A DNA stretch of 64,000 bases, taken from Herbaspirillum sp. AP02 (lineage in GTDB: Bacteria; Pseudomonadota; Gammaproteobacteria; Burkholderiales; Burkholderiaceae_D). The notes beneath the pieces were generated by a model, which saw only the letters and a list, made by a program, of their open reading frames with translations, searched no databases and was not told where the DNA came from. Positions within the stretch are counted from its first letter, which is position 1, and every line of letters starts with the position of its first letter. The translations under genes were made by a program, and so were the position numbers. The stretch covers positions 1-64,000 of the forward strand of contig NZ_JADWMY010000014.1 in NCBI RefSeq assembly GCF_015767275.1, in the 5' to 3' direction. Below are positions 1 through 64,000 of this stretch, piece after piece.

Positions 1-65
1 AGTAGGGCCACGTTTATCACTCCGTTCTCCCGCTCGCTGTCTTGAGCAGGATTGTGGTCTAAACA

Positions 66-255
66 TGGGTCAACTTAGGATGCAAATTTCTGGCTTAAGT
101 GGGTCAGTTTTCGATGCAATTCAACATGGGTCAATTTGCATGCAATTGACCCTAGACAAACATCTCCTTACCGCGTCGGCACGGCACCTTCTAACCGGGC
201 ACTGGGTCAGCCAAAAAGCAATTTTTCACTATTATCCTCTTCTCAATTTGACCCA
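66..255. repeat. TGGGTCA repeat cluster, probable mobile-element end
   Basis: The heptamer TGGGTCA occurs at 66, 100, 127 and 203, and its inverse TGACCCA at 249. The first three are each followed after about 7-8 bases by ATGCAA. The third forms a perfect 9-bp inverted repeat (GGGTCAATT at 128 and AATTGACCC at 144). Multiple short repeats spaced 27-34 bp apart are the usual form of IS21-family or Tn7/Tn5053-type ends. No matching opposite end or transposase was located, so ownership is unknown. The first 284 bases contain no convincing gene. Confidence 0.4.
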
Positions 256-284
256 GTCACAACAGCATAAAAATGCCACCTAGA

Positions 285-953
285 CTAATCATTGCCTGGG
301 TCTATACCTAAGACCATCAAAATCTCGTCGATTTTCTTCAAGCAGTGATCAGATGATTTTTTACCATCTCGCTTCAAATGCAATCCACGCATGCCGTATC
401 TAGTCGGCGCTACGCAGTCTGCTTCAAGAGCATCTCCAATCATGGCTACCTCACTAGGCTGACATTTCAGTAGGGCACATACGTGTTGGTAGATCTCCTT
501 CTGTGGCTTGACAGCCCCCACCTCAAAACTCCAGGCATAGGCATCCAATTCGAACGGCATTAGCTTTTTTACTGCATGGGCGTAAGGAGCGGCCAAGTTA
601 GAGCAAATTCCTATCTTTAGGCCATTCGACCGGAGCGATAACAAGGTTGCTGAGACATCGGGGTATAACTGAATAGTCGAGAGCTCGGATTGCAGATCTG
701 CTTCTAACTCGTCAATATATGACGAGGGAAGATCCCAATTAAACATTCGTAGAGCACCGGCCAGGTCAACGTCATTTGACATGACTTGAACCGCATCGTG
801 CGGTAGCGGCACTCGTCCAGCCGCACGGAGTCGCTTCAGCAAGCGCAGATAAGGTCGATATTGCTTCCTGATCTGGACCAGCGTACCGAAAGCGTCAAAT
901 ACAACCGCCTTTATTTCTCCATTAAAACTTCCAGCCTTAATTACATCCTGCAT
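285..953 (-). CDS. HAD-superfamily hydrolase
   Basis: This 222-residue protein has the four HAD phosphohydrolase motifs in order. The nucleophile motif DAFGT begins at Asp20, motif II GICSN has Ser118, motif III is the lysine in AVKPQ near residue 149, and motif IV GDALEAD begins near Asp174. Members dephosphorylate or dehalogenate small metabolites through an aspartyl intermediate; the substrate cannot be read from sequence. The roughly 80 residues between motifs I and II form a C1-type cap. It lies 73 bases downstream of the TnsD/TniQ-like gene on the same strand, so both are probably co-transcribed, which would make it transposon cargo. The start lacks a clear ribosome site and could be a few codons further in. 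Confidence 0.8.
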   Translation of the reverse strand: MQDVIKAGSFNGEIKAVVFDAFGTLVQIRKQYRPYLRLLKRLRAAGRVPLPHDAVQVMSNDVDLAGALRMFNWDLPSSYIDELEADLQSELSTIQLYPDVSATLLSLRSNGLKIGICSNLAAPYAHAVKKLMPFELDAYAWSFEVGAVKPQKEIYQHVCALLKCQPSEVAMIGDALEADCVAPTRYGMRGLHLKRDGKKSSDHCLKKIDEILMVLGIDPGND

Positions 954-1026
954 ATACGCCCTCCCGCCAACTGCCTTGCACTAGCTTGGCAAATAAATTC
1001 ATCATCAGCCGTGTCGAAAATACTAT

Positions 1027-2826
1027 TCATCTCAAAATCGAATAGTTTCCTGATGTAACCATTCTTATCGCGCGCCCGGTCAATGGCAATTTGTCCAAAG
1101 CACGAATCTTTGCCCTCAGATGCGGAAGAAATCTGTATAAATCGGGAAGAGAAATATCTCGCTTACATCCTCCGTCCAACAAGCTAGCGGCTGCATCCAT
1201 AACCTGTTTCGCCAATCCCGAATCACGAACATCCCAATCAATACTGCTATGGTTATTCCGTGCCGGTTTTGCCATAGATACTGAATTCTCCACCATCCAT
1301 GCTCGGTCATTTCGATAAAGCCACGCATAGACTCTAGAGCCCACAGCTCGCAGTTTTTTCGCTCCATAATCCGAATACATCCTCTGTAAATTAAGCCATT
1401 CGCTACGTGCGGTTGCACGCTCCTTATCAAAGCGGATCGAAAGCCAATCGTTATATAACCCGACCTCCGTTTTCAACGTCTTCATAACGGTAGATTCTGA
1501 AATCACATATTTTCTTGCAGCCGTTACTTTATCCATTCCAGACTTCAGGTCGGCGACTAACTTCTGCCTTATATCTTCCTTCAATTTTTTTGGCCGACGT
1601 TTGCTAGATATGCCTTCTTCTGCGAGCCATGCCATTGCCGTTGCTACGTCAACGCCGGCATTGGCCGCCGCGCGGCGGGCAGAAAGATTGTTCTCTTTAA
1701 CTTCCGCAATTACAGCTTGGCGACGATCGATATCCTCATTCAGATATCCCTGATCCGAGTTTCCCTCCCTTTCAATCTCAAGTGCTTCTTGATTTAGATT
1801 CGCCCGAAGGTAGGCATCCCAGAAGCCACTCCATGTATCGAACAGCCAGCAAATTAGTAAGATATGCCGCAATGGATGTGTCCCAGAGCGTGGATTCCGC
1901 AACAGGCGGAGCACTAGCGCACCAGACGTGTTTTGATTTTCCGCAGCATTTGAGAAATCGGGGATATAAGATAAATGCCTGGCGAACCTCGAATATTCCG
2001 CGCCGATTTCCGCATTATTTAGCTTCCCGCTATTTCTTAAGAGCCCCTGTTTAGAAAGGGCAGAATGATAGGTTTTGACGAGAACCCTGGAATCAAAATG
2101 AAAACCTCGCGGCAATGATAGAAGCTGCTCAGCAACTTGAGAAATCCTAATAGCAGCCTCTAACTCACGGAAATGAAGTCGCCCATTATTAATCGGAGTC
2201 ATAACCCGTTGATCTGGAAGAAGCCAAAGAAATCTTCCGATGCCATTCGATTTCTCACTAGCCACCATCAACGGCTGCTTATGCGCTAAGCAAATCCATA
2301 CCCCTGGAAGTTGATGACTTAAATGCCAGTACGCCGTGCCGAAATTCTTCTGATCATCCTGCATGCATTCAGCGCAGGCTTTCAAGGGATGATTTGCACC
2401 AAACCGACTAGTGAGTATTCCCAATTGAAACTTCATCGATCCGATTCCATTCCCAGCCATAGACAAAAACGCGGCGCGCTCATCCTCTGCTGAGCGGAAT
2501 GGAAGATAAAAGGGCAAGAGCGTTCGCTCTCGAATAATATCGTTCGTGGTGCCCAGAAGCCCGCGAGTATTCTGGACGAACACATCTACTCTGCTTGGAA
2601 GATCGTGCGCAGTTCCTTTCTGCCCATGACCGAATAGCTGTTTGCATGTCGTTGATGCGAGTATGTTCCCACTGAGCTTGTGGTACCGGCTACACATGCT
2701 GAACATGGTCTCGCTCGGGAGCCAGTCTGCAATTCCAGATGTTGGAAATAGATCTATCTGTGAGCGGTCAAAAGACATGGCATATGAATGGGCTGGAAAG
2801 ACCATCACGGCGGCACGACTACGCAC
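1027..2826 (-). CDS. tniQ: TnsD/TniQ-family target-selection protein (long form)
   Basis: This protein of up to 599 residues has the TniQ zinc-binding arrangement CxxC...CxxH: Cys151, Cys154, Cys179 and His182, numbered from the first possible start. In Tn7-like elements TnsD/TniQ proteins bind the target DNA and recruit TnsC. The C-terminal half carries two helix-turn-helix-like stretches (near residues 380-410 and 425-455) and a WLYRND segment reminiscent of the DNA-binding C-terminus of long TnsD proteins, so this one probably recognises a specific chromosomal site. The start is uncertain: ATG at 2778 (MSFDRSQ) fits the family N-terminus better than the first codon. It is transcribed away from the TGTCTCAGACT repeats. 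A second, shorter TniQ lies in the tns operon at 6149. Confidence 0.8.
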   Translation of the reverse strand: MRSRAAVMVFPAHSYAMSFDRSQIDLFPTSGIADWLPSETMFSMCSRYHKLSGNILASTTCKQLFGHGQKGTAHDLPSRVDVFVQNTRGLLGTTNDIIRERTLLPFYLPFRSAEDERAAFLSMAGNGIGSMKFQLGILTSRFGANHPLKACAECMQDDQKNFGTAYWHLSHQLPGVWICLAHKQPLMVASEKSNGIGRFLWLLPDQRVMTPINNGRLHFRELEAAIRISQVAEQLLSLPRGFHFDSRVLVKTYHSALSKQGLLRNSGKLNNAEIGAEYSRFARHLSYIPDFSNAAENQNTSGALVLRLLRNPRSGTHPLRHILLICWLFDTWSGFWDAYLRANLNQEALEIEREGNSDQGYLNEDIDRRQAVIAEVKENNLSARRAAANAGVDVATAMAWLAEEGISSKRRPKKLKEDIRQKLVADLKSGMDKVTAARKYVISESTVMKTLKTEVGLYNDWLSIRFDKERATARSEWLNLQRMYSDYGAKKLRAVGSRVYAWLYRNDRAWMVENSVSMAKPARNNHSSIDWDVRDSGLAKQVMDAAASLLDGGCKRDISLPDLYRFLPHLRAKIRALDKLPLTGRAIRMVTSGNYSILR

Positions 2827-2963
2827 ACCACCTAGGCCTCTGCAAAACTTCTCGCGCTGCTATGGGATTCTCCTCCAATCCCTTATCAGACTATAGGCAA
2901 TGCAGGACGTTTATGCCCAATAAATTCCCCGTTATAATTGCGCTGATCGCAATCGGAATGGGT

Positions 2964-3083
2964 TGTCTCAGACTATATGAAGCTACGAATCTTGCGGCGG
3001 CCATATTGGCCCATTTGTCTCAGACTTTAACTTGTGAATTGGAGTGGGAAATGTCGGAAATACCGACATATTTGTCTCAGACT
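2964..3083. repeat. Three TGTCTCAGACT direct repeats
   Basis: The 11-mer TGTCTCAGACT is present exactly at 2964, 3016 and 3073 (spacing 52 and 57 bp). The last two share a longer match starting TTTGTCTCAGACTTTAA. Direct repeats beginning with TGT and pointing inwards are typical of transposase-binding sites at the left end of Tn7-like transposons. Between the second and third copies lies a palindrome of TGTCGG/CCGACA at 3052-3068. The repeats sit between the long tniQ and the phosphatase gene. Confidence 0.5.
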
Positions 3084-3112
3084 TTAATATTGCGGAACAA
3101 GTTTGTTGCAAC

Positions 3113-3153
3113 GGAATGAAAGCTTTTCTCGGCAACGTTAAAAGCTTTTCTCG
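3113..3153. repeat. Two AAAGCTTTTCTCG repeats, candidate left transposon end
   Basis: AAAGCTTTTCTCG occurs at 3119 and 3141. The first copy reads GGAATGAAAGCTTTTCTC, and an inverted near-copy (GAGAAAAGCTTTTATTCC) is found at 32013-32030 on the far side of the defence cargo. The remainder of the interval 2827-3287 contains no gene I can support. Confidence 0.35.
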
Positions 3154-3287
3154 CTCTGGGTTAGACTCCTCGCAAGGTCAGGCCCAGAGCGACCGGAAAG
3201 CCTATTTTTCCACGAGGTCTTCCTCGCACATTTTCTGAGTCAAGCACCCCCTTCCCACTCAAGAAATTTCCCGTATAGTTCCCGGAC

Positions 3288-3749
3288 TCACTTCTTGGTC
3301 ATCACCTTCACGATAGAGGCATTAGCCTCTGTCAGCTGGCGCGGCTCTACCGTATAGCCATGCAGCATTCCCAGCGCGACAACTATCGCAGCCGAACGGG
3401 AATAGCCACCTTCGCAATGAACCACAATTGATGCAATTTCTGCGGGGAGCCTTTCGATGAACTCTGTCACCCTGCCCGCTTGCTCGGGAGTGAAAGCATA
3501 TTTGAGCTTATCTTTCGCCCGGGAAGAAATGTTTCCATCAAGAAAATCAACATCAGCGAAAGAAAGCCGGAGAACGTGCTCGTGTCCCTCCAAATTCGCG
3601 AGGGGACGTCCCGGCTCAGTTATAGAAATGACGGCCATAGTGGCCAAATGCGGCAGCCTTTCGGCGTCCACCCTTGAAAGCGCAAATGCTTGGCGCTGGC
3701 CATCCTTAGGCGCCTTATAAAGGCGTGCGACGACATCCTTGAGTCTCAT
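3288..3749 (-). CDS. Cysteine-dependent protein (dual-specificity type) phosphatase
   Basis: This protein of about 153 residues contains the phosphatase loop HCEGGYSRS, i.e. the HC(x5)RS signature with catalytic Cys112 and Arg118. The upstream aspartate-rich segment (SFADVDF) may supply the general acid. The ATG at 3749 is chosen because GAGAGG lies 5 bases upstream; a GTG two codons earlier is possible. Such proteins remove phosphate from tyrosine or from phospholipid/nucleotide substrates. A 15-bp palindrome lies 23 bp upstream of the start and is closely repeated in front of the DUF6471 gene, suggesting one shared regulator. It is probably accessory cargo near the transposon end. Confidence 0.75.
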   Translation of the reverse strand: MRLKDVVARLYKAPKDGQRQAFALSRVDAERLPHLATMAVISITEPGRPLANLEGHEHVLRLSFADVDFLDGNISSRAKDKLKYAFTPEQAGRVTEFIERLPAEIASIVVHCEGGYSRSAAIVVALGMLHGYTVEPRQLTEANASIVKVMTKK

Positions 3750-3771
3750 GGGCACCTCTCCACAATGTTAT

Positions 3772-3786
3772 GGCAAATAATTTGCC
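3772..3786. promoter_or_regulatory. Palindromic operator upstream of phosphatase gene
   Basis: GGCAAATAATTTGCC is a perfect 15-bp palindrome centred on one base. It lies 23 bp upstream of the phosphatase start and matches the palindrome at 4384-4398 at 13 of 15 positions. Confidence 0.5.
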
Positions 3787-3815
3787 AATTTCAATGTAGA
3801 CAAGCCAAACGCGAC

Positions 3816-4343
3816 TCACAAGGCCGGAATCTTAGCGGCTGGGACCCTCTGTGATTTGGCACAAGCCGCCATATCCTCAAAGTCGAGGTAAAGCTCCAGG
3901 CTCTCACTCCCCAGAACCACCAAGCACTGAAGAAATGAGGCGAGAGAAATTGTCCCAGAGGATATATGCGCCATGAGCGTATGCTCAGTCGGACCAGCAT
4001 CAAGCTCAACAACCCGGCGAAGCATTTCAGCCATAGAAACCAGGGGCCGGCGGGCTAACTCAGCCTCAACAACTTTTACAGCTCGACACTCCCACGACTC
4101 ATCACCACCATAAGCCGAAGCCCACTGCGGAGGCACCTTTGCACCACTGACCTTAAGAATTTGCAGAAACAGAGGCAAACTTATTCGGCCGCGCGACAAC
4201 CTAGATGCAAGACCGCTCTTGGTCTCATGCACACCCAAATCAGCCAGCCGGAACGCAAGCAAATCGTAGGCGACATCCTTCCGAGCCATCACAACACGGA
4301 CGATGCGGGACGCCAGGGCTGCCCATTTAGCATCAGCTGCCAC
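3816..4343 (-). CDS. DUF6471-type protein with two tandem copies
   Basis: The start is placed at GTG 4343 because AAGGAG lies five bases upstream; it gives 175 residues. The protein begins close to the expected domain start (KWAALASRIVRVVMARKDVAYDLLAFRL) and continues into a typical RLSRGRISLPLFLQ segment. A second, more divergent copy occupies about residues 100-150 (SMAEMLRRVVEL, then SSGTISLASFLQ). DUF6471 proteins are small helical proteins, HTH-like in appearance, with no established activity. Its upstream palindrome is shared with the phosphatase gene, so it may be the regulator of both. That last point is inference. Confidence 0.65.
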   Translation of the reverse strand: MAADAKWAALASRIVRVVMARKDVAYDLLAFRLADLGVHETKSGLASRLSRGRISLPLFLQILKVSGAKVPPQWASAYGGDESWECRAVKVVEAELARRPLVSMAEMLRRVVELDAGPTEHTLMAHISSGTISLASFLQCLVVLGSESLELYLDFEDMAACAKSQRVPAAKIPAL

Positions 4344-4383
4344 AAATCTCCTTGCAATTGGAACCAAGTGAGCTAAGGTAAAC

Positions 4384-4398
4384 GGCATATGATTTGCC
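4384..4398. promoter_or_regulatory. Palindromic operator upstream of DUF6471 gene
   Basis: GGCATATGATTTGCC lies 41 bp upstream of the GTG start and corresponds to the palindrome at 3772-3786 with two differences. It extends outwards as ACGGCA...TTGCCGT. The remaining sequence to 4751 (about 350 bp) is AT-rich, holds TATACCG twice (near 4530 and 4620), and presumably contains the tns operon promoter; no gene is visible in it. Confidence 0.45.
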
Positions 4399-4751
4399 GT
4401 TTTGTGCGGGGCGCATTGCGCAGCTCCGCAGGAGCACCCATTGTAGACCCCCATTCTATTTCAATAGGAGCGCGATATGCACTGGAGTCCCACAACCATC
4501 GAGAGAGAAGAAAACCACCGGCCCGAGAAGTATACCGACAGCACAAAACTAGGGTATTATCCGCCCCCAGTTTTCGTTTTTTAAATATTTTTAGCGAATT
4601 TACCGCATCATGATTTTTAGTATACCGTTAAATATCGAGTTTGCCAAGTTGGTTACGCCTGCTTTTTCGGAGGATTCCACTAGGGATTTTTCTTGATAGA
4701 AGGATTCGCTCAAAGGCACTCGAAAGAAAACAGGTTTTAGGCACATAAGAA

Positions 4752-6152
4752 ATGAACAACAACGTCCCAGCTCTCGATACTCCGAGCGCACACGCAACGG
4801 AGGCCAGCGAATCTCGCGATTCGAAGAACCATAACGTGCCCACTACTTCTCGCTTCATCCAAGCGGAGGAGATGGCGTTCTTCAGAGTACCGCTTTTGGC
4901 CACTGAGCTGCCGGCGTTGCTGACCCATCGCGCCATACCTGCTGCCATCACTTCGGAGCTACTGAGTGCGTCGCTGGAAGAGCGTATCGATGCGATTGTG
5001 AAAAACTACGCCGTTGCGTATCGCCCCGTTGAAGAAGAAATTGATTTCGTACAGATACTGACGGCCAACATGCGTCTCAGCATGTCAGAGCGCGACTTCA
5101 GCAACCCGATATTCAAGCAGCATTGGTATAACCACGAGTACATAAAAAAAGGCGGTCACCTCAACCCGATACCAAATTGCGTTCAAGGCATGGGACGCAG
5201 CATGATTTTGCTTGGCCCCTCTCAGAATGGCACATCATCACTACTGAAGAGAATCAAAGCTTTGGCTGGCGAGACAATTCGGATACCTGGCGGGAAGTAT
5301 GAACCGCCCATCGTGCACGTCGTTCCTCTTCTTATTCTCAACTATCCAGCATGCGGAACCGTTCGAGGCTTGTTGACTGAGATGCGCGAAAAGCTTCGGC
5401 TTGAGATTGCGAGTGCAGATAGTTCTCATCGAGCACTAGAGCAATTATCTGTATCTGATATCAACGTCGCCACGAACGCTGCGATTGGTTTCTGCATCCG
5501 CGCAATGGTCGGCGCTATTGTCATTGACGGCGCTTCATCGAAGTTCATCAATAAAGGAACAGGAGCAATACTCTCTTTCCTCGCTCGACTGAAGCAAGCC
5601 ACTGGTATTCCGCTCGTATTGGCTGGAACCTGCGCCTTCATGCACATCACCGGCTTGGACGGCAGCACCAGTTCTAATCTTTTGGATGGAGACACTACAT
5701 TTCTTCCTCCATTTGAAAAGCCTAAGCTGGATGCGAATAAGCGCATCGTGACCGGCGGATTGTGGTACCAGGCCAATGACTGGCATTGGTCATTGGGCGT
5801 GCTTCCGAAATCAGTGTCCATGCCACCCATGTTGCCATTCTGGACCCACGTCCATGCGCAGGGGCGGCGTGGCTGGCTGAAGGCAGGTTTCAAGAAACTA
5901 CACCTTCATCTAGCGAGAAATCCAGATGTGGCAATAAACGGCTTGGTGACGAAGGAACTGGTGAAAGACTTGTTTGACAAGGCCTTGCTGCTACAAAAAA
6001 CTGCACGCGACGCTGTCTTCCATTCGTCAACGAAAATGGGGGTAACGGAAGTGGACTTCGTCAGCCACATGGACCACTTCTTGCCGTCATTCTTTCATCT
6101 GCCCAAATACAAAGCGCTCATGCCGTCGTTGACACGAAGGGCCATCCAGTGA
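4752..6152 (+). CDS. tnsC: TnsC-like AAA+ transposition regulator with degenerate Walker motifs
   Basis: This 466-residue protein lies at the head of the tns operon. Its architecture matches TnsC/TniB: a variable N-terminus, P-loop region near 155-163, Walker B near 256-260 and a sensor-like IPLVLAGTCAF at 286-297. TnsC forms an ATP-dependent filament linking the target selector to the TnsAB transposase. Here the P-loop reads GPSQNGTSS, with Thr161 where the catalytic lysine should be, and Walker B reads IVIDG with glycine instead of the acidic residue. The reading frame is open and the downstream genes overlap neatly, so this is not an obvious frameshift ruin. Its stop overlaps the GTG start of tniQ by four bases (GTGA), which implies translational coupling. 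Identification rests on the motifs and operon position. Confidence 0.75.
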   Translation: MNNNVPALDTPSAHATEASESRDSKNHNVPTTSRFIQAEEMAFFRVPLLATELPALLTHRAIPAAITSELLSASLEERIDAIVKNYAVAYRPVEEEIDFVQILTANMRLSMSERDFSNPIFKQHWYNHEYIKKGGHLNPIPNCVQGMGRSMILLGPSQNGTSSLLKRIKALAGETIRIPGGKYEPPIVHVVPLLILNYPACGTVRGLLTEMREKLRLEIASADSSHRALEQLSVSDINVATNAAIGFCIRAMVGAIVIDGASSKFINKGTGAILSFLARLKQATGIPLVLAGTCAFMHITGLDGSTSSNLLDGDTTFLPPFEKPKLDANKRIVTGGLWYQANDWHWSLGVLPKSVSMPPMLPFWTHVHAQGRRGWLKAGFKKLHLHLARNPDVAINGLVTKELVKDLFDKALLLQKTARDAVFHSSTKMGVTEVDFVSHMDHFLPSFFHLPKYKALMPSLTRRAIQ

Positions 6153-7678
6153 GTATCCATCCAGACATTCACGTTGTACTTGGCTTGCCGGACGGCGAGA
6201 TTATTCCTGCATTTATCTGGCGGACGATGAACTATGGCGCGCACTATTCTCTGGATAACGCGTACAAGTCTCTCCTCAAGCAGAAGCGCGGACCGGACGG
6301 GATGCCTAGCGGCCTTAATACGTTCCAAGCAATCATCGGCCATATGTACAAGTCGATGGATGCCTGGATTCACGAGCATACGGAATACAACTTCTTCTGC
6401 TGCGGTCTTCCTCTTCCTAAGTTTGCAGAGCAATACAAGCGCTTGCAATTTAAATGCATGGGCCCCGTGAGGCTGTGCCGCTTACAGCCAATTTTTGGCG
6501 TCCTCGAAGGACGCTATCGAAAATGCCCTGAATGCGAAAAGCAACAATTGATTGACGAAGGATTTTCGTTTATCCACAGGCGGATGGGAGCTCCATTTGT
6601 CCAGTATTGCTCCAAACATCGCCTCTTGCTGACGGCAATCAATTCGCAGTTACTGCTCTTTGACAGTCGCTGCGAACGGGCGGCTACTCCAACGCAGATT
6701 GACCATGATGTTGAGCTAGGTAGACGTATATATCACTGTATTTGCATCACTGCGGAGCAGTCTGGATATCACAAGAGCCATGTCGTCGAGCTGCTTAGCG
6801 CGGCTGGCTGGTTTACCGAAACCGGCCGAATGCATCTAGCTGAGTTCATACAGCGCTTCTGCAACAGATTCCGTGGAGCGTTTGCGGACGCGCGCCTTGA
6901 CTACCTCGTGCAGTCAGAGAAGTACATAAATGACGCAATTCGTTCACTCCTCCGTGCAGACCGGGGCATTCACCCTATCTGGTGCATATTGTTTGCATGG
7001 TTCACAGAGACCGAGCAACGGACTATTTCCACCTCGCAAAAGAAGATGGACCGAGTCACAGCGTCCCCATCACGGGCAGAGATTGCTGCGCAGATGGAAC
7101 AGCACCGCACGTTGACCGCCACATCGAAGGCCATGGACATAGACATGGCCAAGCTGACTGGTCTATGCAAAAGCTACCAAATCCCATTTAGTGCTCGGCC
7201 AAAAAAATACGACGATGCGCTAGTGGCATCCATCAATGAGGCCTATGACAAAGGTCTCCGGCCGTTCGAGGTAGTTATTAAATTCCGAATTAGCCAGACG
7301 ATGGCGTATCGCATTCTTCGTTGGCGCTCCGATGGCCTCAATCCTGAGAGCAAAGTAATAGCCCTGAGGACTGAGGATGCGAAATCCCAATGGCTGGCCG
7401 CGCTAGATAAACACCCCAGTATCACCTACACAGCTCTTCGCAAGTTAAAAACAGGGGTGTGGATGCAACTCTATCGCAAGGCTCCAGAATGGCTCAGCTG
7501 TCATCGACCGCAGAAAAGCATATCTGCTCGAAACGCTCGTCGCGAACCACCAAAAGAAATCTTGGCTCTCTTTAAGTCGGCAATTAAAGACGCCGCATCA
7601 GCATGTGGGGGGCGTGGAAAAAAGCCGGTACACAAGTCGCTTTATCGCATACGAGAACTCACTGGTACCCATGTATGA
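6149..7678 (+). CDS. tniQ: TniQ/TnsD-family target-selection protein (operon-encoded)
   Basis: This 509-residue protein has the TniQ zinc motif CPEC (Cys126, Cys129) and CSKH (Cys154, His157). A helix-turn-helix-like tract (MDIDMAKLTGLCKSYQIPF) and a C-terminal VWMQLYRKAPEWL segment resemble the DNA-binding region of TnsD. It probably directs insertion by bridging target DNA to the TnsC-like protein encoded just before it. It starts with GTG overlapping the tnsC stop and ends overlapping the tnsA start. It shares the zinc layout with the long TniQ at 1027-2826 but differs in length and sequence, so the element may carry two alternative target pathways, as TnsD/TnsE or TniQ1/TniQ2 do in other Tn7-like elements. 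Confidence 0.8.
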   Translation: MSIHPDIHVVLGLPDGEIIPAFIWRTMNYGAHYSLDNAYKSLLKQKRGPDGMPSGLNTFQAIIGHMYKSMDAWIHEHTEYNFFCCGLPLPKFAEQYKRLQFKCMGPVRLCRLQPIFGVLEGRYRKCPECEKQQLIDEGFSFIHRRMGAPFVQYCSKHRLLLTAINSQLLLFDSRCERAATPTQIDHDVELGRRIYHCICITAEQSGYHKSHVVELLSAAGWFTETGRMHLAEFIQRFCNRFRGAFADARLDYLVQSEKYINDAIRSLLRADRGIHPIWCILFAWFTETEQRTISTSQKKMDRVTASPSRAEIAAQMEQHRTLTATSKAMDIDMAKLTGLCKSYQIPFSARPKKYDDALVASINEAYDKGLRPFEVVIKFRISQTMAYRILRWRSDGLNPESKVIALRTEDAKSQWLAALDKHPSITYTALRKLKTGVWMQLYRKAPEWLSCHRPQKSISARNARREPPKEILALFKSAIKDAASACGGRGKKPVHKSLYRIRELTGTHV

Positions 7679-8465
7679 CCCGCGTGGATACCCCAGTGTT
7701 GTCAACACGTCTGAATTTAAGTCATGGAATAAGGCGACGGAGAGCGTGTTCGGTATTCCAGGGAATAGCTTCAGTTTGAAGAGTGGCGGCTTCCTGGTCC
7801 CATGCCAGTCTTCACTTGAACGCAGATTCCTTCGCTTCGCAAATATGGAACCGAGCATAGTGGAGATTCGTGGGCAATACCCAATTTGGGACCGGGCTAC
7901 TTATGCAAAAGATAAAGAGCTCAATTTGAATATGCTTGGCTCCGCCATCAAAGCAATCGACTTCTGCGTCACTCTGAAGAAACACTGTTCGGAGGAACTT
8001 CAATATATGGGCGTCTCATGCAAATACGAAAGCGACCTGGATACCCTTAAGGCGACTAGGCGTCACGAAGAAGAAATTCGCTTACTGAGAATTCCAAACT
8101 TCAAGCACATCATCTTCACGGAGAAATCCGTCAGCAGGCTACAGGACGATAACAATCTGAGACTGCAATCATATATGCACAAGGTGGAGAAGATTGAGCC
8201 CGTATATGTGGCAGCAGCACGTGAGCTGGCTCGACGCCTGCACGCCACTAAGGCGACAGGTTCACTCGACAGAGTGCTTGGCATCATCTGTACAAAGATG
8301 GATTTGAATCGCGATACCACGGGCTACAGACTTTTCTCTCTCGCACATTACTTGGGATTTTTACGTTGGGACCACCGTTTCCCACTAGACCCAATTTTGG
8401 AAATGAAGCTTGAGGACCCAGATATAGTTTTACGCAGAAAAAATAGCACTAGCAAGGAGCGGTGA
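7671..8465 (+). CDS. tnsA: TnsA-like endonuclease subunit of transposase
   Basis: TnsA is a restriction-enzyme-like nuclease that cuts the 5' ends of the transposon, allowing cut-and-paste movement. From ATG 7671 this 264-residue protein shows the expected acidic/lysine triad: Glu50 (SSLERRF), Asp97 (KAIDFCV) and Lys118 (GVSCKYE), with QYPIW at the place of the family's Q-P strand. A winged-helix-like C-terminus follows (SLDRVLGIICTKM). A GTG at 7605 would add 22 residues, but the 7671 start overlaps the tniQ stop in the way the other junctions do. The stop overlaps the tnsB ATG (TGATG). Presence of TnsA separates this element from replicative Tn5053-type elements. Confidence 0.8.
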   Translation: MYDPRGYPSVVNTSEFKSWNKATESVFGIPGNSFSLKSGGFLVPCQSSLERRFLRFANMEPSIVEIRGQYPIWDRATYAKDKELNLNMLGSAIKAIDFCVTLKKHCSEELQYMGVSCKYESDLDTLKATRRHEEEIRLLRIPNFKHIIFTEKSVSRLQDDNNLRLQSYMHKVEKIEPVYVAAARELARRLHATKATGSLDRVLGIICTKMDLNRDTTGYRLFSLAHYLGFLRWDHRFPLDPILEMKLEDPDIVLRRKNSTSKER

Positions 8466-10747
8466 TGGAATACGTACCAGACCCAAACTTCAAGATTCCT
8501 CTGAACCGAGCATGGATTTGGTCCCTAAGTACGAGCGAACGAGAGCCAACCAAATACTATCGGGTGCTTGCCGAAGACAAGCGCTGGGTTCATGTTATCG
8601 AAATTGGCGAGTTTGTCGATGGCAATTACAAAATGCACCCCGCTCCTACAGACAAGAAGTTGCGCCGCGTTTGGCCTGCCGTGGATGCCTTACGCTGGGG
8701 CCGCACGGGTAAACTGAAAAGTAGAGACGTCGATACTTGGGCAATCCCGGAGGGGCTGAAAAATCCCAAGCCCAGAACTGAAAAGCTTGAATATTATTTC
8801 AGGCTAAAAAAGGTACTCGTCAAAAAACTTAAGCGGAAATTCGGCGAAGGGCTAGTGACCTGTAAAAAGACATTCTCTGACGCAGTTTCTTGGGCCACAT
8901 CCAAGGTTCCGCTCAGCCGTCCCACGGTCCGCTCCGCCATTGAAGCGGACCTCTTTTATGGGAATCACAAGAACGCCCAAGTTAACCAAGACTGGGTGAA
9001 AGGTGCAAAGGGTGTCGAGCGTCGTGGAAGGAGGCGAGCGGATGGAACCCTCATTTCGTCCGGTCGCAGAACTGACGCTCAGCGGATTAATCCGAAGACA
9101 AAGGTTCCGAGAAAGCCCGTTTCTAAGCGATTTCTGACGCTCTTACGAGCAGAGATAGTGAAACGCCTCAAGGGCGGCGAAGAATCAGCGGCTGTCATCT
9201 ATCGAGAATTTGTAGATAACTTTGTAGGCATTAATGGAAAAACAGACGCAGACAAATTCCCCGTACATCCGAAGCATTTGCCTAACGAAGACTATGGACT
9301 TGAACTAGCGCGCAAGATTGTCCGTGAAGAAAAGAACATTCTCCACCGCAAGCTTGACTATGTCCCACTAGACACAAGGGCACCCACAGGTGGTAGCGCT
9401 CGAGATATCGTTTACCAAGAGCTTTCGGTGTATGACATTGATGGCACCATAGCGGACAACTTCTTGCTCTATAAGGGTGAGAAGATTTCTATTGATGGAA
9501 TTGGGCGGCCAACGGTATTGCTCGCGGTTGACCGTGCCAGCGCCGCTATTGTCGGCTGGTACGTTACGTTCGGGTTCGAAGATAGCGATTCATATCTTTC
9601 GTGTGTCTTCAGCTCATATATGCCAAAAGACAAAGAACTGGAACGATGGGGAGTCCCTAATCTAAAAGGCATGGTATTTGGCTGCGCAAGTGCAATCTTC
9701 ATCGACCGCGGTCCAGGCGTATCCCTGAAAGTCCAGAAAGCAATCGTCGAACGCTTGAAAGCATGTACTCTAATTGCGGCTCCAAGAAATGCCAAGGGTA
9801 AAGGCCACGCAGAACAAGCCATGGGCTGGTTCCAGAAAGCACTATCCAAACTCCCTGGTTCTATCCATGGAACCGGAAATCCAGCAAAGGATAGGCAGCG
9901 ACGCAAGAATATCAAGAAGGGAGATGCTGTCTCTTTGGAAGAGTTCATGGCGGCCTTACTCACAGCTATTAGTGAGAGGAACTTGCGCCCCGTCTCAAGA
10001 AGGAGGCTAAGCATACCCATGCTTCTCCGACGAGTTCCACCGACTCCCTATCATATCTTCGAATTTAATAAAGCGAACCGCAAGGGAGATTTCAGCTGGG
10101 ATTGGCCAGAAGAGACCATCTACAAAAAGCTATGTGAGCCACACACGCGCGCAGTTCAGTCCGGAGGAATTGTTCGAGTCAACAGCATTTCCTATAGGAG
10201 CGATGTTCTGGAGCTTGATGCGGCGGACTATGCGCGGGAGCATCGCGGCAGGAAGTTAAAGGTCACCGCGCATTCCATCCCGAACGCACCCTTTGAACTT
10301 TGGTGGGAACGCACGCCGGGGACTGCAATTAGCCTGTATGCGACAGAGCACGTTAAGGTCGACTACGACGACCGTGCAGACTTTCTCAATAACTACCTGA
10401 ATAAGTTAGAAAAGGCATCTAAGTCTCTTTATAAGTACAACCAGGCAGTATCGCGCTACAAGACGAACAAGCTTGGGCGCTTGTCGGAAGCCAAGCAAGA
10501 GACTATCGACGAAACTGAAGAACGCTCCTCTTCTGCCGCCAGCGCTCCAGAACCACAAGGAGAGGTCGAATCGAGTGCCGCCCGCAGAATGATGAAAAAA
10601 GATAAGCAGAAAAGTGACCATGCAGCTGTAAAGAAACAACTCGGTATGCCCCCCTCTCCTCCGGACGAGCCAACTTCACATGAAGCCACGGTGTCCATTG
10701 AGAGTTCTATTCTGAATGACGCACAGGTTCTCTATAAGGACTATTGA
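8465..10747 (+). CDS. tnsB: TnsB-like DDE transposase
   Basis: This 760-residue integrase-fold (RNase H-like) transposase cuts and joins the 3' transposon ends. The catalytic core lies at about residues 320-500: first aspartate in YDIDGTIADNF, second in IFIDRGPG, and glutamate in GHAEQAMGWFQ. N-terminal HTH regions, needed to bind the repeated end sequences, precede it (about residues 100-240), and a basic C-terminal barrel and tail follow. The C-terminal tail is charged and low-complexity (EETEERSSSAASAPEPQGE), typical of the TnsC-interacting tail. The ATG at 8465 overlaps the tnsA stop. It is the last gene of the tns operon, and the 208 bp after it contain an inverted repeat and no gene. 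Confidence 0.85.
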   Translation: MEYVPDPNFKIPLNRAWIWSLSTSEREPTKYYRVLAEDKRWVHVIEIGEFVDGNYKMHPAPTDKKLRRVWPAVDALRWGRTGKLKSRDVDTWAIPEGLKNPKPRTEKLEYYFRLKKVLVKKLKRKFGEGLVTCKKTFSDAVSWATSKVPLSRPTVRSAIEADLFYGNHKNAQVNQDWVKGAKGVERRGRRRADGTLISSGRRTDAQRINPKTKVPRKPVSKRFLTLLRAEIVKRLKGGEESAAVIYREFVDNFVGINGKTDADKFPVHPKHLPNEDYGLELARKIVREEKNILHRKLDYVPLDTRAPTGGSARDIVYQELSVYDIDGTIADNFLLYKGEKISIDGIGRPTVLLAVDRASAAIVGWYVTFGFEDSDSYLSCVFSSYMPKDKELERWGVPNLKGMVFGCASAIFIDRGPGVSLKVQKAIVERLKACTLIAAPRNAKGKGHAEQAMGWFQKALSKLPGSIHGTGNPAKDRQRRKNIKKGDAVSLEEFMAALLTAISERNLRPVSRRRLSIPMLLRRVPPTPYHIFEFNKANRKGDFSWDWPEETIYKKLCEPHTRAVQSGGIVRVNSISYRSDVLELDAADYAREHRGRKLKVTAHSIPNAPFELWWERTPGTAISLYATEHVKVDYDDRADFLNNYLNKLEKASKSLYKYNQAVSRYKTNKLGRLSEAKQETIDETEERSSSAASAPEPQGEVESSAARRMMKKDKQKSDHAAVKKQLGMPPSPPDEPTSHEATVSIESSILNDAQVLYKDY

Positions 10748-10814
10748 TTGGCGTGGTTCGAAATTGTGCAGATAACGGCTCGGCCCGACCGTGGAACTGC
10801 CACTCCGTCATGAA

Positions 10815-10850
10815 AATTGCGTAAGATAACTGAAATTACCTTACACAATT
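10815..10850. terminator. Inverted repeat between convergent tnsB and HEPN genes
   Basis: AATTGCGTAAG (10815) and CTTACACAATT (10840) form an 11-bp inverted repeat with one mismatch and a 14-base loop. It sits between converging genes, so a bidirectional terminator is likely; a transposase-binding role cannot be excluded. Confidence 0.4.
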
Positions 10851-10955
10851 TCCACTTCTAAACCAATGATTTTATTGAACTTTTTTATCGCCGACGCCCC
10901 TCCGCCAGCATGGCGCGTAAACTTAACTCCATAGCAAACTGTACCGGGAAGCTAA

Positions 10956-11522
10956 CTAAGTAACCCCCAGTTCCTTCTTAAAGTCGATGGTTGGCTCTCT
11001 TGAGCCAAGGTCGAAACCGAATTCCAAGGGGTTGCCCCAAATCTGTTCAAGTGCAGAAAGTCCCGTTTGGATTATTTCTCTAAATTCGGTTCTGTAATCA
11101 GGCAAGTTGAACGGATTCGGGTAGTCCTCTCCGTTTCGATGCGCAATAAACTGATTTCGGTATTTCGTCTTAAAACCGTTTATTTGGGCCCTGTACTTTT
11201 TCAGAATGTCTGAACAATCTCTTGCGCGTTCAGCGAATTGCTTCGTCTTTCCCAAATCCTTAGTCATCGCTCGCATGGACCATGCACTACTGTCATCGTC
11301 CAGATTACAGATATGCAGAATCATCCCATTAGACAAATGACGTAACGCCGTAGCCTCCTCGAGTAGGAATTCTCGTGACTCGCTCTTCAAGCGTTCGCTT
11401 AGGTGCTCAACCTTTCTTTTGTAGCAGTAGGCAGAAAGAAGCAACTGGTACATCTCATCTTTTACGGGAGAAAATTTTCGTTTCAGTTGTTCATCCATAC
11501 TTTGACGTCTAAACGAGTTCAA
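10956..11522 (-). CDS. HEPN/AbiU2-like protein
   Basis: This all-helical protein of about 188 residues carries the motif RNQFIAHRNGED near residue 141. That is an R(x5)H motif with asparagine after the arginine, as in HEPN-fold RNases of the AbiU2 type. Such proteins often act as toxins or abortive-infection RNases. No obvious nucleotidyltransferase antitoxin partner lies beside it, so it may act alone. Start uncertain: MDEQLKRKF at 11498 is an alternative. It lies convergent to tnsB at the beginning of the cargo region. Confidence 0.6.
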   Translation of the reverse strand: MNSFRRQSMDEQLKRKFSPVKDEMYQLLLSAYCYKRKVEHLSERLKSESREFLLEEATALRHLSNGMILHICNLDDDSSAWSMRAMTKDLGKTKQFAERARDCSDILKKYRAQINGFKTKYRNQFIAHRNGEDYPNPFNLPDYRTEFREIIQTGLSALEQIWGNPLEFGFDLGSREPTIDFKKELGVT

Positions 11523-11582
11523 TTTATTTTGAAACGCTGAGCCTGAAAAGATTTTGGCCCGGCGCCGGCGTTCACTGATGCA

Positions 11583-12071
11583 TCAACCTTCTATAGCCAC
11601 AGCGATTTCACTCGGTGCAGCAACGACAGCTTTCGGCAGCGCTTTAGAGAGCCGCTGCCCATCTCGAGTGAAGCCAACTGCCTCGTAAAAGCGGTGCGCA
11701 CCTTCTCTCTGGTCGCCGCTCGTAACCTCGACCTTCACACAGCCGTTGGCCATAAACCATTCTTCCGCGGCGCCCATGAGCACCTTGCCTATGCCTATGC
11801 CTTGGCAACCGGCGTCAACCACCATACTGGTAATGCGACCAACGAAACCATCTGCGTGAAACATCGGCATGACGTGAAGACTGACGCATCCAACCAGGTG
11901 CTCGGCACTGGTAGCGACCAGAACCAGGTCTGTCGAACTTCCCTGCAATGCGGATAGGCGTCTTCCGACCTGTTCAGGCGTTGATTCATACCCCAGCTGC
12001 TGCATCAAGCCGGCGATTTCGACTGCGTCTTCATGGCAAGCATTACGGATATGTGGCGGCAAATCACTCAT
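11583..12071 (-). CDS. GNAT-family N-acetyltransferase
   Basis: This protein of about 162 residues has the GNAT core. Strand/loop TSMVVDAGCQGIGIGKVLM contains the acetyl-CoA pyrophosphate loop (Q-x-x-G-I-G), followed by VTSGDQREGAHRFYEAVGF. It transfers an acetyl group from acetyl-CoA to an unidentified amine. The open frame runs back to 12320 but the extension overlaps the divergent umuD-like remnant and looks spurious; ATG 12071 (MSDLPPHIRNA) or 12080 begins at the conserved domain. A LexA box lies about 50 bp upstream, so expression may be damage-inducible. Possible roles include antibiotic or toxin inactivation, but nothing in the sequence settles this. Confidence 0.75.
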   Translation of the reverse strand: MSDLPPHIRNACHEDAVEIAGLMQQLGYESTPEQVGRRLSALQGSSTDLVLVATSAEHLVGCVSLHVMPMFHADGFVGRITSMVVDAGCQGIGIGKVLMGAAEEWFMANGCVKVEVTSGDQREGAHRFYEAVGFTRDGQRLSKALPKAVVAAPSEIAVAIEG

Positions 12072-12123
12072 GGATTTCATCTCTGGCAAAACTGCTTCTG
12101 AATGCTGAAAGGTTTTGATTATA

Positions 12124-12139
12124 CTGTGTTTTTGTACAG
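12124..12139 (+). promoter_or_regulatory. LexA (SOS) box
   Basis: The sequence CTGT-N8-ACAG with a T-rich core (CTGTGTTTTTGTACAG) matches the proteobacterial LexA operator at every defining position. It is 20 bp upstream of the ATG of the umuD-like remnant and about 45-55 bp upstream of the divergent GNAT gene. Confidence 0.7.
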
Positions 12140-12158
12140 CATTATTTTGGCTATTCCC

Positions 12159-12415
12159 ATGGCAACAACCGCTCTCTCCACGCCCTACACTCTCGGGTGC
12201 CAGCAGCTCCCAGTGCCGGCAGCCACGTTTTATGAGCAGTCGTTCGCCACGCACATCTAGCAGAAAATCTCGGCGGGATTTCCTATCCGGCCGAATTGAT
12301 GAAGGCCTGGCCGGCGCCAAAGCCGAAAGCGGCCCCGAGGAACAAGCCGGCGGCGAAGAGAAAAGCAGACGCGAAAGCTGAAGAGAACTACCCGGAGACG
12401 GGGTCGCTGTTTTGA
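12159..12415 (+). pseudogene. Broken umuD-like (SOS mutagenesis) remnant
   Basis: The frame beginning at ATG 12159 (MATTALSTPYTLG...) runs 33 codons to a TAG and continues in the same frame as QKISAGFP. The next frame reads RIDEGL. ISAGFP followed by an acidic IDEGL stretch resembles the N-terminal cleavage region of UmuD (AGFPSPAxDYxEExLDL). The catalytic Ser-Lys domain is absent; downstream is a lysine/alanine/proline-rich tract ending at 12415. The LexA box immediately upstream supports the identification. The stretch to 12602 has no other gene. Confidence 0.45.
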
Positions 12416-12602
12416 ATTAAAGCACCTGAGTATTCAAGACGGCCGGAGGATAGACACCGGTAGGCCGCCAACCCGCCCTTAGATGAGAAGAACACCCGGA
12501 TGCAGCACTGATTCAACATTGGAGTCCTTAGTCACTACAATAATGGAAAATTACGTAACCAAAGCTTGAGTACGACGCACACTCCAACAAAGAGAAGAAG
12601 AT

Positions 12603-15600
12603 ATGGCCAGCGATGTGAGAAGTGACAATCAGGGGGCACCAGCTTCAAATGCCGGCGACCGATTTCATGAGCTATGGGCGCTTAGGAAGGCACTCTCCCT
12701 GGTCAGCCCTGAACCACAATACCAGGCGATGACTGTAGAAGGTGTTCCGTTCGCAGACGCTATCGCAAAAGACGGAAGCTGGGATGCGGTGGACGTCTGC
12801 CTTCTGAGCGGAGGTGAAACCTTGACGGAAGCAGTTTCCGTCGTATTTTCTCAGTTGAAGTATTCCACCACAGCGCCAAACGACAACTGGACCGTTTCCA
12901 GACTATGCAAAAACGACTCCAAAAAAGGAAATAACTCTCCATTTCGAAAGCTGGCGGATTCATTCAGAGCGGCTGAAAAGGCCAAAAAAGACGGCAATAC
13001 CAGTCTGCAATACAAAATTCAATTGGTAAGCAACCAGCCAATTAGTAAAGAGGTGCTGCTACTGTGCGGGAAAACTCCTCCCGCAGACTCTGTAGACGCC
13101 GCCGATACGGAAACAGAATCCGAAACGGAAGCGCAGAAAAAGCAAACGCTCCGGACAGCCACGGGCTTAACGAAAGCCGAATTTGCGAAGTTTTGTGAGC
13201 TCCTCGATTTCTCCGAATGTGGCTCTGCGCCTCTATTGGTGCAAGAAACCCAAGCCATTTTTGCCCTTGAGAAGCTCATTGCCGGCAATAGCGAATTTCC
13301 ATACCTCAAGCTGCTGCACTACATCAGCAACGAGATGATGCCGGAGCGCTCAAGAAATCCCATCACCGAAACAACAATCTTGTCACGGTTGGGTATCTCA
13401 TCCAAAGATGCAATTTATCCATGCCCTGCACGCATCACAGACACAACGTCTGCGGTTCAGCGTCAATCGGTGAAAGATACTGCACAAAAGCTTGCCGCTG
13501 GCACACAGTACCTTCTCGTGCATGGCGGCGCGGGGTGCGGAAAGACCACAACAGTGAGCCTGTTGGGAAGGTACCTTCCCTCTGGAAGTATCAGTATCGT
13601 CTACGACTGTTATGGTGGCGGCAGCTATCTCGATGCTAGCAATCCAAGGCATCGCCCCCAGGAGGCATTCACTCAGCTATCGAATGAAATTGCATCGCGA
13701 ATCGGTGTGCCTCGCCTCTTGCGAGTGCTCGAAGAAGAAAATGCGATTAAGGCATTCCGTCAACGTCTTGTCGATGCTGCCGACATCCTTCATAAAAGTA
13801 ACCCGGCAGCATTTCTGATGATTGTCGTTGATGCGGCCGACAACGCTGTCGCTGCAGCCAAGCGAAATGGCGAGCAGTGTTTCGTACACAGTTTCGTTAC
13901 GCTGCAAGATTTACCAAACAACGTCCGAATCGTCGTCAGCGCTCGCACCGCAAGACGAGACCAATTGAAGTTGCCGCCAGACTTCGTTCAATCAGAAATA
14001 TTGCCGTTCTCCCAACCCGAGACCAAAGAATATCTACGATTAAAAGGTATCAACGAAGAAGAAGCCTGGATAGATGAATTTCATAGGCTTACCGGCGGCG
14101 TTCCACGTATTCTCTCCTACGCCATTGAACTTCCAGGGGGACCGGCCTCGGCAATAAGCTATCTGCTACCGGAAGGAAAAAACCTCAGCCAGATTTTCGA
14201 GCTCACGGTAAGAAAAGCTTGGGAGCAAGGGGGGGGTGACGCTAACTCAATATCAGCGATGTGCGCAGCACTGATTGCACTTCCACGCCCTGTTCCCATG
14301 GAAGAGTTGGCCTACGCCATAGAGCTTTCTATAGGGCTGACGCAAGACTTATGCGCCGACTTGTCACCCACCCTGCGTGTAGATTCACAGCTTGTTTCGT
14401 TTGCCGACGAAGACTTTGAAGATTACGTAATCGCTCGTGGAGAAGAGAAACTATCCCAGGTTCGGACCAGGATAGCTACCAGGATGTTGGCCAACGCAGA
14501 GACCGACCCATATGCAGCGCGGCATGTAGTTTCTCTGCTTATTGACGCTCGCATGGAGAACGAAGCGCTCCAGGAGGCAATGAAAGAACCAAGCGACGTA
14601 CTCTTCCCTGACCCAGTCGTGCGTCGTCTATGCCAATTGGAACGCATGCATAGTTCATTGCGATTATGCAGTCGGACAGGCAATGGTAGTGAGGCCCTCT
14701 CTATCTTACTGATAGGAGCGGAAGGACTTCGCACCAGTGAGGCAATTACCAGCATGTTGACCAAGAATTTGCTACTCGCGACCAGATTTTCCAGAAGCGC
14801 AGTAGAAAAGCTTGTTCTGTGGGACCCAAAAAATTTCTCTTCCCAGGGGCCTGCCTTATGTCACTACATGGCAGAAGACGCACGAACCGGACAGATTTCT
14901 CGTGTCACAGCATCTAGGAAAGCATTCTCTGCATGGCAAGATGATATGCGCGAGGGCCGCAACCACGGAGACACGTCGAATCAACTAACAGTTGCCGATG
15001 TAGCTGCGTATTGCTACGCGCAATTGAAAACTGGCGGCAATAGTGCGCTAGACAAAGTTCTCACAAAGCTCAAAGATAACCGCCACAAGGTATTCATCGC
15101 ACTTGTTGACCATCTTCTCGACGAGCGCGCGCCCTCTCTACTGACCGAACTGCTTTCCCTCAACACCATCCGCATCGAGGAGAGGGTATGCGTCATTTCT
15201 CGCCTACTTAGACTTGGGAATGAAACCGACGTTAACACTGTTAGGTCACTTCTCCTGAACCTATCCTCAACGGGGCTACTTAGCATCCCCAAGGCAGAGG
15301 TAAGCTCCGAGTCAGGGGAGCTACAAAGTGACGCACTAGAGCTTTGTGAATATTTACTTCATCTTGGTTCATCAACGAACGACCTTTCGTCGCTGTTGAA
15401 GGCATGGGCCGAGTCATCTTCCCGGCAAGAGGAAAGTCAGAGCTATTACCAACGCCCTCACCCGCTCTCATTGAGGCTCGCGTGTCTATTAGCTGCGCTC
15501 CAAGGCAAAGAAATAAAGGCCCACGAGTTTCTTGGGCTCGAATCGCCGCCGGCGAGTCATTGGACAAATGAATCCAAAATATCCAAGGAAGAGCATTCAC

Positions 15601-18600
15601 GCCAAGCGGAGTCACATAGCTATTATTCAGCCGTAATTCCCTTCTATATTTCTCGGGCGAAGTTCATTGCCACTGGAAATCTTGACGACTTTCTTGGCGA
15701 AGGAAGCTCTAGTTGGCAACAGAAATTGCGCTCCTATGTTCAAAACGAACGCAAACCTGAACTACGCGGAATCGCTGTAGATGTCGTTCGCGCGGCAGCT
15801 TCAACGGCTGCAATATCGGAGGACAAGGCGGCTCATGTATTCGACCATGTTCGAGCACTCTTAGACTCCAAACTCTACCCATTTTCAGCCGAAAATATCT
15901 GTTCCATACTTCAGCCCTTCACTTGGAAGACGCCAAGCCACGGGCCATTAACTGCATACGCAAACGGTTGGCTAGAGAAAATCAACGCCGAGAGGAATTC
16001 GTCTTCTTCCAAGGCTAGTTCTTACCTAGCGTTTGCGCAATTGCTAATGACAGTTTCGCCTCAAACGTCGGCATCTTTCTTTTCCAAAGCCTTTGTGGTG
16101 CTAGAGGAGATTGACTACCACGAGATGTTTTTGCTCAGCATTTTTGACAGACTAAGCAGCGTCGTCGAAAACACTATCACCGATGTAGAAGCTCGCTCTG
16201 CAGCATATGCGCTCGCCTCCTTTGGCTCCGACGTTGCAGTAAAGTTGGAGGGATACGACCACTTCCCCTGGGAAAAACTGTCTCGCGCGATTGCACGGTT
16301 AAACGTGCCCATAGGTTTTGCACTTGCATCGCGATGGGAAGACGAAGGTCGGGGCATTGACACGGAGACCCTTCAGGTGATGCTTAGCGAAGGCATCCGA
16401 AATTCTAAAATTCCGGCGACCTATGCGACAGCTGCGAGATACCTCTCTGAAATGGCCAACGATGATTTAGTTTCGGCAGTTGTCGCTGCGGCTCGAGAGG
16501 AAGAACCGGGGAATCAGGTCTTAATCCGCGAAATGTTGGCCGAATGCGAGGCGCAATTAATTACATCGGCCCCGCAACTTAAACGAGATGAAGCTCTGAT
16601 AGCGATGTCGCCGACGGCGCCCCTGCAGCGCTGGACTCGCTACATCAAAGAGCGAGCAGAGTTTCTTTGCCACTTGCCTGACCCACTTCACGAAGACTCT
16701 TCCACAAGCGAATATGGTCGCGATAGGGAACGTCAACGACAAGACTTTATTGAAAGTCTGAGCTGGGGCACCTATGTTTTCGACTCTGCCAAAGCAATAC
16801 TAAACTTCGTCAACGAAGCAACTGCAAAAAGTCGCGAAAAACAAATCTCTTTCTACTTCGACACGGAGATATATCTACGGATTCGAGGTCTAGTCGCGGC
16901 TAATCATCAAACGGAATTTCTGGATTATCTTGCGCAGGAAATTCTGGAATCTGACTCAAACCTCATTTTCGCTGAAATACTCGCTAACTCGGTAACCGAA
17001 TGGCTAGGGTCGTCACCAATAGTTCAAGACTGGTGCCTCTCTAACATTCCGAATATTCTGTCCAAGAAACTGGCCATATTCGCGATAAGAATTTCAGGAA
17101 ACACGCCCGTAGAAAAGCTAATTGATAGCGCGTGCGTGACAGACGAGAAATTTTACAAAGCACTTTTGGCGGGCCTCGCTGAAATCGAAAACCTCGACGC
17201 CCGACTTGCGTACGAGCTTATTCAAACAATCGCGAGAGTCATTCCACCAAACGAGGTTAACACTTCACTCAATAGCTATCTAGCACGTCTTCTTGCTAGA
17301 ACGGAACCAAGCGACAGGCTCGAGTTAGACGACCTTCCCAAGGAAGTTCCAGATGCCTTCGCACGGCTGCTATATGCCAATCTTGGCGATGCTTTCTTGG
17401 CAGCGCGCTGGCGGGCAGCCCACGCAGTACGTGCATTGTTTGCACTGGAATGTGCGGACGTCGTTGACCAGCTCGTGGTTCGCTATGCGCAACATGACGA
17501 GGTGTCATTCCGAATTAAAGGCGCCGCCTTCTATTGGTCCGCCGCACGACTTTGGTTGCTTATCGCCATCTCCCGCGCTTGCGACGACAATCCTGCGTTT
17601 GCAGCTCGCTATAAAGACTTTCTTTTGTCGGTTCTGGCCGATGAAAATTACCCCCACCTGCTTGTGCGCAGATTCGCTCAAAAGGGACTTGAACGACTCT
17701 CCGCTGCAAGCGTTATCGAGCTCTCAGCGGCCCAATCCCTGAAGGTTCGTAACTCGTTTAAGTCTCCCTTTAAGAAGCAAAAGCGTAGCAAAAGGTCTGC
17801 ACGTAGCGATATTAGAGAAAATGCCGGCGCTAAAGAACGGCATTTCCACTTTAACTCAATGGATACCATCAAAAACTGGTATGCCCCCCGCGCCGACCTC
17901 TTTGCCGACGTATCGACTGCTGAATTTACAGACGAAGCAGAAAAATGGATTGTCGAGAAATGGGGAATCATCAATGCTCCATGGCAGTGGCTCGATGAGC
18001 CGCGACGGCACAAGCTTGAACGACACGGGGGCCGTACCTACCATAGCCAAGGAGTGATTCCCTCTGCTGAGCGGTATTCAACACACCTTGAGTGGCACGC
18101 TATGTGGTGCGCTGTTGGGTCTTTAATGTCCACGCATCCACTAAACAAGGGGGATTGGGAAGAGGACCCACTTGAGGAGGAGCTCCTTAGCTCAACCGTT
18201 ACCTGCACGCCAAATGTATGGCTTTCCGACTTGCGCTGCCCAAAGCCGCTTGAAGCGCGATTTTGGACATATCCAAAGCTTGATACGCCATGGCTACGAG
18301 GACCCACGTCTAGCGAAGTGCTCTCGATACTAGGCTTGAACAAAGAGACCGGGTGGATTTTGGCGAGCGGCAGCTATTATTGCTATTGGAAGACGTACGA
18401 AGAACGCATCGAAGTCTCCTCATGCCTGGTGAGCACAGATACATCCCGAGCGCTTCTTCGCGCCCTACAGACCTCAAATGATAGCCATGCTCACTATCTT
18501 CCAACCGGGGAAGGAAGAGATATTGACGAACCACCGTTCATCCTAGAGAGCTGGCTCGCAACGTCCAAAGGACACGAGGGGCTGGATGAATATGATAATG

Positions 18601-19043
18601 TCGGCGAACCCCTTTCTGCCCGGGCATCTCGCCCCAACGAAGCTGTCGTGAAACTTTTGGGCTTATCGCCCAGCCCCCTTTACGCTGCTGGCTGGCAGGT
18701 ATCGTTATCCGCAGAATTGGCGTTCTACTCTGAAAAATGGACAGAGAAAATTCCAGAGCAAAGGGCGTACAGAACCTGGGATTGGACGCGCTCTGTTGGA
18801 GAACGCTTGCACTGCAAGCGCAATATCCTTGATACGGTGCTCAACACTTCACAGCGCAATCTTCTCGTAAAAATCAACACTCACAGGAAGCAAGATGAAG
18901 ACCGATTCGAGAAAAGGGATGAAGAAAGCCAGTATTTCGACAACTATCTCCTCCTCACGCACGACGGAGTTATCGAATCTATTGAAGGACCCATTGGAAC
19001 TTGGAAAGCTATTGGTTCGGGAAACAATGGTGGACAACTATGA
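12603..19043 (+). CDS. Giant Avs-like STAND NTPase with N-terminal Cap4-type nuclease
   Basis: This 2146-residue protein is the largest in the window. Residues 1-150 resemble the Cap4 dsDNA endonuclease family (PD-(D/E)xK fold): GDRFHELWALRKAL, then Glu in VEGV, Asp in AVDV and SQLKYS as the QxK element. Residues about 290-620 form a STAND NTPase with P-loop GGAGCGKTT near 306-314 and Walker B FLMIVVDAADN near 400. The remaining 1,500 residues are helical repeats, the usual sensor region. In antiviral STAND (Avs) proteins a phage protein binds that region and the oligomer activates the nuclease. Neighbours at 19027 and 19742 appear co-transcribed. The start ATG follows AAGAGAAGAAGAT. Avs membership is inferred from architecture; the exact class is not established here. 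Confidence 0.75.
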   Translation: MASDVRSDNQGAPASNAGDRFHELWALRKALSLVSPEPQYQAMTVEGVPFADAIAKDGSWDAVDVCLLSGGETLTEAVSVVFSQLKYSTTAPNDNWTVSRLCKNDSKKGNNSPFRKLADSFRAAEKAKKDGNTSLQYKIQLVSNQPISKEVLLLCGKTPPADSVDAADTETESETEAQKKQTLRTATGLTKAEFAKFCELLDFSECGSAPLLVQETQAIFALEKLIAGNSEFPYLKLLHYISNEMMPERSRNPITETTILSRLGISSKDAIYPCPARITDTTSAVQRQSVKDTAQKLAAGTQYLLVHGGAGCGKTTTVSLLGRYLPSGSISIVYDCYGGGSYLDASNPRHRPQEAFTQLSNEIASRIGVPRLLRVLEEENAIKAFRQRLVDAADILHKSNPAAFLMIVVDAADNAVAAAKRNGEQCFVHSFVTLQDLPNNVRIVVSARTARRDQLKLPPDFVQSEILPFSQPETKEYLRLKGINEEEAWIDEFHRLTGGVPRILSYAIELPGGPASAISYLLPEGKNLSQIFELTVRKAWEQGGGDANSISAMCAALIALPRPVPMEELAYAIELSIGLTQDLCADLSPTLRVDSQLVSFADEDFEDYVIARGEEKLSQVRTRIATRMLANAETDPYAARHVVSLLIDARMENEALQEAMKEPSDVLFPDPVVRRLCQLERMHSSLRLCSRTGNGSEALSILLIGAEGLRTSEAITSMLTKNLLLATRFSRSAVEKLVLWDPKNFSSQGPALCHYMAEDARTGQISRVTASRKAFSAWQDDMREGRNHGDTSNQLTVADVAAYCYAQLKTGGNSALDKVLTKLKDNRHKVFIALVDHLLDERAPSLLTELLSLNTIRIEERVCVISRLLRLGNETDVNTVRSLLLNLSSTGLLSIPKAEVSSESGELQSDALELCEYLLHLGSSTNDLSSLLKAWAESSSRQEESQSYYQRPHPLSLRLACLLAALQGKEIKAHEFLGLESPPASHWTNESKISKEEHSRQAESHSYYSAVIPFYISRAKFIATGNLDDFLGEGSSSWQQKLRSYVQNERKPELRGIAVDVVRAAASTAAISEDKAAHVFDHVRALLDSKLYPFSAENICSILQPFTWKTPSHGPLTAYANGWLEKINAERNSSSSKASSYLAFAQLLMTVSPQTSASFFSKAFVVLEEIDYHEMFLLSIFDRLSSVVENTITDVEARSAAYALASFGSDVAVKLEGYDHFPWEKLSRAIARLNVPIGFALASRWEDEGRGIDTETLQVMLSEGIRNSKIPATYATAARYLSEMANDDLVSAVVAAAREEEPGNQVLIREMLAECEAQLITSAPQLKRDEALIAMSPTAPLQRWTRYIKERAEFLCHLPDPLHEDSSTSEYGRDRERQRQDFIESLSWGTYVFDSAKAILNFVNEATAKSREKQISFYFDTEIYLRIRGLVAANHQTEFLDYLAQEILESDSNLIFAEILANSVTEWLGSSPIVQDWCLSNIPNILSKKLAIFAIRISGNTPVEKLIDSACVTDEKFYKALLAGLAEIENLDARLAYELIQTIARVIPPNEVNTSLNSYLARLLARTEPSDRLELDDLPKEVPDAFARLLYANLGDAFLAARWRAAHAVRALFALECADVVDQLVVRYAQHDEVSFRIKGAAFYWSAARLWLLIAISRACDDNPAFAARYKDFLLSVLADENYPHLLVRRFAQKGLERLSAASVIELSAAQSLKVRNSFKSPFKKQKRSKRSARSDIRENAGAKERHFHFNSMDTIKNWYAPRADLFADVSTAEFTDEAEKWIVEKWGIINAPWQWLDEPRRHKLERHGGRTYHSQGVIPSAERYSTHLEWHAMWCAVGSLMSTHPLNKGDWEEDPLEEELLSSTVTCTPNVWLSDLRCPKPLEARFWTYPKLDTPWLRGPTSSEVLSILGLNKETGWILASGSYYCYWKTYEERIEVSSCLVSTDTSRALLRALQTSNDSHAHYLPTGEGRDIDEPPFILESWLATSKGHEGLDEYDNVGEPLSARASRPNEAVVKLLGLSPSPLYAAGWQVSLSAELAFYSEKWTEKIPEQRAYRTWDWTRSVGERLHCKRNILDTVLNTSQRNLLVKINTHRKQDEDRFEKRDEESQYFDNYLLLTHDGVIESIEGPIGTWKAIGSGNNGGQL

Positions 19044-19656
19044 GAACACGCTCGCTGTCTGGATGGCTCATTACTTGGCAGAACTCATAGCCAAAGCCGA
19101 ACTCGAGGGCGATTCACATGTTGGTCAGCTGGCCAGGAGCGAAGCGTGCTCGCTGGTTTTCAAATTATGGGCAAATCGTGCTGAGCTCTCTGGCCGAGCC
19201 AATCCAATGGCTAAACTCGAAGACGCAGTAAATCAGCTCAGTGCTATGGACGCTGATGGGAACTTTTTGCGAGGAAGGCAGAAGGGAACACATTCTCCCC
19301 TGGCAGAATTTCAGGAATCAGCGAGCAAGCTCTTTGCTTCGATGTTTTTACTCACCCTCCCCTCGAAGATAGCAACCGGAGATATCGCCGAACAGAACCT
19401 CAATTCGGTAGAGCAGAAGCTAATCCAAAAGCTCGACGCTGAACGGCACCTTCGATTTATCATCCGATTCACTTCTGACGAAAAAATTGACCCGAAGGAA
19501 GAAAGGAAGAAGGAACTACGCGAAGAAATCGCCCGTGTGCGTGAGGCGCTAGTGAAACTTGAGGGAGAAGTCGACGCGATGGTAGAGGCATTTAACGACG
19601 ACGATGACGTCCAGCATCAAACGGCCATCGTGAGAGTTTTGCGCGATGCGGTTTAA
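19027..19656 (+). CDS. Unknown helper protein of the Avs-like operon
   Basis: This 209-residue helical protein starts at ATG 19027 (MVDNYENTLAVW), inside the last 17 bases of the giant STAND gene, so translation is probably coupled. No family is recognised. The C-terminal third is strongly charged (EERKKELREEIARVREALVKLE) and predicts a coiled coil, suggesting a partner protein. Longer in-frame starts overlap the upstream gene further and are less likely. It lies between a STAND nuclease and a DUF2513 gene and is presumably an accessory component or regulator of that putative defence system. Confidence 0.6.
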   Translation: MVDNYENTLAVWMAHYLAELIAKAELEGDSHVGQLARSEACSLVFKLWANRAELSGRANPMAKLEDAVNQLSAMDADGNFLRGRQKGTHSPLAEFQESASKLFASMFLLTLPSKIATGDIAEQNLNSVEQKLIQKLDAERHLRFIIRFTSDEKIDPKEERKKELREEIARVREALVKLEGEVDAMVEAFNDDDDVQHQTAIVRVLRDAV

Positions 19657-19741
19657 GCAGACATGTAGCGTTACCATTCGAGAAATGCAACGGAGCAGCC
19701 GGCCTGCACCTCCCCCCTCAAAACGTGGCCAGGAGCAACTC

Positions 19742-20161
19742 ATGAAGAGAGACTGGGATTTAATCCGCCAGCAACTGACCGATATTGAAGAAGACCGCGA
19801 CATCTTCGCTGGTATTCCACAGTCCCCCCGATGGTTGGATGATGAAACTGAGGAGCAGTACAAAAAGAAGATTGGCGAATACTTCGACACATCGAATCGG
19901 ATATGCGGGCACGTAGAACTTTTGACCGAGGCCGGCTATGTCGAAGGCATCAAGATAATTCGGGACTCAACAGGGGAATGCCACTGGGCAGTTATGACGC
20001 CGAGGCTGACCATGGCCGGCCACGACCTGCTCGACACCATGCGCTCCAACACGGTATGGACTACAGTCAAGGATATGGCTAAGAAGAAAGGTATCGACCT
20101 CACGTTCGAGGTCATCAAGCAGCTAACTGGTGTAGCTCTAAAGCAGGTTCTGGGCGGCTGA
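19742..20161 (+). CDS. DUF2513 protein
   Basis: From ATG 19742, preceded by AGGAGC, this 139-residue protein has the DUF2513 hallmarks: MKRDWDLIRQQLTDIEE at the start, a central ICGHVELLTEAGYVEG winged-helix-like core, and the C-terminal LTMAGHDLLDTMRSNTVW. DUF2513 proteins are common in prophages and defence islands; their function is not known. An earlier in-frame start at 19646 would overlap the previous gene. The gene ends three bases before the convergent TraB-like gene. Confidence 0.75.
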   Translation: MKRDWDLIRQQLTDIEEDRDIFAGIPQSPRWLDDETEEQYKKKIGEYFDTSNRICGHVELLTEAGYVEGIKIIRDSTGECHWAVMTPRLTMAGHDLLDTMRSNTVWTTVKDMAKKKGIDLTFEVIKQLTGVALKQVLGG

Positions 20162-20164
20162 TTT

Positions 20165-20914
20165 TTAGGTCCGCCCTTTCTGCTCAATCAGCGACGTTGG
20201 TCGACCTATTTGCTGGAGCAGGTTGCCTTCTTCGCAAAGGTGCAAGCCACCAACGACAACCAGGGTCTTCCGCGAGGATTTGCAGAGCTCATTTACGCTG
20301 CTTGCCCAAGACGCATTGCGGCCGGTCAGCACTGCGTGAAGGAGGGATGGGATAGTTACGATGGCCTTCTTCTGAATGCGCCGGAACATCGTAGCGAGGT
20401 CGCGCTTAGCCCAATCAGCGTACAGCCCTTTGAAAGACTTGTCGTTCTCAGGGAAGTTTGCAATGGCTTCTCTTAGCGCGCGCTCGATGTCTACAGGCGG
20501 TATGGCCTTCATCATCGAGTCGAATTGTGTAGCCGTCTCCAGGAAGTGAAGCGGCTTCCCATCCCGCTCGGCGAAGGCCCGGATATGCAAGTCGAGACCG
20601 GCCTGCAGCTTCACACCAATTTGTGCGACCTGGGTGATGACGAACCAAGCCGGCTTACGCCCCAACTCACCATATGCAGGCGGCCAATGTGCCTCCAACC
20701 AAGTCCAGACATCGGCCGGCACCTGGTTATCGAGTGACTCCCCTTCGGGCAAGCTGAACAAATCACCGACATTGCTCCAATCAACCTCCAGGGCAATTTC
20801 CTCTGCCCAGTCGTACGCTTCAAGCGCCCACCGAGGCACCCCTGGCACATTCTCTGGGAAGAAGTGAATCGAGCCAAGCACGCGAACATTGGTGTTATCG
20901 ATTTGAAAGTACAT
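20165..20914 (-). CDS. TraB/GumN-family protein
   Basis: Start at ATG 20914 is supported by AGGAGG six bases upstream and gives 249 residues. It has the two hallmark GxxH motifs of the TraB/GumN (Tiki-like) fold: VLGSIHFFPE near the N-terminus and VVVGGLHLCEEGNLL near the C-terminus. Members are putative metalloproteases or regulators of unknown substrate. There is no clear signal peptide, unlike many GumN proteins, so a cytoplasmic role is likely. It is convergent with the Avs-like operon. Confidence 0.75.
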   Translation of the reverse strand: MYFQIDNTNVRVLGSIHFFPENVPGVPRWALEAYDWAEEIALEVDWSNVGDLFSLPEGESLDNQVPADVWTWLEAHWPPAYGELGRKPAWFVITQVAQIGVKLQAGLDLHIRAFAERDGKPLHFLETATQFDSMMKAIPPVDIERALREAIANFPENDKSFKGLYADWAKRDLATMFRRIQKKAIVTIPSLLHAVLTGRNASWASSVNELCKSSRKTLVVVGGLHLCEEGNLLQQIGRPTSLIEQKGRT

Positions 20915-21173
20915 GACTACCCTCCTGGCACGCCAGTATGGCACGGCGAATTGGGTAAGCCCTCCCTCGCCGCACAGCTGCTCCAGTCGCCAAACGAGAC
21001 GCCCCATATCGTCTCAAATTTATTTTCATATTATTTCTACAAGGAAAACATATCCATGCGGCAATTCGCTATTATTCTCTGGCCTGTTGCGCGTCGCCAG
21101 TATTTAAGAACTCCAAAGGACTCCCCCAGGCCGAGTCGTTTTCCTGTTCACAATTAAATATCAGAAGAGAAAT

Positions 21174-22121
21174 ATGGCTGAACCCGCACATTCATTAATA
21201 TCCCTCGTCACCAGTCTGATTCGCTTAGTTGCAGCATTGATTGGCTTGAAGAAGAAGGAGGCCCCTCCCGAGCGGCTCCTAACGTCACGCATCGTCGAAT
21301 CAGGCATCGTGGCGGAATTCCCCAAGCACTACCCCTTAAAAATCGTGGATAAGGATGGGAAGCAACACTCCGGCATCTACATCATGCGGCTCCTGATTTG
21401 GAATCGTGGGACGAAGACGATTTCGCCAACCGATTTCATGGATGGCGCCCCTTTGCGCATCGTCCTGAGTAAGGATGCTGAAATCGTCGATGCCACGGCA
21501 GTGTCGGATTCGAAGGAGCTCGAGTACGAAGTTTTGAAGCGCGGCGAGCGCTCTATCTACTTCGATTTTGATGGAATTGGGCCATCGGACTACCTTTCGA
21601 TAGCTATCGTCTACAGCGGCAATCCGATGGCGCGGGTGCAAATCCGCGGACGGGTGCGTGACCAAGCATCGAGCCTGGACCACGAGGCCGAGGATTCGAA
21701 GGCGGGAATTGGCGAACGATTGAGCAACGGCTTCATTCTCTTCCTAATTCTCAACATGATTTTTGGCACGCCCATCTCAGCTGGAATCATCCACTATACG
21801 TACGGCTGGCAGGCGATGCTAAAGCAACATCCAGACATCCCCATCGGCCTCGTCATGTCGTTCTCGTTTGGCGTCATGCTCTTGATGATGACCATCATGA
21901 CCAAAGTGATGGCATATTTCGAGCGACGCAAGTACCCGCCTGGCTTTCCGCTGCATCTGGATTTCGAACCCCCATTCTGGCAAGGCATCAAGTACATGTG
22001 CAGCGCATTCTTCTTGGGTGAAAAACATCGCTTCTCGACGTCGCTATTTGCGTGGGCCAAACCAGTTCACGGGCGTCTTATCAAGATGAAGCGCACTACA
22101 AAGGAGGACTGGGACGATTGA
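21174..22121 (+). CDS. Membrane protein of unknown function with two C-terminal helices
   Basis: This 315-residue protein begins with a hydrophobic segment near residues 8-24 (SLISLVTSLIRLVAALIGL). A soluble beta-rich part with an immunoglobulin-like look follows (residues 40-165), then two membrane helices (about 186-208 and 222-247) and a basic cytoplasmic tail. No family is recognised. GAGAAAT precedes the ATG. Its place beside putative defence genes and its membrane anchor make it a candidate membrane-acting effector or sensor, but that is conjecture. A strong terminator follows. Confidence 0.6.
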   Translation: MAEPAHSLISLVTSLIRLVAALIGLKKKEAPPERLLTSRIVESGIVAEFPKHYPLKIVDKDGKQHSGIYIMRLLIWNRGTKTISPTDFMDGAPLRIVLSKDAEIVDATAVSDSKELEYEVLKRGERSIYFDFDGIGPSDYLSIAIVYSGNPMARVQIRGRVRDQASSLDHEAEDSKAGIGERLSNGFILFLILNMIFGTPISAGIIHYTYGWQAMLKQHPDIPIGLVMSFSFGVMLLMMTIMTKVMAYFERRKYPPGFPLHLDFEPPFWQGIKYMCSAFFLGEKHRFSTSLFAWAKPVHGRLIKMKRTTKEDWDD

Positions 22122-22156
22122 ATTGAGAACTGCTCAATTCCAACATTAAGAAATGC

Positions 22157-22181
22157 AGAAGCCCCGACTAGCGGGGCTTCT
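22157..22181 (+). terminator. Terminator hairpin after membrane-protein gene
   Basis: AGAAGCCCCG and CGGGGCTTCT form a perfect 10-bp stem with a five-base loop 36 bp after the stop codon. There is no long T-tract. The next 130 bp show no gene. Confidence 0.7.
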
Positions 22182-22309
22182 GGTCCATCGGGTCCGATTC
22201 CTCTTACCTAGCGGTTGCTAGGCCAAGCAGAACTTGGCGGGCGACCTCTCGAGTCGGCTGAAGAGGTCCTTTAATACAGGTTACCAAGCTGGCGTTCTTA
22301 CCGCAAACC

Positions 22310-22573
22310 TTAATGCAAATCGGGGGCAATACCGTCTACATGTTCCAACAGGTATCGGAGCGCAACCTCATTGGCGGCGCGGAGACTCAACCCTGAGTAG
22401 TTCTCGGCGAGGCGGAAGGAAGCTCCTACATGCAGGTCGACCAGATAGTTGCCGTTCAGCTGGCAACCAGGGCGAAAAGCCAAGTCCCTACGAATACGCA
22501 CATGCACCGATTCGCCCAGGTGGATATCGGAAGGAACTGCGAACTCCTCGATTAACTGGTGAGTTCCTGGCAT
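22310..22573 (-). CDS. Small unknown protein
   Basis: This 87-residue acidic/histidine-containing protein (MPGTHQLIEEFAVPSDIHLGE at the N-terminus) has no recognised family. It lies 12 bases downstream of the gene at 22586 on the same strand, so the two form a small operon. Confidence 0.45.
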   Translation of the reverse strand: MPGTHQLIEEFAVPSDIHLGESVHVRIRRDLAFRPGCQLNGNYLVDLHVGASFRLAENYSGLSLRAANEVALRYLLEHVDGIAPDLH

Positions 22574-22585
22574 ATCGTAAATCTG

Positions 22586-22960
22586 CTATTTGGACTCTAG
22601 TCCGACCGAGGGCATGTCATCCCAGCCGTCGACACGCGGCAGTCCATGCGGCATTTCTGCCAGCAGGTCGGCCAGCTTCTTCTTGAGGATTGCATCGGCG
22701 TTCTCTCCGCCCTGCTCAAGCTCTACCGAGTACAGCTCCGCGGTCGGTATGGCGGTCTTCACATCCGCAATAGCGCTGCGAATTGCCTGCTCCAACGAAG
22801 CAGCGCTGCGGGAGAAATCCAGAGCTATCCTCCCTGCAGCCCCTATACCCACCAAAGCGTCTAAGCAGCCAGCCTCCCCGAGCCGCTCAAGGATATCGTT
22901 CACATCGCCGACAGCATCGGCCGGGCCCAGCATAAATCGAAGGGTAAATTCGTGTTCCAT
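22586..22960 (-). CDS. Small protein related to N-terminal half of a DNA-binding protein family
   Basis: In this 124-residue protein residues 1-80 contain LGEAGCLDALVGIGAAGRIALDFSR and a following SAIADVKTAIP segment. These match the N-terminal domain of a proteobacterial protein family that normally continues into a MerR-like helix-turn-helix. Here that HTH is replaced by a lysine-rich helical tail (ILKKKLADLLAEMPHG). The activity of the domain is unknown. It is first gene of a two-gene operon with the ORF at 22310 and is transcribed away from the TGTCCGAAA repeats. Confidence 0.6.
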   Translation of the reverse strand: MEHEFTLRFMLGPADAVGDVNDILERLGEAGCLDALVGIGAAGRIALDFSRSAASLEQAIRSAIADVKTAIPTAELYSVELEQGGENADAILKKKLADLLAEMPHGLPRVDGWDDMPSVGLESK

Positions 22961-23041
22961 ATCACTTCCTCGTGGAGTGGATGGAATCAGTTTAGGCCGC
23001 CCCGCAACCGAAACAAGCTGCGCAGAAAGAAAGGCATCTCA

Positions 23042-23145
23042 TGTCCGAAACAGGTGCCGATTTGTCTTGGCTTGTCCGAAAACCACTACGATTTATGGTG
23101 TTTTTGTCCGAAAAGTACGTAGATTTTCAGAATCGTGTCCGAAAA
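23042..23145. repeat. Four evenly spaced TGTCCGAAA repeats
   Basis: TGTCCGAAA occurs at 23042, 23073, 23105 and 23136, all on the plus strand, with periods of 31, 32 and 31 bp. The intervening sequences are unrelated to each other. Three turns of DNA between copies suggests a protein array on one DNA face. It could be a Tn7-like element's left end reading rightwards, or a multi-site operator. No inverted counterpart was found by eye. The surrounding 22961-23242 has no gene. Confidence 0.5.
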
Positions 23146-23242
23146 GACAGGTGATTTCAGCTCACATGTTCAAATAGTGTGCGATTCGGGATGCTGGTTG
23201 AATGAGACCCTCGGCGCCAAAACCAGAAGAACCCACCCCGCC

Positions 23243-24094
23243 TCACTCCCTGGTACGCCGCCAGTAGCCGTCACCCAAGTCCGTTCTCATGACAAAACCA
23301 ACGACCGTCCTACGGAAGACCGGAGCCAGGTCGAAGTCTCGCGCGAAAGCGTACCTACGCGCTCGAGACAGATGAAATGCGTTGAGCTGCGCGACTCCTC
23401 TGAAATTTAGAGTGAGGCTCCTTTTCTCAGCCATCAGCCAAATCGATGGAGAAACCGGTATGCACATGTTCTCGCTGAAGTTATCCGGCACAATGAACTC
23501 TCCGCCTTGCGCACGCCAGATACCCCACAGCGGCACCTCTATCCGCCTACGGAACACGCGCCGGCCCATCATATGTATCCCTGCAATCGCTCGCCCCGAC
23601 ACCGTGCCCTCGGGACCAACGAAAAAGATGCCTTTGCTTTCCAGCACCTCCTGCTCGTCAACAGTTAGTTTGTTCGCAGAAACACCTGGGAACGCCTCAT
23701 CCTCGTATGGGGTTATATGGGCCTTATACCGTTCGTCCATAAGGTCGTAGAAGTCTGCTGCAATCAGATTCATTGCCGCATCCAGCTCTCGTACCTCACC
23801 CGAAATTATTTTTTCTGCCAGCTCTGCAAAGCCCACCTCAATATCCCGGCTGTGCAATACCTCGCTTCTTTGGTCCCACGCACGATTTGCACAGAACAGC
23901 TTGTCGCCAGTTCTACAGGAGATTGGCTCCTGCTTTCCAATGAGCCTCACCCGAACGAAATCCTCCATAGCGAACCTTTGCAATCCCTTCCGAGGATAGA
24001 TGTGCTGATTCACAATCAATTTGTGGGGGTTGTACTTCTGTACCGGCGCCGGCTTCTTGCGAACAGGAGTAGTCATGGTGTCGACGATAGTCAT
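23243..24094 (-). CDS. Unknown 283-residue protein
   Basis: No family is recognised. The protein is basic at both ends and predominantly alpha/beta, with a central acidic region (AHITPYEDEAFPGVS) followed by a beta-rich half containing GRAIAGIHMMGRRVFRRRIEVPLWG. It has no signal peptide or membrane helix. The ATG at 24094 is preceded by GGTGGGA; an alternative ATG lies six codons in (24076). It stands alone between the TGTCCGAAA repeats and the divergent XRE regulators, within putative defence cargo. Confidence 0.55.
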   Translation of the reverse strand: MTIVDTMTTPVRKKPAPVQKYNPHKLIVNQHIYPRKGLQRFAMEDFVRVRLIGKQEPISCRTGDKLFCANRAWDQRSEVLHSRDIEVGFAELAEKIISGEVRELDAAMNLIAADFYDLMDERYKAHITPYEDEAFPGVSANKLTVDEQEVLESKGIFFVGPEGTVSGRAIAGIHMMGRRVFRRRIEVPLWGIWRAQGGEFIVPDNFSENMCIPVSPSIWLMAEKRSLTLNFRGVAQLNAFHLSRARRYAFARDFDLAPVFRRTVVGFVMRTDLGDGYWRRTRE

Positions 24095-24278
24095 GGCAAT
24101 CCCACCATTGAAACAGATTTCATCTCACGTCCGCGTTTTCGGTCAGAACCGGTGTCTGTCCTTAGACCGTTATCTACATTTATCCACGATGGGGATAATT
24201 ATCCGATTCCGGTATAACGCGGTATAACGACGCTCCCAACTGGCTTTCACCGGCACGTCTCCTAAAATAATATTGAAA

Positions 24279-24378
24279 AAAGTGGGATGGTAGTTGAGCC
24301 TCGTGGCCTTTATTCCCACTTACGAGACTCAATTGCCCCAGCGCCGTCGAGCAGCGTCATTAATCACCAAAGGTGGGA
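24279..24378. promoter_or_regulatory. GTGGGA operators upstream of XRE gene
   Basis: AAGTGGGA near 24280 and TCCCACTT at 24314-24321 form an inverted pair, and a third GTGGGA copy (AGGTGGGAAT at 24371) overlaps the ribosome-binding region of the XRE gene. This layout fits autorepression by the encoded HipB-like protein. Confidence 0.45.
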
Positions 24379-24381
24379 ATT

Positions 24382-24726
24382 ATGGGAAGGACGATAAGGA
24401 CTGTGGAAGAGGAAGTCCATCCGCACGCATCAAGCATGGAGGCGTTGGGCCGGATACTACGGCACCGTCGGACTAGCGGCGGCATCAAGCTGATGGACGC
24501 TGCGGACCAGCTAAACATCTCAAAGAGCGCGCTCTCACGGCTGGAGAACGGGAAGTCGACGAACATCGAATTGCTGTTCACCGTGCTCGCCGGTATGGGG
24601 CTGAATCTCCTCGTGACCGACAAGGCAGAAACCAGGGAAGCGCTCGAGGCCGTCGACAACTACCGCAGCATGCGAGAGGATGAAAGGCTTGCCTTCGAAC
24701 ACGGCAAAACATGGCCATCAAAGTAG
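24382..24726 (+). CDS. HipB-like XRE transcriptional regulator
   Basis: This 114-residue protein has an XRE helix-turn-helix (GIKLMDAADQLNISKSALSRLENGKS) followed by MGLNLLVT, the usual HipB-type ending of the domain. It probably represses its own promoter through the GTGGGA sites. No HipA kinase is adjacent; the next gene is another XRE protein. GTG at 24373 is an alternative start three codons earlier. The two XRE genes and the convergent TIR gene may form a regulated defence unit. Confidence 0.75.
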   Translation: MGRTIRTVEEEVHPHASSMEALGRILRHRRTSGGIKLMDAADQLNISKSALSRLENGKSTNIELLFTVLAGMGLNLLVTDKAETREALEAVDNYRSMREDERLAFEHGKTWPSK

Positions 24727-24750
24727 GATATTTCGATTAAATCCTACTTT
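24720..24750. promoter_or_regulatory. Perfect inverted repeat between two XRE genes
   Basis: AAAGTAGGAT and ATCCTACTTT form a perfect 10-bp inverted repeat with 11 bases between, overlapping the stop codon of the first XRE gene and lying 36 bp before the start of the second. It is most likely the operator of the second XRE protein. Confidence 0.5.
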
Positions 24751-24785
24751 GCTGCGCATCCAGAATGAAGATTCAAGAGGCATCA

Positions 24786-25079
24786 ATGCGAAATTTAGGA
24801 GACATCGCGACACTAATGCGCGACGCGATGAAGAAGCAGAAAGTAACGCAGCAGGACCTACGCGAGCGCGCCGGCATTGCCAGGCGGACGCTGACCGCGG
24901 TACTTAGCGGGGAGTCGGATTACAAGGTCACCACTCTGATGGCGGTGCTCGACCGATTGGGCTACGAAATGGTCATGGTGCCCAAAGCGGCCGTGCGTGC
25001 TTTCCCGGCGGAGTGGGAGGTTACCGAGCCGGCGGTGAAGACCAAGGTGCAGATTGCGCTTGAGAAGTTCGGCGAATAG
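24786..25079 (+). CDS. XRE-family transcriptional regulator
   Basis: From ATG 24786 (AAGAGG six bases upstream) this 97-residue protein has an XRE helix-turn-helix: KVTQQDLRERAGIARRTL then AVLSGESDYKVTTLMAVLDRLGYEMVMVP. The form resembles small antitoxin-like XRE proteins. The C-terminus (WEVTEPAVKTKVQIALEKFG) may contact a partner. Its stop abuts the end of the convergent TIR gene exactly, leaving no intergenic terminator. Confidence 0.7.
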   Translation: MRNLGDIATLMRDAMKKQKVTQQDLRERAGIARRTLTAVLSGESDYKVTTLMAVLDRLGYEMVMVPKAAVRAFPAEWEVTEPAVKTKVQIALEKFGE

Positions 25080-25958
25080 CTAGTCTTTAAAGGTGTAGCC
25101 GCAGGCCTTCATTTCCTTACGAACTTCCTGTTTCCAAGCGCCAGGGCCATCCATTTGGACGTACACAACTCCGCTGATGTCGTTCGGTACTTCAATATCA
25201 CCCTTTACCAGCGGGCAGACATTTTTTCGACCGAGCTTGGCCATTAAATAGCCGTGCTCAAACACGACATTCTGACGGGCACGCTGACGGGGATGCATAT
25301 TTGATTCATGAAAACCCCGACCTTGGTCACAAGGCGTGTAGAGAACAAGTGCGAAATCCGCATCACTGGTGTAGTGCTCAATCTTCTCGATAATTGTCAT
25401 TCCAGAGCTCGCCTGCTCATGCAGAATGATTGGCTCAAGACCCAAGTCGGAAACATAGCGTGCCACTTCCTGCTTAGCCTCATTGTCACGGCCGTGCACT
25501 ATGAATACCTTGCGTTTATTACGTGCGTTCGCAGGTGTTTCAGCACTCTCACCAAAAAATGATGCGCTTGTCGGCCCAGATGCCGGCGTTGAAATCAACG
25601 GCTGCTGTTCCGCGGCCGCTGGCGGCCAAGAAGCGGTAGTCGCCGCACGAGCTGTGACCTTAGGCTGTTCGCCGAACTCTAAATAGTCCAGCAGCGGTGT
25701 GAATTCCCGAGCGATGAAGTCTCGACGCTCTTGGTAGGACTTGAATTTCGGCTGGATGAAATGCCAGAAAGAAACCAAATCACGATTGACGCGGACAAAT
25801 GCCGGCACGTGGGCCTGAGCATCCGGCATCGACAACAAATCCTGTCTCAGAACACTATATTCGTTTCCATTAACCTTGCCGCCTGTCGCATGCGATGTGA
25901 GCAAATTCGAGAGGTAGTGAGCCCTTTCGAAAGGCGTACGGAGGAAGTCTAAGCTCAT
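25080..25958 (-). CDS. TIR-like domain protein (CAP12/Pycsar-type TIR)
   Basis: This 292-residue protein has at residues 149-292 the PF10137-type TIR-like domain: KVFIVHGRDNEAKQEVARY, then SSGMTIIEKIEHY with the putative catalytic glutamate, then the FALVLYTPCDQG and QNVVFEHGYLMAKLGR segments. Domains of this type degrade NAD+ or bind nucleotides in antiphage systems. Residues 1-110 are a helical unknown domain (FWHFIQPKFKSYQERRDFI), joined by a proline/alanine-rich linker. No cyclic-nucleotide synthase is adjacent, so activation may come through the N-terminal part. The ATG lies after a weak purine stretch. Confidence 0.75.
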   Translation of the reverse strand: MSLDFLRTPFERAHYLSNLLTSHATGGKVNGNEYSVLRQDLLSMPDAQAHVPAFVRVNRDLVSFWHFIQPKFKSYQERRDFIAREFTPLLDYLEFGEQPKVTARAATTASWPPAAAEQQPLISTPASGPTSASFFGESAETPANARNKRKVFIVHGRDNEAKQEVARYVSDLGLEPIILHEQASSGMTIIEKIEHYTSDADFALVLYTPCDQGRGFHESNMHPRQRARQNVVFEHGYLMAKLGRKNVCPLVKGDIEVPNDISGVVYVQMDGPGAWKQEVRKEMKACGYTFKD

Positions 25959-26171
25959 GTCTGTTTGCCTGATGGTTTATTCGAATTATTGCCAGTGTAC
26001 TACCATCAAGTCTCACCAAATCCGCTTAACCGCTCCCATGTTCCACGGCTGGCCAGGGAAGGCGCTCGCGCAAGCATGGGCTTCCCATGTTCATAACGAG
26101 GCGGCTCCAAGTGACGAACCAACCACTGCACCAGACTGAAAAAATCCAATCACAAAAAATGAAAGTATAGT

Positions 26172-26196
26172 TATACGTAAACCACTTTAACGTATA
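26172..26196. promoter_or_regulatory. Palindromic operator upstream of XRE gene
   Basis: TATACGT and ACGTATA form an inverted repeat with an 11-base spacer immediately before the ATG at 26206, consistent with autoregulation. The preceding 210 bp (25959-26171) contain no other feature I can support. Confidence 0.4.
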
Positions 26197-26205
26197 CATC
26201 TATAT

Positions 26206-26595
26206 ATGCCTCCGCGTCCCCGCGCCATCTGGCAGCTCCCTCCATCGACGCAAACCGCCCTCGAAAAACTTGGCGCAGACCTCGCCGTCGCACGCCTGCG
26301 CCGTAAAGAGTCCCTCAAGGTCTGGGCGGGTCGCATGGGCGTCTCTATCCCCACCCTCCAGCGCCTCGAGGCCGGCGACCCAACCGTAAGCGTCGGCATT
26401 CTCGCCACCGCACTGTGGCTCCTCCGGCGGGACCATGAACTGGCGCAATTGGCGGACCCTGAACAGGACCTGGACGCCATTGACCGGGACGTCCGTAAAG
26501 CGATGGAGTTGGGTAGGAAGAGGTCGAAAGCCTCGGCCGAAGCACGTCTTGGGCGACGGCAGAACGGAGAAACAGACGAAACTGGGGCCGACTAA
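26206..26595 (+). CDS. XRE-family regulator (orphan HipB-like)
   Basis: This 129-residue protein has an XRE helix-turn-helix at about residues 25-75 (KVWAGRMGVSIPTLQRLEAGDPTVS) and a C-terminal tail rich in basic residues. This type usually precedes a hipA kinase gene; here 26596-26771 has only a hairpin, so the toxin partner is missing or has been replaced. It may now regulate itself through the adjacent palindrome. Confidence 0.7.
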   Translation: MPPRPRAIWQLPPSTQTALEKLGADLAVARLRRKESLKVWAGRMGVSIPTLQRLEAGDPTVSVGILATALWLLRRDHELAQLADPEQDLDAIDRDVRKAMELGRKRSKASAEARLGRRQNGETDETGAD

Positions 26596-26684
26596 GGGAA
26601 ATAAGGCTGGGCAGGACTTGACGCACATCCGCTCCGGCGAAAATAGATTCGCTTCATGGTCAAAGATGGTGCCCCAAAGCTGTA

Positions 26685-26709
26685 CCGTCGGCCTGCATAA
26701 GGCCGGCGG
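26685..26709. terminator. Hairpin between XRE and convergent HEPN gene
   Basis: CCGTCGGCCT and AGGCCGGCGG pair over ten positions with one G-T mismatch and a five-base loop. It lies between converging genes, so it may serve both. Confidence 0.5.
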
Positions 26710-26771
26710 ATATGTATGCCATCATGTCCCTCTGACGCGGTAAAGGTCAATACAGGCGGGGAGGTGAGTGG

Positions 26772-27308
26772 CTATTGGCCATTCACCTCCCACTGCTTCC
26801 ATTTGGCGATGGGCAAGATATACATCATCAAATCTAGTGACTTAACGAAGTTCTGCTCCTGTCCTTGAAGGTTCTTAGTCCATTTCATCCCGTGGAAAAG
26901 ATTGTTACGGTAGCGGAGAATCACCAGTAAGCACGCAGCCAGCTGTAACTCGTCGCTAGCCTCGTCATCTCGGAGAACTTGATGCACCAGCTCCTCGTAT
27001 CTCCTTTCACGGTTACGGAAACGAAGGTCTCTGAATTCCGCATCCTGCTGTTCGCCACCGGTATAGCGATGTTTGAAATAGGCCAGCGTATTCTTCGTGA
27101 GGTCAGGCTTGTATTCGTCGTTTTCAATTACATATTGCGCGACCACCATCATCCGGGCTGGGCTCGCGGATGAGCCACACACCTGCCCCTCGAAAAAACC
27201 CCAGTAGATAGAGAAACTCCTGGCTGCTTCCTTCTCACTCTCCTGCAGCGGAAAATCTCCTCGCGACTGCTCGTAAATGGCGTCAAATATGTCCACCTGT
27301 TTCTCCAT
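26772..27308 (-). CDS. HEPN-like protein
   Basis: From ATG 27308 (MEKQVDIFDAIYEQS) this is a 178-residue helical protein. Near residue 150 it has RYRNNLFHGMKW, an R(x4)H motif like that of HEPN/Apea-type domains, where RNxxxH forms an RNase site. A longer open frame to 27383 adds 25 residues that overlap no other gene, so the start is not certain. Its position 200 bp downstream of the large protein at 27513 on the same strand suggests co-transcription, possibly as an RNase effector. Confidence 0.5.
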   Translation of the reverse strand: MEKQVDIFDAIYEQSRGDFPLQESEKEAARSFSIYWGFFEGQVCGSSASPARMMVVAQYVIENDEYKPDLTKNTLAYFKHRYTGGEQQDAEFRDLRFRNRERRYEELVHQVLRDDEASDELQLAACLLVILRYRNNLFHGMKWTKNLQGQEQNFVKSLDLMMYILPIAKWKQWEVNGQ

Positions 27309-27512
27309 GTGAAGCACGGCCGCTCTAGCCGGTACCCCAGATTCGCAGTACCCGGAATATGTGCGTTGCCAACGTCGGCTCAACCAGTGCCAATATCACG
27401 CATATTGCGACGGACCTGACATCCCGGGATATCAGCGCGCACAGTCGATGTCGGTCGTCCTTAAACGCGCAATATGCGCTATCTCTGCTAACTTTCTTCA
27501 ACGCATCTGAAT

Positions 27513-29201
27513 TCATGCGGCACCTCCCTTGACGGCGAATCGAAGGAACAACGCATGACCATATGCCCAGGGTGACATGTTCACGCCTGGTACATCAACC
27601 ACTATGCCCTTTGTCGCTGTCAGGTGAGGCATCACGGCCGCGTACATCACCAACCCGAGTGCCTCAACTGCATGCCACAGCTCTTCAGCTTCTGCGGCCC
27701 AGACTAAATGAGGCAGTTCGTCCTCCGGTGTGGCGGCTTTTCCTGCAGTCATTAGCTGCGCGTACAATCCATGCGCAAAGTCCTCCATGACCTCTTTCAG
27801 CTTCACTGAATCAACATCGTCCATCCCTTGCGGCTGTACATAACGAAGGTGCTGAATACGGGGGCGTATTGCGCGAATCCAAGCACTCTCCTCCACCAAC
27901 TGCATCTCGGAAAGACTCAGCAACGAAAATATATCGTTCGGCCGCTCAAGTTTCAGGTTTTCAATCAACTGGTACACGAACCCTGTGGGTAACCTGGCGA
28001 CCATAGGCGTCGGCTCAAGTCCGAATTTCTCTAAGTAGCTATCCCAGTTCAAGCCGAGCTTGTCCAATCGAAGAAGTACAAAATGCAGGTTGACGCGGCA
28101 ATACTCCGATGGGCCGCCATCATATGCCATCTCCTTTGGGTAATCCCTGTGCATATACAGGTCTCCGCGAATCTTACGCGCCCCTTCATATCTCTTTCGC
28201 AACCGCTTGCAGTCATCAATTCCGATGTATCGAACTATCCGCCCCGGAACAATCTCGTTGGGCTTCAACGTCTCAAGAACCCATACATACCGCATCCCGT
28301 TGATAAGCCACGCGCCGCTTCCCTCTTCGTTAATGTCGATAGTCAGCGGCGTCTGGATGGCGGCGGTGGATTTACGGAGGGACAATTCCAGCTGGTGCCA
28401 GCAGTACAACTCATTTCCCCGCGCTATTTCATATGAACTGCTCGGGTCGTCTTCGTCCTGCTCAACTTGCAGTACAAGCTCAGTGTTAACGGCATCCGTC
28501 ATTGATACAGACGTCGGGTGGCCGGGGACGGCATAGGGGTCATCGCAGAGTCGAAGAACAGCATATCCGTCAAGGACCGCGTGACCGTTCGACTCCAAAT
28601 GCCTGCGTAATTTCTCCAAGGCGGCGGGTGCGCCGTCCAACCAAGGAGTGCCAGGAGAGACCGGTGACACGATTCCCAGCGGCCAAACAGCAGTGGCACC
28701 AGTCACACCCGCCTCCGTACGCACCATAGTTGTGAAGCTGAGAGCATGCGGACTCAGCGAAATCGACAAGACATCCAACGGCAGCTGTCCTCGGGTCCGC
28801 AATGAATCAACCCATTCGCGCAATTCCTTCGCCAGTTCGTCCCAAGAGGCGTAATCCGTCTCAATCGGAATATTCCGGTCTAGTCCCGTGAACGTCAGCA
28901 AAGCAACTTCTTTATGGGGGTGTGAATGCCAAGCATCCCATCCTTGCAACTTGGATGCTGCCTTCAGGGTATTGGAGTGAGAAGTTTTGATGCCGTGTAC
29001 CGCAAGTTCAATTTTGAGTTGCTTGGCGAGCAGTTTAGGGTCGCCTTCAAGAAATCCCGCAAGTCGCGAAACAACTTGGCGAGCACCCGCAATCGTAAAA
29101 CGTGGCGCCGATAGGCACACAAATTCCCACAAGGCTTCAGCCCGGGATTCAAAGGAGATGGGGGCGCTATTCGGCCGACGGCCGGTATCAGAGGCGTGCA
29201 T
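27513..29201 (-). CDS. Large unknown protein with N-terminal glyoxalase-related-type motif
   Basis: This protein has about 562 residues from ATG 29201, chosen because GGAG lies eight bases upstream; the open frame extends to TTG 29345. An early segment, QLKIELAVHGIKTSHSNTLKAASKLQGW, resembles the small domain (alpha-helical, SHSQ/N..LE..A...G..) found in several proteins annotated as glyoxalase-related and near toxins. The rest, about 480 residues, has no recognised family. It is divergent to the Ntn-hydrolase gene across a highly structured intergenic region, and a HEPN gene follows it. Function unknown. Confidence 0.5.
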   Translation of the reverse strand: MHASDTGRRPNSAPISFESRAEALWEFVCLSAPRFTIAGARQVVSRLAGFLEGDPKLLAKQLKIELAVHGIKTSHSNTLKAASKLQGWDAWHSHPHKEVALLTFTGLDRNIPIETDYASWDELAKELREWVDSLRTRGQLPLDVLSISLSPHALSFTTMVRTEAGVTGATAVWPLGIVSPVSPGTPWLDGAPAALEKLRRHLESNGHAVLDGYAVLRLCDDPYAVPGHPTSVSMTDAVNTELVLQVEQDEDDPSSSYEIARGNELYCWHQLELSLRKSTAAIQTPLTIDINEEGSGAWLINGMRYVWVLETLKPNEIVPGRIVRYIGIDDCKRLRKRYEGARKIRGDLYMHRDYPKEMAYDGGPSEYCRVNLHFVLLRLDKLGLNWDSYLEKFGLEPTPMVARLPTGFVYQLIENLKLERPNDIFSLLSLSEMQLVEESAWIRAIRPRIQHLRYVQPQGMDDVDSVKLKEVMEDFAHGLYAQLMTAGKAATPEDELPHLVWAAEAEELWHAVEALGLVMYAAVMPHLTATKGIVVDVPGVNMSPWAYGHALFLRFAVKGGAA

Positions 29202-29440
29202 TAATTGAGCTCCAGTGCGGAAAGCGACGACGAACGGCACGCGTTGTTCGGCTTTCCAGGAGTTCAATAAGAGCCGTGGGATGGGGTATTGCGAAGCTGG
29301 TTTTGCCAGGCCGGACAAGTCCGGTGCGTGCACTGACGGGAGCAACTCACCCGCGGTTCGGCGAACCGTGAATAAATAGTAAAGACAATCAGCTCATCGT
29401 GTCAAGCAAGTTGCAGACACCCCTTTTTGAACCCGGCGGC

Positions 29441-29460
29441 CCCGGGCGGGCGCCCGGGGT
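29441..29460. other. Very GC-rich hairpin
   Basis: CCCCGGGCG and CGCCCGGGG form a perfect 9-bp stem with a two-base loop, flanked by GAACCC (29430) and GGGTTC (29458) which allow an alternative pairing. It stands in the divergent intergenic region 29202-29584. Confidence 0.5.
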
Positions 29461-29482
29461 TCGGTCTCTATAGCAAGCCTCA

Positions 29483-29529
29483 ACCCCCATCAAAACGGTA
29501 CTCGGCGAATACTGTTTTGGCGGGGGTTC
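29483..29529. ncRNA. Long stem-loop upstream of Ntn-hydrolase gene, possible structured RNA
   Basis: AACCCCC...GGGGGTT encloses CAAAACGGTA...TACTGTTTTG: 7 bp, a two-base internal loop, then 10 bp with one G-T pair, and a nine-base loop. It is followed by CCGGG-ATTCGAG-CCCC, which resembles a tRNA T-arm but lacks a complete cloverleaf. With the hairpin at 29441 it could be a structured leader of the gene at 29585, a small RNA on either strand, or a tRNA-like attachment-site fragment. The sequence alone cannot decide. Confidence 0.4.
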
Positions 29530-29584
29530 CGGGATTCGAGCCCCAATTATATGATTGGTCTTTTCAAAACTCAACAGGTAGGCA

Positions 29585-30430
29585 ATGACATCAGTTATCG
29601 CGTGGATTGCTCAGGTGGACAAACGCCGCCCGGAGGACGACGAGCGCCCCAGCACTCGAGGTAGTGGCCTCTATTTCGCCACTGATAGCCGCCGAACTGT
29701 AGAGCAGACATTGCCAGGCGGGCAAATCAAGGAGGTTCTCACTGATGACTGCGTGAAGGCATTTGCTCCCGCCGGGACGCGGGACATCTTCGCTTTCGCC
29801 GGCGATGCCACCTTTCCACCAGCAGCTCTGGGAAAAATCGAGACCTTACTGTCAGGCGACACCGAACGGTTCAACGCAATGGACGCTTACGAAAGAAGCG
29901 CCGAAATCTTCAACATCCTTAAGACCGATTTCGACGCACTTCTCACGAAGCCAACATACGAATTCTGGATTCTGCATGGAACCAGAACCGGCGCCATGTC
30001 CGGTGCAGAGTTCCACCTCTTTCAATATTCGTACACGTTCGAGAATCCGCAACTTACATACGGCATCGTGCAATGCGATACCGAGCACTCCGTCGCCCTA
30101 GAACGTCTCGGCACAGGCAAAGCGGTCGTACTGTCCTCGGTAGAGGCAACAGTCAAGAAATCGGGGACGGTGAGCTCCTCGCAATTCTCCGCATTCTGCG
30201 ATGCGGTCCAGGGAAGGACTGCAACCCAGGACAAATACTCCGGCGGCCCAATTCAGCTGGTCGGCTTGCTGAACATCAATGACGCGATTCACATGGGCGT
30301 AGTCACACCCATCGGAACATATTTCAGAGGCAGCACCTCCCCCCCATCCAATCCTAAAGAGTTCTATTGGCGGAACACCACATTCGAGAACGTCGATATC
30401 GACGGTTCCCCAAGGAAAAATCTCAAGTAG
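29585..30430 (+). CDS. Proteasome-like Ntn-hydrolase
   Basis: This 281-residue protein begins MTSVIAWIAQVD and reaches SGLYFATDSRRT, reminiscent of proteasome beta and related Ntn-hydrolases. In those, the residue after Met (here Thr2) becomes the N-terminal nucleophile and xxxATDSR follows on the next strand. A putative FAFAGDA strand and a VLSSVEATV segment fit the four-layer fold. The substrate is unknown. The ATG is preceded by AGGTAGGC and by the structured region. It appears to be a single-gene unit; the 216 bp after it contain only a small inverted repeat (CTAGGA/TCCTAG near 30602). Confidence 0.55.
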   Translation: MTSVIAWIAQVDKRRPEDDERPSTRGSGLYFATDSRRTVEQTLPGGQIKEVLTDDCVKAFAPAGTRDIFAFAGDATFPPAALGKIETLLSGDTERFNAMDAYERSAEIFNILKTDFDALLTKPTYEFWILHGTRTGAMSGAEFHLFQYSYTFENPQLTYGIVQCDTEHSVALERLGTGKAVVLSSVEATVKKSGTVSSSQFSAFCDAVQGRTATQDKYSGGPIQLVGLLNINDAIHMGVVTPIGTYFRGSTSPPSNPKEFYWRNTTFENVDIDGSPRKNLK

Positions 30431-30646
30431 CTCAAAATGCCATCTAGTTCATCGTGAATGTCGGCTTGGCTTCCTCCTCTGAGAATATCTTTGGCATGAT
30501 TGCGCAGTTCATAGAAAAGGCGTTATGGAGCATGTCAGCATGCGTCGGGGGCTCCGGAAGATTTCGCACAAATCCGCAAAGAATGCAGACAACTCGATTT
30601 TCTAGGAACGTCCTAGATATTTCATGACAAAGAAAACCAAGCGAAC

Positions 30647-31795
30647 ATGACCGTAACGGACGATATCTTGAACGAGCTTCGATATCGGAGCGAAAGCGTA
30701 GACCTGGACTTCAAGCAAGCCCAATATAGATTTATTGGTGCCGGCGAACAGGAGAAATCGGAGCTTCTTAAGGATATCCTTGCCATCGCCAACTCTTGGA
30801 GGGAAGGCACTGGATACATCCTTATCGGTTTCAAGGACTGCACGCCAAACCCAGCCGACGTTACTGGCATCAGTACGGACGACCACATTGACGATGCCCA
30901 ACTGCAGCAATTCGTGAATGGGAAAGTCGAACCTCCCTTGCACTTTAAGTACGAAGAGAGAGTGTTCGAGGAAAAAATTGTCGCTATCATCTCCATCCCG
31001 AAGCAGCAGCGCCCGTTCTCTGTTTATGCAGGGTACGGCAAGGTCCGCTCCAACGTCGTGTATGTGCGCCGCGGAAGTGCTACCGTGGAAGCGTCGCCGG
31101 CCGAGATAATCAAGATGAGTCGCGCTGAAGGAAGACCCGCAGATAGCCAGATTTCGATTGAATTGCTCAATCACCAGAATGAATCATTGAGTCTGACGCA
31201 GAATCTACGATTCCTCCACTTCGATGAATTGCCGGAATTCTCTGTGCCATATACCGGTCGTGACATCACTTCGATTCTAGGGACCGACAGCACCACAAAC
31301 TTCAACTATTACCGCGACCTTGCGAGCTATGCAGCTTTGGTCCTCAGCAGCATCCAGCTTCGCTTCAAAATCCGCAACCAATCGAACGTTTCCCTGCGAG
31401 ACCTAAAGCTCGAACTCCACGTCACCACCCCAGATGTAAAGTACAAGTTCATCGAAAAGACTCGATTCCCTGACAGGCCATCCATGAAGAGAGAGCTTGG
31501 TCGACACTTCCGCACGCCACCGCCAGTTAACCCCCGTGCCTTCCACATAGAAAACCGAGGCAAGCACCAAGTATGCTTTGCGCGAGCCGAGAGCGTGCTG
31601 GCCGGTGAAGACTTCATTTCGGAGCCGGTATTGCTGCGCCTTCAGGCACAGTGTGAAGTGACGCTGGAGGTACGCATCTTGGCCGAACAGCTGCCCGCTC
31701 CAATCATCCAGACCTTTACGTTTACGGTCACAGGCGACCAAGAAAAACATGACACAGACACGCTACTCAAACTGGTCCAAAGAGGAGGCAGGTGA
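30647..31795 (+). CDS. AlbA_2 (Schlafen-type) domain protein
   Basis: In this 382-residue protein residues 1-150 match the AlbA_2 putative nucleic-acid-binding domain: SVDLDFKQAQY, then LLKDILAIANSWREGTGYILIGFKD, and VYVRRGSATVEASPAEI at the end of the domain. The C-terminal half is beta-rich and unrecognised (FSVPYTGRDITSI to the end). AlbA_2 proteins are frequent in defence islands and some Schlafen relatives are RNases, but no catalytic set is evident here. It stands alone between the Ntn-hydrolase and IS3 remnant. Confidence 0.65.
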   Translation: MTVTDDILNELRYRSESVDLDFKQAQYRFIGAGEQEKSELLKDILAIANSWREGTGYILIGFKDCTPNPADVTGISTDDHIDDAQLQQFVNGKVEPPLHFKYEERVFEEKIVAIISIPKQQRPFSVYAGYGKVRSNVVYVRRGSATVEASPAEIIKMSRAEGRPADSQISIELLNHQNESLSLTQNLRFLHFDELPEFSVPYTGRDITSILGTDSTTNFNYYRDLASYAALVLSSIQLRFKIRNQSNVSLRDLKLELHVTTPDVKYKFIEKTRFPDRPSMKRELGRHFRTPPPVNPRAFHIENRGKHQVCFARAESVLAGEDFISEPVLLRLQAQCEVTLEVRILAEQLPAPIIQTFTFTVTGDQEKHDTDTLLKLVQRGGR

Positions 31796-31877
31796 CGGTT
31801 ATTTCTGCAATTGAGGGAAACACACGATGTGAAAAGGGAAAAGCTAGGCAGAACGCAAACCCTTTTCAAGTAGGAAC

Positions 31878-32030
31878 AGAAAAGCTTATTCACCCTGATA
31901 TGAAAAAAAATATTCTATCGGGCCTCATGGGGTGAATTTCAACTTTTAGATGCTTTTCTAAAGTACGCTAAGTTCAATAAAATCAAATACCTAGCGTGCA
32001 TGAAAAATTTCAGAGAAAAGCTTTTATTCC
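31878..32030. repeat. AAAAGCTT repeats, candidate right transposon end
   Basis: AGAAAAGCTTATTC (31878) and GAGAAAAGCTTTTATTCC (32013-32030) are in the inverse orientation to the copies at 3113-3153; the 32013 copy matches the first left copy at 17 of 18 positions. A further hairpin-forming pair (ATTCACCC/GGGTGAAT) flanks the 31889-31940 segment. The 318 bp from 31796 to 32113 contain no gene. Confidence 0.35.
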
Positions 32031-32113
32031 AGTTCATCAAGTTGTTGTCACTCAACAATAGAAGCACTTATTTGACGTAAAAATGGTGACCTGCGTTGGT
32101 AATTTGTAAGCAG

Positions 32114-32958
32114 TTAGGCAGTGAGCCAGTTGTCGGTCATATTCGATTCCGGCCAGGCGTGACGGACCGTAGCTGAAGGCTGGTAGGTATGTACGCTATG
32201 CGGTCTGCGCTCGCTGTAGAACTGACGCCATCTTTCGATCAGCACTTTTGCTTTCGGCCCGACTGCGGAACCACTCCCGGTTAAGCAGCTCGTCGCGCAG
32301 TTTGCCATTGAAGATTTCCACGAATCCGATCTGCCATGGACTGCCTGGCGCGATGAAGGCGGGACCAACGGAGGCATCTCGCAGCCATTGCATGACCTTG
32401 ACCGCTATGAACTCCGCTCAGTTGTCCGACCTCACATAGGCTGGCTTCCCACGTAATCGCATCAATCGCGAGAGCGTCAGGATGACATTCTAGGAGCACA
32501 AACTGGCGGCAACTTCGATGTTCAGGGCGTTTCTAGGTGTGTTCATCAATCACGCACGGCATCTCCAACGAGCGCCCATCTACCATCTGGTCACGAACAA
32601 AGTCGTAGCTCCAGACCGAATTAGGCTTGGTTGCTTCAGGTTGCCGAATATCATTGCCGCATCGACGCCTCCGAAGCCGCTTTCGCGGAATGCCAAGTTT
32701 GAGCGCGCTCCAGAGCCGTCGCACTCGGGACTCGCTCAAGGCCAGCCAGGCAGGCATACGCTGATAGCGGAAGCAAGGGAGCTCTTGCGATGCCGCGAAG
32801 AACTGCTGCATCAGGCTCCGATCCTTTTCAGGTTGTAGCAACTGATAACCCGTTACCCGCCGGCTTAGTTGCAGATAACGACATGCCTTGCGTTGCGACA
32901 GCCCCCCCGAACGAGTAAGGGCTTCCAGCGCCTCATGCCAGCCCGCGGAGGTCATCAC
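32114..32958 (-). pseudogene. Degenerate IS3-family transposase (orfB)
   Basis: Reading on the minus strand from 32958, MMTSAGWHEALEALTRSGG and KACRYLQLSRR begin an IS3-type orfB. It continues as PNSVWSYDFVRDQMVDGRSL and then, after frame changes, [20 protein letters not shown] and [15 protein letters not shown]. The DDE core is split over three frames, and the usual SDNGAEF segment (near 32410) is damaged. No orfA and no intact end repeats were seen, so the element is dead. It separates the Ntn/AlbA cargo from the GTPase operon. Confidence 0.75.
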
Positions 32959-33227
32959 TTTTTCGGCTTAACCTATGCCGGTGCACGATTCATTCTGTCG
33001 ACGCAACTTCTCCGACAAACATAGTTATTCACCAATAATTAATTTCTACGTTGTAGCTCAACGTAAGTCACAAAAAGAAACTGTTATCATAAGATCACGC
33101 ATCACCTAAAAATTTGCACGCTGCGTCGGGGGGCCGACGTAAATCATTCACGCAATTAAAATTACAACGATGACAGCAATACCGTCAGAGCATCGACGTA
33201 GATCTATGCGGTCTGGGAGAGGGGAAT

Positions 33228-34568
33228 ATGAGGTTATTGAATATATCGGATATTCATTTTCGCGCACCGGAATGTCTAACTCCGGCATTGGATCCCGATG
33301 CTGCGTTCAGAAGTTGCTTGGAAGAGGACGTAGAAGCACTTTGTGTCGCCAGCGGCGCTGTTGACGCAATCTTGGTATGCGGTGATATAGCCTTCAAAGG
33401 TGATCCACAAGAATATGAAGTTGCAGAGCGTTGGTTGCTCCGACTTGCCGAGAAATGTGGATGCTCTCCAGATGAAATATATGTAGTGCCAGGAAATCAT
33501 GATATTGATCGCGGTATCAGCGGCCGCATGCAATCAATTGGCAACGCACAACAAGCCATCGCTAGCGCCACAGAAAATCAGCGTGACTCGGTATTTCGCC
33601 GCCAATTGCAGGATCAGCAAACACGAAAAGACCTATTTCGGCCATTGGAGGCGTATAACGATTTCGCCGAGAAATTTGCATGCAATGTATATCCGGACCA
33701 ACCATTCTGGACACATTGCCTGCAACTTGAACCAAACATAACTCTCAAGCTGTTTGGACTCACGTCGACATTTATCTCTGGCCTGGGTGACCGAGATATA
33801 GAGCCAGGTCGACTGTATTTAAGTTCAATTCAGACTGTATTTTCCCGTGAGCGGAACGTGTTGAATTTGGTGCTTTGCCACCATCCTCCATCGTGGTTTC
33901 TCGACGAACGAACTGTAGATGACAACATCAACAATCGCGTACAAATCCAATTTTTTGGTCACGAACATCGGCAGCGATGCATTCCGACAAATCAGTACAT
34001 TCGCTTTTTAGCTGGCGCTGTGAATCCCGCGCGTGACGAGCCTGACTGGAAGCCTGGGTATAACCTCATCGATCTGTCGATCCAAGGAGAAGGTTCAAAC
34101 CGATCAATCAAGATCGATGCACACGTTCGCGGCTTCCAAAATGCACCGGAAATGTTTACTGCTGTCCACACTCATCTCCGCGAAGAAGTATGGACCCATC
34201 ATATAAGGTATCCAGAAACGCCAAGAGTTCTTCCGCGGACAGCAATAGCAACCCTTTCTCAAAATACACCTTCCAGCATTGCGACGCCTTTGAAAGCCCC
34301 CCCTTCAGCCTCCCATGATCTAACTACGGATGTACCTGAACAGGAGAGTATCGTGAGTACGCCAAGTACCAAAGGGCTCATGTATCGTTTCGGGAAGCTA
34401 ACCTGGAGTCAGAAAAGGGGAATTGCTTTCAAGCTTGGACTCATCACTGACGAAGACATGAAAATTGACGGTCCAGAGCGTTATGCCCGTGCACTAAAGA
34501 GGGCTGTTGAAGAAAAAAAGCTAGAGGCTCTAATTCGAGAAATTGAGCTGATCGAAGATCAACAGTAA
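33228..34568 (+). CDS. Calcineurin-like metallophosphoesterase with C-terminal effector-associated-like domain
   Basis: This 446-residue first gene of the GTPase operon has GAGAGGGGA before its ATG. The two-metal phosphoesterase core is complete: DIH (Asp8, His10), GD (52-53), GNHD (89-92), CHHPPSW near residue 220 and GHEH near 245. Such enzymes cleave phosphodiesters in nucleotides, nucleic acids or lipids. The last 65 residues (FGKLTWSQKRGIAFKLGLI to EALIREIEL) form a separate small helical domain. It resembles effector-associated domains, which couple effectors to signalling partners. The 100-residue linker between the two is low in structure. It is probably the effector of the system encoded downstream. 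Confidence 0.75.
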   Translation: MRLLNISDIHFRAPECLTPALDPDAAFRSCLEEDVEALCVASGAVDAILVCGDIAFKGDPQEYEVAERWLLRLAEKCGCSPDEIYVVPGNHDIDRGISGRMQSIGNAQQAIASATENQRDSVFRRQLQDQQTRKDLFRPLEAYNDFAEKFACNVYPDQPFWTHCLQLEPNITLKLFGLTSTFISGLGDRDIEPGRLYLSSIQTVFSRERNVLNLVLCHHPPSWFLDERTVDDNINNRVQIQFFGHEHRQRCIPTNQYIRFLAGAVNPARDEPDWKPGYNLIDLSIQGEGSNRSIKIDAHVRGFQNAPEMFTAVHTHLREEVWTHHIRYPETPRVLPRTAIATLSQNTPSSIATPLKAPPSASHDLTTDVPEQESIVSTPSTKGLMYRFGKLTWSQKRGIAFKLGLITDEDMKIDGPERYARALKRAVEEKKLEALIREIELIEDQQ

Positions 34569-34595
34569 ATCGCGGTTTAATGGAGGAGGGGAAAA

Positions 34596-35654
34596 ATGGA
34601 TTTTGCAAAGTGGTACGAAGCTGTTTCGATAAAACCAAATCCTCAAGCAATCGCTTTGAGGAATAGGAATATACAAACTATCGCTGGCAACTTAAACCGG
34701 CCCACAATCGAAGCATTGATTAGGCTTACGTTCCAGTCTAGCCAAAACGCCTCAGCTAGCGAGTTAGCAAACCTAAGAGCTACCTATGCACTGGATGGTG
34801 ATGCGGTTGGAGATGCCGAGCTGTCGCTTCTGGCTGCAGCTACGCTTTTTCAAGCTCTAGGAAAAGAGAATGCAACGGCCGGACTCGCTGCAATGCTTGT
34901 ACTAACAACCTCGTTTGGTGGACTTCGCTCGCTGGAGCAACCGATGGATATTGTCGGCATGGCAAAGAACACCGTTAAAACATTGTCGGACTCAAGCCGC
35001 CGACGCCCGGCATTTACAAATAACAAGCCAACAATATCAGTCGATGCTGCTGACGCAATAAGCAAGCTGCAGGCAATTGACACCGCTCAGATTAGTGCAG
35101 CATTTACTGCGTTAGCGACTGCCACAAGTAATGCAGTTGCCAATTTGTGGAGGCGGCAACTCCAGTTCGAAACTAGCGTTCAGAAGTATGTCCGAATGCA
35201 GGATGAGGAACTAGATATGTTGTGGTGGTTACAGGGCGGACGGAGCAATTACCAGAATCTGCTATTTTCTGAGATTCCCGAAAATCAACGACCACTTATT
35301 TTGGCCAATGAACTGGCACAAGTTACATCTACTCTCCCAGGCCCGCTTGCTGTCGAAGCTCTTCTCTCCAGAGCAAATATTAGCAATGACGTTTCGCTGA
35401 CCATCAGTGCGGTTCTGCAAGACATACCTCTTGATTGGATCAAATCGATTTACGATGAGGGCCTTGCCACGCATATATCCTCTGTTACCACACCAATTCA
35501 CGAAGCGTTTAAGCGAAGGCTCGAAGTCGATGGGAAATCAGCGTGGATTCCGGTATGGGCTGCAGTTTGCGGCCTTCAAGAGACTGCTACTTTGGGATCT
35601 TTGGATCTCTCCATGTTGCTCTATAGAGAAATCTTGGTCCTTCGAGGCGAGTGA
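34596..35654 (+). CDS. All-helical GASH-type protein of GTPase-associated system
   Basis: This 352-residue, almost entirely helical, acid-poor protein is rich in alanine and leucine and lacks enzymatic motifs. It matches in kind and position the GTPase-associated system all-helical protein (GASH), which accompanies paired GTPases and GAP1. The ATG follows a strong GGAGGAGGGG. Its stop overlaps the next ATG (TGATG). It presumably bridges the phosphoesterase and the GTPases. Assignment is from operon context and general look. Confidence 0.6.
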   Translation: MDFAKWYEAVSIKPNPQAIALRNRNIQTIAGNLNRPTIEALIRLTFQSSQNASASELANLRATYALDGDAVGDAELSLLAAATLFQALGKENATAGLAAMLVLTTSFGGLRSLEQPMDIVGMAKNTVKTLSDSSRRRPAFTNNKPTISVDAADAISKLQAIDTAQISAAFTALATATSNAVANLWRRQLQFETSVQKYVRMQDEELDMLWWLQGGRSNYQNLLFSEIPENQRPLILANELAQVTSTLPGPLAVEALLSRANISNDVSLTISAVLQDIPLDWIKSIYDEGLATHISSVTTPIHEAFKRRLEVDGKSAWIPVWAAVCGLQETATLGSLDLSMLLYREILVLRGE

Positions 35655-36676
35655 TGGCCGAATACGCAAATGAACTACTCAAGTGCGCCAATCCTGAATG
35701 TCGGATTTCCTCAGGCGGGCGATGCATAGAAGGTTTTGATGAAGCTTCAATTTGTCCGCAATTTGGAAGAACCCCCGCGAATTCTGAAGTACCACTGCAA
35801 CAAGCTGCCTCCCCCAAAAAAACCACTATCGAACTCTCATCTGCGAAGGCACTTACGATTTTCGGGGCACAGAAAATTCTGTCAGATCGAATTTCTCGTG
35901 TGATTGCAATCATTGGTCCCCATGATGCGGGGAAGACGAGTCTGATCGCGGGGCTCTACGATCAATTTCAAGCAGGTGATGTAGACGGAATTGAATTTTC
36001 TCGTTCTCAAACCTTACATTCTTTTGAGCAGGTCTGTCACGATGCGCGAGCCGAATCTCAACGAGAACATCCTCATACGGAAAGAACTGCTCGAGGAGAT
36101 GTACTCTTCTTCCACCTTGATGTAATCAATACGAATAACAAGCTCAAAGCGGCCGTTTTACTTGGAGATCGTGCTGGAGAAGAATATATCGAGACAAGAA
36201 ATGATCCAGATGCAGCCAAGAAATTCTTCGAACTGAGCCGAGCAGACGTGATTGTTATGCTCGTGGATGGATCTAAGTTATTGGATAACGGGCTCAGACA
36301 TAACATAAAAACAGATGTACGACTGATGCTCCAAGCGTTCCTAGAGGCTGAGGTCTTACGTAAGTGGCAGAGGCTTGCTGTTGTTCTCACGAAGATGGAT
36401 GAAATCCGAGCTGGAGGCGATCTTGGTAATAGAGCACTTTCAGAATTTTCATCATTGGTCGAACGCTTAAAAGAAAACTACGCTGAATATTTTTCTCAGA
36501 TAGAGGGGTTCCAAATTGCAGCCTCTCCGAAAACCGGCAGTGAAAAGCGCGGCGAAGGATTGAGCCATCTTTTAGCTTTCTGGATGAACTCGGCCTTACG
36601 CTACGATGCTCAAAAGTTGCCAGCTATAACTGTTACTCCAGAAAGATATTTTTCTCGAATCAGATCGATCAGTTAA
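35654..36676 (+). CDS. TRAFAC-type GTPase, double-GTPase 2 type
   Basis: This 340-residue protein starts at the ATG overlapping the previous stop. An N-terminal cysteine cluster (KCANPEC...GGRC...SICPQF) likely binds zinc. The GTPase domain follows: P-loop GPHDAGKTS at about 87-95, G3 GDRAG near 178, and G4 TKMDE near 248. It forms the first half of the paired (double) GTPase of the predicted conflict system and is expected to switch with GTP rather than act on a metabolite. It lies 11 bp before its partner. Confidence 0.8.
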   Translation: MAEYANELLKCANPECRISSGGRCIEGFDEASICPQFGRTPANSEVPLQQAASPKKTTIELSSAKALTIFGAQKILSDRISRVIAIIGPHDAGKTSLIAGLYDQFQAGDVDGIEFSRSQTLHSFEQVCHDARAESQREHPHTERTARGDVLFFHLDVINTNNKLKAAVLLGDRAGEEYIETRNDPDAAKKFFELSRADVIVMLVDGSKLLDNGLRHNIKTDVRLMLQAFLEAEVLRKWQRLAVVLTKMDEIRAGGDLGNRALSEFSSLVERLKENYAEYFSQIEGFQIAASPKTGSEKRGEGLSHLLAFWMNSALRYDAQKLPAITVTPERYFSRIRSIS

Positions 36677-36687
36677 GGGTGCCCTAT

Positions 36688-37551
36688 ATGGCTGAAAAAT
36701 CAGTAGTCGTTATTGGCCTTCCTGAATCGGGAAAGACAACTTATCTCGCGGCATTCTGGCATGTACTCTTAGAAGCCGATATCAATAGCAAGTTGAAATT
36801 CTCTGTACTACGCTCCGGCAATACCGAACACTTAAATCAGATAGCCGATTTATGGCGTCAAGCTCACAAGCAAGAACGCACCTCGGTGTCCGGTGACCGA
36901 GTGGTTAATGTCATGGTTCGCGATGACGATGGGAACATAGATTCTGTTTCTTTTCCTGATGTCGCGGGGGAAGCGTTTAGACAAATGTGGGAAGAGCGGG
37001 AGTGCGATCAGGAAATTTCCAGAATGATTCTCAGCAATGGTGTGATGTTCTTTATCCATGCTGACACGATCAAAGCGCCTGGCTGGATTGTTGATGACCG
37101 CGTTCAAAGCGAAAATGCCGGAATCGCATATGAAACCGAGAATAACGGCATTCCTTTAGCATGGACACCAAGGATGGCTCCAACACAAGTCCAAGTTATT
37201 GACCTGCTGCAATCCTTACAGAATCCCCCATTCGATGTGGGGCCACGGAAGCTTGCCTTAGTGCTTTCTGCTTGGGACACCGTAGAAGCGGAAAAGCTAT
37301 CCCCGAAAGATTATTTAGCAAAGCGAATGCCATTACTGCGTCAATATCTGACCAACGGACTTAACGATGGATGGACATTCCGAATTTACGGAATTAGTGC
37401 TCAAGGTGGTGATTATGACAAAAAGTCACAGCCTACTGTTGCTGCCGACAATCTGCGGGAACTGTCCTCACCTACGGAAAGAATTAAGGTCGAATATGAT
37501 GGGAACATATCTCACGATCTTACTGAACCGTTACATTGGCTGTTAAGGTAG
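36688..37551 (+). CDS. TRAFAC-type GTPase, double-GTPase 1 type
   Basis: This protein of about 287 residues starts at ATG 36688 with AAGGG eight bases upstream; GTG 36679 is also possible. It has P-loop GLPESGKTTY at about residues 10-18, G3 FPDVAGEAF near 94, and LVLSAWDTVE (near 193) in the place of the G4 motif. It is paired with the preceding GTPase and followed after 4 bases by the GAP1 gene. The two GTPases differ strongly in sequence, so they are not a recent duplication. Confidence 0.8.
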   Translation: MAEKSVVVIGLPESGKTTYLAAFWHVLLEADINSKLKFSVLRSGNTEHLNQIADLWRQAHKQERTSVSGDRVVNVMVRDDDGNIDSVSFPDVAGEAFRQMWEERECDQEISRMILSNGVMFFIHADTIKAPGWIVDDRVQSENAGIAYETENNGIPLAWTPRMAPTQVQVIDLLQSLQNPPFDVGPRKLALVLSAWDTVEAEKLSPKDYLAKRMPLLRQYLTNGLNDGWTFRIYGISAQGGDYDKKSQPTVAADNLRELSSPTERIKVEYDGNISHDLTEPLHWLLR

Positions 37552-37555
37552 GACC

Positions 37556-39598
37556 GTGATTACAATTGTTCAACAAACGCTTCATGGATATTCGGACGGA
37601 CATCGCCTACTGAATTCGTCAACTAGCTTCTCTTCGCCCGAAGCAAAGCTTGTTCTTGTTATGAGCGACGTTTCAGGACCTGGCGTCGCCTCTGAGGGCA
37701 TCGCTTACCTTACGGGATATCCGTTAAGTGATGCTGGCGTATATGCGCTTGCAAAGACATGGCCTGCTCCCGAGATGAGTAGGCCGGGTTGCGTGTGGAC
37801 TCACACACTCTATATTGATTTCGCAGATCTTGGCCGCATCACTTGCCCCTCTCAAATCGCCGAACACTTTATCCGTCCCGATGCTCATAACTTCCGTCAG
37901 TACTCCCAAACCTTGTCTGTTGAGTTAGATGACTTTTCTACTCCATTTGGGATGGAGGCCTCGCAGAAGGCATGGCTGAGCGAAGTATTGGCGGGTTTAT
38001 ACGAAAAACCGTTGGATAAGGTCTTGATTCGGCGAGAAAGCAATGTCGACGTTGACGCTTCCGTTTTGCGAGTGTGGGATCAGCAATGGCCAAGGCTTCG
38101 CCGCTCATTTAGATTCTGTACGCTTACAAGTAGAGATCGTTCAAACGAATACGGAGAGTTTGATCTGCAAGTTTTGCAAGCTCATTCCACCAATAGTAGA
38201 ACCAATACATATTTGCCTCCCGTGCAAACGGAATGGCTATCCACTCTCGTCCGAGACATTGCTCAACCAAGTAACACTGGCTTGAGACAGACACTGCGTG
38301 TTTTAGGTGCAGAGACGCAAGGTGGAAGAGAAGCAATGGCCACGCTATGCAACTTTCATGCATTGCTTGAGAATGACGAGAAGCATCTAAGCATTGATGC
38401 AACCGTCGCATCACTTGAAAGTATTTCGCTACTGAATCAGTCGAAATATGCGCGTGCAGAAGTTGCAAAACTGGCGCTGCATAACATTGCAAATGCAAAC
38501 AAAAACTCACTGACATTTGTCATAGATAACCTGAGCAGCCTAGAACCTTCATTAGTACAAGAGAAGTGTCAATCTCTAGCCAATATCTTATGGCGCCATT
38601 TCCCCGAAAAGTTATGGGAGCTCATTTCCAGTAATGAGTCAGTCTCCAAGATAATGCTATCTGCAGTTAAAGAAATACCTGTCGAATCAATTCTCTCTGG
38701 GTTCAGAGAGATGGAACTTTCCTATAGCCAGCTTCTTAAAATCAGACCTGATCTTCTATCGTCGGAAGCATTTTGGAAGCTAGCTCAAATTGATCCAGCA
38801 CTGATCATCTCTGAAGACAGTGAAATCGATATGGAGGTAGTGATCGTAGCCATGCTACGGGGACTAAAACAGGAAAATCCAATCGCGTCCGCGGTCCGGC
38901 TTTTCGGATCTACTAAGATACTGTTCTGCATGTTAATGGCTAAGCATAGTCATGTTCGCATTGCACGCGAATCCTATTGGCTCCGGTTCTCATGCCTCAA
39001 CACGAGTGCAGTAGCATCGTTTTTAACCGATGCGCATATCCATGATGAGAGGATGCTGGAGGCATTGTCGTTTGAGTTGTCTCCAGAATCGATACCAAAT
39101 GAATATGGTCATGATCCGTGGTTCATCGCGCTCTCTAACTTAAAAAACAACACCGGAACTCTTTCAATACGGCTTGTCGCATACGCGTTTAGGCGTGCTT
39201 TGGGCTGGCGATCGCGCAGCGTAGGGGAGCTATTAAGCCTCTCCTTTGAATCATTGCACGCATCTCTTGAGAGGTCGGAACTAGATGACGAGAACTGGAA
39301 TTTGATTGAGGACCGGTTGCCGTGGGTTCCATCTTATCGGAGATGGGACCGGTGTCTTCGTATTCGGCAAATCGTTGTAGAAACGTTTGTATCTAAGGAT
39401 CTGCACATACAAACATTTTTAGATATCACTATAGACCAAGATTTATTTTTGAAGATGTTGGAAACAACTCTTGACACACTAGGTGGCTACCGTTATTTGA
39501 AGAAAATTGAGGCGTTTGTAGATCAAGATAATTTCATAGACGGAAATGTGCAAAAAATACTTCGCAACTTCATGAAGAAAAATCGCCGGATATGGTGA
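37556..39598 (+). CDS. GAP1-N1 type GTPase-associated protein
   Basis: This 680-residue protein begins with the GAP1 N-terminal signature QQTLHGYSDGHRLL followed by SSEGIAY-like turns (VSGPGVASEGIAYLTGYPL). The middle and C-terminal region is helical and lacks enzymatic motifs, suggesting a scaffold or sensor. GTG start with AGGTAGGA upstream. Last gene of the operon; 334 bp without a gene follow. In known relatives GAP1 is the constant partner of the double GTPases and effectors vary, which fits here with a phosphoesterase as effector. Confidence 0.75.
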   Translation: MITIVQQTLHGYSDGHRLLNSSTSFSSPEAKLVLVMSDVSGPGVASEGIAYLTGYPLSDAGVYALAKTWPAPEMSRPGCVWTHTLYIDFADLGRITCPSQIAEHFIRPDAHNFRQYSQTLSVELDDFSTPFGMEASQKAWLSEVLAGLYEKPLDKVLIRRESNVDVDASVLRVWDQQWPRLRRSFRFCTLTSRDRSNEYGEFDLQVLQAHSTNSRTNTYLPPVQTEWLSTLVRDIAQPSNTGLRQTLRVLGAETQGGREAMATLCNFHALLENDEKHLSIDATVASLESISLLNQSKYARAEVAKLALHNIANANKNSLTFVIDNLSSLEPSLVQEKCQSLANILWRHFPEKLWELISSNESVSKIMLSAVKEIPVESILSGFREMELSYSQLLKIRPDLLSSEAFWKLAQIDPALIISEDSEIDMEVVIVAMLRGLKQENPIASAVRLFGSTKILFCMLMAKHSHVRIARESYWLRFSCLNTSAVASFLTDAHIHDERMLEALSFELSPESIPNEYGHDPWFIALSNLKNNTGTLSIRLVAYAFRRALGWRSRSVGELLSLSFESLHASLERSELDDENWNLIEDRLPWVPSYRRWDRCLRIRQIVVETFVSKDLHIQTFLDITIDQDLFLKMLETTLDTLGGYRYLKKIEAFVDQDNFIDGNVQKILRNFMKKNRRIW

Positions 39599-39754
39599 TG
39601 CAGCCGCACATGCTGAAATGATAAACGCTAGATTTCCTTTAGCCGGCAGCCGATCGGTCCATCGATTTTCATTCAAAATTCCAAAGAATAATTTATGCCT
39701 CCACTACTGCTATTAAACGAAATCGCCAGGCGGCGCTACCTTTGCGAAGACACC

Positions 39755-39865
39755 CTGGACGGCTAAAAGCTGACCAGTGTAGTTTCAGGCGGAAGAGCTA
39801 CTGAAATTGTTGGCTCTTGGATACAAGGTAAGGTTTCCTATTCAAGTTATCTGAGACGAATTTTA
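39755..39865. other. Gene-free stretch with mobile-element-like sequences
   Basis: The 334 bp from 39599 to 39932 hold no gene. TAAAAGCTGACCAGTGTAG near 39763 resembles end sequences of IS21-type elements. CTGAGAC at 39849 is the inverse of the core of the 2964-3083 repeats, though the match is short. This is where the accessory region ends and chromosomal catabolic genes begin. Confidence 0.35.
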
Positions 39866-39932
39866 TAGCCACTGTATACGTGAATTCTTTATAACCCACG
39901 TATGGCCAAGCCAGAATCAGTACCGGAGAAAA

Positions 39933-40499
39933 CTACCCTTCAAACGGAAGCGGCCCGTCTCCATGGCACACCTGAAAAACATTCAACGTCATGGCGACCA
40001 ACGCGTAGTAACCCAGCAGCCCAACAAGATTCACCAACACCTCGACACCAAAGTACTGCTCTGCCTCTTTGTAGAGCGGCTCTGAAACTCGCTTCGTTTC
40101 ATAGAGTTCCTCCACCAGCTCCCAAATCAACTGTTCTTCACGAAGCGTGAATTCCGGCTCCTTGCCCAGGCGAACCAGTTCGATATTCCGTTCATCCAGT
40201 CCGGCATCGATGCCAATAGGATAGTGAATCTGCCACTCTGCCTGAGCTCGCCACTTCGAAGCCGTACAAAGGATCGCCAGCTCAGACAGCCGTAACGACA
40301 ACTTCGTGTGATAGCGGCAGAATGCGCCAAGCTTCTGTGCATGCTGTGCCAGCTCAGGGCTGTGAATCCACGAGAGGAACGGACCGGCCAGGTTACCGCG
40401 CGGCCCGTTCAGGATGTCATCCAGGACGCGCTTCTGTTCTGGCGAGGCTGTTGCAACATCGACGACTGGCAGCCGAGGTTCGCCTGCGTTTTGTTCCAT
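39933..40499 (-). CDS. Carboxymuconolactone decarboxylase (CMD) family protein
   Basis: Start at ATG 40499 gives 188 residues; an open frame extending further overlaps the MFS gene and is rejected. CMD-fold features are the SELAILCTASKWRAQAEWQIHYPIG segment with the E..H arrangement (though the usual CxxC is lacking) and the YYALVAMTLNVF helix near the C-terminus. The fold acts on muconolactones or as peroxidase/decarboxylase; here it is likely tied to the adjacent aromatic degradation cluster. It begins 12 bases after the MFS stop, so the two are one transcript. Confidence 0.8.
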   Translation of the reverse strand: MEQNAGEPRLPVVDVATASPEQKRVLDDILNGPRGNLAGPFLSWIHSPELAQHAQKLGAFCRYHTKLSLRLSELAILCTASKWRAQAEWQIHYPIGIDAGLDERNIELVRLGKEPEFTLREEQLIWELVEELYETKRVSEPLYKEAEQYFGVEVLVNLVGLLGYYALVAMTLNVFQVCHGDGPLPFEG

Positions 40500-40510
40500 A
40501 GACTTCCTTG

Positions 40511-41782
40511 TCAAATACTCGAATGATGGGGATGTGCTTGAGCTTGCCCGACACGACCGCAAAGGTGGAGCATTACGAGCAGCAATGCGCACACTAAGGT
40601 GGCGGCTGAAAAGGCCAGTAGACCAGAGCGATAACTTCCGGAGGCTTGGCGCATGATGGGAAGAAATGCGGCGCCGGCACCAGCGCCGAACTGGAATACA
40701 GCGAAAATCACGCCATAGAGCTTGCCGAACGAGCGCATACCGAAATAGCGCTTCAAAAGGTAGCTGAGCACATCGAACTCTGCCCCCAGCACCATTCCCA
40801 GCAATGCGGCACATAGGAAAACAACGTCACCGGTGACGCCATACGCGTACAGCACACAGGCAATCGTGCCTCCCAGTACGAGGACACACATGACCAACGC
40901 GGCAGAGATGTAGTCAATAAGCAGGCCGGTAAGCAGGCGTCCCACAATGACGAAGATGCCGAAGGTCGCCTGTACCACCGCAGCGCGCTGTGGGGTCACG
41001 CCTGCATCAATCAACATTGGAATCTGGTGAACAATCAATGCGGTATTGATGACACCCAGCAGCATGAAGATGCCGACCAGCAGTTTGAATTGCTTACTAC
41101 GTACGGCCACCTTGAAATCAACACCAGGAACGCTCTCCGCTTTCCCTTTTTTGGGCTCGGTACCGGGCTTTTCTCGGACGAAGAAGAACGCAATGGGAAG
41201 CGTCAGCGCGACCAACACGGCCAACTCCACGAATCCAGCACGCCAGCCCTGTTGAACAATCACCGTTCCGATAACGAGCGGAATCACGGCGCCACCGATG
41301 CCGATACCAGCGTTGGCGATGCCGATAGCCAGGCCCAGGCGCTTATCAAACCAGGAACTGACTACTCGGAGATACGAGAGCGGGAAGATACCAATCCCGA
41401 TAGCTGGCAGAGCAACCCATGCGGCGTAGTAGATCCACGGCACTGGCGGCATGAAGTACATCAGCGCTACGGCGACGCAGAACAAGGGAATGCAAGGGAC
41501 GATGACAGCCCGCGCGCCAAAGCGGTCAGTCAGGTAGCCCTGAATCGGGGAAATGAACATCACCGTATAAGACACGATAGAGCTGGCGAGCGCGATCTGG
41601 GTACGACTCCAGCCAAAATCGGCTTCGAGGGGCTTGATGAAAAGCCCCAGACTGAGGACCGCCACGGTACTGGGCCCGAACATCAATGCAATCATCGACG
41701 CCAAGACCACCACCCATCCGCGATACCGCCAGGACTCTTCTCCAACCACTGCGGCAGCAGTCCCACTGGACAACATATTCAT
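40511..41782 (-). CDS. MFS transporter, probably for an aromatic/organic acid
   Basis: This 423-residue protein has twelve hydrophobic helices and the MFS loop motif GYLTDRFGARAV between helices 2 and 3. The N-terminus contains FGWSRTQIALASSI typical of the oxalate/formate-antiporter-like (monocarboxylate) subgroup. It would import or export an organic acid across the inner membrane. Co-transcribed with the CMD gene and the porin upstream on the same strand. The ATG follows a weak GGAGATAG. Confidence 0.85.
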   Translation of the reverse strand: MNMLSSGTAAAVVGEESWRYRGWVVVLASMIALMFGPSTVAVLSLGLFIKPLEADFGWSRTQIALASSIVSYTVMFISPIQGYLTDRFGARAVIVPCIPLFCVAVALMYFMPPVPWIYYAAWVALPAIGIGIFPLSYLRVVSSWFDKRLGLAIGIANAGIGIGGAVIPLVIGTVIVQQGWRAGFVELAVLVALTLPIAFFFVREKPGTEPKKGKAESVPGVDFKVAVRSKQFKLLVGIFMLLGVINTALIVHQIPMLIDAGVTPQRAAVVQATFGIFVIVGRLLTGLLIDYISAALVMCVLVLGGTIACVLYAYGVTGDVVFLCAALLGMVLGAEFDVLSYLLKRYFGMRSFGKLYGVIFAVFQFGAGAGAAFLPIMRQASGSYRSGLLAFSAATLVCALLLVMLHLCGRVGQAQAHPHHSSI

Positions 41783-41823
41783 ACTATCTCCGTTCTGTTC
41801 TTTTAATTCAGGGCTTACGCTGC

Positions 41824-42936
41824 TCAGAAGCGGGTTGCCATGCCGATCCGGAAGATGGCTTGGCTACCTGTGCTGGAAGCAGACCCCGGGCCGTACAGGC
41901 CGTTGATCCAGGCCTGGGTAGTGGCGTTGTCGCCGCCTGCCTTCTGATACACGGTCTGCAGGTAGATATCGGTCCGCTTCGAGAGCCAATACTGCAGCGT
42001 CGCATTTCCCTGATGGGCGTAATTGTGCGCCAATTGCGCGTTCCCCTTCATGTACTCATAGGAGACGCCCAGGTTCCAGGCAACATCCATCTGCCAGTTG
42101 ACGCCGGCTTGATAGACGTTCACCTCGCCCTTGGTCAGGGTATTGCGGGTGTTGGTGTAGAGCAGATTGAGCTTGTAGTCGCCGATCCGGTATCGCGCAC
42201 CCAAACCCCAGTTGCGGATACCGTCGTGGCCGTTGCTCATGGTGGAATAGCGCGCATCGGTATATGCGGCTGCCAGGCCGAATGCACCACTGGCATAGTT
42301 GGTGCCGAGGCTGATGGTGCGCGATGCAGAGGTGTCTCCCGCTACCTCGCCGAGGCCATACATCCCACCGAACGTCACACCATTGAAATCCGGACTCAGA
42401 TACTTGACGGAATTGGCGACGCGAGCCAGGCCGGCCAGGCGGTCGAAGTCCGAGGCGCCGGTTGGGTTGTTCGGCACCGCCAGGGCATTGAACGGTCCCT
42501 GGCGGAATGTGTAGTACCCGCCATAGGTCAGCGCGGAATCAAAGCCGCCGAATAACAGCGAGTCGTGCATGAATTCGTACTGGTTACCGGCGGTGAGTGT
42601 GCCCCATTTGTTATCCCTCAGACCAACCAGCGATTGGCGGCCGAAGATGAGATTGTTTCCGGGCAAGGATGCGCCGGTGCTGAGATTGAACTGGCTCTCA
42701 AGCTGGAAGATGGCCGCAGTGCCTCCACCCAGGTCTTCTTGTCCCTTGATGAACAGGATGTTCGGGACGCCGATGCCGTTATCGGCCCGCAGATTGCTTT
42801 TCCCGGATTGATTGCTGACGTATGAAACCCCTGCATCCATGATGCCCGAGATGGTGACACTGCTTTGAGCCCAGGAGGCGACGGGCAGCGTAGCAAGGGC
42901 AGCAATTGCACCGAATTTCCATTTGTTGTTTTGCAT
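41824..42936 (-). CDS. OmpC-type porin
   Basis: From ATG 42936, 370 residues. A signal peptide (MQNNKWKFGAIAALATLP, cut after SWA) precedes SSVTISGIMDAGVSYV, the first strand typical of beta-proteobacterial 16-strand porins. The protein ends with phenylalanine (GMATRF), which is needed for outer-membrane assembly. It lets the cluster's substrate enter the periplasm. The first possible start (42966) adds ten residues and lacks signal-peptide form. It is co-oriented with the MFS gene and divergent from the AraC gene. Confidence 0.9.
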   Translation of the reverse strand: MQNNKWKFGAIAALATLPVASWAQSSVTISGIMDAGVSYVSNQSGKSNLRADNGIGVPNILFIKGQEDLGGGTAAIFQLESQFNLSTGASLPGNNLIFGRQSLVGLRDNKWGTLTAGNQYEFMHDSLLFGGFDSALTYGGYYTFRQGPFNALAVPNNPTGASDFDRLAGLARVANSVKYLSPDFNGVTFGGMYGLGEVAGDTSASRTISLGTNYASGAFGLAAAYTDARYSTMSNGHDGIRNWGLGARYRIGDYKLNLLYTNTRNTLTKGEVNVYQAGVNWQMDVAWNLGVSYEYMKGNAQLAHNYAHQGNATLQYWLSKRTDIYLQTVYQKAGGDNATTQAWINGLYGPGSASSTGSQAIFRIGMATRF

Positions 42937-43324
42937 GTCTCTCTTTCCTCTTTCAGAAGGACGCACGACGCCCTATCGGCCAAGTGCGACATTCCATTTC
43001 GTTGTTATGGTTGTAGCTCGCCGTCAAAGACGACGATGCATCTGGCGCTGAGCGCCGCGTGGTGAAGTGGGCAAGGTCTCCGATGAACTGCGTTTAGGAG
43101 CTGCATTAATGAGCTACATTTATGAGCAGCTTTTTGTGTTGATGCGAGCAAACTATTTCTGTCTCCCATTTCCCGGTGGGAGTAGCGTTAATCTATTCCT
43201 TTACGATTCCCCATCTTGCTTCAGTCCGCGCTAGAATTTGACTAATAAGGCGACATCAGCGGCGGACTCATTTCGCCCACCAGCTGAAAACAAAAACAGC
43301 GCCGCGACGACCAAGGAGACAGCC

Positions 43325-44269
43325 ATTTTTATCCGCACCTTCTCTACCGCTGAGAGTCCGTCCCGTGAGGGAGCTCGACTGTTCGAAAGGCAGATGGCCA
43401 GCCTTTTTTCGATCGGCCTGTCACTAGACTCCGGAAAAGACGAGCCCTTGAGCACCCAGATGCAAGCCTATTGCGGCAGAAGCCTGCAATTTGCGTCCAT
43501 CCGCTTTTCTCCCCATGAGACGTCCGCACCGGCGACACATAAAGACACCCGCCGGTGGCTGGTGACTGTCCAGAAGGAAGGCGAGGCGCATGTTTCCCAA
43601 GGCGGGCGCAGCGCCCGTGTACGGCCTGGAGACATGGTGCTTATCGACCTGGCATCCCCCTTCCACATCGAAACCGGGCATATGGTGACGCACTCGACCT
43701 ATGTGGATTCGGAGCTGTTGCGCAGGGTGGTTCCCGATGCGCATCTACGCACGGCCAGGCGAATCGAGACGGCCGGTGGCCCGGGGGCAATCTTCCGGGC
43801 AATGAATGACGAGATGTTCGGCATGGCATCGGATCTCGATGAAAATACGGCCGCTCGTATTGCGCAAGCCCTTCCGTACACACTTGCGGTTGCGCTTTCC
43901 CTCTGCGACAAGGAAATGACGGCCCTACCCTCCAAGCTGCACGTTTTTCACCTTGAGCGCATCCGTGCGTTTGTTCGTGACAACCTGCACGATTCGTCGC
44001 TGGATGCGGAGATGATTTCGCAGGCGGTCAACCTGTCGACGCGGCACATCTATCAGCTCTTTACCGCGGAACAGACATCGCTGATGAAGTGGGTGTGGTC
44101 CGAGCGTCTCGAGCGATGCCGTGAAGACCTGGTATCGCGCCAACTCTCGAACCGGCCCATCGGGGAGGTGGCTTATGGGTGGGGCTTCAGCGATGTTGCC
44201 CACTTCAGCCGTGCCTTCAAGGAGAAGTTCGACATGACTCCTCGGGAGTACAGGAAGGTGCACGGCTAA
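43325..44269 (+). CDS. AraC-family transcriptional regulator
   Basis: The C-terminal two-helix-turn-helix domain is complete (ISQAVNLSTRHIYQLFTAEQ, then PIGEVAYGWGFSDVAHFSR). The N-terminal ligand-binding cupin (HETSAPATHKDTRRW onwards) belongs to the AraC_binding_2 type. Start is uncertain: AAGGAG lies six bases before ATT 43325, in frame and at the domain's natural start (IFIRTFSTAES); ATG 43394 is the nearest normal codon and would cut part of the domain, and TTG 43238 lies further upstream. It is divergent from the porin and probably controls the porin-MFS-CMD transcript. Confidence 0.8.
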   Translation: MFIRTFSTAESPSREGARLFERQMASLFSIGLSLDSGKDEPLSTQMQAYCGRSLQFASIRFSPHETSAPATHKDTRRWLVTVQKEGEAHVSQGGRSARVRPGDMVLIDLASPFHIETGHMVTHSTYVDSELLRRVVPDAHLRTARRIETAGGPGAIFRAMNDEMFGMASDLDENTAARIAQALPYTLAVALSLCDKEMTALPSKLHVFHLERIRAFVRDNLHDSSLDAEMISQAVNLSTRHIYQLFTAEQTSLMKWVWSERLERCREDLVSRQLSNRPIGEVAYGWGFSDVAHFSRAFKEKFDMTPREYRKVHG

Positions 44270-44299
44270 GCCCTGCATGGATGCGGCAGGGCCATGTGG

Positions 44300-44336
44300 C
44301 GAGGCCCCAATCCGCAGCCAACGGATTGGGGCCTCG
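44300..44336. terminator. Bidirectional terminator hairpin
   Basis: CGAGGCCCCAATCC and GGATTGGGGCCTCG form a perfect 14-bp stem with a nine-base loop between convergent genes. Confidence 0.85.
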
Positions 44337-44370
44337 GCCGTCAGGAGCTGCCTGACTCTTGACTCCTGAT

Positions 44371-45147
44371 TCAGCTCAGCAGGAATTGCCCGACAACTTC
44401 CGTGAATTCGGCAGCGGCTTCAACATTGCTGATATGACCCGCCGGCAGCGCCACAAATCTGGCGCCCGCAATGCCTTCGGCGACCTTTGCACAAATCTCC
44501 GGCTTCACGGCGGCATCCCTCTCACCGGCCACGACCAGCGTGGGTACTGATATCTCCTGCAGTCTCGCTACGTGGTTCATTCCCTTGATGGCATCGACTG
44601 CCTCAAAGTACCCCGCCTGAGTGGTACCTCGTACAAGGGATTCAATCCACTTCACGGTCAGCGGCGCACGGGCGCGATAGTCATCATCGAACCAGCGCTC
44701 TATCGTCGAACGTACATGCTGCTCGGCGCCGACCTCGCGGTAACTCCTTTGACGCTCATTCCATAGCGCCACCAGGGGTTCAGGAGTGACCGCGCCGGCG
44801 TTGGCAAGGACGAGCTTTCGGATTCGCTCCGGAAATTCCAGTGCAAAAGCCTGTGCAAGCATTGCGCCAAGCGACACGCCGACCAGTGAGACCTGGTCAA
44901 CACCCGCCCTCGTCAGAGTGACAGCCAGTTGCCGCGCGAAGTCCGTGAGTGTTGGCGCCCCCCCGAGTGGCTTACTGAAGCCGTGTCCAGGCAGGTCAAC
45001 CAGAACCAGCCGGAACGACTTTGACCAGACTGGCACTTGCAGGCGCCAGATATCGCGATTCGCACAAATGGGATGCAGCAAGACGACCGCGTGACGTTCA
45101 TCCTTGCCGAGTGACTCGGCTGCAAGTGGGACAATTTCAGCGTTCAT
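44371..45147 (-). CDS. Alpha/beta hydrolase (3-oxoadipate enol-lactonase-like)
   Basis: This 258-residue protein has the catalytic triad of the alpha/beta fold: nucleophile serine in GVSLGA near residue 91, Asp in AGERDAA near 210 and His in LPAGHISN near 238. PcaD-like enzymes hydrolyse 3-oxoadipate enol-lactone to 3-oxoadipate. The context of extradiol cleavage also allows a C-C or lactone hydrolase role. Its start lies one base from the LigB-type gene's stop, so they are co-transcribed and probably translationally coupled. Confidence 0.75.
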   Translation of the reverse strand: MNAEIVPLAAESLGKDERHAVVLLHPICANRDIWRLQVPVWSKSFRLVLVDLPGHGFSKPLGGAPTLTDFARQLAVTLTRAGVDQVSLVGVSLGAMLAQAFALEFPERIRKLVLANAGAVTPEPLVALWNERQRSYREVGAEQHVRSTIERWFDDDYRARAPLTVKWIESLVRGTTQAGYFEAVDAIKGMNHVARLQEISVPTLVVAGERDAAVKPEICAKVAEGIAGARFVALPAGHISNVEAAAEFTEVVGQFLLS

Positions 45148-45148
45148 C

Positions 45149-45976
45149 TCAGCCTTTCACTTTCCACTGGGCCAGACCAATCCCTGTGTACCATTTTGAG
45201 ACTGCCTTGTAGTAGAGCGACTCGAACTGGGCGCCGGCTGCCGCACCATGGCCAATCAACCAGTTGCGGATTTCTTCCGCACCATTTCCTGCAGCAGCGA
45301 CATGGCTTGTCGCGTGCTCAACAATCGTATCCGTATTACCGCTGCCCAGGTTGGCCAGGAACTGACGGTCAAATTCCTCGTTGACCATGCCCATTCGCGG
45401 CGTGGCGATATCGTGGCTGATGCCACCGGTTGCAAGAATCGCGATGCGCTTGCTGGCGTCAAAGCGGGTGATCGCCTTGCGAAGGAACTTGCCCCAGTCG
45501 ACGCATCGGCGCATCGTGGGTAAGGGTGGCTGGACACAGTTCACCAGTAAGGGAACGATTTGCACATGAGGTACCAAACCGGCCAACAGCAGCGGGGTCA
45601 GCGCGCCGTGGTCAAGCACCAGCTCGATCGAGAAGGACGGGTCAAATCCGTTTTGTAGCGCTTCACCCAGGAGGTGCGCGCCCAACGCCGCATTCCCCGG
45701 CAGGACTTGCTTCTCGGCCTTCAGCCAGTGTTCCACAGGCGTCTGGTAGCTTTCGGCGGCACCGATGCAAAACGCAGGGAAGTTGTTGAAAAAGAAGTTG
45801 TGGACATGGTCATCGGAGATGACGATGACTGTATCGGGCCGCGACTCGGCGATACGCCGCCCCATATCCTTGAACGCCGCGAAAATCGCGTCCCGGTCTT
45901 CACCGGGGATGGCATCCGGAAAATTCAGCATGACGGGCGTGTGGCTCGCCGCATAGATTCCTACGAGTTCAGCCAT
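45149..45976 (-). CDS. Class III extradiol ring-cleavage dioxygenase, LigB-like large subunit
   Basis: This 275-residue protein has the LigB ligands: His12 (ASHTPV), His57/His59 (DDHVHNFF), the catalytic His188 in GGISHD, and Glu in AEEIRNW near 234. It holds non-haem Fe(II) and opens a catechol-type ring next to the two hydroxyls, as protocatechuate 4,5-dioxygenase does. The small LigA-type subunit is encoded just before it and overlaps by 8 bases. Ring substrate (protocatechuate, gallate or a side-chain catechol) is not decided by the sequence. Confidence 0.85.
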   Translation of the reverse strand: MAELVGIYAASHTPVMLNFPDAIPGEDRDAIFAAFKDMGRRIAESRPDTVIVISDDHVHNFFFNNFPAFCIGAAESYQTPVEHWLKAEKQVLPGNAALGAHLLGEALQNGFDPSFSIELVLDHGALTPLLLAGLVPHVQIVPLLVNCVQPPLPTMRRCVDWGKFLRKAITRFDASKRIAILATGGISHDIATPRMGMVNEEFDRQFLANLGSGNTDTIVEHATSHVAAAGNGAEEIRNWLIGHGAAAGAQFESLYYKAVSKWYTGIGLAQWKVKG

Positions 45977-46274
45977 TCTTTTGCCCTCCAGCGACGGCCT
46001 TCAGTGAGGCAAGGAATTCCTGTTCTGAAATGCGCAATCCCAGGCAGTGCGCCCTTAACAGATAGGGATTGGCTCCAGCCAGATACATGCTGCCAATATC
46101 ATTGTCTCGAACTGCTACCCGAAGATTTTCCGGCATGGGAACCGTCGACAGATACTCGTTCGGAGATGCCAGATAGCGCTTGAGCTGCCCATCGTTGTGA
46201 TGGACCTCGAACAGCACCTTGTTCAACCAGTAGGCAGATTGCGATGGGATCTGCTGGACCCAGTTTCCGCTCAT
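45969..46274 (-). CDS. LigA-like small subunit of extradiol dioxygenase
   Basis: This 101-residue protein starts at ATG 46274, which overlaps the stop of the upstream hydrolase (ATGA). It resembles the protocatechuate 4,5-dioxygenase alpha chain: helical, with AGANPYLLRAHCLGLRISEQEF, the LigA-type segment that lids the active site. The open frame to 46313 is longer but the overlapping start is preferred. It is co-transcribed with the large subunit. Confidence 0.8.
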   Translation of the reverse strand: MSGNWVQQIPSQSAYWLNKVLFEVHHNDGQLKRYLASPNEYLSTVPMPENLRVAVRDNDIGSMYLAGANPYLLRAHCLGLRISEQEFLASLKAVAGGQKNG

Positions 46275-47434
46275 GCGGCCCCCACCTGGTTTTTGACGTG
46301 GGTGGACAGCCACTGGACGATCGTTGGCAGCGTCTGCGGCGTATTTCCCATGTGTCCGCCCGGGAACAGGCGAACGGCCTTGGGAGTGCCACGCTCGATC
46401 AGGAGATGCAGGTCAGCGATGGGACACTGCTTGTCTTCTTTGCCGTTCACCAGCAGCATCGGCGCGCTGGGTTGGTCGAGCAGCCCCTGGTCGACCAGAG
46501 AAAGGCGCTTGAAGCCGTCAATGTATTCCTGGTCGGTAGACACGCCCAGCATGCGCTGACGCGTTTCGACAAGCTCCATCAGGTAGCTGTCGGGGTAACG
46601 GGAGGATTCGACCCACTCTGGCTGGAACATATAGTGGGCACCACCGCCCCAGTTCACAGCGGCCGCAATGCGTTCCGGGTGCACGTGTGCCAGTTTAGTG
46701 GCCCAGTAGCCGCCGAACGAGCGCCCCAGGATACCGACCTTTGCGCCGTCCAGGTCACTCTGACGACTGGCCCACTCGAATACGGGCAGGAACTGGCGCT
46801 CTGCATCCTGAACACCCTTCACTGGTGACTCGCCAGTGCCTGCATTGTCCATGGCGATGGTCGCCACGCCAGCAGCCAGGAAGGCATTGCATGCGGCGGT
46901 CATCTGTTCTTTCCACGCATCCACCCCGCCCCACATGACAACGACAGGCGGGCGCTCCACACCTTTGGGACGACGGATCAGGAACACAATTTCCTTGCCT
47001 TCACCGCTGCGGCCTTCGAAGGGAATGGTGACGCGCTGCACCGGATTATCCCAATACGAACCCGCCAGGACATAGGTCTCGCGCTCTGCGCGTGCACAAC
47101 GCTCCTTGTCAGGATGATTCGGGCAAGGGAATCGACCCATGAAATAGAAGCCGCTTGCCTTCATGTAGAGCGCGGCGGCTTCGGCGTCGTTGGCGCTTTC
47201 ACGGGCGCGGTCCGCCAGAGCGCGTGTTTCGTCACCGGCCTTGCCCCAGACTGCCGCCCACGATGCGCCATCCAGACCCTGAAGGGAGTCAATGAGACGC
47301 TCACCGTCTTCCTTCGACACCAGATTCATCGGGTGCACCTTGGCGGCCAGCTTACCCAGCATCCATTGCCTGGCTTCGGCCAGGGTCTTGGGGCGGCCCT
47401 GCACGGCGCCGGCATTCTCTACGTTCTCGCTCAA
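46271..47434 (-). CDS. Alpha/beta hydrolase (C-C or ester hydrolase type)
   Basis: This 387-residue protein is larger than simple hydrolases, with a helical cap of about 130 residues at the N-terminus. The nucleophile motif is GRSFGG near residue 246; Asp lies in the VNGKEDKQCP region and His in FPGGHMG near 365. It resembles the 2,6-dihydroxypseudooxynicotine hydrolase/DUF1100-like group, which cleaves C-C bonds of ring-derived ketones. It heads the minus-strand operon with LigA/LigB and the PcaD-like enzyme. The 271 bp to the divergent monooxygenase gene (47706) should contain both promoters. Confidence 0.75.
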   Translation of the reverse strand: MSENVENAGAVQGRPKTLAEARQWMLGKLAAKVHPMNLVSKEDGERLIDSLQGLDGASWAAVWGKAGDETRALADRARESANDAEAAALYMKASGFYFMGRFPCPNHPDKERCARAERETYVLAGSYWDNPVQRVTIPFEGRSGEGKEIVFLIRRPKGVERPPVVVMWGGVDAWKEQMTAACNAFLAAGVATIAMDNAGTGESPVKGVQDAERQFLPVFEWASRQSDLDGAKVGILGRSFGGYWATKLAHVHPERIAAAVNWGGGAHYMFQPEWVESSRYPDSYLMELVETRQRMLGVSTDQEYIDGFKRLSLVDQGLLDQPSAPMLLVNGKEDKQCPIADLHLLIERGTPKAVRLFPGGHMGNTPQTLPTIVQWLSTHVKNQVGAA

Positions 47435-47705
47435 TTCGTCACCTTTGTCAGTTGCAAGCCCTTATCGGTGTGGGCCCGGGACTGATATCGTAGGCGCGCG
47501 CAAGCCCGCCACTTTGCCCCCTGTGCTGCGCCTTTTGACCCTCAGCGCAGCATCGCTATCTGCCTCCTTCGCTCCGAGACAAATTGCACGGCCAGTTCAG
47601 GCAAATTTCATCCATGCATACCGCTACGCTGCCAGGGTGGATAACATTCTGGCCTTTCGTATCGACTGCGGTCGTGCTGGGTCCGGTAACTGGAGACTCG
47701 TGTAG

Positions 47706-48827
47706 ATGCAACAGAAGAAGATTCTTATCGTGGGTGGCGGGGTTGGCGGGATGTCTGCCGCCATATCACTGGCCAGGTTCGGTCACCAAGTGGAGCTCAT
47801 TGATCTTGACCCGGAATGGCGTGTCTACGGCGCCGGCATCACGATTACCGGCCCTACACTGCGGGCATTCAAAGCGCTAGGCGTGCTACCCGACATTGAA
47901 GCGCAGGCCTACACCGGCACCGGCATTCAGGTGTGCTCTACCGACGGTGCGCGTCTGGCAGTATTGCCCACCCCCGTACGACCAGAAGATGGCATTCCCG
48001 GCTGTGGCGGCATCATGCGGCCGGTACTGCACAAGATTCTGTCGGCCAGAGTCCTGGCGGCTGGCGTGAATGTGCGTCTTGGCCTGTCGGTTGAGAAGTT
48101 CGACCAAGGCCCAGACCAGGTCGATGTAGAACTGACCGACGGCACCAGGTCTGGCTATGACCTGGTGATCGGCGCGGACGGACTTTTCTCACGTGTCCGG
48201 AGCCTGCTCTTCCTCGACTCGCCCACTCCTGAGTACACCGGTCAAAGCGCCTGGCGCGCCCAACTGCCGCGCCCTCCTGAAATTGACCGGCGCCATTTCT
48301 TCCTGGGCGGCCCGTATAAGGTCGGTTTGACCCCCGTATCCAACGAGCGGATGTACATGTTTCTCCTGGAAAACGCCAAGGAAAAACGTCGGCTCCCGGA
48401 AGAGTCCCTTCCTGAAGAACTGGAACGTCTGACTCGCTCCTATGGCGGCATCATCCGCGAAATCGGCAAATCTCTGAGCGCGGAGAACACCATCGTCCAT
48501 CGGCCGTTGGAAGCCTTTTTACTGCCGGGCCCATGGTTCAAGGGGCGAGTTCTTCTCATCGGCGATGCCGCCCATCCGACGACGCCTCAATTGGCGTCCG
48601 GTGCGGGTCTGGCGGCGGAAGATGCCTTGGTACTGGCTGAAGAATTTGGCGACGGCCAGGATATCGACCGCGCGTTGATGCGCTACATGTCCCGGCGCTA
48701 TGAGCGCTGCCTGCTGGTGGTGCAGAACTCACTGGAGATTGGGCGACGCGAACAGGCCGGTCGGCCGATCGCCGAGCAAACCGTGCTTGTCGAACAATCC
48801 CTGAAGGTCCTGGCAGAGCCGATCTGA
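47706..48827 (+). CDS. FAD-dependent aromatic monooxygenase
   Basis: This 373-residue group A flavoprotein hydroxylase has the FAD-binding GGGVGGMSAA at residues 10-19, DG motif IGADGLFSRVRS near 158 and GDAAHPTTP near 283. It inserts one oxygen into a phenolic ring with NAD(P)H. Divergent from the hydrolase/LigAB operon, it likely prepares the catechol-type substrate for ring cleavage. The following Rieske oxygenase gene is 140 bp away. Confidence 0.85.
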   Translation: MQQKKILIVGGGVGGMSAAISLARFGHQVELIDLDPEWRVYGAGITITGPTLRAFKALGVLPDIEAQAYTGTGIQVCSTDGARLAVLPTPVRPEDGIPGCGGIMRPVLHKILSARVLAAGVNVRLGLSVEKFDQGPDQVDVELTDGTRSGYDLVIGADGLFSRVRSLLFLDSPTPEYTGQSAWRAQLPRPPEIDRRHFFLGGPYKVGLTPVSNERMYMFLLENAKEKRRLPEESLPEELERLTRSYGGIIREIGKSLSAENTIVHRPLEAFLLPGPWFKGRVLLIGDAAHPTTPQLASGAGLAAEDALVLAEEFGDGQDIDRALMRYMSRRYERCLLVVQNSLEIGRREQAGRPIAEQTVLVEQSLKVLAEPI

Positions 48828-48967
48828 CGCCGCCTCTTGGAGCAGCATAGCGTTTCCGTGCACGGCAAAATCGGGCAAGTCCTGCTTCGCATAGAGACAA
48901 AATCTTGCAGGCAAGAAGACTAATATCGGAATTTGCACCTAGCAATTACTACAAAGTGGAGACCAGC

Positions 48968-50122
48968 ATGACACAGCCATCTCACGACATCATCCGCGGC
49001 GCACAAGTCGCCATGAGCCGCCTCGCCGACCGCAACACCCCGTTCATCTTCAACGAATGGTATGTCGCAGCCTTCAGCGATGAAGTAGGTCGTTTTCTGC
49101 TCAAACGCACCCTGCTCGGCAAACGCGTGATCCTGTACCGCACCGAAGCTGGCAATCCGGTCGTCATGGACGACCGTTGCGTGCACCGTTCCTATCCTCT
49201 GTCAGCGGGCCAGTTGGACGGTGATACCGTCGTCTGCGGCTACCATGGCCTGCGCTATGACCCATCCGGTGACTGCATCGAAGCCCCTGCAGTTGCAAAA
49301 TGCCCGAAGAACATCGGCGTGCGTACCTATCCGCTTGCGGAGCGTGGCCCGGTCATCTGGATCTGGATGGGTGACCCTGCTCTGGCTGATGAATCCAAGG
49401 TTCCGGCGCTGCCCTGGATGGTGGATAGTGAATGGGCAGGCGCCAAGGGCTACTACGACCTGAAGTCCAGTTACGTCTATTTGCACGAGAATCTGCTGGA
49501 TACCTCGCACCTGAGCTACATGCATGCGAACACCATCGGTTCACCCGACTATGTGAAAGCACCGACCACATCCGAGATGGGTGAAGGCAGGTTTTCCTTG
49601 GTACGCACGGTGTCGCCGACCAAACTGCCACCGGTCTGGGGAAAGCCGACAGGACTGGACGGCGTTCCAACCGCATCGCGCATCGTTCGCAATGAATTCC
49701 TGACGCCTGCGCTCTACGAGGTGACAACACGCTTGTACGATTCGGCACTTGCGGAAGGAGAACGTCCGGAATTCCTCATCAAGGTCGCTCACATGGCCAC
49801 ACCTGCCACGCACAACACCACCCACTACTTCATCTATTTGGGCCGTGACTTTGCCCAGACCGATGAGGCAGCGACGCAATTCATGGCCACGAATTTCTTC
49901 AAGGCATTCGATGAAGACGTGGTCGGCCTGAGCTTGCTCGAAGAAGTGATCGCAGAACAGGGGGACGACCTCTACGAGATTTCCATCGCCAGCGATGCGC
50001 TCGGCGTGGCCATGCGGCGCTATCTCAAAGGACGTGCCGACCAGGAAGCCAAGGATAAGGAAAACGCTCCGCCATCGACCGGTTCCGGCTTCCCCCAGAC
50101 GGTGATGATGCAGCAGTCCTGA
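48968..50122 (+). CDS. Rieske-type aromatic oxygenase (VanA/phthalate family)
   Basis: From ATG 48968, 384 residues; earlier in-frame codons are not supported. The Rieske [2Fe-2S] site CVHRSYPLSAGQLDGDTVVCGYHG has the C-x-H...C-x-x-H layout, and the mononuclear iron site is DTSHLSYMH. The family includes vanillate O-demethylase and other alpha-only oxygenases. Its partner reductase follows 26 bp downstream. It may remove a methoxy group or hydroxylate the ring of a lignin-type aromatic acid. Confidence 0.85.
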   Translation: MTQPSHDIIRGAQVAMSRLADRNTPFIFNEWYVAAFSDEVGRFLLKRTLLGKRVILYRTEAGNPVVMDDRCVHRSYPLSAGQLDGDTVVCGYHGLRYDPSGDCIEAPAVAKCPKNIGVRTYPLAERGPVIWIWMGDPALADESKVPALPWMVDSEWAGAKGYYDLKSSYVYLHENLLDTSHLSYMHANTIGSPDYVKAPTTSEMGEGRFSLVRTVSPTKLPPVWGKPTGLDGVPTASRIVRNEFLTPALYEVTTRLYDSALAEGERPEFLIKVAHMATPATHNTTHYFIYLGRDFAQTDEAATQFMATNFFKAFDEDVVGLSLLEEVIAEQGDDLYEISIASDALGVAMRRYLKGRADQEAKDKENAPPSTGSGFPQTVMMQQS

Positions 50123-50148
50123 ATCCAGAAGTCAGCAGGAATGAGAAT

Positions 50149-51120
50149 ATGAAGCTCGATGTAGGCAGTAACTTGTGGATGACCATGACCGTATCGGCCA
50201 AGGTCCTGGAAGCTGATGGAATCTATTCGTTCAAGTTCAGAGTGGCCAGTGGTGAGGCGTTGCCCCGCTTCACTGCCGGTTCGCACATTGATGTCGAAGT
50301 CGCTCCCAACCTGATCCGCCAATATTCGCTGTGTAACGTGGCAGGACAAGAGAGCGAGTACGAAATTGCCGTGCTTCTGACAGAACCGTCCCGTGGCGGC
50401 TCCAGGGGCATGCATGCGATTGAAGTCGGCCAATCGATCCGTATCAGTGCGCCCCGAAACAACTTCAACCTGGTACCCAGCACCGGTCGGTCGATTTTGG
50501 TGGCCGGTGGCGTGGGCATCACGCCCATATTGTCCATGGCAGAGGAGTTACACGCCCAATCCAGAGCATTCGAACTTCATTTCAGCGCCCGGTCACCCAC
50601 TCGCGCAGCGTTTCGCCAGCGTCTTGCCGAACGCTCCTTTGCCAAAGACGTGCGGTTCTACTTCGATAACGAAGGTCAGAAGCTCGACCTGGCTGACATC
50701 GCCAGGTCTCGTCAACCCGATGACCACCTTTACGTGTGCGGGCCGACCGGGTTCATGGATTTCGTCTTGGGCGAATCGGAACGGCTGGGCTGGAAAAAAG
50801 AACAGCTCCACAAGGAGTATTTTTCCCCACCGTCGGTCGAGGAAAAGAGCGGCGCTAGCTTTGACGTCAAGATTGCAAGCACCGGCGATGTCTTCCACAT
50901 CCCTGAAGACAAGTCAGTCGTTCAGGTATTGGCAGAAAATGGCATCGAAATTCCTACTTCCTGCGAGCAAGGGATATGCGGGACATGCATCACCCGCGTC
51001 CTGAGCGGCAGCATCGACCACCGCGATTTCATTCTCAGCGACGAAGAAAAGCGCCGCATGGACCAATTCACGCCATGCTGTTCCAGAGCGGCTTGCCAGG
51101 TGATTGAACTGGATTTGTAG
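50149..51120 (+). CDS. VanB-type oxygenase reductase (FNR plus plant-type ferredoxin)
   Basis: This 323-residue protein has domains in the phthalate-dioxygenase-reductase order: flavin-binding RQYSLCN near 63, NAD-binding VAGGVGITP near 118, and a C-terminal [2Fe-2S] domain with CEQGICGTC followed by a fourth cysteine (FTPCCSRA). It passes electrons from NAD(P)H to the adjacent Rieske oxygenase; the 26-bp spacing indicates one operon. GGAATGAGAAT precedes the ATG. Confidence 0.9.
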   Translation: MKLDVGSNLWMTMTVSAKVLEADGIYSFKFRVASGEALPRFTAGSHIDVEVAPNLIRQYSLCNVAGQESEYEIAVLLTEPSRGGSRGMHAIEVGQSIRISAPRNNFNLVPSTGRSILVAGGVGITPILSMAEELHAQSRAFELHFSARSPTRAAFRQRLAERSFAKDVRFYFDNEGQKLDLADIARSRQPDDHLYVCGPTGFMDFVLGESERLGWKKEQLHKEYFSPPSVEEKSGASFDVKIASTGDVFHIPEDKSVVQVLAENGIEIPTSCEQGICGTCITRVLSGSIDHRDFILSDEEKRRMDQFTPCCSRAACQVIELDL

Positions 51121-51172
51121 TTACCCGTCATGGGCGCCGTGGCCTGCCACGGTTGCTGATGGGGGAATGCAA

Positions 51173-51664
51173 TCAGCCCCTTCTCTCCGGCTCGGCAGCA
51201 TGAATGAACACGTTGTAGGTATCGGCCGGACGATGACCACCTGCCAGATCAAGAGCGTGACCCATTGCCCCTCGATGGTAGGTTCCATGATTGATGAGGT
51301 GGAATAGGGCTTCTTCGCGGCTGAGTCTTCCCCGCTTCCCATCGACAAACGTGAAAGAAATGCTCTCCTTCCAACTGCTGGACGTCAGGCTCCTGGCATA
51401 GGCCAACGACCATTGGTTTGCCGCCGTCAGCCTGGAATCCAGCTCGGCCAATTCCGGCAGATGCTCGGTATTGGTGGAGTCATGGGGGTCATCAACTCCT
51501 CGCAATCTGGCTTGAAATAACTCCTCAACACGAACCATGTGGTTCAGCTGTTGCCGAGCGAAATCCAGCGCAGGCTTGTGTTCCGCTTGAGTGAGTTGCG
51601 CTACCGCATCAAGAATGCGCCGGTCCGACCAATTCTTGTATTCCAGGATTTTAATAAAGTCCAT
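51173..51664 (-). CDS. DinB-family protein
   Basis: This 163-residue four-helix bundle has the metal-binding histidines in place: HMVRVEELF near residue 42, and LFHLINHGTYHRGAMGH near 119-135. The family uses Zn/Ni for small thiol- or GSH/mycothiol-dependent transfers and is otherwise diverse. Its role in this catabolic cluster is not evident. Convergent with the reductase gene. Confidence 0.75.
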   Translation of the reverse strand: MDFIKILEYKNWSDRRILDAVAQLTQAEHKPALDFARQQLNHMVRVEELFQARLRGVDDPHDSTNTEHLPELAELDSRLTAANQWSLAYARSLTSSSWKESISFTFVDGKRGRLSREEALFHLINHGTYHRGAMGHALDLAGGHRPADTYNVFIHAAEPERRG

Positions 51665-51766
51665 TTTAAAACTCCTCCTTGGCGCTGAACGATACCTCAG
51701 GTAGAGGCCGTGCGGGCGAGGCCAGTCATTTTGGAGGTGGCATTTCCGAACAGAGAAACGAGATGA

Positions 51767-52582
51767 TCAACTGGCAATGGCACGCGCAGCAGACATCACC
51801 AGATCGGCGTGCCGGCGCTCGTCGGCGTCACCGCCCCAACGTGCAGTGACAATGGCCAGGTTGACTGCCCCGACCGGGCGGCCACGACGGTTATCCATCA
51901 CCACCGCCGCCGTCGAGATATCGCCCAGGAAATATTCTTCGCGACTGTGCGCATAGCCCTGCTCGCGGAAACGGATCAGACGCTGCTTGATCGCATCCTT
52001 GTCGGCCACGGTATAGGGGGTGTACATGCGCAAGTCGCTGCGCGCGAGAATGTCGTCGACCTCATGTGGATCGAGCGCCGCCATCATGGCAAGACCGCTG
52101 GCGGTGCAAAATGCCGGTAAGCGCGTGCCGGTCACCACCGTCGGATTGAGCACATTGCTGCTGACGATACGCTGGACGAAAACAATCTCGCTGCCATCGA
52201 GGATGGTGAGATTGGTGGTCTCCTCGGTTTCCCGGCTCAGTTGTTGCAAGTAGGGCGTCGCGCGCAGCACAAGGTCGCTCGATGACAGATAGTGGTAGGC
52301 GAAGTTGAGTACCTGTGGCGCCAGCTCGTACTTGCGCACGGCCTCATCCTTGCTCAGGTAACCCAGCGTCATCAGCGTGTAGGTGAAACGTTGCGTCGTA
52401 CTGAGATCGAAGCCGGTGAGGGCGGCGATCTGCGTCAGCGACAACTGCCGCTGCTGGCCGTCGAAGGCCATGAGTACCTTCATCGCCTTCTCGACCGAGT
52501 TCACGTACAGCGGTGAGTCTGCGCCCGTCAGTTCGTTGCCTGTGCGGGCGGTGTCTTTTTTTGTGGCCATGCGTTCGCTCAT
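51767..52582 (-). CDS. IclR-family transcriptional regulator
   Basis: This protein of about 271 residues has an N-terminal winged HTH (RQLSLTQIAALTGFDLSTTQRF) and a C-terminal IclR effector domain (LSLxxATPYLQQLSRETEETTNL, then GYAHSREEYFLGDISTAAVV). IclR proteins typically bind small aromatic or carboxylic acids. Start is uncertain among ATG 52606 (lengthened frame), 52582 and 52570. Located downstream of the CoA-ligase/ABC operon, it is a candidate regulator of the catabolic genes. Confidence 0.85.
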   Translation of the reverse strand: MSERMATKKDTARTGNELTGADSPLYVNSVEKAMKVLMAFDGQQRQLSLTQIAALTGFDLSTTQRFTYTLMTLGYLSKDEAVRKYELAPQVLNFAYHYLSSSDLVLRATPYLQQLSRETEETTNLTILDGSEIVFVQRIVSSNVLNPTVVTGTRLPAFCTASGLAMMAALDPHEVDDILARSDLRMYTPYTVADKDAIKQRLIRFREQGYAHSREEYFLGDISTAAVVMDNRRGRPVGAVNLAIVTARWGGDADERRHADLVMSAARAIAS

Positions 52583-52640
52583 TGGCCCCGCATTGCGGCG
52601 GGGCATCTGTCAAAAAACACTATTATCGCCGCTTCCCACG

Positions 52641-54191
52641 TCACTTCAGCACATTGCTGACACGATCCCAGGCCAACGACAGATCACGGCTCAGCAAATG
52701 CTTGCGGATGCGTTCTGACAGCGTGGTTTCGAATCCTTGCGCCTGCTGGTAGTAACGCGGCAGCTGATAACTCGCCAGGCGCGAGCTGGCCCAGGCAGCC
52801 AATTCATCAAATGGGAGCTTCATCTCTTCCTTGAATTGCACGAACAGCATGATTTCCTGTTCGCCGACATCGCTGGCCACGCCGATGGCAGCGACGGCGG
52901 CGATGGCCGGGTGCATGACGAAGATGCGTTCGATTTCCCAGGCCGACACATTTTCTCCACGTACCCGCATACTGTCCGTCTTGCGGCCGACGAAGAACAG
53001 ATCGCCTTCGTCATCCGAGCGTGCCATGTCACCGGTGTAGAGCTTGCCGTGGCGGCGCGCTTCGCTGGTGGCCTTCGGATTGTCCAGATAGGTGGGCAGG
53101 AAGCATCCCTCGACATCGGTGGACACCACAATCTGGCCGAGCTCGCCGGTGGGTACGGGTTGGTCGTTCTCATCGAGCAGCTCGACACGCAGCCAGGGCA
53201 AGGCGCGGCCGATCGATCCTGGTTTGCCGCTGTAGTTCACGGTGGTGAAACTCGACACCTCGGTCATGCCATAACATTCACGCAAGGCAATCCCCAGGCG
53301 TTGCACGATGCTGTCCCACGATTTGGCCGATACGCCAGCGCCCCAGGCGACCTGCAGCGTGTGCTGCGCTGGCTGGGTCTCGGGTGGCAACTGGCAGACG
53401 ATATCGAGAATGCCGCCCAGGTAATGCAAATGGGTCGAGCGGGCCTGATCCACCTGCTGCCAAAAGCGACTGGCCGAGAAACGTTCGACCACCTGCAGGC
53501 TGACATCGGCCAGGAAGGGAACCAGCAGCAGCTGTGCACCACCGATGTGGCACAACGGCTCCCAGACGAACATGCGGGCGCCCGGCTTCACACCGGATAC
53601 CAACACCGTGCCCTCGCTGGCGATGCGCATCATACGATGGGTAAATACGACGCCCTTGGGTGCTCCGGTGGTGCCGGAGGTGTAGATCAGGCACAGCGTG
53701 TCGTCCGATGCGATGGAGATGGGCGGCAGCGCTTCAGCAGCCGGCAGTTCCAGCTCATTGAGCCAGACCAGTTTTTTGGGTTCCTGTTCCAGGCCGGCGA
53801 GAGCCTGGGCAAAGCTGGGTTGCGTAATGAAGAGATCGGGCTTGCAGTGGCCGAGCAGATAGTCGATACCGGGCGCTTTGAGGCGCGTATTGACTGGCAC
53901 CCAGACTGCCCCGCTCAGCATCAGCGCATAGATCAACGCCATGTGTTCGAGGCCATTTTCAAGCATCAAGGCAACCCGGTCGCCGTGGCCGATACCTTGG
54001 TGCGTCAGCCAGGTTCGCATGCGCGCGACACGCTGTGCCATCTCGCCATAGGAGGTGGGTACACCGTTGAACTCGATGAGCGTCTTTTCCGCACGCTCTG
54101 CATGGGCGGCAAAGCCGGATTGCAGTAGCGGCACAACATCGAGGTTATCAGCGGCGTCGCGAACGGGAAAGTAATGTGGATAGACGTGCAT
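52641..54191 (-). CDS. AMP-forming acyl/aryl-CoA ligase
   Basis: This 516-residue ANL-superfamily enzyme has the AMP-binding signature IYTSGTTGAPKG near residue 170, CYGMTE near 306, and YTGDMA plus the hinge VGRKTDSMRVRGENVS before the C-terminal domain. It activates a carboxylic acid to its CoA thioester. Located between the ABC importer and the IclR gene, and with an enoyl-CoA hydratase at the far end of the same operon, it fits hydroxycinnamoyl- or benzoyl-type activation (Fcs-like), but the pocket residues were not analysed. Confidence 0.85.
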   Translation of the reverse strand: MHVYPHYFPVRDAADNLDVVPLLQSGFAAHAERAEKTLIEFNGVPTSYGEMAQRVARMRTWLTHQGIGHGDRVALMLENGLEHMALIYALMLSGAVWVPVNTRLKAPGIDYLLGHCKPDLFITQPSFAQALAGLEQEPKKLVWLNELELPAAEALPPISIASDDTLCLIYTSGTTGAPKGVVFTHRMMRIASEGTVLVSGVKPGARMFVWEPLCHIGGAQLLLVPFLADVSLQVVERFSASRFWQQVDQARSTHLHYLGGILDIVCQLPPETQPAQHTLQVAWGAGVSAKSWDSIVQRLGIALRECYGMTEVSSFTTVNYSGKPGSIGRALPWLRVELLDENDQPVPTGELGQIVVSTDVEGCFLPTYLDNPKATSEARRHGKLYTGDMARSDDEGDLFFVGRKTDSMRVRGENVSAWEIERIFVMHPAIAAVAAIGVASDVGEQEIMLFVQFKEEMKLPFDELAAWASSRLASYQLPRYYQQAQGFETTLSERIRKHLLSRDLSLAWDRVSNVLK

Positions 54192-54218
54192 GTCGATTCT
54201 TATTCAAAAGGGGTGGAG

Positions 54219-55934
54219 TCAGGTACGGGCCATGCGTAATCTCTTGACCAGCGATGGGAGGGCGACCAGCAGTGCAATGATCACCACCATCACCAGCGAT
54301 ACGGCTGCCAGCGTCGGGTTCACTTGCAGGATCATGTCGTCCCACATCTGCTTGGGCAGCGTGTTCTTGAGGCCACCACTGACGAAGATTGCGATGGTCA
54401 GTTCGTCAAACGAAATGATGAATGCCATCTGTAACGCCGCTGCGATGCTGCCGATCATGATCGGCAAGTGGATGGTGCGCAGTCGCGTCATGGCCGACGC
54501 GCCGAGGATGCGCGCGGCGTCGTCCAGGCGCCAGTCGAAGCGCTTGAGTGCCGCCGCCATCGTCACCACGACATAGGGGATGGCCAGTACGGTGTGACCG
54601 ATGACCAGGCCGATATCGGTGCCGACCAGGCTCAACCGGGAAAAAAGATAGAACAGACCGACCGCCACTACGATGCGTGGCACGATGAGGGGTGCCAGCA
54701 AGAAGGCAAAGAACGGCTTGGTCAGGCGCGAAGGCAAGCGGGTCAGCGCCAACGCTGCGCCGATGCCAAATGCGGTAGAGGCCAGCGCGGTGACCGTGGC
54801 GACGCCGAATGAACGCAGGAACGACGTCTGCCAGACTTCCGAGAACAGGAAACTGTTGAACCAGCGCAAGCTGAGTCCCTTGGGAGGGAAGCTCAGGAAG
54901 GCCGAATCGGTGAACGCAATGGGCAGCACCACGATGATCGGCAGGGACAGCAATGCCACAATGCCGAAGCCATAGACCTTCATCATCGGACGACGCCCAT
55001 CGGTGGCACGGCGGAGCCCACTGAACAGGCGCCCGATGGCGATCAGCAGGGTATTGCTCCAGGTACCGCCACTGGACGACCGGGACCGCGTTTCGCCACT
55101 TAACGATGATAGACCGACCAGCTTGTCGTACAGCATGAAAATCAGGATGGCCGCCACCAGCAGTACCGCCGAAAGGGCCGCAGCGTAGGGCAGGTTGAAT
55201 AGTTCGTTGATGGCCTGGATCACCAGTTGCGCCACCATGGTCTCGCTGGGCGCGCCGAGTAGGGCCGGCAGGATGAAGAAGCCGAGGCTGGTGATGAAGA
55301 CCAGCAAGCCGGCAGCTGCCACGCCCGGCCCCGCCATAGGGAGGAAGATCGAGAAGAATGACACCGAAGGGCTGGCCCCCAGCGTTTCGGCCGCATGCAT
55401 CAATTGCATGTTGACGCTGCGCATGATGGGCAGCATGTTGATGACGGCCAGCGGCAGCATGGCGTGCACCATGCCGATCATGACACCGAACATGGACGGC
55501 ACCAGAGCACGCGCGTCGTCGACCATGCCCAGCGCGTGCGCCAGGGAAAGCAGTACCCCGGTCTTGGACAGCACCAGGATCCAGGCAAAGGTCTTGACCA
55601 GATAGCTCGTCCAGAATGGGATCATGATCCACATGATCCAGCGCTCGCGTATCCGATCGTCCAGCTGGCTAAGGAAATAGGCGACCGGAAAACCAAGCAA
55701 GACGGAGAACAGTGCGGTCATCCCGGAGATCGAGAAGGTCGTCCACAGCACCTTGAAGAACACGAAGTCACTACCCAGGCGCGCATATTGCGCGGTGGTG
55801 AAATGGCCATCGGCATCCAGCACGCTGGTTTGCAAGATCTCCACCACCGGCAGACAGAAAAAGATCGCCAGGAACAACAGACAAGGTACGGCTGGCAGCA
55901 GTGCGCGCAGGGTCTTCACGAATGAGGCAGGCAT
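54219..55934 (-). CDS. ABC importer permease, two permease halves fused
   Basis: This 571-residue, highly hydrophobic protein contains two complete permease cores, each with a cytoplasmic EAA-type loop: HAAETLGASPSVSF near residue 185 and DDAARILGASAMTR near 467. Polyamine/spermidine-type importers usually have separate PotB and PotC; here they are one chain. The halves are joined by a soluble stretch (SRSSSGGTWSNTL). It works with the adjacent ATPase and periplasmic binding protein to import a small cation or acid. Confidence 0.85.
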   Translation of the reverse strand: MPASFVKTLRALLPAVPCLLFLAIFFCLPVVEILQTSVLDADGHFTTAQYARLGSDFVFFKVLWTTFSISGMTALFSVLLGFPVAYFLSQLDDRIRERWIMWIMIPFWTSYLVKTFAWILVLSKTGVLLSLAHALGMVDDARALVPSMFGVMIGMVHAMLPLAVINMLPIMRSVNMQLMHAAETLGASPSVSFFSIFLPMAGPGVAAAGLLVFITSLGFFILPALLGAPSETMVAQLVIQAINELFNLPYAAALSAVLLVAAILIFMLYDKLVGLSSLSGETRSRSSSGGTWSNTLLIAIGRLFSGLRRATDGRRPMMKVYGFGIVALLSLPIIVVLPIAFTDSAFLSFPPKGLSLRWFNSFLFSEVWQTSFLRSFGVATVTALASTAFGIGAALALTRLPSRLTKPFFAFLLAPLIVPRIVVAVGLFYLFSRLSLVGTDIGLVIGHTVLAIPYVVVTMAAALKRFDWRLDDAARILGASAMTRLRTIHLPIMIGSIAAALQMAFIISFDELTIAIFVSGGLKNTLPKQMWDDMILQVNPTLAAVSLVMVVIIALLVALPSLVKRLRMART

Positions 55935-55946
55935 GATGTGCTCCGC

Positions 55947-56999
55947 TTATAGATTGACCACTGCAGCGTGGGCCGGGTTCCAGCGCAGGCCGATGTTGGC
56001 GCCGACCTCCGGCGCATCACGACGACTGCAGCGCAAGAGGAAAGGCTCGTCACCGCCCACGTCGACCAGCACGCGATAATCCGATCCGGCAAACACCACT
56101 TCAGTGACCTGGCCGTTGAGCAGCGCTTCAGTCGCACCGCACGGCGTGGCCTGCTCGGGTCGCACCACCAATGCTTGCGCCCTGCCTTCGCGCGCGGCCG
56201 CCGCGTCGAGGGGAAGTATGTGGCGGCCGTGATGCAATACGCTGACGCCGCCGGCGCCGCGTTGTGCCGTTCCCCGCAACAGGTTGGAATAACCAATGAA
56301 CTGCGCCGAGAAGGCGGTGGCCGGGCGATCATAGAGATCTTCTGGCGTACCCAGTTGCTCGATCTTTGAATTGTTCATCAGGCAGATACGGTCGGAGAGG
56401 TTGAGTGCTTCTTCCTGATCGTGTGTGACATAGATGAAGGTGGCACCGAGCTCCTTGTGCAGCTTGCGGATCTCGGCCTGCATGTGTTCGCGCAGTTTTT
56501 TGTCCAGCGCACCCAACGGCTCGTCGAGCAGGATCACCGAAGGTTTGTAGACGAAACAGCGCGCCAGCGCGATGCGCTGTTGCTGTCCGCCCGATAGCTC
56601 GCGCGGCAGGCGGTGCACATAGGCCCCCATTTGCACCATATCCAGCGCATCCTGGACGGCGGCAGTGATCGCGGCCTTGTCCATCTTGCGCATGCGCAGC
56701 GGATAGGCGATGTTCTCCCACACTGACAAATGCGGAAACAGGGCATAACTCTGAAACACCATGCCAATGCCGCGTTCACCGGCCGGCTTGTGAGTGGCTT
56801 CCTTGCCGCTGATAATAAGTTGGCCTGCGCTGGGCTCGACCAGACCAGCGATGATCTGAAGCAGTGTCGTCTTGCCCGAGCCAGAGGGGCCGAGCAAGGT
56901 GAGGAACTCGCCATCTTGCACCGTCAGGTCGGTCGGCGAAAGCGCGGTCACGCTGTCGTAGTGTTTGCAGATACCCAGTGTTTGCAATCGTGCAGTCAT
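55947..56999 (-). CDS. ABC importer ATPase (PotA-like)
   Basis: This 350-residue protein has Walker A GPSGSGKTTL near residues 38-47, the signature LSGGQQQRIALARC near 140, Walker B VILLDEPLGALD and a conserved His loop (YVTHDQEEAL). A C-terminal TOBE-type domain (VRPEQATPCG) marks the spermidine/iron/sulphate-type importer group. It overlaps neither neighbour but lies 12 bp from the permease, in the same operon. Confidence 0.9.
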   Translation of the reverse strand: MTARLQTLGICKHYDSVTALSPTDLTVQDGEFLTLLGPSGSGKTTLLQIIAGLVEPSAGQLIISGKEATHKPAGERGIGMVFQSYALFPHLSVWENIAYPLRMRKMDKAAITAAVQDALDMVQMGAYVHRLPRELSGGQQQRIALARCFVYKPSVILLDEPLGALDKKLREHMQAEIRKLHKELGATFIYVTHDQEEALNLSDRICLMNNSKIEQLGTPEDLYDRPATAFSAQFIGYSNLLRGTAQRGAGGVSVLHHGRHILPLDAAAAREGRAQALVVRPEQATPCGATEALLNGQVTEVVFAGSDYRVLVDVGGDEPFLLRCSRRDAPEVGANIGLRWNPAHAAVVNL

Positions 57000-57137
57000 G
57001 ATGTGTCATTCAGTTCATGCACCCGCGCGGCGCATTTGACAAGCGCGTGGATGACGGTGCGAAAGAGGCAGGGATGGCTGCGCCGCATGACGCCCTGTGG
57101 CGTTGGCGCTGCGGCGCGGCTGTGCGGCTGTGCGGTC

Positions 57138-58196
57138 TTAGCTGAGCAGCCAGGCGTTGAAGCGGTCCGACACGGCGAGACGGTTCTTGTGCCACCAGGG
57201 GCCGTTTGGCGGGCGCATCTGACCGATGTTTTCCGGTGAGGTCGGCAGGATCGCCGCACGCTTGGGTGGGATGTCCTTGTACGCCTCCAGCGCCGTCGGA
57301 CCATAGGCCAAGGTATCGGTGAATGCGCTTTGCAGCTTGGCGTCGGCACAGAACTTGACGAAGTCCCTGGCGATGGCAGCCTTCGGCGTACCCTTCGGTA
57401 CGCCCCAGCCTTCCACCGAATACAAGCCCTGGTTCCAGTTGATGGCCACCGGTGCGCCGCCTTCGATGGCGGTTTGAGCGCGCGCATTCCAGATCGAGAT
57501 CATGTCAACCTCACCGGATTGGATCAGCTGCATCGATTGCGCACCGCTGGTCCACCACACCGAGATGTGTTTCTTGATACGGTCCAGACTCTTGAAGGCG
57601 CGGTCAAGATCCAGCGGATAGAGTTTGTCGGGGCTGACGCCGTCAGCCATCAGGGCTTGTTCCAGGGTATCGATGGCATTGCGGCGCAACGCGCGGCGGC
57701 CAGGGAATTTCTCGACGTTCCAGAAATCGGCCCAGGTCTTGGGGGTATTGTTGGCGTACTTGTCGGTGCGGTAGGCCAGGATGGTGGCGTAGACATCTAC
57801 CCCCAGGAAATTGGAAGTGACGGTACCGGCCAGCATGTTCTTGAAGTCGGTTGGCACCAGGCCCAGCGGTTCCAGCAGTCCGCCTTCTTCAAGGATGGGA
57901 ATATCTTGTTGCAGGGTGAGCGTTGTGACGTCCCAGACAAAGTTCTTGGCCTTCACCATCGCGGTAAACTGGGCCACCGGTTGTGACTCGCGCGCGACGT
58001 TGACGATCTTGACGCCGGTTTCCTTCTCGAACGGATCGTAGAACGCCTTCCGATACGCTGTCGTATAAGGGCCGCCCGGATCGGACACCACCAGTGTCTT
58101 GTTCTGTGCGATAACCATCGGTGCTGCGACTGCCAATGCCGTGCCGCCTGCTGCCTTGAGCACTCCACGACGCTTGTTATTGACGGGCTGTTTCAT
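57138..58196 (-). CDS. Periplasmic substrate-binding protein (PotD/spermidine-like) with Tat signal
   Basis: This 352-residue protein begins MKQPVNNKRRGVLKAAGG, a twin-arginine (RRGVLK) signal with a cleavage site after APMVIA, so it is probably exported folded by the Tat route. The mature part is the Venus-flytrap type of the polyamine/iron group (VSDPGGPYTTAYRKAFYDPFEKE). It captures the substrate for the fused permease and ATPase. The 138 bp before the ATPase gene contain no gene. Confidence 0.85.
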   Translation of the reverse strand: MKQPVNNKRRGVLKAAGGTALAVAAPMVIAQNKTLVVSDPGGPYTTAYRKAFYDPFEKETGVKIVNVARESQPVAQFTAMVKAKNFVWDVTTLTLQQDIPILEEGGLLEPLGLVPTDFKNMLAGTVTSNFLGVDVYATILAYRTDKYANNTPKTWADFWNVEKFPGRRALRRNAIDTLEQALMADGVSPDKLYPLDLDRAFKSLDRIKKHISVWWTSGAQSMQLIQSGEVDMISIWNARAQTAIEGGAPVAINWNQGLYSVEGWGVPKGTPKAAIARDFVKFCADAKLQSAFTDTLAYGPTALEAYKDIPPKRAAILPTSPENIGQMRPPNGPWWHKNRLAVSDRFNAWLLS

Positions 58197-58268
58197 ACCA
58201 TGCTCCCTCTGTAGAGTAGTTGATCCAAAACCTGCATTCCCTGCTGCTGTTACCGACGATGTAGCGCT

Positions 58269-59042
58269 TTACTTCGCGATGCTGTGGCCTCGCTTCTTGA
58301 AGAACTCTTCCATCATGCGTGCCGGCTCTCCAGTGGCGTAGGCTTCCATCTGGATACGACGCCCTGCAGCGATGGTCTTGACGAAGCCTTCTTCGGACAC
58401 TTCGCAAAAGCGCTGCTTGTTCAGGCGCATTGCCACCGACGGTTTGGCGGCCAGTTCGCGTGCGATTTCCAGCGCCTTGGGCAGCACCTGTGCTGGCTCC
58501 ACCAGATGGTGAATCAGGCCCAGGGCATGCGCTTCAGCGGCTTCCATCATGCGGCCGGTCAGCGTCAGTTCGATCGTGCGGGAAATGCCCAGCATCTGTT
58601 TCATGATCCAGGGACCGGTGACGCTAGGGATACCCGAATTGATCTCTGGTTGCCCCATCCGTGAGCCGGCGTGGCCAACACGAATGTCTGCCAACAGCGC
58701 CACCTGGAAGGCCGAGCCGGCCGCCGTTCCGTTGAGCGCGATGATCAATGGCTTTTGCAGCGTACGGATGGTGCGGTAGTAGTTTTCCCACTCGCTCATC
58801 CATTCATCGACGCGCGCCTGGTCGAAACCATGGGCTTCTTCCAGATCCTGGCCCGCGCAGAAGGCCCGGTCACCAGCACCGGTCATGACGATGGCGCCGA
58901 TCGCCGTATCGGCATTGAAAGCGGCAAGTGCGGCGATGATCTCGTTGCGCATGGCGGTGTGCCACGCATTGAGTTTCTCGGGCCGGTTCAGCGTGATGAT
59001 GGCGACATTGCCGTCCCGTGAAGTCTTGATGTATTTTTCCAT
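58269..59042 (-). CDS. Enoyl-CoA hydratase/isomerase family protein
   Basis: This 257-residue crotonase-fold protein has the oxyanion-hole strands FCAGQDLEE near 60 and the NGTAAGSAFQVALLADIR segment near 104, with glutamate in MGQPEINSGIPSVTG near 131. It would hydrate a CoA-bound side chain; with the CoA ligase four genes on, a role in phenylpropanoid side-chain shortening is plausible but not proved. It is the first gene of the minus-strand operon, with 366 bp of promoter region upstream. Confidence 0.85.
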   Translation of the reverse strand: MEKYIKTSRDGNVAIITLNRPEKLNAWHTAMRNEIIAALAAFNADTAIGAIVMTGAGDRAFCAGQDLEEAHGFDQARVDEWMSEWENYYRTIRTLQKPLIIALNGTAAGSAFQVALLADIRVGHAGSRMGQPEINSGIPSVTGPWIMKQMLGISRTIELTLTGRMMEAAEAHALGLIHHLVEPAQVLPKALEIARELAAKPSVAMRLNKQRFCEVSEEGFVKTIAAGRRIQMEAYATGEPARMMEEFFKKRGHSIAK

Positions 59043-59409
59043 AACTATTCCTATGTAATAACTAATGTTTTAATGTGCCATAAAATGATATAGCAACAAA
59101 TGTGCCTGTCTATATGCAATGCAATAAGCGCCAAATGCACCATTAACTATCTTTGGGAGCGAGGCGAATCCCTGAAATTTGGCGCTACGCACAATGAATG
59201 AGCGAAGGTGCAGGGTTGGCCTGAGGGAAGAGAATGGTGGGAACGCGGCTGGCAGTCGGCTTGGTGGCCAGTGCTGTGTGCGTAGTTTGCTGCGCAACGG
59301 AGGGGGCGTGTTTCAGTGAGGGTGGACACCTGGTCCGGCGACGCGGGCGTTTCCAGGTGGATTTACTGGCGTACCGGATGGCTGCCTGAAACGGTAGGAC
59401 GGCCGAGCG
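59043..59409. other. Gene-free stretch upstream of enoyl-CoA hydratase operon
   Basis: There are 367 bp between the divergent-by-position neighbours. The first 100 bp beside the hydratase start are AT-rich and likely hold its promoter. No gene or strong hairpin was recognised in the rest. Confidence 0.5.
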
Positions 59410-60369
59410 CTACGGCGTTGATACCGCGAGAAATCCGGGGCCTTTCAGCGCCAGCCGGATACCCTCAGCATAGGAAGTCTTTTCTATCGGCCCGATCAAC
59501 TGCTGCAGCGCCGAATCGTCCATGATCACCGGCTGCGTCTGCAGATAATGCATCTCCACCAGTTCGCGCATGAACGGATTGAACATTCCGATGATGCGCA
59601 GCATGGTCTTGCCCGCCACGCGGATCTTCAATTTACGCCCGGTCTGGCGCTCCATTTCCGCAACCAGCGCTTTTTGCGTGGTCACGCCCGCGCCCGCCAG
59701 ATGCCAGATCTTGCCGAATGCCGCAGGTGTGCCGACCAGCTTGGCCACGACCGGACCGACGTCAGGCACGAACACGAACTCGTGTGGCCGATCCAGCGGG
59801 CCGATCATGTCCGCCCTGCCGCCTTGCGCCGCTGCCTTGATCGCACCGTGCAACAAGCTGGCTTCGACGCCGGGGCCGTAGAAGTCCGGCAGGCGCAGTA
59901 CCGCCGCCTGGACGCGCCCTTCGGCATGCGCCTGCATCAACAGATCTTCCTGCGCCTTGCGCATGCGCCCCTTGAAGGTATGCGGCTGGCGCGGATGGTC
60001 TTCACGCACCGGTGTGGTCTGCGGGACACCATACGGGTACACCGTGCCGATCAGGAGAATACGCTTGACCCCGGCGCGGATGGCGCCGGCCAGGGTCTTG
60101 CGCATCAGTTCTGGATGCAGCTCGAACTGCGTGTAGTTGACGCCGACCAGGTAGATCAGAGTATCGATGCCATGCGCGGCCGATTCCACCGATGCCGGTG
60201 AATCGGGGTTCCAGCTGACGATCTCGGCGAGCGGATCTGATCCGAAGGTCTTGCGCAGGCTTGCCTCGCTGCGGCCGACAACGCGGTAATTCTGGCCTTG
60301 GGCGCTGATGGCGGACGCGATGCTGCGACCGATGGCGCCGGCAGCACCAAACAGGGCAATCTTGGACAT
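59410..60369 (-). CDS. NAD(P)-dependent epimerase/reductase-like (atypical SDR)
   Basis: This 319-residue protein begins with MSKIALFGAAGAIGRSIA, a Rossmann nucleotide-binding motif GxxGxxG of the NmrA/epimerase type. The catalytic Ser-Tyr-Lys arrangement is not evident beyond LIGTVYPYGVP near 120 (Tyr within). Substrate unknown. It is divergent from a LysR gene across an operator-like palindrome, so the LysR probably controls it. Confidence 0.75.
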   Translation of the reverse strand: MSKIALFGAAGAIGRSIASAISAQGQNYRVVGRSEASLRKTFGSDPLAEIVSWNPDSPASVESAAHGIDTLIYLVGVNYTQFELHPELMRKTLAGAIRAGVKRILLIGTVYPYGVPQTTPVREDHPRQPHTFKGRMRKAQEDLLMQAHAEGRVQAAVLRLPDFYGPGVEASLLHGAIKAAAQGGRADMIGPLDRPHEFVFVPDVGPVVAKLVGTPAAFGKIWHLAGAGVTTQKALVAEMERQTGRKLKIRVAGKTMLRIIGMFNPFMRELVEMHYLQTQPVIMDDSALQQLIGPIEKTSYAEGIRLALKGPGFLAVSTP

Positions 60370-60409
60370 GGACTTCTCCTTGGGTAGCGTGTGATGGAAG
60401 AAGCTCCAG

Positions 60410-60443
60410 TATGCAAAATTGACGCATCAATGAAAATTGCATA
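60410..60443. promoter_or_regulatory. LysR-type operator palindrome
   Basis: TATGCAA and TTGCATA are the arms of an inverted repeat with 20 bases between them, in the intergenic region of the divergent epimerase and LysR genes. Length and location fit a LysR-type tetramer-binding site. Confidence 0.5.
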
Positions 60444-60476
60444 AATTAGCCTAGCGTCTATACATAAATTAATATC

Positions 60477-61370
60477 ATGGCCGACATCGAACCCAATTGG
60501 GAGTGGTACCGAACCTTCCTCAAGGTCTTGGAGACGGGCTCGCTGTCAGCGGCCGGACGCGAGATGGGCCTGACGCAGCCGACCGTGGGCCGCCATATCG
60601 ACCAGCTGGAATCGACGCTGGGACTGAAACTCTTCGTTCGCTCCTTCGACGGCTTTTCGCCCACTGACGCAGCGCTGGAACTGAAACCCTATGCAGCCGG
60701 GATTGCCGCCACCTCCGCTGCATTGCGCCGGGTCGCCAGCAGCCAGGGCAGGGAAGTGCGCGGAACCGTCAGGCTGACCGCCAGCGAAATCATCAGCGTG
60801 GAAGTGCTGCCGCCCATCCTGACCGAACTCAGACGTCAGCATCCGGAGTTGCGCGTCGAACTGGTCATGTCAAACAAGCCCGATGACTTGCTGCAGCGAG
60901 AGGCGGATATCGCCGTGCGCATGTTCAAGCCGTCGCAGGATGCACTGATTGCCAAACGGCTGGGCAGCATCGAATTGGGGCTACATGCCCACCAGCGCTA
61001 TCTTGCGGCCCACGGCACCCCTCGCTCGCTCGATGCGCTGGCCGATCATGCGCTCATCGGCTTCGACCAGGAAAGCGCCTATGTGCGCAAGGTATTGAAA
61101 GAGCTTCCCTGGCTTTCGCGTGCCATCCTGGCGTTCCGCACCGATAGCGACCTCGCACAACTGGCCGCCATCCGCGCTGGCTTCGGCATCGGCATCTGCC
61201 AGGTGGCGCTGGCCGCGAGGGACGATGCACTGGTGCGTCTGCTGCCCAGGCAATTCTCGCTCAAGATGGAAACATGGGTCGCCATGCATGAGGACTTGCG
61301 AGCAAGTCCGCGCTGCGCTGTGACATTTGCCGCCCTGGCAAAGGGCCTGAGCGCCTATATACGTAATTGA
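60477..61370 (+). CDS. LysR-family transcriptional regulator
   Basis: This 297-residue protein has an N-terminal winged HTH (VLETGSLSAAGREMGLTQPTVGRHIDQLE) and a co-inducer-binding domain from about residue 95. The overall form resembles regulators that contribute to simple divergently regulated metabolic genes. It probably activates the epimerase gene through the palindrome at 60410. Confidence 0.9.
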   Translation: MADIEPNWEWYRTFLKVLETGSLSAAGREMGLTQPTVGRHIDQLESTLGLKLFVRSFDGFSPTDAALELKPYAAGIAATSAALRRVASSQGREVRGTVRLTASEIISVEVLPPILTELRRQHPELRVELVMSNKPDDLLQREADIAVRMFKPSQDALIAKRLGSIELGLHAHQRYLAAHGTPRSLDALADHALIGFDQESAYVRKVLKELPWLSRAILAFRTDSDLAQLAAIRAGFGIGICQVALAARDDALVRLLPRQFSLKMETWVAMHEDLRASPRCAVTFAALAKGLSAYIRN

Positions 61371-61533
61371 CGTCCGCGTCGGGCGTTCAGGCAGCTTCTG
61401 CCGATTCTTCTCGAACGCCGAGTTTTTCCCTCCCTCTGTCCAGACAGCGATCAATTGCGCATTCGCAATTGATCAACAACCACAAGGTCCGTTGTTTCTT
61501 TCTCCCCATCGCAACGAAAGTTGTTGACCACTT

Positions 61534-61570
61534 AGAATGATCGTTCTACTATACATAGAACGATCATTCT
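61534..61570. promoter_or_regulatory. TetR operator palindrome
   Basis: AGAATGATCGTTCTA and TAGAACGATCATTCT are 15-bp inverted repeats with a 7-base spacer. The arms are themselves palindromic (GAATGATC/GATCATTC). It is 13 bp before the TetR ATG, the usual place for autorepression. Confidence 0.8.
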
Positions 61571-61582
61571 CACCTGGTTCAC

Positions 61583-62194
61583 ATGGATACTACTGACGAC
61601 TCCCCTCTCACCGCCCGGCTGCTGGCCGCGACCGAGAAACTCATCTATTCGGGGGGCATTCACGCCACCGGCATGGATGCCATCGTGAAGGCGTCCGGTG
61701 TGGCGCGGCGCAGTATCTACCAGCTTTATTCAAACAAGGAAGCCCTGGTCGCGGCCGCGCTGCTGGCGAGAGACCAACGGTGGATGGCGTGGTTTATCGA
61801 TGCGACTTCGCAAACCAGTGCTCCGCTTGAGCGACTTGCGTCGATCTTTCCTGCGCTGCGCCAATGGTTTGAAACCGAGGATTTCCACGGCTGCGCATTT
61901 ATCAATGCCGCCGGTGAGCTTGGAGGGGTCAATCCCGAGATTGGCGCGGTAGCAGCGCTGCACAAGCAACGCTTGCTCTCCTATCTCCGTGAGCTGACCA
62001 ATGCGTCAGGCTTGAACAATCCGGACGAAATCGCGAACTATTTTCTGATTCTTATCGACGGCGCAACTGCAGTGGCCATGGTCACTGGCGATACAGGTGC
62101 CGCCGATAGCGCTGGTAGAGCGGCCGCTCTGCTTTTATCCACCCTGCAGCAGCAGGCGGGGTCCGTTTCACCTAAACATTCACGTCACCATTGA
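61583..62194 (+). CDS. TetR-family transcriptional regulator
   Basis: This 203-residue protein has an N-terminal HTH (DAIVKASGVARRSIYQLYSNKEAL) and a ligand-binding C-terminal domain (AINAAGELGGVNPEIG). It probably represses itself and the DUF1348 gene, which follows nine bases later, through the palindrome at 61534. The co-transcribed gene suggests a small-molecule response. Confidence 0.85.
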   Translation: MDTTDDSPLTARLLAATEKLIYSGGIHATGMDAIVKASGVARRSIYQLYSNKEALVAAALLARDQRWMAWFIDATSQTSAPLERLASIFPALRQWFETEDFHGCAFINAAGELGGVNPEIGAVAALHKQRLLSYLRELTNASGLNNPDEIANYFLILIDGATAVAMVTGDTGAADSAGRAAALLLSTLQQQAGSVSPKHSRHH

Positions 62195-62203
62195 GGTCAT
62201 ATC

Positions 62204-62683
62204 ATGTCATCCAATACTGAAGTTCGTCCGCCCCTTCCGCCGTTCACCCACGAGTCCGCCATTCAGAAGGTGCGCCTGGCCGAAGATGGGTGGAACACCC
62301 GCGATGCAGCAAAAGTCTCTCTTGCCTACAGCCTGGATACGCGCTGGCGTAATCGTGCCGAGTTCGCCAACGGCCGGGACGAAGCACGCGCCTTCCTCGA
62401 GCGCAAGTGGGCCAAGGAGTTGGAATATCGCCTCATCAAGGAACTGTGGGCATTCAACGGAAACCGCATTGGCGTGCGCTATGCCTATGAATGGCGCGAC
62501 GATTCCGGCAACTGGTTCCGCTCCTACGGCAACGAGAACTGGGAATTCAATGAAGACGGGCTGATGCAGAACCGTTACGCCTGCATCAACGACCGGCCCA
62601 TCACTGAAAGCGAAAGGCTGTTCCGCTGGCCGCTCGGACGTCGCCCCGACGATCACCCCGGCCTGTCCGACCTGGGACTCTGA
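62204..62683 (+). CDS. DUF1348/NTF2-like protein
   Basis: This 159-residue protein has the SnoaL/NTF2-like cone fold of the DUF1348 family: [21 protein letters not shown] at the start, [36 protein letters not shown] in the middle, and [12 protein letters not shown] near the end. The function is unknown; family members are often carried next to TetR regulators. Translated from ATG preceded by AGGTCAT. Confidence 0.85.
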
Positions 62684-62702
62684 GCTGGTCTCGCCGTCGC
62701 GC

Positions 62703-62873
62703 CTACTTCGGCCCGGCCGTACGCAAGTCCGGCGCGACGACACCTCTGTCTTCCTTGATGCGGATGAACACGGTCATCAGGAATGCGATGAGCAGCAGAC
62801 CTGAGAGGAACATCAGCCCGGTGCCTGCCGAGTGACCTTGCGCCTTTACATAGCCAATCAGCGATGGGCCCAT
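62703..62873 (-). pseudogene. C-terminal fragment of an MFS transporter
   Basis: On the minus strand the sequence reads GPSLIGYVKAQGHSAG followed by a hydrophobic helix (GLMFLSGLLLIAFLMTVFI), a basic tail (RIKEDRGVV) and a stop at 62703. This is the last helix and tail of an MFS transporter. The upstream part is absent: at 62873 the sequence changes to an unrelated GntR fragment on the opposite strand. Confidence 0.7.
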
Positions 62874-63051
62874 GCTGTCCTATCGCTCCATGCGACAGCG
62901 CGACCGCTACCCGGAGCATTGCCGGCAACATCTGCATGTACTCGACCTGCTGGTCAAGGAGCGCAATGATGAAGCCTCGGAGTTCATGAAAGAGCAGCTG
63001 CAATACACCCTGTCGTCGATTTCGAAGATCGGGGACATTCTGAAACCCTAG
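62872..63051 (+). pseudogene. C-terminal fragment of a GntR-family regulator (FCD domain)
   Basis: The plus-strand frame from 62872 gives MLSYRSMRQRDRYPEHCRQHL, then HVLDLLVKERNDEASEFMKEQ and a stop at 63051. This fits the last two helices of an FCD-domain GntR regulator. The DNA-binding half is missing, so the gene is broken. It is joined directly to the MFS fragment. Confidence 0.65.
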
Positions 63052-63066
63052 CCGACCACTGACACC

Positions 63067-63798
63067 ATGAATCCGACTCCCGCCGTCCGCTCCGCATTGA
63101 CCCCGACTGGCAAGCTGCTTGCCTCCATCAACCTGGGTAACCCCATCCTCGCAGGACGTGATGCGGAAGGCCATCCCTGCGGTGTATCGGTCGACCTGGC
63201 GGGAGCGCTGGCACGTGCGCTGGACGCAGAACTGGAATTGGTCGTGTTTGATGCTGCCGGCAAGTCGGTTGAAGCGGTCGCGGCAGAACAGGCCGATTTC
63301 GGCTTCTTCGCCATCGACCCTGTGCGGGGTCAGCAAATCGCCTTCACGGCGCCCTATGTGCTGATTGAAGGCTACTACCTGGTCAAGAATGAATCGCCGC
63401 TGAAGACCAACGACGAAGTCGACCGTGCCGAACATCGCGTCGTCGTCGGCAAAGGCAGTGCCTATGACCTTTACCTGACGCGCGAACTGAAGAACGCCAC
63501 CATTCTGCGCTCGCCGACCTCCCCCACTGTGGTCCAGCATTTCCTCCAGGAAGCTGCCGAAGTGGCTGCCGGCGTGAAGCAACAACTGGAGCATGACGCC
63601 GCTCGAATCGGCGGACTGCGCCTGCTCAACGAACGCTTCATGGTGATTCAGCAGGCCATGGGTACACCGAAGAGCCGCGGCACGGAAGCAGCTGACTTCC
63701 TGGCCGCGTTTGTGGAGAAGATGAAGGCCTCAGGCTTTGTCGCCGAGGCCTTGAATCGTCACAACATCAACGGTGCATCCGTTGCTCCCGCAGCATAG
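63067..63798 (+). CDS. SBP_bac_3-type substrate-binding protein without signal peptide
   Basis: This 243-residue protein has a periplasmic-binding-protein fold of the amino-acid type: GKLLASINLGNPILAGRDAEGHPCGVSVDLAGALA, then VGKGSAYDLYL and FLAAFVEKMKAS. No export signal precedes it, so it may be cytoplasmic or its true start may be elsewhere. No permease or ATPase is adjacent. It may have been left over from the rearrangement just upstream. Confidence 0.75.
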   Translation: MNPTPAVRSALTPTGKLLASINLGNPILAGRDAEGHPCGVSVDLAGALARALDAELELVVFDAAGKSVEAVAAEQADFGFFAIDPVRGQQIAFTAPYVLIEGYYLVKNESPLKTNDEVDRAEHRVVVGKGSAYDLYLTRELKNATILRSPTSPTVVQHFLQEAAEVAAGVKQQLEHDAARIGGLRLLNERFMVIQQAMGTPKSRGTEAADFLAAFVEKMKASGFVAEALNRHNINGASVAPAA

Positions 63799-64000
63799 CT
63801 CATTCCCCAGGGTCACCAGCGGCGCCGGTGACCGTAAGGCCGCGACTGTCGTTCGCCAGCTTCGGGCAGCACTCACCTTCCTATACACAGCCCCTATTGC
63901 GCTGGTCAGTAGCACGTGTACTCACCGCTCGGCATCTGCAATCACGACAACCACTGCGACTTTATCTGATGAGCTGAGAAGGCAACCATAAGGCAATTTG
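63799..64000. other. Gene-free end of window
   Basis: The last 202 bp after the SBP gene contain no gene or clear hairpin. The window edge cuts whatever follows. Confidence 0.4.

Follow-up and report, generated by a model that had tools for sequence, protein, structure and literature searches.

Known Avs systems and the locus

Avs1 to Avs4, as PMC12931631 describes them, bring about death by cutting the DNA of phage and host alike, and their triggers are the large terminase, portal proteins or Ksap1. For SeAvs3 PMC11291478 reports an N-terminus that is a Cap4-like PD-(D/E)xK nuclease, and a sensor that binds a viral protein, upon which the protein tetramerises, its nuclease domains come together and DNA cutting becomes active. 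The locus of this work lies in a 64,000-nucleotide stretch of DNA (henceforth the window), where a sequence-only reading had seen an Avs-like giant nuclease followed by two small genes, possibly regulatory or sensing partners of a distinct subtype. This tempting three-gene reading is corrected here to an Avs3 pair and a neighbour: the first two genes are, with high probability, a divergent Avs3 (AVAST type 3) anti-phage system, next to which the third, a DUF2513 gene, lies by chance. All three open reading frames are indeed present on the forward strand, at 12603-19043, 18895-19656 and 19646-20161. The features are as follows.

12603-19043, forward strand: avs3a homologue (gene 1), 2146 amino acids, frame open throughout
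Residues about 12-220 of gene 1: putative Cap4-type nuclease region, with E46, D64 and Q84-x-K86
Residues about 287-640 of gene 1: putative STAND NTPase region, with G311, G313 and K314 (Walker A) and D410 and D413 (Walker B)
Remainder of gene 1, after the STAND NTPase region: long C-terminal region
18895-19656, forward strand: avs3b homologue (gene 2), 253 amino acids, in a frame different from that of avs3a
18895-19043, forward strand: overlap of the avs3a and avs3b frames, 149 nt if avs3b starts at ATG 18895
19742-20161, forward strand: DUF2513 gene (gene 3), 139 amino acids from its likely start; the listed frame is 19646-20161, 171 amino acids
19672-20371, no strand given: block shared with another genome of the genus (blastn), i.e., leader, DUF2513 gene and 3′ end of a TraB-family gene

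Gene 1 is a distant Avs3a

The PADLOC Avs3a model matches gene 1 from residue 12 to residue 2126 (hmmscan, E 6e-179, 595 bits, 2090 model positions), and no other model of that library matches it at E up to 1; the Avs4 model was confirmed to be in the library, which presumably contains Avs1 and Avs2 models as well. SeAvs3 (PDB 8dgc) is the sole significant PDB chain in a phmmer search (340 bits, the next chain at E 0.99). The match to NCBIfam NF041816 (Avs3a) is collinear over the full length, at 699.6 bits, and does not reach the curated cut-off of 2800. A Pfam search of the N-terminus found no nuclease family; this N-terminus can be aligned with that of SeAvs3. STAND/NACHT signatures occupy residues 287-479, as NACHT-like Pfam matches of which one is above its cut-off. 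The description of gene 1 as an Avs-like protein with a nuclease and a STAND domain is thus borne out.

The residues E46, D64 and Q84 are kept in all 79 aligned Avs3a proteins, the window's included, and K86 in 78 of them; G311, G313, K314, D410 and D413 are kept in all 79. This set joins 26 proteins of the window's branch (see below) with 53 of the other branch, the Avs3b-less L016, L017 and L116 being left out. Alignment with SeAvs3 and knowledge of the family suggest that the conserved positions are the putative catalytic residues of the nuclease and the Walker residues of the NTPase.

The locus resembles the described Avs3 (SeAvs3, NF041816/NF041817 and the PADLOC models) in protein length, in the order of regions, in the nuclease and Walker residues and in having Avs3b directly downstream, and differs from it by its place on a separate deep branch, by lower NF041816 scores and by branch-specific residues. 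Its Avs3 identity follows from the sole and full-length PADLOC match, from SeAvs3 being the only significant PDB match, from the kept residues and from the downstream Avs3b. Avs1, Avs2 and Avs4 are likewise nuclease-effector STAND sensors according to PMC12931631, but of the PADLOC models only Avs3a matches the window protein at E up to 1. That gene 1 might belong to one of these three families, or to a new one, and look like Avs3 only superficially, is what the low identity and the score far under the NCBI cut-off would favor; we consider it very improbable, given the absence of any second PADLOC match up to that E value, the collinear full-length match, and the Avs3b homologues found at the window and in 23 of its branch's 25 other members (in a sample built on the best 80 of 271 relatives). 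As both score below the NCBI cut-offs, genes 1 and 2 are filed as members of the wider Avs3 family, and not as equivalogs of NF041816 and NF041817. The closest surveyed relative of gene 1, again among the best 80 of 271, is 39% identical over 673 columns of the N-terminal part; since N-terminal identity is at most 39% and the scores are far below the NCBI cut-offs, target and activity may differ from those of SeAvs3.

Gene 2 is Avs3b and overlaps avs3a

Gene 2 had been put forward as a possible partner not usually described for Avs. By sequence comparison it is the known type 3 AVAST partner, Avs3b, since PADLOC and NCBIfam name it so and public plasmid annotations agree: it matches PADLOC Avs3b (hmmscan, E 2.3e-18, residues 33-126; a second match, to BilA at E 0.0016, is far weaker) and NCBIfam NF041817 (E 3.6e-17, 63 bits, under the curated cut-off of 200), and the corresponding adjacent genes on Janthinobacterium and Klebsiella plasmids carry the names avs3a and avs3b in two public records. 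These matches and annotations dispose of the idea of a new gene. Both Avs3b models cover the N-terminal half of gene 2 only.

The coiled-coil character ascribed to gene 2 agrees with its AlphaFold model (built with 65 relatives), which is predicted to be all-helical, with a long helix at residues 200-235 (mean pLDDT 74.7, best at residues 61-90). Foldseek found no significant PDB match for this model (best E 0.47), and an Avs3b profile found no related chain among PDB sequences (best E 0.11); hence an Avs3b chain seems to be absent from all solved structures, including that of SeAvs3. A literature search, whose scope lay outside the two primary Avs papers, found no work on Avs3b function, nor any mention of Avs3a, Avs3b, "AVAST type III" or "AVAST type 3", and the main text of the PADLOC paper mentions neither AVAST nor Avs.

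Two start codons are candidates for avs3b, namely ATG 18895, with AGGAAG just before it, and ATG 18919. As the Avs3b profile takes in variable N-terminal extensions, the overlap with avs3a was gauged on a glycine which is invariant in all 65 aligned homologues. In the window its codon lies 40 nt before the end of avs3a, so that the overlap exceeds 40 nt. The same codon is within avs3a in 39 of the 65 aligned loci, the window among them, and 5-26 nt past the end of avs3a in the other 26. The first possible Avs3b start codon overlaps avs3a in 81 of 81 loci (of a survey made up of the best 80 of 271 relatives and others), and so does the annotated avs3b start in each of the 7 public pairs that carry annotation. 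The overlap is therefore certain in the window and in some of the surveyed loci.

Avs3b follows nearly every surveyed Avs3a

Relatives of Avs3a were sought in a species-genome collection with two peptide patterns derived from an alignment of ten proteins, and the best 80 of 271 were kept, a sample which leans towards the window. Adding 11 loci from plasmids, a viral contig and the window, and removing one duplicate, brings these 80 genome loci to 92, of which 85 hold the 3′ end of avs3a. An Avs3b homologue lies directly 3′ of avs3a in 81 of these 85, within the limits of that best-80-of-271 sample and its plasmid, viral and window additions. Near-identical pairs of loci (L086/L087 and L097/L099) are counted separately; three of the 81 Avs3b genes (L042, L085 and L090) are short or broken, and that of L023 is cut off by the contig end. 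Copies of the window (L001, L005 and L006), a copy of L011 (L048) and pieces of the genomes G051 and G072 (L002-L004) were dropped before the 85 were counted, and L040, L061, L063, L077, L078, L089 and L093 have no 3′ end and are outside the count; in one of them, L061, Avs3a is truncated and a remnant of Avs3b is left. Because its translation contains stops, L125 is absent from alignment A4.

The four loci with no Avs3b are L011 (Tistrella), L016 (Agrobacterium), L017 (Cupriavidus) and L044 (Acuticoccus), and a six-frame profile search found no Avs3b remnant at any of them. Two further genomes, G072 with Avs3b and G051 without, bring the total to 82 of 87. L016, L017 and L116 (i.e., the locus of G051) form one branch of the Avs3a tree (SH-aLRT 100). 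Nearly all surveyed Avs3a genes thus have Avs3b directly behind them, even though nothing like it is found among solved chains, and the natural loci with it and the few without it make its role accessible to experiment.

Past the column of window residue 2122 there are 85 residues in L016 and 65 in L116, against a median of 12 and no more than 41 in all others. These C-terminal extensions of 65-85 residues, in two of the three members of the Avs3b-less branch, might stand in for Avs3b.

One surveyed pair, at 303-7245 of L103, comes from a contig that IMG/VR classes as viral; it is the sole one found by the scan of viral contigs, and is possibly an Avs3 carried by a phage or satellite. A single-query search of viral contigs found no Avs3b relatives.

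A second branch of Avs3

The unrooted tree of 82 Avs3a proteins (residues 14-720; from the sample built on the best 80 of 271 relatives) has a deep split with SH-aLRT 100, with 26 rows on the window's side and 56, including the NCBI-named proteins, on the other. The window itself is a long single branch. Under a mixture model, with 42 chosen rows and without the longest branch (L011), the window's branch keeps a support of 100. Judged by record titles, some of which are of metagenome bins, its members in the sample come from ten phyla: Pseudomonadota, Myxococcota, Chloroflexota, Actinomycetota, Thermodesulfobacteriota, Acidobacteriota, Gemmatimonadota, Bacteroidota, Planctomycetota and Bacillota. 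Position 87 is Y in 26 of 26 proteins of this branch and H in 53 of 53 of the other, and position 604 is D in the former and P in the latter, with the same counts.

With NF041816, four further proteins of the window's branch reach 654-768 bits, close company for the window's own score, versus 1650-3076 bits in four members of the other branch and 2747.9 in G072; three of those four (clade I) proteins and G072 are also below the 2800-bit cut-off. The five scored members of the second branch are far below the cut-off used for naming, yet keep the same plan; this points to a deep branch of Avs3 which is missed by the name-giving models. The tree places the window in a second, well-supported branch of Avs3 (the tree being unrooted), and it is the depth of this branch that appears to be new. 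A distinct subtype had been proposed on account of the extra genes; the deep split upholds the distinctness, but the extra genes are not its reason. The useful parts of this work are thus the survey of Avs3b and this poorly named second branch.

As to outgroups, NF041818 was tried and turned out to be Dsr1, and the Avs4 model yielded one fragment in 299 genomes.

How the pair might act is carried over from SeAvs3 on the strength of homology. By analogy, the C-terminal region of Avs3a would bind a conserved phage protein, possibly the large terminase. Oligomerisation, driven by the STAND domain together with ATP, would follow and pair the N-terminal Cap4-type nucleases, whose cutting of DNA would make the infection abortive. 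Avs3b would be a helical accessory, perhaps translationally coupled to Avs3a, as the overlap of the two reading frames may indicate.

A variant of this explanation, whose probability overlaps with that of the explanation itself, holds that Avs3 proteins of the second branch sense another packaging or conserved phage protein than the large terminase, with the same output. The deep split, the branch-specific residues (Y87 versus H, D604 versus P) and the differences in trigger between Avs families, reported in PMC12931631, speak for it, whilst the many positions past residue 700 that are common to both branches speak against it, and on balance we find it unlikely, if worth keeping in mind. It is a little more doubtful that the second branch could be a functionally distinct class of sensors with another phage trigger, where Avs3a could not do without Avs3b, as a safety or assembly partner, and would compensate for its loss by changes of its own, as perhaps in the branch of L016, L017 and L116. 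The reading kept here is that of a divergent Avs3 pair.

Gene 3 is a neighbour

Gene 3 does belong to DUF2513, as the sequence-only reading had it: it matches Pfam PF10711 at 68 bits and phrog_585 at E 3.4e-21. Its start is most likely ATG 19742 and not 19646. An AGGAG precedes this ATG, the phrog_585 model begins at its residue (number 33 of the listed frame) and the Pfam model one residue later, and two annotated plasmid homologues start at the equivalent position; in L007 and L022, however, the open frame continues upstream of it, which counts against this start. With a start at 19742, gene 3 would lie 85 nt past gene 2, and the 11-nt overlap of the listed frames is probably not real.

Among 84 further Avs3a loci in which the 3′ end is present (a sample built on the best 80 of 271 relatives), none has a DUF2513 gene beside it; in 79 of them the downstream DNA amounts to 1,200 nt or more. 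The profile search covered all open reading frames of at least 50 amino acids in 104 records, and found the gene beside Avs3 in the window only. Conversely, neither Avs3a nor Avs3b occurs around the other DUF2513 genes at any of 24 distinct places (mostly within about 5 kb a side), drawn from 27 records and comprising 19 viral contigs, of which near-identical ones are counted separately, three genomes of the same genus and two plasmids, the latter being two of the seven plasmid records with DUF2513. A Cupriavidus plasmid (NZ_CP068436) carries both DUF2513 and Avs3a, about 266 kb apart. Of 33 other genomes of the genus that were searched, none has Avs3 and three have DUF2513. One of these, G020, shares with window positions 19672-20371 a block of 700 nt at 79.9% DNA identity (blastn), which begins 16 nt past the avs3b stop and reaches into the TraB-family gene, and no Avs3 match was found in this genome or in its L113 stretch. 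Conservation of the small genes beside the Avs gene, whose absence the sequence-only reading had named as its refutation, hence holds for gene 2 and fails for gene 3 in the loci surveyed.

The AlphaFold model of gene 3 is confident (pLDDT 92.4). Its PDB matches, none with an E value as low as 0.04, comprise winged-helix proteins among others, with YjcQ (2hgc) at probability 0.94 and E 0.15; a sequence search found no solved relative up to E 1, and the literature searched yielded no mention of DUF2513. The predicted structure suggests that the protein is perhaps a winged-helix protein.

A three-gene Avs subtype, with the DUF2513 protein as its dedicated regulator or sensor, could appeal to the common strand, to the mere 85 nt between this gene and avs3b, and to those weak, non-significant winged-helix matches, which make a DNA-binding role conceivable. 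Yet Avs3a and DUF2513 are not neighbours at any other place surveyed, from whichever side the search is made, the block with its leader exists without Avs3 in the same genus, and relatives of the gene are found in phages, viral contigs and plasmids, so we give this subtype very little credence. The relatives of gene 3 in those phages, viral contigs and plasmids have no Avs3 nearby. The non-association marks DUF2513 as a separate phage-type gene, outside the Avs3 system, that probably became adjacent by recombination.

DUF2513 was seen next to or near a reverse transcriptase gene at two places: it directly follows one in L022 (4009-5363), and lies about 900 nt before one in L113 (9585-11552).

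A probable Tn7-like element

The surroundings of the pair contain the following features, from left to right.

1027-2826, reverse strand: TnsD gene, just outside the left end of the candidate element
2962-3087: direct repeats resembling the end of a Tn7-like element
3113-3132 and 32011-32030: 20-nt inverted pair, candidate element ends
4752-10747: transposition genes (Pfam: TnsD above cut-off, TniB below)
10956-11522, reverse strand: AbiU2-like HEPN protein, below the Pfam cut-off; likely defence cargo
25080-25958, reverse strand: CAP12/Pycsar-type TIR protein; likely defence cargo
30647-31795, forward strand: Schlafen/AlbA_2 protein (PADLOC PDC-S50); likely defence cargo
33228-39598, forward strand: genes for a metallophosphatase-GAAD, a double GTPase (DO-GTPase1) and GAP1-N1, right of the element

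The Avs3 pair probably forms part of the cargo of a roughly 29-kb Tn7-like element. Shuffling gives 0.02 expected occurrences of the inverted pair, a figure for a pattern derived from the pair itself. Pfam gave no match on 8462-10747, the product of which we read as TnsB-like. The gene set at 33228-39598 is one that we take to be a predicted GTPase-based conflict system. The G+C content of avs3a, 0.507 versus 0.588 at 40-64 kb of the window, is in keeping with acquisition from elsewhere.
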